From: Lachnospiraceae bacterium
Lineage (GTDB): Bacteria; Bacillota; Clostridia; Lachnospirales; Lachnospiraceae
Length of the DNA: 39,418 nt
NCBI GenBank assembly: GCA_022510545.1
Contig: JAFLTG010000019.1
Span: forward strand, 1 to 39,418
Direction: 5' to 3'
A program made the position numbers and the translations under genes. This document shows positions 1 to 39,418 of the stretch, in pieces. Position 1 is the stretch's first letter, and the number at the start of each line of letters is the position of its first letter. The notes below the pieces were generated by a model that worked only from the letters and a program-made list of their open reading frames with translations, was not told the DNA's origin and ran no database searches.

Positions 1-60
1 TCCCTATCAATTATCATAGAAGATCAATATTTACAGACTTTTCTTCATAGACTCTAAAAA

Positions 61-99
61 TCTTCAAACCGGTGTAATATAAATTATCCGGTTTGAAGA
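61..99 (-). terminator. 12-bp hairpin, T-tract on the minus strand
   Basis: A perfect 12-bp stem (TCTTCAAACCGG at 61-72 with CCGGTTTGAAGA at 88-99) encloses a 15-nt AT-rich loop. Read on the minus strand, the stem is followed by a run of five T, which fits an intrinsic terminator for leftward transcription. On the plus strand no T-run follows. No gene is visible between 1 and 223; the rest of that stretch is AT-rich DNA in which I see nothing else. Confidence 0.4.
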
Positions 100-223
100 A
101 ATTATGTATCTTATATTAATCAAATCATTTTATTATCTATATCTTATCTATCAATTTACTTTAACACAATTTCTTATACTATTTAATTCCATTCACGAAC
201 GTACATTGATAATTTAATAAGGC

Positions 224-252
224 TTTACACCTATAATAAAAATCCCTATAAT
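224..252 (+). promoter_or_regulatory. SigA-type promoter of the 60-codon gene
   Basis: TTTACA at 224-229 and TATAAT at 247-252 are separated by exactly 17 bases, close to the vegetative consensus. Transcription would begin near 259, giving a leader of about 40 nt before the start codon at 299. Confidence 0.6.
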
Positions 253-298
253 ATAGGTAATCTTATTAAATTATTATCTATGGAAAGGGCGTGAAAGG

Positions 299-481
299 AT
301 GGTTGAATATATGCCGACTGATAAACAATATGATGGTCAGCTCATTGAAGAGTATTCCAGATTGAAACGCATTAAAGAAATAGCATTAAAAGAAAATGCA
401 TTAGAAACGGTAAAAACGATTGATTCGGAAATAGGATATATTAAGTTGAAATTGCAACCGTTAGAACTTCCGGATAACTAA
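299..481 (+). CDS. Small hypothetical protein (60 aa)
   Basis: I do not recognise this protein. It is 60 residues, highly charged and predicted largely helical, with a hydrophobic periodicity between residues 13 and 52. It has no signal peptide, membrane segment or Cys cluster. The ATG at 299 has a purine-rich AAAGGG about 9 nt upstream; a second in-frame ATG at 311 is possible. The gene has a near-consensus promoter (224-252) and a strong terminator (510-549), so it is a self-contained monocistronic unit, which supports it being real despite its size. Its length recalls Spo0E-like phosphatases, but I see no SQELD-type motif and do not assign that function. Confidence 0.6.
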   Translation: MVEYMPTDKQYDGQLIEEYSRLKRIKEIALKENALETVKTIDSEIGYIKLKLQPLELPDN

Positions 482-509
482 ATAAGTAACATATAAACTC
501 ATTAACAGG

Positions 510-549
510 GTGTAAGGTCTTATTAAGTTATCAAGATCTTACACTTTTT
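510..549 (+). terminator. Intrinsic terminator after the 60-codon gene
   Basis: GTGTAAGGTCTT (510-521) pairs with AAGATCTTACAC (533-544) over 12 bp with one G-T pair and an 11-nt loop. TTTTTA follows at once. It lies 29 nt after the stop codon of the small gene. Confidence 0.75.
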
Positions 550-609
550 ATTAATAGCAACAGAAAGTTCACGAAGCGTACTCTCTATTGTACTTATTTG
601 AGTATTATA

Positions 610-2649
610 CTACTCAGATAATTCTTCCCACTGCTCATAAAGTTCTTCCAGTTTTGCTTCATTTTCAGCCTTTTCTTTAGAAAGTTCCTGCAATCTGGCG
701 ACATCCGTGCATACATCCGGAAGGGTCATAGTCTCGTCGATTTCGGTATTTCGTTTTTCCAATGCTTCTATGGATTCTTCGCACTTTTTCAAAGCATTTT
801 CTTTCTTACGGATTGCAGCCTGTTGTTCTTTCTGTGCCTTCCAGGTCTGTTTGCCTTCTGAGACATTATTGGCAGCATTAGCACCTGACGATGAAGTGGT
901 TGAATCAAATGTAGAGTGTGCACTGCCTGATTTGTAAGTAATTACAGCATCTATATTGCCTACTTTTGAATTTGATACAATAGTGGCATTATTTGCTCCA
1001 TAAGCAGATATTGAACCGGTGGAATATGTTGTAGAAGGGTTATTTTGTACCTTCTTTTCCAGATAATATTCATAGTTCCCAAGATAGCCTGTCAATGTCT
1101 TATTCTCAAGCTCTAAGATACGGCTTGCGGTCTTGTTGATAAAATAACGGTCATGCGATACATACAATATTGTACCTGTATAGCTGTTGATTGCATCCTC
1201 CAATATTTCCTTGGACATAATATCAAGGTGGTTGGTAGGCTCATCCAGAATCAGGAAATTGGATTCTGAGAGCATAAGTTTAGCTAGAGACAGCCTTCCA
1301 CGCTCTCCACCGCTTAGTGTATCAATTTTCTTGAAAACGTCTTCACCTGTAAATAAAAAAGCAGCAAGAGTATTACGAATTTCCGTATTATTTAATGTGG
1401 GATATTCATCTGAAATCTCATCGAACAGTGTCTTTTCAGGATGCAGGACATGATGCTCCTGATCATAATATCCGATTTCAACATTTGTACCAAGGCGCAG
1501 CATTCCGCTGTCGGGTGGAAGCAGTTCGTTGATTATCTTTAAAATCGTGGTCTTGCCGGTGCCGTTATCTCCGATTATGGCAACGTGTTCCCCTCGTTTT
1601 ATGTCAAAAGAAAGATGTTCAAATAAGTTAAGTTTGTCAAAAGATTTAGATATATTTTCTACATGAAGCACATCATTGCCGCTGACTATCCTTGGTTCCA
1701 ATTTTAGCTGCATATCAGAGCGAACCTGCGTAGGCTTGTCAAGCACTTCAATTTTGTTAAGCATTTTTTCGCGGCTCTCGGCGCGTTTAATGGATTTTTC
1801 CCTGTTAAATGACTTTAGCTTTTCAATTACTTCTTCCTGATGTTTGATTTCGCGTTGCTGATTGACATAGGCGTTGTACTGCGCTATACGCAGCATTTCC
1901 TTTTTAGCGGCATAGTCGGAATAATTTCCGGTGAAAACAGTTGCCTTGGTATTATCCAGCTCTATCACTTTGCCTGCAATACGGTCAAGGAAATAGCGGT
2001 CGTGAGATACGATGATAACAGCGCCTTTATAATTGAGAAGATAAGTCTCAAGCCAGGTAATTGATGACATATCCAAGTGGTTGGTAGGCTCATCCAGGAT
2101 GATAAGGTCAGGACTTTGCAACAGCAGCTTTCCAAGAGCTACGCGGGTCTTCTGACCTCCGGAGAGGGTAGATATGGATTTGGAAAATTCACTTTCCTCA
2201 AATCCAAGACCTTTTAAAACTCCAACCAGCTCACTTTTATATGCATAGCCGCCGCCTGACTCAAACTCATGTGTAAGACGTGAATAGCTTCCCATAAGAT
2301 CGGAGAGTTCGTCCTCAGAAGCATTTTTCATCCTAAGCTCGGTGTCACGCAATTGACTCTCTAAGTCAATAAGCCCCTGCTTTACCGACAAGAGCTCGTC
2401 ATAGATGGTATTTTCACCTAATACGCTCTGATGCTGTGCAAGATAGCCTATGCTTTTGCCTTTTGACAGGATTACAGTACCTTCGTCGGCTTCCAGTTCA
2501 CCAACTATGATGCGAAGAAGTGTGGTTTTGCCGGCACCGTTGATACCGACAATGGCAGCCTTTTCATAATCTTCTATATGGAAGGATACCTCGCCTAAAA
2601 CAGGGACCTCATTAAATGATTTATGTATATTGTTAACTGAAAGTATCAT
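610..2649 (-). CDS. ABC-F family ATPase
   Basis: This is a 679-residue soluble twin-ATPase protein without membrane domains. ABC-F proteins bind the ribosome and act in translation or ribosome protection. Domain 1 has Walker A GINGAGKTT near residue 35, signature LSGGQ and DEPTNHLD. A charged interdomain linker follows, and domain 2 has GDNGTGKTT, LSGGERGR and DEPTNHLD. The protein ends in a charged coiled coil (about 615-679), as in Uup/YdiF-type members. Between domain 2 and the coiled coil lies an unusual stretch of about 75 residues rich in Ser, Thr, Asn, Ala and Gly. The ATG at 2649 is preceded by AGG at a suitable distance. A short hairpin (599-616) overlaps the stop codon. The subfamily and any antibiotic link cannot be decided from sequence. 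Confidence 0.96.
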   Translation of the reverse strand: MILSVNNIHKSFNEVPVLGEVSFHIEDYEKAAIVGINGAGKTTLLRIIVGELEADEGTVILSKGKSIGYLAQHQSVLGENTIYDELLSVKQGLIDLESQLRDTELRMKNASEDELSDLMGSYSRLTHEFESGGGYAYKSELVGVLKGLGFEESEFSKSISTLSGGQKTRVALGKLLLQSPDLIILDEPTNHLDMSSITWLETYLLNYKGAVIIVSHDRYFLDRIAGKVIELDNTKATVFTGNYSDYAAKKEMLRIAQYNAYVNQQREIKHQEEVIEKLKSFNREKSIKRAESREKMLNKIEVLDKPTQVRSDMQLKLEPRIVSGNDVLHVENISKSFDKLNLFEHLSFDIKRGEHVAIIGDNGTGKTTILKIINELLPPDSGMLRLGTNVEIGYYDQEHHVLHPEKTLFDEISDEYPTLNNTEIRNTLAAFLFTGEDVFKKIDTLSGGERGRLSLAKLMLSESNFLILDEPTNHLDIMSKEILEDAINSYTGTILYVSHDRYFINKTASRILELENKTLTGYLGNYEYYLEKKVQNNPSTTYSTGSISAYGANNATIVSNSKVGNIDAVITYKSGSAHSTFDSTTSSSGANAANNVSEGKQTWKAQKEQQAAIRKKENALKKCEESIEALEKRNTEIDETMTLPDVCTDVARLQELSKEKAENEAKLEELYEQWEELSE

Positions 2650-2691
2650 CTGATAAACCTGAGCCTTTCCGGAGAGTAGTGATTAATCAAT

Positions 2692-2738
2692 AAACCGGTA
2701 CGGTTTTCAGTTTACAATATGTTGTGGAGGTCTGTCAA
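2692..2738 (-). promoter_or_regulatory. Putative promoter and leader inverted repeat of the ABC-F gene
   Basis: On the minus strand a perfect -35 TTGACA (plus positions 2733-2738) is followed after 16 bases by a weaker -10 TGTAAA (2711-2716). Between this and the start codon lies a short inverted repeat, AAACCG-TAC-CGGTTT (2692-2706), in the leader. Leader-based control is known for several antibiotic-responsive ABC-F genes; here that is only a possibility. Confidence 0.4.
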
Positions 2739-2759
2739 TTAAGATGAATTAAACAATCA

Positions 2760-2788
2760 TTGTTAAATTGAAAATTTATTGTTATAAT
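2760..2788 (+). promoter_or_regulatory. SigA-type promoter of the methyltransferase gene
   Basis: TTGTTA (2760-2765) and TATAAT (2783-2788) have a 17-base spacer. The predicted leader is about 95 nt, ending in a strong GAGGAGG ribosome binding site just before the ATG at 2891. Confidence 0.5.
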
Positions 2789-2890
2789 ATTTTAAGTTTA
2801 ATGCATATTAAAAAAATTAGAATTATTTATATCTGGCTATATGTATCTGGAAACGTAAGCAGCATCATTAACAGATGATGAGGAGGGTCT

Positions 2891-3505
2891 ATGGGAATTA
2901 TTGGCAGAATACTTAAAAAGATAAAAGAGGTTGGGGTTAAGAATTGTGTGCGGGGTGCCATATTAAGGCTAAAGTATATTAAATTGCAAAAGAAATATGG
3001 ATTTGATACATGGCATTTAAGCCCTTATGAATGGAGAGCATATTCACAGAAAACCGCATTATATATAAATTCACATGGTGCAAAAAAAGTTATAGATATT
3101 GGTTGTGGTCTTGGAGGCTTGTTGAGTCATATTAATGCAGATTCAAAGATAGGGTTAGATATTCATGAGGAAGTAATTCTGGCAGCCAAAGAATTAGGTG
3201 ATAAATCAATTGCATATAGAGTTGGAAGCTTCAATGAAGTTATTAACGAAAAAAATATTGATTATTTAGTTACTTTGGGATTTACTCACGGAGGAACGGA
3301 AGAAACATGGAAAGAGCCATATCATATTATTGCAGAAAAAAATGATATAAGAAATTTTGTTGTAGACACTGTGCCGGAGGATGGTCCAAGTCATTTCTTG
3401 GATTACAGCAAAATATTGCCGGAAAATTATGTAATGGTAGATAGACTGGGGCCGTTTTTAGGCGGACGCTGTGTTGAAATTTGGGAAAGACAGCATAATG
3501 CTTAG
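2891..3505 (+). CDS. Class I SAM-dependent methyltransferase-like protein
   Basis: This 204-residue protein carries a Rossmann methyltransferase motif I, VIDIGCGLGGLL, near residues 65-76, followed by an acidic strand end IGLDIHEE that would contact the SAM ribose. The basic N-terminus has no clear signal peptide. The later part lacks a motif that names the acceptor. A strong GAGGAGG precedes the ATG. The gene is AT-rich, as is the glycosyltransferase at 4412, so a role in modifying a surface glycan or lipid is possible, but that is inference from the neighbourhood only. Confidence 0.75.
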   Translation: MGIIGRILKKIKEVGVKNCVRGAILRLKYIKLQKKYGFDTWHLSPYEWRAYSQKTALYINSHGAKKVIDIGCGLGGLLSHINADSKIGLDIHEEVILAAKELGDKSIAYRVGSFNEVINEKNIDYLVTLGFTHGGTEETWKEPYHIIAEKNDIRNFVVDTVPEDGPSHFLDYSKILPENYVMVDRLGPFLGGRCVEIWERQHNA

Positions 3506-3590
3506 AGGCCATGAAATATTGACAACTTTTTCACAGAAGGAATATAATAAAAATGATATTTGACAGTATGCAATGAAGGGGACAGGATTA

Positions 3591-4292
3591 ATGTCAGAAA
3601 AAGAAAAAGTATTTAAAAATGCATTAACAGGGAAGAAACTTCCGATTTTAACCTTGGATAATAAATGGCATATGCTGTTTGACGGGATAACTGTTCCCTC
3701 CAGGATCAAGTCACTTGAAGCTAAGCTTAACGAACTTGTAAAACGTGAAGGGAAGATTAATACCGAAGGTAAAGACATTGTAAAAATCAAAAGAAAACTA
3801 ATGGATGAAGTTATACATATTGCCGATGGTATTGTCCAGAATCCTGATGATAAAAAACTGCTTAAGGACAGGGAAGAGCATAAGCGGTTGATTGAAGAGT
3901 GCAATGATAAGATTGCGGGTTATGAGGTAGAAAAGGTAAAGCTGCCGGGTGAAATTGAAAAAGTTAACAAACAGCTTATGCTGGAGTCTATGGAGTTATG
4001 TTATAAAAAGATACAGGAGAATGAGAGAGAGATTGCCGTGCTTGATGACTGGATATCAAATACGCGCAGGGAATTAAAGAAGAAATTGGTTCGTAAGCAG
4101 GAAGCTGAGGATGCCAATAACAAACTTTATTCATATATGCACGATGTATTTGGAGCGGAAGTATTGGAAATCTTTGATATGAAATATAAGCCGGATATAA
4201 ACAAGAAGGAAGACTCTGAGAAAAAAGCCGCAGAAAAAAATCAAAGTAAAAACAAAAGAAAGTATATTTTGAATGATGCGCCGGAATCATAA
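3591..4292 (+). CDS. Coiled-coil protein of unknown function
   Basis: This is a 233-residue, highly charged protein that I do not recognise. The N-terminal 30 residues form a compact hydrophobic patch (LPILTLDNKW), after which most of the chain (about 40-185) is predicted long helix or coiled coil. The tail is Lys- and Ser-rich. No signal peptide or membrane segment is seen. The ATG at 3591 is chosen over 3573 because the Shine-Dalgarno AAGGGGACAGG lies between the two. The stop codon sits in the loop of the terminator. A decayed copy of the 3' part of this gene lies at 5911-6054, after the glycosyltransferase. Confidence 0.7.
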   Translation: MSEKEKVFKNALTGKKLPILTLDNKWHMLFDGITVPSRIKSLEAKLNELVKREGKINTEGKDIVKIKRKLMDEVIHIADGIVQNPDDKKLLKDREEHKRLIEECNDKIAGYEVEKVKLPGEIEKVNKQLMLESMELCYKKIQENEREIAVLDDWISNTRRELKKKLVRKQEAEDANNKLYSYMHDVFGAEVLEIFDMKYKPDINKKEDSEKKAAEKNQSKNKRKYILNDAPES

Positions 4293-4309
4293 GATTTAGG
4301 CGCATTTTT
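4276..4309 (+). terminator. Intrinsic terminator overlapping the stop codon
   Basis: ATGCGCC (4276-4282) pairs with GGCGCAT (4299-4305), and a run of five T follows. The TAA stop at 4290-4292 lies in the loop. The same structure is preserved in the degenerate copy at 6009-6042. Confidence 0.65.
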
Positions 4310-4328
4310 AAGTAATTAAATGCTTCCA

Positions 4329-4357
4329 TTGAGTTTAATGCTTTTGTTTGCTATAAT
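4329..4357 (+). promoter_or_regulatory. SigA-type promoter of the glycosyltransferase gene
   Basis: TTGAGT (4329-4334) and TATAAT (4352-4357) are 17 bases apart. The promoter lies between the terminator at 4276-4309 and the ribosome binding site at about 4398-4405. Confidence 0.6.
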
Positions 4358-4411
4358 TGTAATGTATATATTGCAAATTATATATTTTGATAAACTTTGA
4401 GGAGAAAATTA

Positions 4412-5908
4412 ATGATTAAAAGAATGAATACCGTTCTTATTAAGAGATTGTTGTTCTGGAGTATATTTATTATATTAGTTGTTTGGACTGGAGTATTGTG
4501 CTTTTATCATTTGGGTGAAGCGGGAATACAGAACTGGGATGAAGCAAGGCATATTGTAAATGCTTATGAGATGATGTCTTCAGATAATTTATGGATTAAT
4601 ACGTATTTTTATGAAACGGATTATTATAATTTTAAACCCCCCTTAAGTATGTGGTTAATAATGTTATCATTTCGTATATTTGGTATCAATAGCTATTCTA
4701 TGCGCTTATTCTCAGCTGTTTCAATGTTTCTTTTGTTTATAGTATTAGTATTGTTTACAGCTTCTGTTTTTGGTAAAAGAGCAGCTACTATAACCGGAGT
4801 CGTGTTTATATCGGTAACAGATGTATTTTTCTTTCATATGGCGAGAAGTGCTGATGCTGATGCAATATATATTCTATTATTTACTATTTCGATATTATGT
4901 CTGTATAAATCAGAGAAAAAACCATTTTATATTATAGGTTTTGGACTTTTTCTTTCACTTGCATTTATGGCTAAATCATTTCATGCTGCTATAGGATTTG
5001 TAATTTTTATTTGTTATCTTCCGAGAATATATAAAAATTTAAACTTAAAACATTATATAAGTATGATTATTGCCGGTAGCATACCTGTTGGAATATGGGC
5101 AGTGATAAGATATTCATATGATGGTTTAGCTTTTTTTAGAGGAATGTTTTTGGGTGAAGTAGTTGATCGTGTTGAAAACTCAAGGTATTATTTCATGTAT
5201 TTGATTAATTTTGGTAAAAAACCTATTATAATGCTATCTGTTATTGCGGTTATTATAGGTATCTTAGTGATAATATTAAATAAAGGAACGGGCGAAAAAG
5301 TAACAATTAATAGATTTGTTAAGAATATTATTTATAATGATTTGTATTTAATAGTTTTATGGCTTTTTATACCGTTAGCTGCGTATAGTGCATCAGGTGC
5401 GTTTATGGAATGGTATTGTTATATTTGCTATTTTCCATTTTATATAATAGTTGGTGCAGTGTTGGGACAAGTAAGTGTATTGGGAGGTAAGACGCGTATA
5501 GTAGCGGCAATACTACTTATATTGCCACTTATTGGATGTGTACTTGGTACAAAACAGTCTATATGGAAACTAAATACTTTATCATATGAAAATAATATAG
5601 ATATTAGAAAAGATATAGCTTCATTGATAGAGTCATATCCGGAATACAGTGGGAAATATTGTTATATAGAAAATAGTCGAAATGAGTATCAGCCACAGAA
5701 TGTTTGGGAACAGAATAATGTTGCAGAGGCTTATATACAAGGGGATCTAATTCCTGTGAATGGCGGAGTTCAACTATTTTTGGAGGATAAGGAAGCTATT
5801 CTGATTATATCAAAGAATATATTTGAAAATTATTATGATTTGTTAGCTGGAAGGATTATTTTAGTCGATGGCAGTGACTATTTAATATTTAATAATTACT
5901 TTTATTAG
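4412..5908 (+). CDS. ArnT/PMT-family membrane glycosyltransferase (GT-C fold)
   Basis: This 498-residue polytopic membrane protein resembles polyprenyl-phosphate-dependent GT-C glycosyltransferases. TM1 (about 12-32) is followed by an outside loop with NWDEARH; Asp43-Glu44 correspond to the conserved acidic pair of the family. The loop continues to KPPLSMWL, typical of PMT_2/ArnT-like enzymes. About ten further hydrophobic segments follow, then a soluble C-terminal part of roughly 100 residues. The enzyme probably moves a sugar from a lipid carrier to an extracytoplasmic acceptor; the sugar and acceptor are unknown. ATG 4412 is preferred over an upstream TTG because TTGAGGAG is its ribosome binding site. 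The gene is visibly AT-richer than the housekeeping genes that follow and lies between a gene and that gene's broken copy, suggesting acquisition by recombination. Confidence 0.85.
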   Translation: MIKRMNTVLIKRLLFWSIFIILVVWTGVLCFYHLGEAGIQNWDEARHIVNAYEMMSSDNLWINTYFYETDYYNFKPPLSMWLIMLSFRIFGINSYSMRLFSAVSMFLLFIVLVLFTASVFGKRAATITGVVFISVTDVFFFHMARSADADAIYILLFTISILCLYKSEKKPFYIIGFGLFLSLAFMAKSFHAAIGFVIFICYLPRIYKNLNLKHYISMIIAGSIPVGIWAVIRYSYDGLAFFRGMFLGEVVDRVENSRYYFMYLINFGKKPIIMLSVIAVIIGILVIILNKGTGEKVTINRFVKNIIYNDLYLIVLWLFIPLAAYSASGAFMEWYCYICYFPFYIIVGAVLGQVSVLGGKTRIVAAILLILPLIGCVLGTKQSIWKLNTLSYENNIDIRKDIASLIESYPEYSGKYCYIENSRNEYQPQNVWEQNNVAEAYIQGDLIPVNGGVQLFLEDKEAILIISKNIFENYYDLLAGRIILVDGSDYLIFNNYFY

Positions 5909-5910
5909 AA

Positions 5911-6054
5911 TCCGGATGAGATTGAAAAGGTAAACAAGTAGCTTATACTTGAGTCCATGGAATAATGAAAAACGCAAAATCAAGTCGAAAAGAAGTATTT
6001 TTATATTAATGCGCCGGAATCATAAGATTTAGGTGCATTTTTGAGTAATTAAAA
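5911..6054 (+). pseudogene. Decayed, internally deleted copy of the coiled-coil gene's 3' end
   Basis: Positions 5911-5955 match 3946-3990 of the intact gene closely (shared tracts ATTGAAAA, CAGCTTAT/TAGCTTAT, GAGTC). The match then jumps over about 230 bases and resumes at about 5957-6054, which matches about 4221-4320, including GCGCCGGAATCATAAGATTTAGG and the terminator. An in-frame TAG replaces the CAG codon of the intact gene. The copy begins 2 nt after the glycosyltransferase stop codon. It has no start codon and no intact frame, so it is a relict. The most economical explanation is a former tandem copy or a recombination scar at the insertion of the glycosyltransferase. Confidence 0.85.
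6009..6042 (+). terminator. Terminator preserved in the relict copy
   Basis: ATGCGCC (6009-6015) pairs with GGTGCAT (6032-6038, one G-T pair), followed by five T. It probably still ends glycosyltransferase transcripts. Only about 40 nt separate it from the nnr start, and I see no good promoter there, so nnr may rely on read-through or on a promoter I cannot recognise. Confidence 0.5.
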
Positions 6055-6082
6055 GATATTGAAAGGAAAATATTGTATAAAT

Positions 6083-7669
6083 ATGGAATATCTTGTAACA
6101 CAATCGGAGATGAAGCAATATGATAATAATACAATAATACATTTAAAAATGCCGTCACTGGTATTGATGGAACGAGCTGCCCTTGTTACCGTATCGCAAA
6201 TACGACAGGAAAAGGGAAGTACGCCATTTAGAGTGCTAGTAGTTGCAGGCTGCGGCAATAATGGCGGGGATGGTTTTGCAATAGGCAGATTGCTTATGCT
6301 TGAGGGATGCAAGGTGGATTTTGTTTTACTGGGAAATCAGGATAAATGTAGCGCAGAAACTGCACTACAGCTTGAAATTCTTGATAATTACGGGTATAAG
6401 CCTTATGACAGAATTCCTCAAGGTGAATATGATATAGTAATCGATGCTGTATTTGGTGTCGGATTATCCCGAAATGTTGAAGGTATATATAAAGAGGCAA
6501 TATGCGCGATTAATGAACTTGATGCCTATGTTTGTGCAGTGGATATTCCATCGGGTATCCATGCCGATTCCGGTCAGGTTCTGGGCTGTGCTGTTAAGGC
6601 AGATTTAACAGTCACCTATGGATTTTACAAATTAGGAGAATTTTTATATCCCGGTGCAGGATACTGTGGTAAAATCATATGTGGGAAGATGGGCATTGAT
6701 GAACATGGTTTTTTTGGAAATACGCCTGTATGGTATACCTATACATCTTTGACTGATTTAAAGTTCCCAGAAAGAAAACCCGATGGGAATAAAGGGACAT
6801 TTGGTAAAGTGCTTGTGATTGCGGGAAGTGATAACATCTGTGGGGCTGCAATTTTATCGGCAAAAAGTGTTTTTAATATTGGAGCGGGTATGGTGAGGAT
6901 CATAACTTCCAATAAAAATCGTGATATTGTACAACAATCTATTCCGGAAGCAATGATGACGGTTTATGACAGTTCATTGTGGATGGATGGCGAGCCGGAC
7001 AGTGAGTTTGGTAAAGAGTTTTATGAGGTTTTGAATTGGGCTGATTGTATACTGATAGGTCCCGGAATAGGAATGGGGCCGGAATCAAAGTGGATGCTGG
7101 ATTCCTGCCTGAATAAAAGCAGACTGCCTATGGTAATTGATGCAGACGGATTGAATATATTGGCAGAGAAGTTGAATTTAAATGAATTCTTAAATTTTAA
7201 TATGTATGAAAACCCGGGAAGTAAATCGGAAGAAGATTGTGATAAGAATGAACGCCGTAAAGTGATTATAACTCCTCACGTAGGTGAATTTGCACGGCTG
7301 TATGATTGTACTGTATCTGAGGTTAAAGAGAATCTTACAAGTTATCCTAAATTGCTTGCAGATAAGCTGGGATGTACGGTAGTCTGCAAAGATGCAAGAA
7401 CGGTAACGGCATCTTATGATAAGCAGCAATGTTATCTCAACATTACCGGTAATTCCGGAATGGCAACAGCCGGTTCAGGTGATGTTCTTGCAGGTATTAT
7501 AACAGGATTGGTCGCACAGGGTATTGATGCTGATGAAGCAGCCGTAACAGGGGTTTATATGCATGGCGTGGCAGGTGATATGGCTGACGCTGCCTGCGGT
7601 AAATATAGTATGATGGCCGGAGATATAATGGAACAGATAAAAGAATTGCTTAAGATGTATGCAGATTAA
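6083..7669 (+). CDS. nnr: Bifunctional NAD(P)HX epimerase / dehydratase
   Basis: This repair enzyme converts damaged hydrated NAD(P)H back to NAD(P)H. The N-terminal YjeF-type epimerase domain (about 1-215) has GCGNNGGDGFAIGRLL and DIPSGIHADSG. The C-terminal ribokinase-like ADP/ATP-dependent dehydratase domain (about 230-528) has KGTFGKVLVIAGS, GPGIGMGPES, VIDADGLNIL, ITPHVGEFARL and the nucleotide/catalytic GNSGMATAGSGDVLAGII. The 528-residue length fits the fused form. The ATG at 6083 gives the usual MEYLVT-type start; a TTG at 6059 would add eight residues, but the AAAGGA lies just after it. The gene is followed by alr, an arrangement common in Firmicutes. The acpS gene often found in front is absent here. 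Confidence 0.96.
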   Translation: MEYLVTQSEMKQYDNNTIIHLKMPSLVLMERAALVTVSQIRQEKGSTPFRVLVVAGCGNNGGDGFAIGRLLMLEGCKVDFVLLGNQDKCSAETALQLEILDNYGYKPYDRIPQGEYDIVIDAVFGVGLSRNVEGIYKEAICAINELDAYVCAVDIPSGIHADSGQVLGCAVKADLTVTYGFYKLGEFLYPGAGYCGKIICGKMGIDEHGFFGNTPVWYTYTSLTDLKFPERKPDGNKGTFGKVLVIAGSDNICGAAILSAKSVFNIGAGMVRIITSNKNRDIVQQSIPEAMMTVYDSSLWMDGEPDSEFGKEFYEVLNWADCILIGPGIGMGPESKWMLDSCLNKSRLPMVIDADGLNILAEKLNLNEFLNFNMYENPGSKSEEDCDKNERRKVIITPHVGEFARLYDCTVSEVKENLTSYPKLLADKLGCTVVCKDARTVTASYDKQQCYLNITGNSGMATAGSGDVLAGIITGLVAQGIDADEAAVTGVYMHGVAGDMADAACGKYSMMAGDIMEQIKELLKMYAD

Positions 7670-7741
7670 GAATTAATCAGGGCATAAGTAAAGACAAATA
7701 AATGCAAATAGTTTAGACTGAGAGAAAGGCATAGATAAAAA

Positions 7742-8920
7742 ATGAACAATTATGATCGCGTGTATGCCGAAATAGATTTGGATGCGGTTTTATATAACAT
7801 AGAACAAATGAAAAACAATATATCACCGGATACAAAGATAATGGGGATAATTAAGGCAGACGGTTACGGACACGGTGCCGTTATGATTGGCCGTGAACTT
7901 GAAAAGCTTGATTACGTATTTGGATACGGAGTGGCAACCGCTGAAGAAGCTTTGATTTTAAGAGCGGCAGGAATTGAGAAACCGATTCTTATACTAGGTT
8001 ATACTTTTCCTTATTGTTATGAAGAACTGATAAGTAACGATATACAACCCGCAGTATTCAGATTCGATATGCTTAAGGAAGTTGCGGACTGTGCATCAAG
8101 GCTTGGAAAGAAAGCTAAAATCCATATTAAAGTTGACACCGGAATGAGCAGGATAGGCATATATCCGAATGATACGGGACTTGAATTTATCAGGGAAGCT
8201 CTTTCCTATGAAAGCATAGAAGTCGAAGGCGTATTTACACATTTTGCAAGGGCAGACGAAACAGATAAGACCTCTGTAAAAGAGCAAATTGACCAATTTA
8301 GTCAATTTATTAACAGGATAGAAAAAGAATTTAATTACAATATACCGATTAAGCATTGCTCCAACAGCGCTGGTATCATAGAGCTTAAGGATGCTAATAT
8401 GGATGTAGTACGCGCCGGAATCTCTTTATATGGGTTGTGGCCCTCAGATGAAGTAAGAAGGGATATTATTTCTTTGAAACCTGTGTTATCATTAAAGAGC
8501 CACATAGTTTATATCAAGCAGGTGGAAAAAGGAACTCCCGTAAGTTATGGAGGTACCTATGTTGCTAAAGAAGATATGAAGATCGCAACAATTCCTATAG
8601 GATATGGAGACGGTTACCCCAGGGGGCTGTCAAATAAGGGTTATATACTTATTCATGGAAAAAGGGCCCCGATTCTTGGAAGGGTATGTATGGATCAGTT
8701 CATGGTAAGCGTAAATAATATACCGGAGGCTAAGGAAGGGGATGAAGTTACCCTGATTGGCCAAGAAGGTAAAGAACAACTCACTATGGAGGAATTAGGA
8801 GATATGTCAGGAAGATTTAATTATGAGCTTGCCTGTATGCTTTCTAAGAGAATTCCCAGAGTTTATGTAAAACAGGGAGAGATTGTTTCTGCCAAAGATT
8901 ATTTCGAAGATTATATATAG
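7742..8920 (+). CDS. alr: Alanine racemase
   Basis: This is a 392-residue PLP enzyme that makes D-alanine from L-alanine for peptidoglycan. The cofactor lysine is Lys38 in GIIKADGYGHG. The second catalytic tyrosine region is SYGGTY, and GYGDGYPRGLSNKG and GRVCMDQFMV are typical of the C-terminal beta domain. The length matches the family (about 370-395). A GAGAGAAAGG ribosome binding site precedes the ATG. The gene lies 72 nt after nnr and 93 nt before ndoA, probably in one transcript. Confidence 0.97.
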   Translation: MNNYDRVYAEIDLDAVLYNIEQMKNNISPDTKIMGIIKADGYGHGAVMIGRELEKLDYVFGYGVATAEEALILRAAGIEKPILILGYTFPYCYEELISNDIQPAVFRFDMLKEVADCASRLGKKAKIHIKVDTGMSRIGIYPNDTGLEFIREALSYESIEVEGVFTHFARADETDKTSVKEQIDQFSQFINRIEKEFNYNIPIKHCSNSAGIIELKDANMDVVRAGISLYGLWPSDEVRRDIISLKPVLSLKSHIVYIKQVEKGTPVSYGGTYVAKEDMKIATIPIGYGDGYPRGLSNKGYILIHGKRAPILGRVCMDQFMVSVNNIPEAKEGDEVTLIGQEGKEQLTMEELGDMSGRFNYELACMLSKRIPRVYVKQGEIVSAKDYFEDYI

Positions 8921-9013
8921 ATTTATATAGATTTGTTAGTATACCTTCAGAGAAATTGGCAATACTATTGCTGTTAGTTAGAATTGCTGTATTTATTGAA
9001 GGAAGTGAAAGAT

Positions 9014-9355
9014 ATGAAACGAGGAGATATTTATTACGCTGACTTAAGACCGGTAATCGGTTCGGAACAGGGCGGAGTAAGACCTGTGTTGATAATACAA
9101 AATGACATTGGAAATAAACACAGTCCGACTGTTATCTGTGCAGCTATTACATCTAAGATGAACAAGGCGAAACTGCCTACGCATATAGAACTCAATGCAA
9201 ATAAATATGATATGGTAAAAGATTCCGTAATTCTGTTGGAACAGCTTCGTACAATAGATAAGAAGCGTTTAAAGGACAGGGTCTGCCACTTGGACCAGGA
9301 AATAATGAAAGAGGTCAATATGGGATTGATGGTAAGTCTTGAGCTTGGTACATAA
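9014..9355 (+). CDS. ndoA: MazF/PemK-type endoribonuclease (EndoA-like)
   Basis: This 113-residue protein matches the MazF/EndoA mRNA interferase fold. It begins [20 protein letters not shown], continues [12 protein letters not shown], then [10 protein letters not shown], and ends with [15 protein letters not shown]. The Arg in GGVRPV and the Thr in AAITSK correspond to catalytic-site residues of the family. ATG 9014 is preferred to a TTG at 8984 because GGAAGTGAAAG lies between them. In Bacillus an antitoxin gene normally sits between alr and this gene. Here the gap is only 93 nt, too short for one, so the toxin lacks a cognate antitoxin next door. Confidence 0.95.
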
Positions 9356-9398
9356 GAAGCTACGGATATATACTACCGGAAAAATGGAGGATATTTAG

Positions 9399-10814
9399 AT
9401 GGATGATGAAGTCGCGTATATCGGTATTATACTGATATTTCTGTTTCTGCTGATTTTGGATATGATATTTTACGGTTTTAATGCCGCATTGCAAAGTCAG
9501 AAGAACAAAGAACCGGAGGATAATGATAAGGAGCCTGACAAGAAGATGAAAAGGCTTCAGTATATTATAGACAATCCTGCAAAGTATACAAGTGCATTGC
9601 CGCTTGGGATTGCGACTGTTAATATGCTGATTGGTGCTGTTTTCCTGCTGCCGCTGTATTATACTTTGTTTAATTCCGTATATGAATTAACGACAAACAG
9701 CATAGGCGTATTGCAAGACTGGCAGGTTGTGTGCATATATATTTTTACTGCTGTTATACTTATAGGTTGTCTGTTGTACATAGTATTGACTTTCGGAGTG
9801 CTTATCCCGAGAAGAATCGCATCCGTATACCCCGATGTATTGATTAGGCTTTGCATTACACCGGTTTATTGTTATGTGCGAGTAGCTTCGCCATTTACTA
9901 CGATTGCTTCGGCAACGGCAAGAGGTATATTGAAACTTTTTGGCATCAAAGGGCTTAGTAATATTGCGGATGTAACGGAAGAAGGAATCCTGTCTATGAT
10001 AAATGCAGGGCATGAGCAAGGGGTTCTACTTGAAAGCGAAGCAGAAATGCTTACAAATATTTTTGAGTATCATGAAAAAGAAGCAAAAGACATTATGGTT
10101 AATAGAAATAATATGATAGCCATTGACAGCAACACCACTTTGTTAGATGCCGCTTCTTTTATACTTAATGAGCACAACAGCCGTTTCCCGGTATATGAAG
10201 AAACTATTGACCATATAGTCGGTATTCTTCACCTGAAAGACGTTATGCGTATGCAGATGAATGAAAAAATGCTTTCCAAACCTATTGGTAAGATAAAAGG
10301 TCTGCTCAGAGAGCCGTTGTTCATTACTGAAACAAGAAATATAGATGATCTGCTTAAGACTATGCAGACTGAAAAAATCCAGATGGCCATAGTTATCGAC
10401 GAATACGGACAGACTGCAGGTTTGCTTGCACTTGAGGATATCTTGGAAGAAATAGTCGGAAATATTCAGGATGAATATGATGAAGAAGAAAGTTATATCA
10501 AGAAAAATGGTCAGGATGAGTATATAATAGACGGTATGATGCCGCTTGATGAGCTTGAAGAACAACTGGAAATCGATTTGGGAGAGAAAAATTTTGATAC
10601 AGTAAACGGTTTTGTCATTTCTCATCTCGAGCATATACCAGAGGAAAATGAGGAGTTTGAATTTGAGTGTGAAGGGTATATTTTCAAGATCCTTCAGGCT
10701 AAAGACCGGATGATACAGAGCATAATGGCAGTCAAGAAGCCGGATGAGAATAATGAAAACAATGAAGAAGATGAAAATAATATCCAGGCAGTTGAAGAAA
10801 CTAAAGAAAAATGA
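9399..10814 (+). CDS. CNNM/HlyC-CorC family membrane protein with CBS pair
   Basis: This is a 471-residue protein of the DUF21 (CNNM) type. The N-terminal membrane domain has a TM at about 5-27 and further segments near 62-85, 105-130 and 140-160. It is followed by the hinge EAEMLTNIFEYHEKEAKDIM, a CBS pair (about 205-330, with HNSRFPVYEETIDHIVGIL and MAIVIDEYGQTAGLLALEDI) and a C-terminal CorC_HlyC domain (about 345-435, YIIDGMMPLDELEEQL). Members are linked to magnesium export or divalent cation homeostasis; the hemolysin name is historical. The tail is Glu/Asn-rich and low complexity. A TGGAGG site precedes the ATG. It lies between ndoA and yebC, apparently in one operon. Confidence 0.93.
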   Translation: MDDEVAYIGIILIFLFLLILDMIFYGFNAALQSQKNKEPEDNDKEPDKKMKRLQYIIDNPAKYTSALPLGIATVNMLIGAVFLLPLYYTLFNSVYELTTNSIGVLQDWQVVCIYIFTAVILIGCLLYIVLTFGVLIPRRIASVYPDVLIRLCITPVYCYVRVASPFTTIASATARGILKLFGIKGLSNIADVTEEGILSMINAGHEQGVLLESEAEMLTNIFEYHEKEAKDIMVNRNNMIAIDSNTTLLDAASFILNEHNSRFPVYEETIDHIVGILHLKDVMRMQMNEKMLSKPIGKIKGLLREPLFITETRNIDDLLKTMQTEKIQMAIVIDEYGQTAGLLALEDILEEIVGNIQDEYDEEESYIKKNGQDEYIIDGMMPLDELEEQLEIDLGEKNFDTVNGFVISHLEHIPEENEEFEFECEGYIFKILQAKDRMIQSIMAVKKPDENNENNEEDENNIQAVEETKEK

Positions 10815-10851
10815 TATTATATGCAGGTAGAATAAAAGTGGAGGATTAAAT

Positions 10852-11580
10852 ATGTCAGGACATTCAAAATTTGCAAATATTAAACATAAGAAGGAGAAAA
10901 ATGACGCAGCTAAGGGTAAAATATTTACTATTATCGGCAGGGAAATTGCCGTTGCCGTAAAAGAGGGGGGCCCGGATCCGTCCAATAATTTTAAATTGGC
11001 ACAGGTTATAGCTAAGGCCAAAGCAAACAATATGCCCAATGATACTATTGAGCGTGGCATCAAGAAAGCTGCCGGTGACAAGGATAATGTAAATTATAAG
11101 TATATTACATACGAAGGATACGGACCGAACGGAATAGCGATAATTGTTGATGCATTAACCGATAATGCCAACAGGACCGCTGCCAATGTAAGGAGCGCAT
11201 TTACCAAAGGTCAGGGTAACGTCGGAACTCCCGGTTGCGTTTCTTTTATGTTCGATAAGAAGGGGCTTATCATTGTTGATAAGGAAGAATGTGATATGGA
11301 AGCCGATGATCTTATGATGATGTCTTTAGACGCCGGAGCAGAGGACTTCTCGGAAGAGGAGGACAGCTATGAGATTTATACTGCGCCGGATGATCTGGTG
11401 GCAGTTGCCAAGGCATTGGAAGATGCCGGGGTTGCAATGGTGTCTTCAGAAGTTACTATGATTCCGCAAAACTGGGTAACGCTTACCGATGAAACTGCAA
11501 TTAAGAATCTACAGAAGACATTGGATCTTCTTGATGAAGATGATGATGTACAGGCTGTATACCATAACTGGGACGAATAG
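10852..11580 (+). CDS. yebC: YebC/TACO1 family regulator
   Basis: This 242-residue protein has the diagnostic N-terminus MSGHSKFANIKHKKEKNDAA, then NNMPNDTIERGIKKAAG and GYGPNGIAIIVDALTDN, and an acidic C-terminal domain. Family members are described as DNA-binding regulators, and more recently some are described as translation factors that help ribosomes through proline stretches; the sequence alone does not separate these roles. The length is standard (240-250). A GGAGG precedes the ATG. A strong hairpin follows 2 nt after the stop. Confidence 0.97.
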   Translation: MSGHSKFANIKHKKEKNDAAKGKIFTIIGREIAVAVKEGGPDPSNNFKLAQVIAKAKANNMPNDTIERGIKKAAGDKDNVNYKYITYEGYGPNGIAIIVDALTDNANRTAANVRSAFTKGQGNVGTPGCVSFMFDKKGLIIVDKEECDMEADDLMMMSLDAGAEDFSEEEDSYEIYTAPDDLVAVAKALEDAGVAMVSSEVTMIPQNWVTLTDETAIKNLQKTLDLLDEDDDVQAVYHNWDE

Positions 11581-11582
11581 AA

Positions 11583-11623
11583 GGCTAAAAATCTTGATTT
11601 TTAGCCGCAAGTTTGCGACTTGC
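11583..11623 (+). repeat. Two adjacent hairpins between yebC and metY
   Basis: GGCTAAAAATC (11583-11593) pairs perfectly with GATTTTTAGCC (11596-11606), and immediately after it GCAAGT (11607-11612) pairs with ACTTGC (11618-11623). No T-run follows either hairpin, so they are not classical terminators. They may be an mRNA-stabilising or processing element or a weak terminator. The yebC-metY gap is 84 nt, too short for a SAM riboswitch or T-box with its expression platform. Confidence 0.55.
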
Positions 11624-11664
11624 AGTCACAAACATTGCAGGTAAGAGAGAGGCAAGGAATAAAT

Positions 11665-12948
11665 ATGAGCAAAAATTACGAAAAAGAAACAATCTGTATA
11701 CAGTCAGGGTGGAAGCCGAAGAATGGTGAACCCAGAGTGCTTCCGATATATCAGAGCACCACTTTCAAATACGATTCTTCCGAACATATGGGAAAGCTTT
11801 TTGATTTAGAAGAAAGCGGATATTTTTATACGAGATTACAAAACCCTACCAATGACTGTGTAGCTGCCAAAATATGTGAGCTGGAGGGCGGCGTGGCCGC
11901 TATGCTTACATCTTCGGGACAAGCCGCCACTTATTATGCGGTATTCAATATATGCGAAGCCGGGGATCATATTGTATTGTCCTCTACGGTATATGGCGGT
12001 ACTCACAATCTTATAACCTGCACCATGAAAAAAATGGGGATAGAATGCACTGTGGTAGATCCTGATGCCGATGAAAGTGAAATAAACAAGGCTTTTAAGG
12101 AAAATACCAAATGTGTATTTGCAGAAACCATTGCCAATCCGGCACTGGTTGTACTGGATATTGAGAAGTTTGCAAGATTGGCACATTCTCATAATGTTCC
12201 GCTTATTGTAGATAATACTTTTGCCACACCGATAAACTGTAATCCGTTTAAATGGGGAGCGGATATTATTACACATTCCACAACCAAATATATGGACGGA
12301 CATGCCATATCTGTTGGAGGTTGTATTGTTGATTCGGGCAATTTTGATTGGTCTAAGTATCCTGAGAAATTCCCGGGGCTTTGTACTCCCGATGAGTCAT
12401 ACCACGGTATTACATATACTGAGAAATTTGGCAAAGCAGCGTATATTACCAAAGCTACAAGCCAGCTTATGAGGGACTTGGGTTCTATACAGTCTCCCCA
12501 GAATGCATTTTTGCTGAATGTAGGTCTTGAAACCCTTCCGCTGCGTATGGAAAGACATTGCTATAATGCGCAGAAAGTCGCTGAATATCTTGAGGCTCAT
12601 GAGAAAGTTGCCTGGGTAAATTATCCGGGACTTAAGAGCAATAAATACTATGAGCTTGCACAGAAATATATGCCTAACGGAAGCTGCGGCGTGATTTCCT
12701 TTGGATTAAAAGGCGGAAGAAAAGCTGCTTCTGACATGATGGATAAACTTGAACTTGTGGCTATAGTTACTCACGTAGCAGATTCCAGAACAAGCGTGCT
12801 GCATCCTGCAAGCCATACACACAGGCAGATGAATGATGAACAGCTGCTTGAGGCAGGCGTTGCACCCGATATGATTCGTCTTTCGGTGGGAATTGAGAAT
12901 GTGAAGGATATAATTGCGGATTTAGAGCAGGCAATAGATAAAATCTAA
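11665..12948 (+). CDS. metY: O-acetylhomoserine sulfhydrylase
   Basis: This 427-residue PLP enzyme of the Cys/Met metabolism family makes homocysteine (or methionine with methanethiol) from O-acetylhomoserine. The cofactor lysine is Lys208 in ITHSTTKYMDGH, and Asp183 of VDNTFATP contacts the PLP ring nitrogen. YTRLQNPTND and SSGQAATYY near the N-terminus and HVADSRTSVLHPASHTHRQM near the C-terminus are typical of MetY rather than MetB/MetC, as is the length above 420. ATG 11665 follows CAAGGA; an upstream TTG at 11620 lies inside the hairpin region and is unlikely. Confidence 0.95.
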   Translation: MSKNYEKETICIQSGWKPKNGEPRVLPIYQSTTFKYDSSEHMGKLFDLEESGYFYTRLQNPTNDCVAAKICELEGGVAAMLTSSGQAATYYAVFNICEAGDHIVLSSTVYGGTHNLITCTMKKMGIECTVVDPDADESEINKAFKENTKCVFAETIANPALVVLDIEKFARLAHSHNVPLIVDNTFATPINCNPFKWGADIITHSTTKYMDGHAISVGGCIVDSGNFDWSKYPEKFPGLCTPDESYHGITYTEKFGKAAYITKATSQLMRDLGSIQSPQNAFLLNVGLETLPLRMERHCYNAQKVAEYLEAHEKVAWVNYPGLKSNKYYELAQKYMPNGSCGVISFGLKGGRKAASDMMDKLELVAIVTHVADSRTSVLHPASHTHRQMNDEQLLEAGVAPDMIRLSVGIENVKDIIADLEQAIDKI

Positions 12949-12967
12949 AACGAAGGATAACAAAATT

Positions 12968-14479
12968 ATGGCATACAAGAAAACAAGTTTCAGCATTTTC
13001 CTGTGGATTGCATATACCTGTATCACAGGAGTAATACTGTCAGACTATGCAAATCTGCTGTGGAGAAAACAGATAAACATAGATAATCCTATGTATATGA
13101 GGGGTTTTGTTATTCTGTTTTATGTGTTATCTGTGTTTTTATTTGTTCTGTTTAGAAAAGTACTATCGCCACATATAAGCGGTAAGATTTATGAGAATAC
13201 CAAATTTGTATGGGAAACATTTGCAGTAATTGGCATTTTTGTAATAGGATTTATTTATCGTCTGTTTCATTGTTTTCAAAATGCTGCAAATGGGATAGTT
13301 GAGACTAACTTTTATAAAATGGCAATATTAAGAGAGGGAAGTAGTGTAGATAATATTGTGCATGGGGCTTCATACCTTTATGCACAATTTCTTTCCCTCG
13401 CTTTTTCTTTTCTTGGCAATAAAATCATGGCAGCGGTATGGATTCAGGTTTTTATTCAAATGCTGACCATTGTACTGGCTTATTTTATAATAAGAAAAAT
13501 GCTTGGAATAATTCCGGCCTGTACAGTTATGCTTACCTTGTCTATTTCTACCGTCTATACAGGAGAGATTCTTACACTGACTCCGGAAACTTTTTATTTT
13601 CTTCTTTATATCATAGGACTTTTTATAATAGGCAGCTATGTTAAGTCATATTGTCGAAATCTTTTAAGTGATTCGGGTAAAATCAGTGGGGCTGTGTTTT
13701 GTGGCATCGTTGTCAGTATCCTGTCTTATCTGGATGCGGTTTCGTTAACTTTGTTTATAATACTTTTTGGACTGATAAATGGCATACATATTTCCGACCT
13801 GTATGCTGATGATACATACGATGCGAATAGAGAGCAAAAAAGGCGAAAAACAGTCTCTGCATTGCTTTTTATTCTTACAATAGCTGCTTTTGTATTTACA
13901 ATGGCAGGTATATTTGTGTTGGATTCCTTATCCAGCGGAGATTCTATTAATATTGTATATAATGCATGGATTAAGCTCTATACAGGACAGGCATGGGTAG
14001 ACAACTCTATTTACAGAGATAACTATTCTCTGGCAGGATGTATAATTCAGATGGTTCTGGCGGCACTTATAATTCTGACATTCTGGAATGACCGTGAGGA
14101 GCAGAGCTTTACACCTTGGATATGCCTGATGATTACTACAGCACCCATGTCATTATCAGGTGTAAGTGTATTGAGATATCAAGTGTTTTATGTCTTTGTC
14201 TGGAGTATTCTGGCGGGACTTGGAATACAGCAGAGTCTTGGACTTAAAGCCATAACGGACAGACATAAGAGTTCTGAATCTGAGGCTGCGGAAACTGAAA
14301 ATGTGGCGGAAGATATTGCAGATTCGGCTGCTGCAGCCGGGAAACCAAGGTTTATTGAGAATCCTCTGCCGGTACCCAAGAAACATGAAAAGAAAGAGAT
14401 GGATTACCAGTATTATGTACCGGAACGTAAGATGAAATATGATATTGTGGTGCCGGATAACGATGACTTTGACATTTAA
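12968..14479 (+). CDS. Polytopic membrane protein, possibly GT-C-like
   Basis: This is a 503-residue protein with about eleven hydrophobic segments between residues 8 and 425 and a soluble, Glu- and Pro-rich tail of about 80 residues with no recognisable domain. An extracytoplasmic loop after the third or fourth segment (about residues 100-145) contains AANGIVETNFYKMA and HGASYLYAQFL, a layout like the first large loop of GT-C glycosyltransferases. I see no clear acidic-pair motif and do not assign an activity. The gene starts 19 nt after metY with GAAGGA upstream and probably shares its transcript. Its relation to methionine synthesis is not evident. Confidence 0.7.
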   Translation: MAYKKTSFSIFLWIAYTCITGVILSDYANLLWRKQINIDNPMYMRGFVILFYVLSVFLFVLFRKVLSPHISGKIYENTKFVWETFAVIGIFVIGFIYRLFHCFQNAANGIVETNFYKMAILREGSSVDNIVHGASYLYAQFLSLAFSFLGNKIMAAVWIQVFIQMLTIVLAYFIIRKMLGIIPACTVMLTLSISTVYTGEILTLTPETFYFLLYIIGLFIIGSYVKSYCRNLLSDSGKISGAVFCGIVVSILSYLDAVSLTLFIILFGLINGIHISDLYADDTYDANREQKRRKTVSALLFILTIAAFVFTMAGIFVLDSLSSGDSINIVYNAWIKLYTGQAWVDNSIYRDNYSLAGCIIQMVLAALIILTFWNDREEQSFTPWICLMITTAPMSLSGVSVLRYQVFYVFVWSILAGLGIQQSLGLKAITDRHKSSESEAAETENVAEDIADSAAAAGKPRFIENPLPVPKKHEKKEMDYQYYVPERKMKYDIVVPDNDDFDI

Positions 14480-14511
14480 TCGTTTATCTGCATAGAATAT
14501 TTTAGTTTTAA

Positions 14512-14539
14512 TTGACTTAATTATCTATAATATTATAAA
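14512..14539 (+). promoter_or_regulatory. Possible promoter before the chemotaxis receptor
   Basis: TTGACT (14512-14517) and TATAAA (14534-14539) are 16 bases apart within an AT-rich 159-nt gap. Several other AT-rich -10-like sequences overlap it, so the exact promoter is uncertain. No clear flagellar-sigma (TAAA-N15-CCGATAT) promoter was found. Confidence 0.35.
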
Positions 14540-14638
14540 ATTATAAGAACATGTCAGTTAAGTCTAAAAGATATAGAAGTAAGATTTCTTAAAATCCAAA
14601 AATTTATTAACATAAGCTAAAAGAATGGAGATTACATA

Positions 14639-16513
14639 ATGAAGAAAAATTTTACCAAGAATTTATGCACGTATATGATAGTTGGTATGATAGTTGCCAT
14701 AGTAGCTATTTTTATACTGCAGACTATTACAACGAGAATCGGTAATACGTCTTCCAGCAGGGAAAAACTGGAAACGGTGAAAGAAAGGCTCAAAAGTAAC
14801 CAAGAGGAAATTGACAGACTTACAGCTGAACTGGGAGAAAACAGCCTTGCCAAATCGAAAGCATTTGCGAATCTGATTGCGGCAGATAAAACCATTATTT
14901 CCGATAAAAGCAAAATGAATATGTTATTAGATGATTTGAATGTAAGCGAGCTTCACGTTATAGACGGCAATGGATTTATTACACACAGTACCGTAGACGC
15001 ATATATTGACTTTGATATGGGAAGCGGTGAACAGTCGGGTGCTTTTTTGGTTATCATAGATGACCCAACAATAGAACTTGTTCAAGAACCGCAGGAGAAT
15101 ACTGCAGATGGAACTCTGATGCAATATGTAGGTGTGGCCAGAAAAGATGCAAAAGGATTTGTGCAGGTTGGTATTCGTCCGGAAATCTTGGAACAGACCC
15201 TTGCCAATACTGCAATAGATGTAGTATTAAACGATATCGAATATGGTAAAAAAGGATATATTTGGGCAGTGGATGCTCAATCGGGACTGATTTTAGCTCA
15301 TCCGGATAAAAAACTCATTGGCACATCAGCAAGTGCTGCAGGACTGCCTGTGAAGACCGGAAACGGTCGTATTAAGATAAATGGTGAGTCGGGGTATTAT
15401 GTTGCAGAGGGATATAATGAAACGCTGATAGGTACATTTATGCCTTCCGGAGAGTATTACCAAGATCGTTTTAGACAGACTTTGGTCGTATCAATTAGTA
15501 TGCTCGTGATTTTTAGTGTGCTGCTGGTTTTAATTAACCGTATGGTAGATGAGAAAATAGTAAAAGGAATGTATAATATTGCAGATTCCATGAAGCTGAT
15601 TGCCAATGGAGATTATTCTGTTCGTGTGGAAGAAAGAGGAAATCCTGAATTTGCTTTGTTCAGTGACGGTATCAACACTATGTTAGACAGTATGCGTGCC
15701 AATCTGAGTGAAAATGAGCAGCTTATGGTGCAGCAAAAGCAGGATGTAGAAACAAATAATGAGTTGATAGAAAATGTTAAGCAGGTTTGTTCACGTTTGA
15801 ACAGTATATCTAATGAAACCTTGGATAATGCCCGCTTGATTCACAGTGGTACCGAGGAGCAGGAAAACATAGTCAGCGATTTGATGGGCATAATGGAGAA
15901 ACTTGTACAGGGATTGAACAGCAGTGCTGATGCCACTACGGTTGGCTCAACATTGATCAGTGAAACTGTTGATTCCATGAAGCAGGGAAAAGATCAGATG
16001 ATGCAGTTGGAGCAATCTATTCGTAAGATTGGCGATACATCCGATGAGATTGAGAAGATTATTGCTGAAATCAATTCAATTGCCCAGCAGACCAATATGC
16101 TTTCCCTTAACGCATCTATTGAGGCGGCAAGAGCCGGAGAGATGGGTAAAGGTTTTGCTGTTGTAGCAACACAGGTGGGTGAATTGGCAGCAAGAAGTTC
16201 ACAGGCGGCTAAGGAGACAAATACTCTGATAATGAGTACCTTAGATGCAATTGAGGATGGTATAAAGATTAGTGATCAGACGATGAAGGTATTTGACAGC
16301 ATGGCTGAGCAGATTGAGAAGGCCAGCACAAGCGTTGGAGATATTGCGGATATAGTGCTTAGTAATGTTTCTGTTGTTACTGAGGCTAAGGAAGGTTTGG
16401 AACATATTTCCGGCGTGGTTGAACGCAATGTAGAGATTTCTCAGAACAGTGAGCAGGTTTCTATGACTATGGCAGAGGCGGCAGGGAACCTGTTAAGAAT
16501 GGTTGAACCGTAA
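14639..16513 (+). CDS. Methyl-accepting chemotaxis protein
   Basis: This is a 624-residue transmembrane receptor. TM1 spans about 12-32. An extracytoplasmic sensor follows (about 33-280), opening with a long helix and containing a Cache-like core ([31 protein letters not shown]). TM2 is about 281-299 and a HAMP linker about 300-355. The cytoplasmic signalling domain has its conserved hairpin tip at about 478-512, including [19 protein letters not shown] and KGFAVVA, which contacts CheA and CheW. No C-terminal CheR-tethering pentapeptide is seen. The ligand is unknown. Only two bases separate it from the downstream transporter. Confidence 0.95.
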
Positions 16514-16515
16514 AT

Positions 16516-17430
16516 ATGGACGAAAACAGATCTTTGAAAAATGAGAATATAGAAGAAGGCAATGATTTTCAGAAAACTGCAGAAAAAGTATCAACTGTGA
16601 CCATTTTAGGTAATCTGATTCTGTCTTTGTTTAAACTTGTGGCAGGTGTTGTGGCACATTCCAATGCTATGATCAGTGATGCGATTCATTCAGCGTCAGA
16701 TGTTTTTAGTACAATCGTTGTTATTATTGGAATTAAACTTGCCTCAAAGGAAGCAGATAAAGAACATCCCTACGGACATGAACGCCTAGAGTGCGTAGCG
16801 GCTATTATATTGTCGATGATTCTTTTTGTAACAGGCGCCTGTATAGGGATAGAAGCATTGAAAAATATCTTTTCAGGCAGTTACAGTGATTTGCAGGTGC
16901 CCGGAGTTTTAGCGCTGATTGCGGCAATAGTATCGATTGCTTGTAAGGAATGCATGTACTGGTATACAAGATACTATGCAAAAAAAATTGATTCAAGTGC
17001 ATTATTGGCGGATGCATGGCATCATCGTTCGGATGCATTTTCTTCTGTAGGTGCTTTGATAGGAATCTGGGGTGCAAGGATAGGATTTCCTGTCATGGAT
17101 TCTTTTGCCAGTTTAGCAATTTTTATATTTATTGCAAAGGCCGCATATGACATTTTTAAGGATGCTGTCGATAAAATGGTGGATCATTCCTGTGATGAGG
17201 AAACAGAAAAACAAATATATGAATGTGTTATGGAAAATAAGGAAGTGAGAGGAATCGATTCACTTCATACACGCATTTTTGGCAATAAAATATATGTTGA
17301 CATAGAAATTAAGGTAGATGGCTCGTATACACTGAAAAAATCACATGAAATTGCTGAAGAGGTGCATGATAATATTGAAAAGAGCTTTCCAAAGATTAAG
17401 CATATTATGGTACATGTAAATCCTGAATAA
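16516..17430 (+). CDS. Cation diffusion facilitator transporter
   Basis: This 304-residue CDF family exporter would move divalent metals such as Zn, Mn, Fe or Co out of the cytoplasm by proton exchange. About six TM segments span residues 28-215. The metal site residues are in SDAIHSASD (TM2) and in LLADAWHHRSDAFSS (TM5), giving the D/HxxxD pairs of the family; the second is HxxxD. The cytoplasmic C-terminal domain (about 215-304) includes VRGIDSLHTRIFGNKIYVDI. Metal choice cannot be fixed from sequence. The start is 2 nt after the receptor stop with no strong ribosome binding site, suggesting translational coupling to the chemotaxis gene. Confidence 0.95.
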   Translation: MDENRSLKNENIEEGNDFQKTAEKVSTVTILGNLILSLFKLVAGVVAHSNAMISDAIHSASDVFSTIVVIIGIKLASKEADKEHPYGHERLECVAAIILSMILFVTGACIGIEALKNIFSGSYSDLQVPGVLALIAAIVSIACKECMYWYTRYYAKKIDSSALLADAWHHRSDAFSSVGALIGIWGARIGFPVMDSFASLAIFIFIAKAAYDIFKDAVDKMVDHSCDEETEKQIYECVMENKEVRGIDSLHTRIFGNKIYVDIEIKVDGSYTLKKSHEIAEEVHDNIEKSFPKIKHIMVHVNPE

Positions 17431-17441
17431 GATTAATAATA

Positions 17442-17480
17442 TAAGTCCGGGAACTTGTGATGAACAGGAACCCGGACTTA
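17442..17480 (+). terminator. GC-rich hairpin after the CDF gene
   Basis: TAAGTCCGGG (17442-17451) pairs perfectly with CCCGGACTTA (17471-17480), and the inner part can pair further (CTTGT/ACAGG). No immediate T-run follows, so termination is likely but may be imperfect. The rest of the 190-nt gap is AT-rich; a weak TTGCCT-16-TATAAT (17485-17512) could drive the following gene. Confidence 0.6.
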
Positions 17481-17620
17481 GATATTGCCTTTTGGCTTAT
17501 TTATTTATATAATTAATAGTAATATGGGGTTGTGTGCGCAAAAGATTGCTTTAATTTTTTTGGAAATTGATATTTGGAAATGTTTTAGCATGATTGCAAA
17601 ATACAGGAGTGATTAATATT

Positions 17621-18646
17621 ATGGAAAACTGGATTTTAGTGGTAGATGATGATACTGCGAATCTACGAATGGCCACACGTATTCTTGGCGAAGAGAAAAT
17701 GCGTGTAAGCTGCTTGAAATCTGGAGAGGATGCCATTAAGTTTTTGCAGGGAAACAGACCAGATCTTATTCTTCTGGATATACATATGCCGGGAATGGAC
17801 GGTTTTGAGACGATAGCCGCCATCAAGGGAAATAAAGATATATCGGATATACCTGTTATTTTTCTGACGGCGGATGATGATGATACAACAGAGACTAAGG
17901 GACTGCAGGCCGGAGCAATGGACTTTATTAAGAAGCCGTTTGTGCCGGATGTATTGTTGCTTCGTGTCAGGCATACCATTGAACTGGTTCGACTTCAGGC
18001 AGATTTGTCGCGGGAAGTGGCAATAAAGACACAGGAAGTGATAGCTCAGAGTGAAAAACTGCAGAGGATGGTTAACCAGACCGTTAAGGCCTTATCGGAT
18101 GCCATTGATGCCAAGGATGCATATACTAACGGTCATTCTACCAGAGTGGCGGAATATTCCAAAGAAATCGCAAAACGTGCAGGCCTTTCCGAAACAAGGC
18201 AGAACGATATTTACATAATGGGACTGCTTCATGATGTGGGAAAAATCGGAATTTCCGATACCATAATCAACAAACCGTCAAAGCTGACGGAGGAAGAGTA
18301 TACCGTCATAAAAAGCCATCCGATAATGGGTGAAAAAATATTAAAGAATATTACGGAGTTTCCGGAACTTCTGATCGGTGCCAGATGGCACCATGAACGT
18401 TATGATGGTAGGGGATATCCTGATGGAATTGTAGGTGAAGATATTCCGATGGAGGCACGGATCATCGCAATTGCGGATTCATATGATGCTATGAGCTCTA
18501 AAAGAAGCTATCGTGATAACTTGCCTCAGGAAACAATCCGCTTAGAAGTGGAAAAAGGAAAAGGTACACAATTTGATCCTAAATTTGCTGAAATAATGAT
18601 TGCTATGATAGATGAGGACGTGGATTATGTGATGAGAGAGAGGTAG
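17621..18646 (+). CDS. Response regulator with HD-GYP c-di-GMP phosphodiesterase
   Basis: This 341-residue protein joins a receiver (1-125; VVDDD, phospho-acceptor Asp53 in LLDIHMPGMDG, KKPF) through a short helix to an HD-GYP domain (about 150-335). The domain has GLLHDVGKIG (His204-Asp205), SHPIMGEKIL and WHHERYDGRGYPDG (257-270), so metal-site residues and the full GYP motif are present, predicting active hydrolysis of c-di-GMP. ATG 17621 follows CAGGAG; TTG 17594 is a poorer choice. It opens the signalling run, and the next gene starts 4 nt after its stop. Its receiver is a close paralogue of the N-terminal receiver at 26944. It is the only classical output domain in the run, so the kinases behind it are its likely phosphodonors (inference). 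Confidence 0.96.
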   Translation: MENWILVVDDDTANLRMATRILGEEKMRVSCLKSGEDAIKFLQGNRPDLILLDIHMPGMDGFETIAAIKGNKDISDIPVIFLTADDDDTTETKGLQAGAMDFIKKPFVPDVLLLRVRHTIELVRLQADLSREVAIKTQEVIAQSEKLQRMVNQTVKALSDAIDAKDAYTNGHSTRVAEYSKEIAKRAGLSETRQNDIYIMGLLHDVGKIGISDTIINKPSKLTEEEYTVIKSHPIMGEKILKNITEFPELLIGARWHHERYDGRGYPDGIVGEDIPMEARIIAIADSYDAMSSKRSYRDNLPQETIRLEVEKGKGTQFDPKFAEIMIAMIDEDVDYVMRER

Positions 18647-18650
18647 ACGA

Positions 18651-21467
18651 ATGTACGAACAGGAGAAACAAAAAGCAGTACATTTAATGATTTTAATATT
18701 CAATACTGTCTTTATTGCTATATTGGCAGTAGGAGCCATTTACTTTAAATTGGATATGTGGGCTTCTGTATTGTTCTTTATAGGACTGATCACAAGCTGG
18801 TTTGTGCATATTATGGGAAAGATTCCTGAGTCTATCAGGTTGTGGATGTATATTATTTTGGCAATGCTGGCATATTCTTATTTTGGAATATATGAAATGG
18901 GATTATTTGATCTGGCTTCAGTCATTATGATACTTATTCTCATATGCACTGCCACGGAAGAGTATGCTTTTGTCAGGCTTTGTGCTTTTACTTATTTATT
19001 AACTATGATATACAAAATTAATGTTGTGTATGACAGTATTCTGGATCTTCAAACAGAAGATATAATTAGAATACTTTGCAATATTGCGTTAGTTTTTGCG
19101 GGAGAACGTTTAGCGGAAACGATTCTGCAAAGGCGCAGGAAGGAAAGAGAGAGAGCGGACGAAAGGATAACCAGACTCGAAGAAGCCAATAGAAGTGTAG
19201 AGGATTTTCTGACAAATGTTTCACATGAGCTGCGTACGCCTATCAATGCCGTGACTGGAATCACAACTGTGATGCTCAAAAACGAAGAAGACACTGAGAA
19301 AAAGAAAGATATACTGTCAATACAAATGGCAGGAAACAGACTGTTTAGTCAGATTGAAGATATTCTGGATTATACGGAAATCGATACAGGCAGGATCATT
19401 GTCAGTGAAGAGAATTATATGATTTTCTCTATTATCAATGATATCATTGTTGAGAATCATCTGACTAAATGGGATAAAGATATGGAATTGATTTTTGACA
19501 TTGATGCCGGTATTCCCTCAGTTCTTCTTGGTGATGGCAGAAAAATCAAGAAGATAATTAAACATTTGATTGATAATGCAGTCAAATTCACCAAAAAAGG
19601 CGGCGTGTATGTAAGGGTATATGCTTTACAGAAAAATTACGGTATCAATCTGTGCATAAGGGTCAGTGATACCGGAATTGGAATGACAGAAGAAGAGATG
19701 GAAAGAATAACAGAGAAATTTGTTCAAGCCAACGGTGGAAGAAACCGAAAAGTCGGAGGACTGGGTCTTGGACTTTCTATTGTATATGGAATGGTCTCTG
19801 CTATGAATGGATTTATACGACTTGAGAGCGAAGATGGAAGAGGAACTACAGTATCTGTCAGCATTCCTCAGAAGGTAGTAGATGCTGCACCCAGTATGGA
19901 GGTGCAAAACCGTGACGAGTTATGTATAGCTCTTTACTTAAAACCGGAGAAATATGAAATTCCGGAAATCAGAGATTATTATAACGCAACTATCACCCAT
20001 TTGGTTCAAGGACTGGATCTTACGGTTCACAGAGTTTTTGATTCAGAAGAATTAAAGAAGCTGATTGGTATGTATCAATTGACTCACCTGGTCATTGGCA
20101 AAGAAGAGTATGAGGAGAACGCTTCATATTTTGAAAAAACGGATAATGATATGGAGATTGTCGTAGTGGCTGATGATGACTTTGTGCCTGAAGAGAACAG
20201 CAGGATTAATTTTATGAGAAAACCGTTCTATTGTCTGCCTATAGTCAATGTACTGAATGCCAAGACTTCTTTTGTAGTTGATGAGTTTGAGAGAGATAAG
20301 AATATGCTCTGTCCGGGTGTAAGAGTGCTTGTTGTAGATGATGAGCCTATGAATCTGATGGTTGCAGAGGGAATCTTTAAAGACTATCAAATGAGAGTTA
20401 GAACAGCTGAAGGCGGTATCGCTGCAATAGAAATTTGTAAGAAAGAAGATTTTGATTTGATTTTCCTAGATCACATGATGCCGGAAATGGATGGAGTGGA
20501 AACCTTAAAAAGGCTTCGCAAAATCCAAACGGATGCAGGAAAAACATATACTATCATCGCTTTTACTGCGAACGCTGTCAGCGGAGCAAGAGAAATGTTT
20601 TTGCAGGAAGGCTTTGATGAGTTTATTTCCAAGCCAATTGAAGATCACGAGCTTAGGAGGCTGCTTAAAAAAGTTCTTCCGAAGAACTCCATTATATATG
20701 CAGAAGGCAATGGAAATAAAAAGTCTCATATAGAAGAATATGGAGAAAATATGGAAAATGCTGCAGCAGGACATACAGATGCAGGATCGGATAGCGGACA
20801 AAAGCCTGTTTTCAATAATGTCACTGAACAGGATAAGTTTACCCGCCTTAATGAAATGGGATTTCATACAATGACAGGACTGCAATATTGCCGTGGCGAT
20901 AGAGAGTTTTATGAGGCAGTTCTTATTAAATATGCAAAAGATGCAGAGCATAAGATAACAGATATTGATGCTTCTTTCCGGGGAGATGATATTAAGAATT
21001 ATCAGATTATGGTTCATGCTTTGAAAAGTTCTTCCAGAATGGTGGGAGCAGGTGTGCTTTCGGAGATGGCGAAGGATTTAGAAGACGCTGCAAAAAATCA
21101 GGATTTAGCCTATATAAAAGAGAATCATAATGGCCTTATTGATAAATACCGTGAAACCGTGCAGAACATTTTAGATGTATTAGAGCCTGACATAATGGAT
21201 GCGCCGGAAGAGGAGCCTGTAACCGGAACAGAGATATCTAAGGATGAATTTAATGAGAAGTTGTTAAAATTAAAGAATAGTCTTGATACATTTGAAGCGG
21301 ATACTGCGGAAACTCTGATTACGGAAATGAAAGGGCTTGTATATCAGGGCAAGGCGGTAAGTGAGATTATGCGTGATATCAGACAGGATGTGGATGACTT
21401 TGAACTTGGTACGGCAGCACAAAAAGTGGAAGCACTCATTGACAGCATAGAAGGTGGTGAAGAATGA
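18651..21467 (+). CDS. Six-TM hybrid histidine kinase with receiver and HPt
   Basis: This is a 938-residue protein. About six TM helices (11-150) form the sensor, with no sizeable extracellular domain. A coiled-coil linker leads to HisKA (His192 in SHELRTP) and HATPase (HLIDNAVKFT, DTGIGM, GGLGLGLSIV). Residues 422-540 look like a degenerate receiver without the acidic pocket. A canonical receiver follows (about 556-672; VVDDE, Asp607 in FLDHMMPEMDG, Lys661). An HPt domain (about 730-850) carries His789 in MVHALKSSSRMVGA. A helical tail of about 70 residues is shared with the protein at 29645. The start is 4 nt after the HD-GYP stop, with GAGAGAGG overlapping that gene's end. The stop overlaps the next start by four bases (ATGA), so translation is coupled. 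Confidence 0.95.
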   Translation: MYEQEKQKAVHLMILIFNTVFIAILAVGAIYFKLDMWASVLFFIGLITSWFVHIMGKIPESIRLWMYIILAMLAYSYFGIYEMGLFDLASVIMILILICTATEEYAFVRLCAFTYLLTMIYKINVVYDSILDLQTEDIIRILCNIALVFAGERLAETILQRRRKERERADERITRLEEANRSVEDFLTNVSHELRTPINAVTGITTVMLKNEEDTEKKKDILSIQMAGNRLFSQIEDILDYTEIDTGRIIVSEENYMIFSIINDIIVENHLTKWDKDMELIFDIDAGIPSVLLGDGRKIKKIIKHLIDNAVKFTKKGGVYVRVYALQKNYGINLCIRVSDTGIGMTEEEMERITEKFVQANGGRNRKVGGLGLGLSIVYGMVSAMNGFIRLESEDGRGTTVSVSIPQKVVDAAPSMEVQNRDELCIALYLKPEKYEIPEIRDYYNATITHLVQGLDLTVHRVFDSEELKKLIGMYQLTHLVIGKEEYEENASYFEKTDNDMEIVVVADDDFVPEENSRINFMRKPFYCLPIVNVLNAKTSFVVDEFERDKNMLCPGVRVLVVDDEPMNLMVAEGIFKDYQMRVRTAEGGIAAIEICKKEDFDLIFLDHMMPEMDGVETLKRLRKIQTDAGKTYTIIAFTANAVSGAREMFLQEGFDEFISKPIEDHELRRLLKKVLPKNSIIYAEGNGNKKSHIEEYGENMENAAAGHTDAGSDSGQKPVFNNVTEQDKFTRLNEMGFHTMTGLQYCRGDREFYEAVLIKYAKDAEHKITDIDASFRGDDIKNYQIMVHALKSSSRMVGAGVLSEMAKDLEDAAKNQDLAYIKENHNGLIDKYRETVQNILDVLEPDIMDAPEEEPVTGTEISKDEFNEKLLKLKNSLDTFEADTAETLITEMKGLVYQGKAVSEIMRDIRQDVDDFELGTAAQKVEALIDSIEGGEE

Positions 21468-24136
21468 TGGGACCAAAGAAATGGTTTAGATCTATAAGAA
21501 ACCGCAATCTGGATCTGCAGGAGCGTCTGTTCCGTCTTCTTGTGCTGATTGGTCTTTGCGGTTTGGCAGTAGCAATTATAAACGGAATTGTAATAGGAGA
21601 GGAAACTGCTAATATTATTCCACTCATAATTGCATTTGTTATTTTGGCAGGTATAGTTTATTGTTCGCTGCACTTTCACAAGATACAGATGGGGGCAGTT
21701 ATAATAGGGGCAATAATCATATATTTTGTGTTACCGTTTAATTTCCTGACGACCGGAGGTATTTTCGGAGGTGCACCAATCTATCTTCTTTTTGGAATGG
21801 TCTATGTATGTCTGGTAGTCGAGGGTAAGATAAAATACATATTTCTGGCAAGCAGTTTTATAGTAAATGCAGTCTGTTATTATATTGCATATAATAATCC
21901 GACATTGGTTTCAAACCATACACAAAGCATGGCATATACAGATTCCGTTATGTCATTATTGATTGTCGGAGTTTGGATATGTGGTATGCTTATTTTCCAG
22001 AATGCTATCTTTTGCTCGGAAAATGCAATCTCAAAGCAGCAGAATAAGGAAATCGAAGAATTAAACCGGGCGCAAAATCGTTTTTTCTCCAGTATGAGCC
22101 ATGAAATCAGAACCCCCATCAATACAATAATCGGTTTAAATGAGATGATACTTCGGGAAGATGTGTCAGATGAGGTGGCGGCCGATGCAATAAATATTCA
22201 AGGCGCAAGTAAGATGCTGCTGTCGCTTATTAACGACTTTCTTGATGTATCCAAGATAGAATCAGGCAAGATGGATATTGTACCCGTTACTTATAATGTA
22301 GGTGATATGCTGTCAGATATCGTGAATATGATATGGGTACGTGCCAAAGATAAAGGACTTGAATTTCACATTAATGTGGATCCCTCAGTTCCGGCACAAC
22401 TATATGGGGATGAGGTACGCATTAAGCAAATATTGATAAATGTGTTAAATAATGCGGTTAAATATACACAGAAAGGTTCTGTAACCTTGTCAATTCAGAA
22501 CAAGGGAAATCAGTCGGATCAGGCACAGATTTGTTATTCCGTAACGGATACAGGTATGGGAATCAAAGAGGAAAGCATTCCTCATTTATTCAGTGCATTT
22601 AAGAGAGTAGATGAAGAGAATAACCGCCATATCGAAGGAACAGGACTTGGGCTGTCCATTGTAAAACAGCTGGTAGATTTGATGGGTGGTAACATTACAG
22701 TAAACAGCGTATACACGAAGGGATCGACTTTTATAATCACTCTGCCACAGAAGATTGCGGGAGATTCACAAATAGGGACCTACAGTCTTGAAGCCAAACG
22801 TGCGCGTGGAGCAAGGGAGCGTTATAAGCAAAGCTTTGAAGCACCCAGGGCGCGTATTCTAATAGTTGATGATAGTGAAACAAATCTGATGGTTGCAGAA
22901 AAACTCCTTCGTGCTACCAAGGTACAGATTGAAACTGTTACAAGTGGAAAGGAATGTCTAAAGAGTACGATTCAGAACAGATTTGACGTGATTTTAATGG
23001 ATCACCTTATGCCCGGAATGGATGGAATCGAATGTATGCAGGCAATCCGCACGCAGACGGGAGGTCTCAATCAGAATACACCCATTATTATTCTTACAGC
23101 GAATGCAGGCGGGGATAATAAGTCTATTTATCGAAAAGAAGGGTTTGATGGTTATCTGCTCAAACCAATCAGCGGTATACAGTTGGAGGAAGAGCTCTTA
23201 AAGCACCTTCCAGGTGAAATTGTGAATATGACAGGGAATGAAGGTTCCGTAGGTGTGGTTGAAACACCGACTATTGCACATAAGGATAAGCTTCCTGTAC
23301 TGATTACTACAGAAAGTGTGTGTGACCTTCCAAACGATCTTGTGGAAAAGTATCAGATTGCAGTTATGCCATATCGGGTAGTAACAGACGGTGGAGAGTT
23401 TTTGGATTCTGTAGAGATTGAGATGGAAGGTCTGCTCTCTTATATCAGCGGAAGTGATAAAAAGAATGCGCGTTCAGAAGAATCCACAGTTGCAGAATGT
23501 GAAGAATTTTTTGCCAAACAGGTGACAAAAGCACAAACTATTGTTCATATTACTATGGCGAAAAATGTCAGTTTAGGTTATGCCAATGCCATAGAGGCTG
23601 CCAATGCCTTTGATAATATTATTGTTGTGGATTCAGGACACTTGACTTGCGGAATGGGGCTTATGGTACTGCAGGCGGCAAAATATGCGGTTGATGGTAT
23701 GAGTGCCGAAGCTATTGCACGTGAACTGGAGGTTATGAAGAAAAGCATAAAAACCAGCTTCATTATGGAAAGTACCGAATATCTGGCACGCTCAGGAAGA
23801 CTTGCAACAAAAATACATGAAGTCTGTGATGCGCTTATGCTCCATCCGGTAATCGTATTAAAAAACAGCAGCTTAAAGGTTGGCGGAATTAAGATGGGAA
23901 CACAAGATTATGTTCGAAGTAAATATGTTTCCTCAACATTTAGGGACGCTGAGGAAGTCGATACAGAGCTGTTATTCATTGCTCATACAGGGTTGACCAA
24001 GGAAGAACTTGAGGACGTTAAAGAACAGGTACAAAGGAAAGTAAAATTCCGTAATATCATTTATCAGAAAGCATCATCGGCCATTTCAGCTAACTGTGGC
24101 CCACGCACCGTTTCTTTATGCTTTATGATGAAATAG
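21464..24136 (+). CDS. Hybrid kinase-receiver-DegV fusion, copy 1
   Basis: This 890-residue protein has six TM helices (about 24-182) as sensor and HisKA with His213 in SMSHEIRTP. The HATPase has intact N, G1 and G2 boxes (NVLNNAVKYT, DTGMGI, GTGLGLSIV). The receiver (about 464-588) is complete, with VDD, Asp513 in LMDHLMPGMDG, LTANA and LLKPI. After a linker of about 20 residues comes a DegV (EDD) domain at about 609-890: TTESVCDLPNDLV, VMPYRVVTDGGEFLD, VVDSGHLTCGMGLMVL, EYLARSGRL and a C-terminal NCGPRTVSL. DegV proteins bind fatty acids; in Firmicutes FakB they present them to the kinase FakA. There is no HPt. The GPG near the DegV end is GPR here. The ATGA overlap couples it to the gene before. 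Activity of the DegV part is untested. Confidence 0.93.
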   Translation: MMGPKKWFRSIRNRNLDLQERLFRLLVLIGLCGLAVAIINGIVIGEETANIIPLIIAFVILAGIVYCSLHFHKIQMGAVIIGAIIIYFVLPFNFLTTGGIFGGAPIYLLFGMVYVCLVVEGKIKYIFLASSFIVNAVCYYIAYNNPTLVSNHTQSMAYTDSVMSLLIVGVWICGMLIFQNAIFCSENAISKQQNKEIEELNRAQNRFFSSMSHEIRTPINTIIGLNEMILREDVSDEVAADAINIQGASKMLLSLINDFLDVSKIESGKMDIVPVTYNVGDMLSDIVNMIWVRAKDKGLEFHINVDPSVPAQLYGDEVRIKQILINVLNNAVKYTQKGSVTLSIQNKGNQSDQAQICYSVTDTGMGIKEESIPHLFSAFKRVDEENNRHIEGTGLGLSIVKQLVDLMGGNITVNSVYTKGSTFIITLPQKIAGDSQIGTYSLEAKRARGARERYKQSFEAPRARILIVDDSETNLMVAEKLLRATKVQIETVTSGKECLKSTIQNRFDVILMDHLMPGMDGIECMQAIRTQTGGLNQNTPIIILTANAGGDNKSIYRKEGFDGYLLKPISGIQLEEELLKHLPGEIVNMTGNEGSVGVVETPTIAHKDKLPVLITTESVCDLPNDLVEKYQIAVMPYRVVTDGGEFLDSVEIEMEGLLSYISGSDKKNARSEESTVAECEEFFAKQVTKAQTIVHITMAKNVSLGYANAIEAANAFDNIIVVDSGHLTCGMGLMVLQAAKYAVDGMSAEAIARELEVMKKSIKTSFIMESTEYLARSGRLATKIHEVCDALMLHPVIVLKNSSLKVGGIKMGTQDYVRSKYVSSTFRDAEEVDTELLFIAHTGLTKEELEDVKEQVQRKVKFRNIIYQKASSAISANCGPRTVSLCFMMK

Positions 24137-24170
24137 TGAAATGATGATATGTAAGAGGTGGTGAAAAGTA

Positions 24171-26855
24171 ATGCATATAAAGATGATTAACCCAAAGGAA
24201 TGGTTTAGAGCGATAGGAAATCAAAAGCTGGAACGGCAGGAACGTATGTTTCGTCTTCTTGTGACAATCGGACTATGTGGATTGGCCATAGCAATCACAA
24301 ACGGGATTGTAATAGGAGAGGACAAAAGCAATATTATTCCATTGGTAATTTCATTTTTTGTATTTGCAATTATTATTTATATTTCAATTATTTATCATAA
24401 AGTGCAGCTTGGAGCAGTCATAATAGGCGCCCTCATAATCTATCTGGTTCTGCCTTTTAATTTTCTTACATCCGGTGGAATTTATGGAGGTGCACCAATA
24501 TACCTTCTATTTGGACTGGTATATGTTTGTCTTGTTATTGAAGGAAAGATGAGGTACATATTTCTGGCAAGCAGTTTCATAATAAGTTTAGCCTGCTATT
24601 ATATTGTTTATAATAATCCGGCATTGATGGCCGGACATACAGTGGAAATGGCATATATTAATTCTATTATGTCATTGACAATAGTCGGTATAATGACCTG
24701 CGGAATGATACTTTTCCAGAATGCGATTTTCCGTTCGGAAAATGAAATTTCAAAACAGCAGAAACATGAAATTGAAGAACTTAATCGGTCGCAGAACCGC
24801 TTCTTCTCAAGTATGAGCCATGAAATAAGAACGCCTATCAATACCATTATCGGTCTGAATGAGATGATTCTTAGAGAAAATGTGTCAGATGAAGTGGCTG
24901 CCGATGCCATAAATATTCAGGCCGCAAGTAAGATGCTTCTTGCGCTTATTAATGACTTTCTAGATATGTCCAAGATAGAATCCGGAAAGATGGATATCGT
25001 GCCGGTAATTTATGATGTAGGCAATATGCTGTCTGACATTGTAAACATGATATGGGTACGTGCCAAAGAAAAGGGACTTGAATTTCATATTGATGTAGAC
25101 CAGGCAGTTCCTGCGAAGTTATACGGTGATGAAGTACGGATTAAGCAGATTTTGATAAATGTGTTAAGCAATGCGGTCAAGTACACGCAGGCAGGTTCTG
25201 TTACCCTGTCTATCCAGAGTAAGGGGAATGAGTCAGGTTATGCACAGATTTCTTATTCCGTAATGGATACCGGTATAGGAATCAAACAGGAGAATATTCC
25301 ATATCTGTTTAATGCGTTTAAGAGAGTGAATGAAGAAGAGAACCGCTATATTGAAGGAACAGGACTTGGGTTGTCCATTGTAAAGCAGCTGGTAGAGCTG
25401 ATGGGCGGTGATATAGCAGTAAACAGTGTATATACGAAAGGCTCAAATTTTGTAATCACGCTGCCGCAGAAAATTGCAAGCGATGCCAAGATTGGAAACT
25501 TTAATCTGGAAAACAAACAAACACTTAACGCAAGAGAGCATTACAAGCAAAGCTTCGAGGCGCCGGACGCCAGCGTTCTTATAGTTGATGACAACGAGAC
25601 GAACCTAATGGTTGCAGAAAAGCTGTTGCGGGATACCAAAGTGCAGGTTGAATCTGCCACAAGCGGTGCTGAATGTTTAAAGAAGACGCTTCAGAATAGA
25701 TATGATGTGATATTGATGGATCACCTTATGCCCGGAATGGATGGAATTGAATGTCTGCATGAAATCCGCAAGCAGGCGGGGAGCGCCAATCAAAATACAC
25801 CAATTGTGATTCTGACAGCAAATGCAGGAAGTGAGAATCAGGTTCTTTACCGGAAAGAGGGATTTAATGGTTATTTGACCAAGCCGGTCAACGGAGCGCA
25901 GTTGGAGACAGAACTTTTAAAGCATCTGCCAAAAGAGATTGTAAATATGACAAGCATAGAAGGATCCGTTGGAATAATCGAAACCCCTATTGTTGCATAT
26001 AAAAAGAAGATGTCGGTTATGATTTCCACAGATAATGTATGTGATCTTCCGGAGGATATTGTGGAAAATAACCAGATAGCGGTCATGCCATTCAGATTGC
26101 GCACAGAAGGCGGAGAGTTCTTAGACGGAGTAGAGGCTGAGGTGAATGGAATTATTTCTTATATGAGTAAGGGAGAAGGAAAGCTTGTCAAATCCGTATC
26201 GCCTGAAATATTAGATTATGAAGAGTTCTTCGCTGAACAACTGACCAAAGCACAGTATATTATTCACATTACCACGGCGAGATATGCCAGTGAGGGTTAT
26301 GCCAATGCTTTAGAAGCTTCTAAAACATTTGATAATGTCACTGTTGTGGATTCAGGACACTTATCCAGCGGAATGGGGCTTATGGTATTACGTGCAGCTG
26401 AATATGCAGCAGAAGGAATGAGTGCTGATGCTATTTTGAATGAAATAAAGGTTATGAAGAAACGCATCAAAACCAGCTTTATCGTGGAAACCACGGAATA
26501 TCTGGCGCGTTCCGGCAGAATTTCGTCCAAAGTCAATGAGATATGCAAAGCGCTTATGCTTCATCCGGTACTTGTTTTGAAGAAAAGCAACATAAAAGTG
26601 GGTGCCGTCAGAATAGGGGCAAAGGATTATGTGAGAAAGAAATACGTTAATTCAATACTTAATGTTATTGGAGAGATTGATAAGAGAATGTTATTTATTA
26701 CTTATGTCGGAATGACAAAGGAAGAACTTGAAGATGTTGTAAAACAGGTAAAAAGAAAAGTTGACTTCCAGAATATCATTTGTCAGAAAGCATCATCGGC
26801 AATTGCGACCCATTGCGGGCCTGGTACCGTTGGTTTGCTTTTTATGATGAAGTAG
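24171..26855 (+). CDS. Hybrid kinase-receiver-DegV fusion, copy 2
   Basis: This 894-residue tandem paralogue of the preceding gene is collinear with it over its whole length apart from four extra N-terminal residues. It has six TM helices (about 28-186), HisKA His217, a HATPase with all boxes, and a receiver with its acceptor Asp517 in LMDHLMPGMDG. The DegV domain (about 613-894) has STDNVCDLPEDIV, VMPFRLRTEGGEFLD, VVDSGHLSSGMGLMVL, EYLARSGRI and HCGPGTVGLLFM, so the GPG absent from copy 1 is present. By eye the kinase core is far more conserved between copies than the DegV part, suggesting distinct ligands. AAGAGGTGGTG precedes the ATG, 35 nt after copy 1. No HPt is present. Confidence 0.93.
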   Translation: MHIKMINPKEWFRAIGNQKLERQERMFRLLVTIGLCGLAIAITNGIVIGEDKSNIIPLVISFFVFAIIIYISIIYHKVQLGAVIIGALIIYLVLPFNFLTSGGIYGGAPIYLLFGLVYVCLVIEGKMRYIFLASSFIISLACYYIVYNNPALMAGHTVEMAYINSIMSLTIVGIMTCGMILFQNAIFRSENEISKQQKHEIEELNRSQNRFFSSMSHEIRTPINTIIGLNEMILRENVSDEVAADAINIQAASKMLLALINDFLDMSKIESGKMDIVPVIYDVGNMLSDIVNMIWVRAKEKGLEFHIDVDQAVPAKLYGDEVRIKQILINVLSNAVKYTQAGSVTLSIQSKGNESGYAQISYSVMDTGIGIKQENIPYLFNAFKRVNEEENRYIEGTGLGLSIVKQLVELMGGDIAVNSVYTKGSNFVITLPQKIASDAKIGNFNLENKQTLNAREHYKQSFEAPDASVLIVDDNETNLMVAEKLLRDTKVQVESATSGAECLKKTLQNRYDVILMDHLMPGMDGIECLHEIRKQAGSANQNTPIVILTANAGSENQVLYRKEGFNGYLTKPVNGAQLETELLKHLPKEIVNMTSIEGSVGIIETPIVAYKKKMSVMISTDNVCDLPEDIVENNQIAVMPFRLRTEGGEFLDGVEAEVNGIISYMSKGEGKLVKSVSPEILDYEEFFAEQLTKAQYIIHITTARYASEGYANALEASKTFDNVTVVDSGHLSSGMGLMVLRAAEYAAEGMSADAILNEIKVMKKRIKTSFIVETTEYLARSGRISSKVNEICKALMLHPVLVLKKSNIKVGAVRIGAKDYVRKKYVNSILNVIGEIDKRMLFITYVGMTKEELEDVVKQVKRKVDFQNIICQKASSAIATHCGPGTVGLLFMMK

Positions 26856-26943
26856 CTAAGCCTTTGAGATTACGCCTGTGAAGGAGATTATATTTCAAAA
26901 AGGCTTTAATAATAGATTGTATAATAGAGGGGTGGTTAATAAT

Positions 26944-29613
26944 ATGAATAATTGGATTTTAGTGGTAGATGATGATGCAGCTAATCTTAGAATGGCAAGC
27001 AGCATACTTAGTGCGGAAAAAATGCGTGTCAGTTGTTTGAAATCAGGGGAGGATGCCATTACATTTTTGCAGGAGAACAGACCGGATCTCATTCTTTTAG
27101 ATATACATATGCCGGGAATGAACGGTTTTGAGACAATAGAGACTATTAAGAGAAATGAAAAAACAGCGGATATACCTGTTATATTCTTGAGTGCTGATGA
27201 TGACAACAGTGCAGAGACAAGAGGATTGGAAATCGGTGCCAAGGATTTTATCAAGAAGCCATTTGTACCGGATGTGCTGTTACTTCGTGTCAGAAATACG
27301 ATTGAATTGGTTCGTCTTCAGGCTAATTTGGAGAGGGAAGTAGAAATTAAGACACAGGATGAACATCTCTATAAAGAAGTAGTTACCAATATGAGAGAAG
27401 GTGTTATGGTAATCAGTATGAACGGTAAGATTACCATGCTCAATCCGGCGGCGGAGGACATGCTTGACTTGACTCAGAATGATGTCGGAGAGGCATATGG
27501 AAATATCTTTTTGATGCGCGAAGGTACGGATGCCTTTAATGAGGTTATTTTTAATACTATTTATGAAAAGGGTAAAGTAGACAATAAGGCTGTTGATTAT
27601 TTATGCAACGGAGAAGTAAGGAATCTTTCTTTAACTACCAGTTATATACATAGTAAGGGAGAGAAATCTGTAGTAGTCGTAATGAGTGATATGACTGAAC
27701 TCAATGAACTTCGTGATGCCCAGACTGCGTTGGAAAAGATAAAAAAACTAAATGTGGAATATGAGAAGGCAAAAAATGAAGCGATTATGGCAAACGAAGC
27801 TAAGAGCCTCTTTCTTTCCAATATGTCACATGAGATCAGAACCCCTATTAATGCAGTGCTGGGTATGAATGAGATGATCTTAAGAGAATGTACGGATGAA
27901 CAGCTGCTGACTTATGCGGACAATATACGAAGCTCCGGAAAGACTCTGTTATTTTTGATCAATGATATTCTGGATATGTCAAAGATTGAGTCCGGCAAGA
28001 TGGAAATTGTCAGAGTAGATTATGAGCCTGCCGCTTTGATAATGGATCTATGGAATGTCATCTTTTTACGTGCGCAGCAGAAAGATCTGTCAATTAAGTT
28101 TTCGCTGGATGAAACGTTGCCAAAGATGATTCATGGAGACGACGTAAGGATTAAGCAAATAGTAACAAATCTATTGACCAATGCAGTCAAATATACGCCT
28201 CAGGGCGGAATTGAAATGCATGTGGCCTACGAAAGGCATGGGGATGAACATATATCCCTTATTATATCCGTAAAGGATACGGGTATGGGTATCAAGAAAG
28301 AAGATATGGGAAAGCTGTTTGAGAGTTTTCAGAGACTGGATGAGGAAAAGAACAGAAATATTGAAGGAACAGGTCTCGGAATGAATATCACTATGTCGCT
28401 GCTTAAATTGATGGATGGCGACATGAAGGTTGAGAGCGAATACGGGAAGGGTTCTACTTTTACGGTTACTATACCTCAGAGGATTGTAATTGACGAACCC
28501 ACGGGAGATTTTGAATCCATTAAGACCAGTCAGGAACAGAACAGGGCATTAAGTGGTCAGCACTTTGAAGCTCCTGATGCCAATATTCTTGTTGTGGATG
28601 ACAATGCTATGAACCTTACAGTATTTAAATCACTTCTTAAACGTACCAAGATGAATATTGTTACGGCAGATTCCGGTATGAAGTGTTTGGAACTTGTGAA
28701 AAAAGAGCATTTCCATATTATTTTCATGGATCATATGATGCCGGAAATGGACGGAATTGAGACTCTGCATGAGATTCAGAAGCTGTCCGATTTTCCGAAT
28801 GAAGGGACACCGGTTATTGTCCTTACGGCAAATGCGCTTTCCGGAGCCAGAGAAGGCTATATGAAAGAAGGGTTTGCAGATTTCCTAACCAAGCCGATTG
28901 ATGGAGACCTGCTGGAACGCACCGTTGCTAATTTCCTTCCGGAAGAGCTGATTAAGGCAAAAGAAGACGGTGTACAGGATACGGAAACAGATACTGCATA
29001 TATTGATTATGAAGGCTATTTACAATATGGTATTTCTATAGAAAACGGCCTGTCTCTTGCCAAAGGGGATATGGATATATATCTGGATCTGATTGAAATG
29101 TTTATGAGAGATCATGAAAAACAACATGATGCAATGCAAGAGTTTATTGAGCAGAATAATATGAAAGACTATGCTATTTGGGTACACGGCTTAAAGGGTA
29201 ATGCAAGAACCTTGGGTGCAGACAAATTGGCGGATATGGCATATGAGCATGAAATGAAGAGCAAATCTGATGATGCTGAATATGTTGAAACTCACTGGGA
29301 TGAGCTGGTTGATCTCTGGGAAGAGACTCATGAAGGTTTTCAGGAGTTCTACGGCGGATATAGAGGCAACGATGATAAATATGCTATGGTAAGCAGCGAT
29401 AATGGAGAGGTGCTGCATTTGACTAATGACGATTTGGATAAGGTTGCATCACTTCTTGATGATTTTGCGACGCAACAAGCCTTGGAACAGTTAAAAGAAT
29501 GGATAAGTCAACCTCTGGAACAGGATATGCATGCACGAATCAAAGACGTATTAATTGCTTTGGAAGATGAATTTGATGAGGATAAGGCAATAGAACTGTT
29601 AAGGAAAGCATGA
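26944..29613 (+). CDS. Soluble REC-PAS-kinase-REC-HPt hybrid protein
   Basis: This 889-residue protein has no TM segment. Receiver 1 (1-125, Asp53) is paralogous to the receiver of the HD-GYP protein at 17621. A PAS domain follows (about 142-252; GVMVISMNGKITMLNPAAED), then HisKA (His296 in SHEIRTP) and HATPase (TNLLTNAVKYT, DTGMGI, GTGLGMNIT). Receiver 2 (about 545-665) has Asp596 in FMDHMMPEMDG. The HPt domain (about 700-800) has His748 in IWVHGLKGNARTLGA. A helical tail closes the protein. An N-terminal receiver on a kinase suggests control by another kinase of the cluster. ATG 26944 follows GAGGGGTGG; a GTG at 26878 would add 22 residues and is unlikely. The 88-nt gap before it has no convincing promoter. 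Confidence 0.95.
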   Translation: MNNWILVVDDDAANLRMASSILSAEKMRVSCLKSGEDAITFLQENRPDLILLDIHMPGMNGFETIETIKRNEKTADIPVIFLSADDDNSAETRGLEIGAKDFIKKPFVPDVLLLRVRNTIELVRLQANLEREVEIKTQDEHLYKEVVTNMREGVMVISMNGKITMLNPAAEDMLDLTQNDVGEAYGNIFLMREGTDAFNEVIFNTIYEKGKVDNKAVDYLCNGEVRNLSLTTSYIHSKGEKSVVVVMSDMTELNELRDAQTALEKIKKLNVEYEKAKNEAIMANEAKSLFLSNMSHEIRTPINAVLGMNEMILRECTDEQLLTYADNIRSSGKTLLFLINDILDMSKIESGKMEIVRVDYEPAALIMDLWNVIFLRAQQKDLSIKFSLDETLPKMIHGDDVRIKQIVTNLLTNAVKYTPQGGIEMHVAYERHGDEHISLIISVKDTGMGIKKEDMGKLFESFQRLDEEKNRNIEGTGLGMNITMSLLKLMDGDMKVESEYGKGSTFTVTIPQRIVIDEPTGDFESIKTSQEQNRALSGQHFEAPDANILVVDDNAMNLTVFKSLLKRTKMNIVTADSGMKCLELVKKEHFHIIFMDHMMPEMDGIETLHEIQKLSDFPNEGTPVIVLTANALSGAREGYMKEGFADFLTKPIDGDLLERTVANFLPEELIKAKEDGVQDTETDTAYIDYEGYLQYGISIENGLSLAKGDMDIYLDLIEMFMRDHEKQHDAMQEFIEQNNMKDYAIWVHGLKGNARTLGADKLADMAYEHEMKSKSDDAEYVETHWDELVDLWEETHEGFQEFYGGYRGNDDKYAMVSSDNGEVLHLTNDDLDKVASLLDDFATQQALEQLKEWISQPLEQDMHARIKDVLIALEDEFDEDKAIELLRKA

Positions 29614-29644
29614 TGACATAATAAATCTGCTAACGGAGGTACAT

Positions 29645-32600
29645 ATGACAGTAAAGAAGAAACGCTTTAGTATGAAGTTGCAACAACTTATTATCACAGC
29701 AATGGCTGTTATCCTTGTTGGTATCATGGTTGTAAATGTTGTGTTGATGTATGATATAGCGTTGAAACAGACCGAAGAAATAGGTCGTATGAGGGTACAG
29801 AATATTGCAACAGGATTTCAGAAGTCGCTTACACGGGCTGAGTATACGCTTGAGAGAGCATGTGACAGCCTGAAGGAATTGATTCATAATAAGGCAACAG
29901 AGGAAGAAATCCGTAGTTTCCTTTCGGAGCAGAGAAATATTGAATACAGTCTGTCTGACGGAGTATGCTTGAATGTATTCTGTATTGTGAAAGGTGTCGT
30001 AATGATATCGGATATGGAGACACCGGAGGATTACGTCTTGCAGGACCGCATTTGGTATCGTGGACTTTTGGCAGCCGGGAGAGGCGAAATATACATATCC
30101 CCGACCTATGAGGATGCATTTACCGACAATATGTGCTTCACGGTTGCGATAATGCTTGAGGATGGTGCGACTGTAGTAGGTTTAGACTATAGCGTTGCAG
30201 AAATTCAGTCTTATGTGAATGAGATGGGCAGCAATGAATACGGTGACGCAATGATTGTCGATTCAAATGAGGTAATCGTGGGATATACGAATCCGGATAT
30301 GATTGGAAAGAAACTTTCCGCAGTATTACCACAGTATCGCGACGTTTTTCTGCGTGCGGTCGCGTCGGATGAAGAGAATATGTCTTTAGAGACCTCTACT
30401 TCAGGAGAAGACAGCACAATATTTTGCAGCAGGACGGACAACGGCTGGTATATGATGTGCAGTGTAAGCAATTCGGCGCTGTATCGAGAGAATTATACAC
30501 AGCTGATATATAATTTTATTGTTGTCCTTCTATTAGTATTTGTGATATTGATTATCTATTTCAAAGGCTTGCGCGATAAGCGCCAGGCTGAATCTATTAT
30601 CCGGGACAGGGAAGATAAATATACCAAGGATAATAAAGAAAAAGAGCAGATTGACCTTACAGTCAGTGAGCAGCGCAAATATCAAATCGGAATCACCAGC
30701 ATTTTTGTCGTGACAATGATAATTGCAATATTTGGTAATGCATCAATGTCAATTAACGAAAGCCGCGTAAAGATGGAGGAAGAGCTTCGGGAATACAATT
30801 ATGAAGTGGGGGATTGGATTCTAGAGCAGAAAAGTATTCTCGACATGTTTAATAACGTCGTTGCGGCTAAACCCGAAATGCTACGAAACTATGATGATAT
30901 GGTGAAATTTCTGGATGATATTACAAAGCATTATCCGAAAATTTCCGCCACCTACATTGCGAACCCCAAATTTTCACATGGACACCCGATGGTAATGAAC
31001 AATGGTTGGGTGCCTGAACCTGATTATGTGGAAGAAGAACGTATCTGGTATACCGGTGCATTGACGGCGGAAGACTTCAATATCACAGAACCGTATTATG
31101 ATGCAAGAACGGGTGAATACTGTATTACTTTTTCCAAAGTGGTAAAATCAGATGGAGGTGACTTTTACGGCGTATTTGCCATCGATTTTTATCTGGATGT
31201 GTTAATGGATATCCTGGGAGAGAGCTACTCAGAACAAGGTTACGCATTTTTGGTGGATAAGAATGGACTGATAATAGACCATCCTAATTCCGAATATGAA
31301 CTTTCGGATGATGCTTCTGTTAATATACATGATCTGGTATATGACAGACTTTACAGTGAAACCGGAATGGTAGTTCTTAAAGATTATGATGAAGAGTATA
31401 AAGTTTGTGCATCTATGGATGAAACTGTTTCAGGTTTCCGGATTATTGTGGTCAAGGATTGGTGGAGCATATATGGCAATGTGCTGCAGTATGCAATTCT
31501 TTTCCTGGGACTTTTTGGAGGATGTATATTGGCAGTCAACGTGGTTATAACCAGAATGATACGGTGGCAGTCAAAGGCAAACGATAATTTGAAAGAAACA
31601 GCTGAAGCGGCAATACGGGCGGAACAGGCAAAATCACGCTTCCTCTCAAATATGTCCCATGAAATCAGAACACCTATCAATGCAGTGCTTGGAATGAATG
31701 AGATGATACTGCGTGAATGCAAGGACGAACAGCTGATTTCGTATGCAGAAAACATTCAAAATTCGGGAAAAACACTGTTATTTCTTATTAATGACATCCT
31801 TGATATGTCTAAAATCGAGTCGGGAAAGATGGAGATTGTTCCGACGCAGTACTATATAGCAGATGTTATAATAGATTTGTGGAATGTTATCTACCTTAGG
31901 GCGCAGGAGAAGGGACTGTCGGTTGACTTTATATTGGACGAAACAATGCCACAGATGCTCTATGGAGATGAAGTAAGGATCAAGCAGATTGCGACCAATC
32001 TATTGACCAATGCAGTCAAATATACATCCAAAGGGGGTATAGAGCTTAAGGTTACCTATGAAAGAACTATGGAAGATAAGATAGATCTTGTCATATCCGT
32101 GAAGGATACAGGGATGGGAATCAAACAAGAGGATATGGGTAAGCTGTTTGAAAGCTTCCAGAGATTGGATGAAGAGAAGAACCGGAATATAGAAGGTACA
32201 GGGCTTGGTATGAACATCACAATGTCACTGCTTAAATTGATGGAAGGTGACATAAAGGTGGATAGTGAGTACAGCAAAGGTTCTGTTTTTACAGTCACGA
32301 TACCTCAGAAAATTATAAATAATGAACCCACGGGCGATTTTGAGCGGGTTTTGGGCAGGAAGAGGTTAGAAGCGGTACAGAGTGGTGAAAGCTTTGAAGC
32401 ACCTGATGCAAGTGTACTGGTGGTAGATGATAATGATATGAACCTGACTGTGTTTGAAGCATTGTTGAAGCGTACACAAATGAACATAGTCACGGCGGAT
32501 TCCGGTAAGAAGTGTCTTGAGCTTGTAAAACAGAAACCATTCAATATCATTTTTATGGACCATATGATGCCCGAGATGGATGGAATAGAGACAATTCAAG

Positions 32601-33511
32601 AGATTAAGAAACTAAAGGATTTCCCGAATGAGAATACACCGGTAATAGCGCTGACGGCAAATGCGCTTTCAGGTGCAAGAGAATCTTATCTTAAGGAAGG
32701 GTTCGTGGACTTTTTGACAAAGCCGATTGATGCCGACAGCTTAGAGCAGATGATTGTTTCTTATCTGCCTGAGGAACTAGTGCATATTGTAGAGGAAAAT
32801 GACAGTAAAGCGCTGTATGCAAAGGAACAAAGAATTGATACGAAGCAGCTTGATTCACAGGAACCTATTTCAGATAATGATAAGGATAATGAGAAGATTG
32901 CCAGGCTGGAAGAAGAGGGTTTTCATACAAAGGATGGATTACAATACTGCCGTAATAATATAGAGTTTTATGAAAATATGCTTGCAAAATTTGCAAAAGA
33001 TGCAGAGCACAAGATTGCGGATATTGAAGATTCTTATGTGAAAGAAGATTTGGCAAATTACCAAATTATGGTGCATGCTTTAAAGAGTACTTCTAAAATG
33101 GTGGGAGCCAATACGCTGTCGGAGCTGGCAAAGAATGCGGAAGAAGCCGCAAAAAATAATGAAGCAGATTATATTAAGGAGAATCATGCAGGTCTTATAG
33201 ACAAGTACCAGGAAACGGTAAATAGTATTTATGATGTGTTGGATCTTGATGAAGAGGTTTCTTCGGAGGAGGCTGATGCAACGGGAAAAGAGATGCCTAA
33301 GGATGAACTGGTTGAGAAGCTGATGAAGCTAAAGGACAGCCTTCATACATTTGAAGCGGATGCGTCAGAAGCTCTGCTTGAAGAAATGTGCGGATTTGTA
33401 TATCGGGGCAAATCGGTCAGTGAACTTTTGCATGATATCAAGCAGGATGTGGAGGACTTCGAACTTAGTGCAGCTGCCAAGAAGGTAGAAGAACTCATTG
33501 ATAGAATATAA
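29645..33511 (+). CDS. Double-dCache hybrid histidine kinase with receiver and HPt
   Basis: This is a 1288-residue membrane kinase. TM1 (about 13-35) and TM2 (about 289-307) bracket a first periplasmic-type dCache. A charged cytoplasmic linker leads to TM3 (about 347-365), a second dCache and TM4 (about 614-636). Both sensors carry the residues of the amino-acid-binding dCache signature: Tyr130, Arg135, Trp137, Tyr155, Asp157 and Asp181 in the first, and Tyr461, Arg466, Trp468, Tyr484, Asp486 and Asp514 in the second. HisKA has His672. The HATPase is intact. The receiver acceptor is Asp972 and the HPt histidine is His1144. The C-tail matches that of the 18651 protein. A GGAGG precedes the ATG, 31 nt after the previous gene. 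Amino acids are the predicted ligands (inference). Confidence 0.94.
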   Translation: MTVKKKRFSMKLQQLIITAMAVILVGIMVVNVVLMYDIALKQTEEIGRMRVQNIATGFQKSLTRAEYTLERACDSLKELIHNKATEEEIRSFLSEQRNIEYSLSDGVCLNVFCIVKGVVMISDMETPEDYVLQDRIWYRGLLAAGRGEIYISPTYEDAFTDNMCFTVAIMLEDGATVVGLDYSVAEIQSYVNEMGSNEYGDAMIVDSNEVIVGYTNPDMIGKKLSAVLPQYRDVFLRAVASDEENMSLETSTSGEDSTIFCSRTDNGWYMMCSVSNSALYRENYTQLIYNFIVVLLLVFVILIIYFKGLRDKRQAESIIRDREDKYTKDNKEKEQIDLTVSEQRKYQIGITSIFVVTMIIAIFGNASMSINESRVKMEEELREYNYEVGDWILEQKSILDMFNNVVAAKPEMLRNYDDMVKFLDDITKHYPKISATYIANPKFSHGHPMVMNNGWVPEPDYVEEERIWYTGALTAEDFNITEPYYDARTGEYCITFSKVVKSDGGDFYGVFAIDFYLDVLMDILGESYSEQGYAFLVDKNGLIIDHPNSEYELSDDASVNIHDLVYDRLYSETGMVVLKDYDEEYKVCASMDETVSGFRIIVVKDWWSIYGNVLQYAILFLGLFGGCILAVNVVITRMIRWQSKANDNLKETAEAAIRAEQAKSRFLSNMSHEIRTPINAVLGMNEMILRECKDEQLISYAENIQNSGKTLLFLINDILDMSKIESGKMEIVPTQYYIADVIIDLWNVIYLRAQEKGLSVDFILDETMPQMLYGDEVRIKQIATNLLTNAVKYTSKGGIELKVTYERTMEDKIDLVISVKDTGMGIKQEDMGKLFESFQRLDEEKNRNIEGTGLGMNITMSLLKLMEGDIKVDSEYSKGSVFTVTIPQKIINNEPTGDFERVLGRKRLEAVQSGESFEAPDASVLVVDDNDMNLTVFEALLKRTQMNIVTADSGKKCLELVKQKPFNIIFMDHMMPEMDGIETIQEIKKLKDFPNENTPVIALTANALSGARESYLKEGFVDFLTKPIDADSLEQMIVSYLPEELVHIVEENDSKALYAKEQRIDTKQLDSQEPISDNDKDNEKIARLEEEGFHTKDGLQYCRNNIEFYENMLAKFAKDAEHKIADIEDSYVKEDLANYQIMVHALKSTSKMVGANTLSELAKNAEEAAKNNEADYIKENHAGLIDKYQETVNSIYDVLDLDEEVSSEEADATGKEMPKDELVEKLMKLKDSLHTFEADASEALLEEMCGFVYRGKSVSELLHDIKQDVEDFELSAAAKKVEELIDRI

Positions 33512-33528
33512 AACGGAGAGGTGATTTT

Positions 33529-34371
33529 ATGAAAAATAAGTTTAGAGGCATATTGGTTTGTTTAATGGTAACTACACTTGTTCTTGGCGGTATTACGCAG
33601 ATACAGGTACAAGCATCAGATAAGGTGGATTACTCTGCAGTGTTTGATGCAGATTATTACTACAATACCTATGCTGATTTAAGATCAGCTATCGGAAATG
33701 ACAGAGAAAAACTTTTACAACATTTTATAACATTCGGAATGCAGGAAGGCAGGCGCGGAAATGCCGATTTTGATGTAAAAATATACATGGGAAACTATCA
33801 AGATCTAATACAGACATTTGGTTTAAATGATTTAAAAAGTTATTATTTCCATTATATATATTATGGAAAAAAAGAAGGACGCAATGCAGTATCCGCTAAT
33901 ACCAATGCATCTGCCACGGTACCTTCACAGTCTCTGATTTCTTCTTATACTACAGCTTATGATGCTTCACAGAGCAGGGCAGTAAACATAGCATTGGCAG
34001 CATCTAAGATTAATGGAACACTTATCAAGCCGGGACAACAGTTTTCTTTCAGTGATACGGTTGGACCAAGGACTGTTGAAAACGGCTTCATTGAAGCTCC
34101 AAGTTTTTTAAATGGTAAAGTGATTTCCGATATAGGAGGCGGCATCTGTCAGGTTTCGTCCACTACATATGCAGCAATGCTGCAGGGAGGCATCAAAGCT
34201 ACTCAAAGACATGCTCATTCTATGCCGGTCAGCTATATACCGGAAGGTATGGATGCCACGATTGTGGCAGGGCAGAAGGATTTGACTTTTACCAACAACT
34301 TTAACTTTCTGATTGTTATAAATGCATCAATTAATAATGGAACGGTGACTGTGAGTTTCAGTAAACGCTGA
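33529..34371 (+). CDS. Secreted VanW-domain protein with two N-terminal repeats
   Basis: This 280-residue exported protein has a signal peptide (about 1-29, ending near VQAS). Two tandem repeats of about 40 residues follow (about 39-79 and 80-122), each of the form F-D-x2-Y-Y/M-x3-Y-x-D-L, H-F/Y and G-x3-EGR. They resemble repeats with a YY-NPDV core seen in many surface proteins. A VanW domain (about 150-275) has FSFSDTVGPRTVENGF, GGGICQVSSTTYAAML and HSMPVSYIPEGMDATI. VanW is named from vancomycin clusters but has no proven biochemical function; a cell-wall role is likely. It begins 17 nt after the large kinase with GAGAGGTG upstream, so it is probably co-transcribed with the signalling genes. 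Confidence 0.9.
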   Translation: MKNKFRGILVCLMVTTLVLGGITQIQVQASDKVDYSAVFDADYYYNTYADLRSAIGNDREKLLQHFITFGMQEGRRGNADFDVKIYMGNYQDLIQTFGLNDLKSYYFHYIYYGKKEGRNAVSANTNASATVPSQSLISSYTTAYDASQSRAVNIALAASKINGTLIKPGQQFSFSDTVGPRTVENGFIEAPSFLNGKVISDIGGGICQVSSTTYAAMLQGGIKATQRHAHSMPVSYIPEGMDATIVAGQKDLTFTNNFNFLIVINASINNGTVTVSFSKR

Positions 34372-34420
34372 TAACTTATAAAATTATCGGTAAACCGTGA
34401 ATAAACGAGTGGAGAACAAT

Positions 34421-35845
34421 GTGAGAAAAAAGACGATTTATCTTACTGTATTCATAATGTGTTCTTTGTGTCTTGCAGCATGTGAAACTTCCGTAGCGAA
34501 TAATAAAAGTATGCCGCAGGAAAGCAAAGAACAGCCGAAAGCTGAAATACAAGAGATTGCTGAGAATAGTATAGCACAGGAGATTATAGAGCAGGAAACC
34601 GAAGAAAAAGAGATTGCGAAACAGGAAGAAATCCAGTTAGAACTGGAGTCGATTCTTGATAAAAAGCTTACGATAGGAGACAACAGGGATGATAGGGCGG
34701 CCTTTATAGAATGGCTGCTTGATACTTATGGAATAGAGCAGTTGGAGAATATTGATTTTTCAGAAGATATATATACACAGCTCTATTATGTAACAGGGAA
34801 ATCAATACATGTACTGTGGGATACAAGTTTAGGTTATTTAGAGGATGAGAATACAGCTGCAGAACATGCTATTTATTTAAGAAATGCTAATGACAATACA
34901 GCAGATTTGGTGTTCGCAGGGGATATTTGCCTTACAGAGGAGGGGTATGTAATAGATCATTATGATGCAGTGGGAGGAGATATTGCTTTGTGTCTGTCAG
35001 AGAAGATTATAGACAGGTTGAATGAAGCGGATATCAGTATGATAAACCACGAGTATCCGGTCAGTACAAGAGGGGATGCACTGGATGGGAAATATTATAC
35101 CTTTCGGGCAGCTCCTGAAAGAGAGATTATTCTGCAGCAGCTGGGAATTGATATTGTATCCCTGGCCAATAATCATATTTATGATTTTGGTGCAGATGCT
35201 TTTTATGATACTTTAACTGCTCTTAAGCAGGCTGATATACCCTATGTAGGCGCCGGAGCAGATATCGAGGAGGCATCGCGTCCGGTATACTTTATAGCAG
35301 GCGGCATAAAGATTGGTTTTGTTTCGGCAAATCGTTCGGAGAAATTTATCTTTACACCGGAAGCGGGTGAAAGTTCACCGGGTGTTGTTAGAATGTATGA
35401 TACGGAAATGATGAACAATATCATTAAAGATGCCCGTGAACAATGTGATTATCTGATTGCCTATGTACACTGGGGAACAGAAGATTCAAAATATTATGAG
35501 GAATATCAGACAGATATCGCTCAGGAGTTTTTTTCCTCCGGAGCTGACGCTGTCATAGGATCTCACCCGCATGTGCTGCAGGGAATCGGTTATGTGGGCG
35601 GAAAACCCGTAGTGTACAGTTTAGGAGATTTTTGGTTCAATGGAGAGACTAAATATACTGCTATTGTAAACTTAGCGGTGACGATAGAAGGATTGGTGGA
35701 ATTATCCGTACTTCCGTGCATACAAGAGGGATATGAGACACATTACATAAGCGATGAATCAGGACAAGAGGCTTTTTATGATTATCTTAGAGAGCTTTCG
35801 CCGGAAACTGTGATCAGTGAGAATGGAATTGTGACAGCTAAGTAA
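34421..35845 (+). CDS. CapA/PgsA-family metallophosphoesterase lipoprotein
   Basis: This 474-residue protein begins with a lipoprotein signal peptide ending in the lipobox LAAC (Cys about 20). A Glu/Gln-rich linker (about 25-75) follows, then a region that looks wall-associated but is not recognised (about 75-160). The CapA fold (about 165-440) has LVFAGDICL, MINHEYPVSTRG, SLANNHIYDFG, AYVHWGTEDSKYY, VIGSHPHVLQG and VVYSLGDFWFN, the metal-binding residues of the family. CapA/PgsA proteins act in poly-gamma-glutamate capsule export, but many homologues have other, unknown roles and no other capsule gene is here. GTG 34421 is preferred because GTGGAG lies 8 nt upstream and it gives a compact signal peptide; GTG 34397 would add eight residues. 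Confidence 0.9.
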   Translation: MRKKTIYLTVFIMCSLCLAACETSVANNKSMPQESKEQPKAEIQEIAENSIAQEIIEQETEEKEIAKQEEIQLELESILDKKLTIGDNRDDRAAFIEWLLDTYGIEQLENIDFSEDIYTQLYYVTGKSIHVLWDTSLGYLEDENTAAEHAIYLRNANDNTADLVFAGDICLTEEGYVIDHYDAVGGDIALCLSEKIIDRLNEADISMINHEYPVSTRGDALDGKYYTFRAAPEREIILQQLGIDIVSLANNHIYDFGADAFYDTLTALKQADIPYVGAGADIEEASRPVYFIAGGIKIGFVSANRSEKFIFTPEAGESSPGVVRMYDTEMMNNIIKDAREQCDYLIAYVHWGTEDSKYYEEYQTDIAQEFFSSGADAVIGSHPHVLQGIGYVGGKPVVYSLGDFWFNGETKYTAIVNLAVTIEGLVELSVLPCIQEGYETHYISDESGQEAFYDYLRELSPETVISENGIVTAK

Positions 35846-35850
35846 AAATA

Positions 35851-35870
35851 ACCCCGGATTTCTCCGGGGT
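35851..35870. terminator. Bidirectional terminator between convergent genes
   Basis: ACCCCGG (35851-35857) pairs with CCGGGGT (35864-35870) around a 6-nt loop. The minus-strand reading is followed by TATTTTTA and the plus-strand reading by a weaker CATTTAAT. It lies between the convergent CapA-like and FIST-GGDEF genes and can serve both. Confidence 0.75.
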
Positions 35871-35906
35871 CATTTAATATCACTTTCAAATTATTTATGA
35901 ATCTAT

Positions 35907-37676
35907 TTATGAATCCAGCCATACTACACGGTTCTTTCCGGCTTCCTTAGCCATATACAGCGCATTATCTACTCTGCTGCACATTTTATCGGCTGCTTCA
36001 CCGGTTATAACCTGTGTGACACCAACGCTGGCAGTATGTTGTCCGGAGATTTTAAAATCAACTGCCGCGAAAGCTTCACGTATTTTTTCAGCAGCGGCCA
36101 TAGCTTCATCGGTATTGTTTCCCTCTAAAAGCAGCATAAATTCTTCGCCGCCCCATCTTCCGGCGGAAGCATTAGGAATGTCGGCTGCCGTCTGTCTTAA
36201 GATGTCGGAGAGGGCTATTATGACATCGTCACCTTCTTTGTGTCCGTACACATCATTAACCTTCTTGAAATTATCGATGTCAAGCATAATCAAATGCACT
36301 TTGTCATTTCCGGGTTCGTCCTCAATCTTTTCAAGAGCTTTATGTATACGTCTTTCAATTTCTGCACGGTTATACAATCTGGTCAATCCATCTGTTATAG
36401 CTGCAAGAGACAGCTTCTGATTCATTGCTTCAAGCTCAGCAGTGGAAGCTTCGATAAAGGATACAAATCGCCAGATCATAGGAATCTTATCCAGCTTATT
36501 GAAAGATGGTCCAAGGAAATCTATTTTTTCTCCAACAGGATCGCCTTCACGCATAGCAACAATAACAAGTGTTACGTTAAGATTAAACAGATTACCGTTT
36601 ATCCGCAGGAATTCTCCGGAAGTATATAAACCGGTAGTGGTAGCCACATCTTTAAACATAACCGTTTCCTTGCTGACATTAAAATCACCCCAAAACGCTC
36701 TCCTTGCCGAACAGGTAAATGCCTCAATAACTTCGGGTTGGAAATCCGCAACTTTCTGTCCGTCTTCACGGATACTGTTAAGAATCTGATCCGGATCACC
36801 ATAGGCAATCCTTACATAAGCATCTTCTTCCATGTCAGAGGACATGGTAAGCGAATTGTCATCGTTTGCAGTAAAAGGACAACGTAATATATTGACTCCT
36901 TTTTGCTCAAGGAAAAGTGGAAATTCCAGAGTATTGGAAAAGAAGTTATCATTTTTCTCTATGTTCAAATATCTCCGATATACTTCAAAGGCCGGTATTC
37001 CATCCAACTCATGCAAGACCGCTTTATCTGCTTTGGTAATACGGAATCTTCTTTTGAGTGGTTTCCAGCCGTCTAAATATGTACTGTATACATGGAAGTT
37101 CTCACCGCCCAGCATAAGGAAGATGATACCGTGCTGTGTAATGTCGTTTCCTTTAGAAAAAACATATGAAACAGAACTATCCAGATTGGGAGCGAATGCA
37201 CCGCCGCCAAATATCTGAATATCTTCCCTGAGCGTACTCATCTCATCGCAGTAGCCTTGCATTGACATACCCAAAATCCCGGCATGCATTTCAACAGAAG
37301 TGACCCAGGGATTCTCCTCAATATTTTTCTTCAGATTATCTACGGCATCCTTATAGTTATCATCCGTAAATGGATATTGCAGCAGTTTAACCTTTGTGGA
37401 CTCATCTTCAAAGATTGTACAGGTCAGCATAATCTCTGATTCTATAAATGCGCCGTCCATAATGTTACCATTTGTGGTACATCCCAAATACAGGGCATCG
37501 GGCACATTTTTATCTAAAAGGTCACAAATATGAGCAATATGTGATTTTTCCATATCCATTGAATAGATTCTAAAAACCATTGTGTAAGCAGTATTGGACT
37601 CATACCATTGCTTGATCTCTTCTAATTTTTTTAGAAATTTTTCATCGTTTTCATAAGTTAAGTTAAATTGTTTCAT
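35907..37676 (-). CDS. FIST-sensor diguanylate cyclase
   Basis: This is a 589-residue protein without TM segments. Residues about 30-400 match the FIST N and C sensory domains (ALYLGCTTNGNI, IQIFGGGAFAPN, LDGIPAFEVYRRYL), thought to bind small molecules. A helix connects to a GGDEF domain (about 425-589): DGLTRLYNR, LDIDNFKKVNDVYGH, GRWGGEEF (GGEEF at 509-513), TASVGV and ALYMAKEAGKNRV. All catalytic residues are present, so c-di-GMP synthesis is predicted. The inhibitory I-site RxxD, expected five residues before GGEEF, is absent. A strong AAGGAG precedes the ATG. It lies convergent to the signalling run that starts with a c-di-GMP phosphodiesterase. Confidence 0.92.
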   Translation of the reverse strand: MKQFNLTYENDEKFLKKLEEIKQWYESNTAYTMVFRIYSMDMEKSHIAHICDLLDKNVPDALYLGCTTNGNIMDGAFIESEIMLTCTIFEDESTKVKLLQYPFTDDNYKDAVDNLKKNIEENPWVTSVEMHAGILGMSMQGYCDEMSTLREDIQIFGGGAFAPNLDSSVSYVFSKGNDITQHGIIFLMLGGENFHVYSTYLDGWKPLKRRFRITKADKAVLHELDGIPAFEVYRRYLNIEKNDNFFSNTLEFPLFLEQKGVNILRCPFTANDDNSLTMSSDMEEDAYVRIAYGDPDQILNSIREDGQKVADFQPEVIEAFTCSARRAFWGDFNVSKETVMFKDVATTTGLYTSGEFLRINGNLFNLNVTLVIVAMREGDPVGEKIDFLGPSFNKLDKIPMIWRFVSFIEASTAELEAMNQKLSLAAITDGLTRLYNRAEIERRIHKALEKIEDEPGNDKVHLIMLDIDNFKKVNDVYGHKEGDDVIIALSDILRQTAADIPNASAGRWGGEEFMLLLEGNNTDEAMAAAEKIREAFAAVDFKISGQHTASVGVTQVITGEAADKMCSRVDNALYMAKEAGKNRVVWLDS

Positions 37677-37804
37677 ATTGACACTCCTTATGTAGCGTAT
37701 TTCTCATGCGCATTCTTTATTATATGCGGAAACTTAAGATTAATGAATCCTCTAAATACAAAATATAACAATTTAGAATATATTTTACCACAAAATTTAA
37801 TATA

Positions 37805-37834
37805 TTGAAACAATAAAATAAATATTTTTATAAT
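37805..37834 (+). promoter_or_regulatory. Possible promoter before the aldo/keto reductase
   Basis: TTGAAA (37805-37810) and TATAAT (37829-37834) have an 18-base spacer in the AT-rich 295-nt divergent gap (37677-37971). On the minus strand a TATAAT (37719-37724) without a good -35 could serve the FIST-GGDEF gene. I see no other structure in this gap. Confidence 0.45.
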
Positions 37835-37971
37835 ATTGAAAAAACTTTACATTATATTATGCTTTCCAATCAGTATAGGCTCTGGTATGATAATTATGAT
37901 GGTATTACATATTTTCAAAGAAATGCAAGGAACTTATTGGGAAAGTAAGCTGATAAAGAGGAGGTGTATGG

Positions 37972-39075
37972 TTGAAAAAATTAGGTTTTGGAACGATGAG
38001 GCTGCCGCTGATAGATCCGGAGAATGTAAAAAGCATTGATTATGATCAAATGTGTCAAATGGTAGACCGGTTCTTGGAGCAGGGCTTTGTCTATTTTGAC
38101 ACAGCATACCCTTATCACGGAGAACAGTCGGAAGGTGCGGTAAAACGTTGTCTGGTAGACCGGTATCCTCGTGAGAAATATATTTTAGCAGATAAAATGC
38201 CTATTTTAAGGGTTAAAGCAGCAGAGGAATATCCGAGGTATTTTGAAGAGCAGCTGCGCAGATGCGGAGTAGAGTATTTTGATTATTATCTGCTTCATAA
38301 TATGGGAAAAGAAAGATATACAAATACATTAAAATATGGTGGCTTTGAGTTTATTTGCAAATTAAAAGAACAAAAGCTTGTTAAAAACATCGGGTTTTCA
38401 TATCATGACGACGCTGAACTGTTGGACGAAATCCTGACAAAATACCCTGAGTTGGATTTTGTGCAGCTCCAGATTAATTATCTGGACTGGAACAGTACGG
38501 CAATTCAGTCAGGCGCTTGTTACGAGGTGGCCTGCAGTCATGGTAAGCCTGTCATTGTCATGGAACCTGTAAAAGGGGGAAGTCTGGCAAATCTCCCTGT
38601 GGAAGCAATAGATGAAATGGAGAAATGTGGTGCTTTAGGTTCGCCGGCATCTTATGCCATTCGTTATGCAGCATCCCTGGATAATTGTATGATGGTATTG
38701 AGCGGTATGAGCAATTTGGAACAGCTTATAGATAATACATCCTATATGAGAGATTTTCAGCCGCTTAACAAGCAAGAGCAGGAGATGATACAACGTATAA
38801 AGGATATTGTAAACAGCAATATAACGCCATGCACGAACTGCAGGTACTGTATGGAGGAGTGTCCTAAGAATATCAATATACCTGCCTATTTTGGTTTATA
38901 CAATATGTATGCTGCCACAGGTAAGAAGACGAATATGTACTATGAGAGACATTCCATGAACTATGGCAAGGCTTTGGACTGTATAAAGTGCGGTAAGTGT
39001 GAACAAATCTGCCCTCAGCACATAAAGATACGAGAGGCATTAGATAAGTTTGCGGATTTATATGAAAGAAATTAG
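37972..39075 (+). CDS. Aldo/keto reductase with two 4Fe-4S clusters
   Basis: This 367-residue protein has an aldo/keto reductase TIM barrel (about 1-270): GFGTMRLPL, YFDTAYPYHGEQSE with the catalytic Asp and Tyr, ILADKMP with the catalytic Lys, and DYYLLHNM. A ferredoxin-like tail (about 285-360) has two CxxCxxCxxxCP motifs, CTNCRYCMEECP and CIKCGKCEQICP, enough for two 4Fe-4S clusters. Such fusions are common in anaerobic clostridia; the substrate is unknown. The start is a TTG at 37972, chosen because GAGGAGGTG ends five bases before it and no ATG fits. It is transcribed divergently from the FIST-GGDEF gene. Confidence 0.92.
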   Translation: MKKLGFGTMRLPLIDPENVKSIDYDQMCQMVDRFLEQGFVYFDTAYPYHGEQSEGAVKRCLVDRYPREKYILADKMPILRVKAAEEYPRYFEEQLRRCGVEYFDYYLLHNMGKERYTNTLKYGGFEFICKLKEQKLVKNIGFSYHDDAELLDEILTKYPELDFVQLQINYLDWNSTAIQSGACYEVACSHGKPVIVMEPVKGGSLANLPVEAIDEMEKCGALGSPASYAIRYAASLDNCMMVLSGMSNLEQLIDNTSYMRDFQPLNKQEQEMIQRIKDIVNSNITPCTNCRYCMEECPKNINIPAYFGLYNMYAATGKKTNMYYERHSMNYGKALDCIKCGKCEQICPQHIKIREALDKFADLYERN

Positions 39076-39096
39076 GAATTTACCAAGAGTTAAATC

Positions 39097-39125
39097 TTGA
39101 AAATCTATTTGGATAGGTATATAAT
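39097..39125 (+). promoter_or_regulatory. SigA-type promoter of the last gene
   Basis: TTGAAA (39097-39102) and TATAAT (39120-39125) are 17 bases apart, a near-consensus vegetative promoter. A TAAA-N15-TGGATAG overlaps it (from 39091) and faintly resembles a flagellar-sigma promoter, but only GATA of the -10 box matches. Confidence 0.6.
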
Positions 39126-39158
39126 ATTTTAAAAAACTGGGGATGGTGATTGATAGTT

Positions 39159-39418
39159 ATGGAAGATAAGAAAAAATACAAGAGTTTACGCAATTCTATT
39201 ATGATTATGTGTGCAAGTATCGTTATTCTTACTGCGCTGGTAGTAGGAGGCAATGCGATGCTGTCAGTTAAAACTATGGCAGGATATGCAAACCAAATCT
39301 ATCAAGAGGCAGTAGATGAAGGCTATAGAACAGAAATCAAATCGCAGGTACAAAGTACTATTGCCGTATTACAGAGTGAATATGACAAGGCACAGGCCGG
39401 AGAGAAGACGGAAGAACA
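39159..39418 (+). CDS. Membrane receptor with Cache-type sensor, partial (3' end outside window)
   Basis: The reading frame from ATG 39159 stays open for 86 codons to the window end. It has a basic N-terminus, a TM helix at about 13-35 and the start of an extracytoplasmic helix with SQVQSTIAVLQSEYDKAQAG. This resembles the N-terminal helix of single-Cache sensors in clostridial methyl-accepting chemotaxis proteins. The signalling part is beyond the window, so a kinase or cyclase cannot be excluded. GGGGATGGTGAT lies upstream of the ATG. Confidence 0.75.
   Translation, partial: MEDKKKYKSLRNSIMIMCASIVILTALVVGGNAMLSVKTMAGYANQIYQEAVDEGYRTEIKSQVQSTIAVLQSEYDKAQAGEKTEE

Follow-up and report, generated by a model that had tools for sequence, protein, structure and literature searches.

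The systems closest to the locus described here are the fatty-acid-binding FakB/DegV proteins and the RpfC/RpfG pair. In FakB1 of S. aureus, a network running Ser171-His270-Thr62-carboxylate-Ser95 has been described, and Arg173 packs against the bound fatty acid (PMC8892158). According to the same source, the R173A variant has an unchanged structure, binds palmitate and is catalytically inactive; Arg173 is needed for catalysis with FakA. Ligand-free FakB proteins have been described as insoluble or unstable (PMC10146087, PMC8892158), and DegV is sometimes one domain within a multidomain protein (PMC12288450). The Xanthomonas hybrid kinase RpfC has REC and Hpt domains, binds DSF, which is a fatty acid, and uses its N-terminus and membrane helices for sensing; RpfG is an HD-GYP c-di-GMP hydrolase (PMC5391125). 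A rumen survey lists RpfC/RpfG annotations in 96 species, with DSF-related genes mainly in Negativicutes (PMC9540692).

The open-access literature was searched for a DegV-fused kinase, or a kinase reading fatty acids through a FakB-type pocket, and no description of either was found. The architecture described below is therefore apparently undescribed in that literature, in agreement with the original prediction, which was made from the sequence alone and knew of no function for it.

Two adjacent kinase-receiver-DegV fusions

The window is a stretch of 39,418 nucleotides (contig JAFLTG010000019.1) from a draft Lachnospiraceae genome of 2.85 Mb. Its central kinase genes and their domains are as follows.

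21464..24136, + strand: fused kinase copy 1, 890 aa, membrane helices-HisKA-HATPase-REC-DegV (ORF, Pfam, NCBIfam)
23297..24127, + strand: DegV domain of copy 1, residues 612-888
24171..26855, + strand: fused kinase copy 2, 894 aa, architecture as copy 1 (ORF, Pfam, NCBIfam)
25575..25910, + strand: receiver domain of copy 2, residues 469-580, predicted phospho-acceptor Asp517
26016..26846, + strand: DegV domain of copy 2, residues 616-892
26878..29613, + strand: downstream hybrid kinase, REC-PAS-HisKA-HATPase-REC-Hpt (ORF, Pfam)
29645..33511, + strand: hybrid kinase, dCache-HisKA-HATPase-REC-Hpt (ORF, Pfam)

The two fused genes are adjacent and their products are 71% identical to each other. 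The original prediction had described them as kinase-receiver-DegV fusions with complete cores and a full-length DegV domain, and ORF, Pfam and NCBIfam analyses confirmed this. The Pfam DegV profile (PF02645, cut-off 27) was matched over its full length with 143.5 bits in copy 1 and 148.9 bits in copy 2; the NCBIfam model TIGR00762 (cut-off 99.7) gave 149.1 and 173.5 bits, respectively. The N-terminal part is strongly hydrophobic, and the hydropathy profile of copy 2 is compatible with five or six helices. No Hpt domain was detected by Pfam in the two fused proteins of the window. The 26878..29613 kinase starts 22 bases past copy 2 on the same strand, so that a common transcript is possible, and the 29645..33511 kinase lies 31 bases beyond it, again on the same strand.

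The DegV domain of copy 2 was modelled with AlphaFold2 from an alignment of 64 natural sequences (mean pLDDT 94.2, pTM 0.90). The first 45 rows listed by Foldseek were DegV-family proteins with query TM-scores of 0.74-0.86, and most were titled as fatty-acid or lipid binding (among them 2dt8, 1pzx, 4x9x, 1mgp and the S. aureus FakB1 entry 5uto). The domain is thus predicted to adopt the DegV fold, and the FakB-like structure anticipated for it was recovered in the comparison with DegV/FakB crystal structures. Because profile and predicted fold both match, a chance C-terminus, already argued against in the original prediction, was ruled out.

Fused-length ORFs (155) were reduced to 131 unique proteins by a sequence filter; L078, L120 and L131 are N-terminally cut. 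Invariant residues (131/131) are the phospho-accepting His and, in the receiver, the acidic Asp pair, the phospho-accepting Asp and the Lys; the N-box Asn is present in 130/131. The catalytic part looks intact, and the fused proteins have the HisKA-HATPase-REC order and the catalytic residues of hybrid histidine kinases. As in TorS/BarA hybrid kinases, the catalytic core matches the NCBIfam TorS and BarA models, at scores below their equivalog cut-offs; unlike in these kinases, DegV replaces or precedes the Hpt domain.

The frequency of the HisKA-HATPase-REC-DegV order was determined genome by genome. Matches reaching DegV were found in 42 of the 50 genomes of the genus (the genome studied here, one partial match and one with an in-frame stop included). 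Since two candidates per genome were scored for the family, three for the order and four for the class, the wider counts are lower bounds: at least 68 of 397 family genomes (85 matches among those listed, own genome included), at least 1 of 247 genomes from other families of the order and, in the remaining orders of the class, at least 2 of 188, which belong to a single genus. Five counted matches that are partial, short or interrupted by an in-frame stop were not retrieved (G312 and G320 in the genus; G381, G391 and G163 in the family), and G274 and G428, whose matches fall short of DegV, were excluded from the counts. A scan of named genomes yielded 80 loci, in 78 of which a single frame covers kinase and DegV. 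Its query was an alignment of five closer sequences, a nine-sequence alignment being too divergent, and the loci found therefore lean to relatives of the window copies. Most titles were Lachnospiraceae or other metagenome bins. Two Lachnospiraceae records, Lachnospiraceae bacterium G41 and Butyrivibrio sp. LC3010, are strain-named and bear no MAG mark. Recurrence across the genus, the family and these two records excludes an assembly error. A one-protein scan of viral contigs, reaching close relatives only, gave no match that would indicate a viral origin. The DegV-kinase fusion is therefore real and widespread within one bacterial family, and it is rare outside Lachnospiraceae.

The genome studied here has seven DegV loci: the two copies of the window, a third fusion (40% identical, on a separate contig) and four stand-alone genes. 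A FakA-like Dak2 gene is present on another contig.

Origin and ligand-site residues of the fused DegV domains

In a quick maximum-likelihood tree, the 131 fused DegV domains were separated from 24 stand-alone domains by a branch with an SH-aLRT support of 99; the stand-alone set is small and mostly top-scoring, and a long fused branch (L079) lies near the split. Forming one clade, the fused domains appear to share a single origin. The tandem pair of the window is also found in L061, which belongs to another genus, and each copy groups with its counterpart there (supports 100 and 98). Mean entropy in the fused proteins was 0.90 bits for HisKA, 1.99 for DegV, 2.46 for the transmembrane part and 2.73 for the linker; DegV is thus better conserved than the transmembrane part and linker and less so than HisKA.

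Residue equivalences to FakB1 were set by profile alignment to 6mh9. At FakB1 positions 62, 95, 171, 173 and 270, copy 1 has Ser671, Ser703, Ser777, Arg779 and Asn877, and copy 2 has Ser675, Ser707, Ser781, Arg783 and His881. Both keep the Ser-Gly-Arg triad of FakB1 171-173 and are, at these positions, among the most FakB-like of the fused domains. Across all 131, the Thr62 position is occupied by Ser (97), Ala (17) or Thr (12) and the Ser95 position by Ser (87) or Gly (30). His270 is kept in three and replaced in 128, with Asn in 121. At the Arg173 position, Arg is found in 47 and Lys in 37, arginine being gone in 84. A Lys-Pro motif has become His-Pro in 114, and the position of Arg205, a membrane-contacting residue in FakB1, is unconserved, in a region where the alignment is less sure. 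Among the 24 stand-alone domains, a non-random set of which 20 come from the high-scoring end of a DegV match list, Thr62 is found in 23, Ser95 in 24, His270 in 21 and Arg173 in 24.

The fused domains therefore resemble FakB/DegV proteins in their full-length, above-cut-off profile matches, their predicted fold and the mostly kept serines of the carboxylate site. They differ in following a kinase and a receiver, in forming a separate clade and in the exchange of His270 for Asn, the frequent loss of Arg173 and the change of Lys-Pro to His-Pro. As a whole, the fused family lacks the FakB combination of the Thr62-Ser95-Ser171-His270 network with Arg173, and its DegV domain is attached to a membrane kinase instead of being a soluble stand-alone protein.

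Two functions had been offered in the original prediction, a lipid-sensing kinase and a phosphorylation-controlled lipid carrier. In the second, phosphorylation of the receiver would control a tethered fatty-acid carrier feeding FakA, and the kinase would regulate fatty-acid uptake or activation. Such an effector would suit the placement of DegV after a receiver, like the outputs of response regulators, the Ser-Gly-Arg triad of both window copies, and the occurrence of the Dak2 gene and four stand-alone DegV genes elsewhere in the genome. However, Arg173, described as catalytic with FakA (PMC8892158), is kept in 47/131 fused domains against 24/24 stand-alone ones, the His270 replacement is nearly general, and the Arg205-type membrane contact is unconserved. 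The carrier is thus the weaker of the two proposals and is rather improbable. The sensor is favoured because Arg173 is often lost, the Arg205 position is unconserved and the ligand-site serines are mostly kept. From these residues we read the fused DegV domain as a modified pocket freed from its FakA partner, although the picture is complicated by the window copies, both of which retain the Ser-Gly-Arg triad and one of which (copy 2) retains His at position 270.

The 131 proteins were grouped by identity into subclades. In subclades A (31 proteins, the two window copies among them), B (31), D (18) and E (14), both serines are mostly retained, together with Asn270-Cys271. Subclade C (23 proteins, including the third copy of this genome) has Ala at position 62 in 16 and Gly at position 95 in 22, and may bind another ligand or none. 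A further 14 divergent proteins have mixed site residues. Judged from these residues, ligands probably differ between subclades. Changes of Arg173 and His270 in most members, together with those at positions 62 and 95 in subclade C, would also be expected if DegV had lost ligand binding and merely positioned the two kinases of the cassette described below, or their Hpt and receiver. Such a scaffold is unlikely, since the retention of Ser62 and Ser95 with a new Asn270-Cys271 in most members of subclades A, B, D and E indicates a site that is modified, not decayed, and FakB without ligand is described as insoluble or unstable (PMC10146087, PMC8892158).

A small non-lipid ligand in the DegV domain, as in the dihydroxyacetone-binding DhaQ/DhaK proteins of the wider fold, is very improbable. 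DhaQ is a precedent for ligand-dependent regulation in this wider fold, a use in which the fused domains would resemble it. DhaQ and DhaK differ from them in sequence (9-14% identity), in ligand and in being free of a kinase fusion.

A two-kinase cassette with one Hpt domain per pair

Upstream of copy 1, the window contains the following features.

17594..18646, + strand: receiver-HD-GYP response regulator, predicted c-di-GMP phosphodiesterase (Pfam Response_reg 105.1 bits, HD_5 114.5 bits)
18651..21467, + strand: partner hybrid kinase HK1, 938 aa, hydrophobic N-terminus, HisKA-HATPase-REC-Hpt (Pfam, hydropathy)
20925..21110, + strand: Hpt domain of HK1, residues 759-820 (PF01627 34.0 bits, cut-off 24.6)

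The stop of HK1 and the start of copy 1 overlap by 4 bases. This arrangement is general. Of 113 fused genes (112 loci) that have a neighbour upstream, 106 directly follow an HK1 orthologue on the same strand; the pair in the window is additional to these 106. In the seven genes set aside, the upstream neighbour falls outside the HK1 cluster, although a kinase or kinase fragment stands there in L061 (twice), L063, L087 and L122. HK1 and the fused gene lie within 40 bases of each other in 104/106 pairs; 65 pairs are contiguous or overlapping, the overlap being exactly four bases in 37, counts that use longest-ORF starts and perhaps overstate some overlaps. Distances between HK1 proteins and between DegV domains were correlated over 107 pairs (r 0.90, a value reached in none of 999 permutations). 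This agrees with inheritance or transfer of the cassette in one piece, though shared species history contributes to it. Strong co-occurrence with HK1 would also be expected of the scaffold considered above. HK1 with an Hpt domain is likewise directly upstream in three cassettes outside the family, two from another order and one from another family.

The cassette most often consists of a c-di-GMP response regulator, HK1 (TM-HK-REC-Hpt) and the fused kinase, hereafter HK2 (TM-HK-REC-DegV). The window departs from this usual form in having HK2 twice. This larger unit, a conserved two-kinase cassette mostly beside c-di-GMP enzymes, had been missed in the earlier reading.

Hpt domains were counted in the 106 pairs with a profile of our own, seeded from both kinds of Hpt. 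Exactly one partner carries the domain in every pair: HK1 in 92, HK2 in 14, both in none and neither in none. Pfam results for 10 of the 106 upstream kinases agreed with this profile; one of the five Pfam positives scored 24.5 bits, slightly below the 24.6 cut-off. The HK2 proteins with an Hpt domain belong to a long class of 15 proteins (1114-1162 aa) in one clade, which includes the 1157-aa frame of Butyrivibrio sp. LC3010. The domain follows DegV and was found by Pfam in 3/3 scanned and by our profile in 14. HK1 partners of the long class are 676-695 aa long, and Hpt was absent in the 5/5 scanned. Because it is confined to one clade, the switch was probably a single event. A literal transfer of HK1's Hpt into HK2 is unsupported: long-class Hpt domains score best against other hybrid kinases of these loci (115-191 bits) and lower against those of HK1 (84-96 bits). 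The pattern suggests replacement: HK1 lost its Hpt and HK2 acquired another of different origin, as would be expected of a pair that requires one Hpt and no more.

The long class also bears on the tethered carrier, for DegV sits there between receiver and Hpt, an odd position for an output. A BLAST search of the 1113 ORFs in 116 neighbourhoods detected neither a FakA-like protein nor a stand-alone DegV; the former result also speaks against a carrier feeding FakA.

The gene above HK1 in the window encodes a protein with HDVGK and HHERYDGRGYP motifs, predicted to be the output of the cassette. Same-strand genes above HK1 were classified for 97 of the 106 pairs, 4 opposite-strand and 5 contig-edge cases being left out: a receiver is encoded by 80, an HD-GYP-type HD domain by 61, a GGDEF domain by 9 and an MCP signalling domain by 8, some having two of these domains (e.g. 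L123). A receiver is absent from 17/97, and some receiver-bearing proteins are without a c-di-GMP domain. An HD-GYP gene lies directly upstream of 61/104 HK1 genes as against 1/20 other kinases of the same loci, a control that relies on 20 kinases. In the HD-GYP cluster, HHExxDGxGYP is present in 56/58 genes and HDxGK in 45/58. The gene above HK1 in both cassettes of the other order encodes about 600 aa, with a receiver at each end (only the ends were scanned). A CheW gene follows in the single MCP locus scanned. In one group of loci, the output of the proposed phosphorelay would perhaps be chemotaxis.

The window thus contains the RpfC/RpfG layout, a TM-HK-REC-Hpt kinase (HK1) beside a receiver-HD-GYP protein (17594-18646) that resembles RpfG. 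The cassette differs in adding a second kinase that carries a DegV domain. RpfF, the DSF synthase, belongs to the crotonase family. Among the 23 window ORFs scanned, Pfam gave no match for an rpfF-like crotonase-type gene, and membership of the Rpf family was therefore not concluded. The cassette probably works in parallel fashion to RpfC/RpfG, as a phosphorelay that responds to lipid and leads to c-di-GMP.

Proposed mechanism and significance

The reading we favour, at a probability of about 0.55, is that the fused DegV domain is a lipid-binding regulatory domain, most likely binding a fatty acid or acyl chain, in a relay to c-di-GMP. HK2 would autophosphorylate and its own receiver would then take the phosphate. 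The lipid-bound or unbound state of DegV would alter the kinase/phosphatase balance of HK2 or the accessibility of its receiver. The neighbouring receiver-HD-GYP (or GGDEF) protein would then receive phosphate by way of the one Hpt domain that the two kinases share, and the c-di-GMP level would thereby be set by the lipid state. In this scheme we infer the identity of the ligand, the direction of regulation, phosphotransfer between the partners and the c-di-GMP output.

More tentatively, Lachnospiraceae may possess a set of fatty-acid-sensing phosphorelays in which two kinases share an Hpt domain and a captured carrier domain reads lipid and sets c-di-GMP. If so, which we consider possible rather than probable, they would make a Gram-positive counterpart of DSF/Rpf with a ligand-binding domain of its own.

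Gut and rumen bacteria of the Lachnospiraceae meet dietary and microbial fatty acids. If DegV senses lipid, the cassette would offer a defined protein, a ligand assay and a c-di-GMP output for lipid-dependent behaviour of commensals, and an example of a carrier protein recruited for signalling. The rule of one Hpt domain per pair is a clean, testable prediction on two hybrid kinases sharing one phosphorelay.

Frame ends and genes lacking a Pfam match

The 997-aa frame at L063:6887-9880, a locus of another genome with a fused kinase-DegV gene, continues beyond DegV into unknown residues and a proline run, and this C-terminus is probably an assembly artefact. In HK1, the partner hybrid kinase (window 18651-21467), the stretch of about 150 residues between HATPase and receiver (residues about 408-558) had no Pfam match and is perhaps a degenerate receiver. 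Two other window frames, of 503 aa (12968-14479) and 239 aa (3573-4292), had no Pfam match at E 0.001. Another window gene was annotated as follows.

Window 8984-9355: MazF/PemK-type gene, adjoining alanine racemase

Lipid-enzyme and c-di-GMP-related genes

At L061, in a genus other than that of the window, a lipid-enzyme gene lies close to the tandem fused kinase pair: a diacylglycerol-kinase-type gene (DAGK_cat/YegS_C; L061:13586-14500, minus strand) overlapping the kinase above the pair. The proteins listed below carry GGDEF; the first is predicted to be a further sensor linked to c-di-GMP.

Window 35907-37676, minus strand: FIST-FIST_C-GGDEF protein, near the cassette (regulator, HK1 and fused kinase)
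L123:1593-3971: cassette regulator with composite output, receivers, GGDEF and HD-GYP in one protein
L127:11726-13486: cassette regulator with composite output, two receivers and GGDEF

Loci with a possible chemotaxis link

The gene above HK1 belongs to a single sequence cluster in eight loci (L076, L077, L079, L144, L145, L150, L153 and L154). In L076 it is an MCP, and MCP matches among the genes above HK1 total 8. A conserved small gene, CheW in L076, adjoins the cluster gene in the same eight loci. Together, the two genes suggest that the cassette is tied to chemotaxis at these loci.
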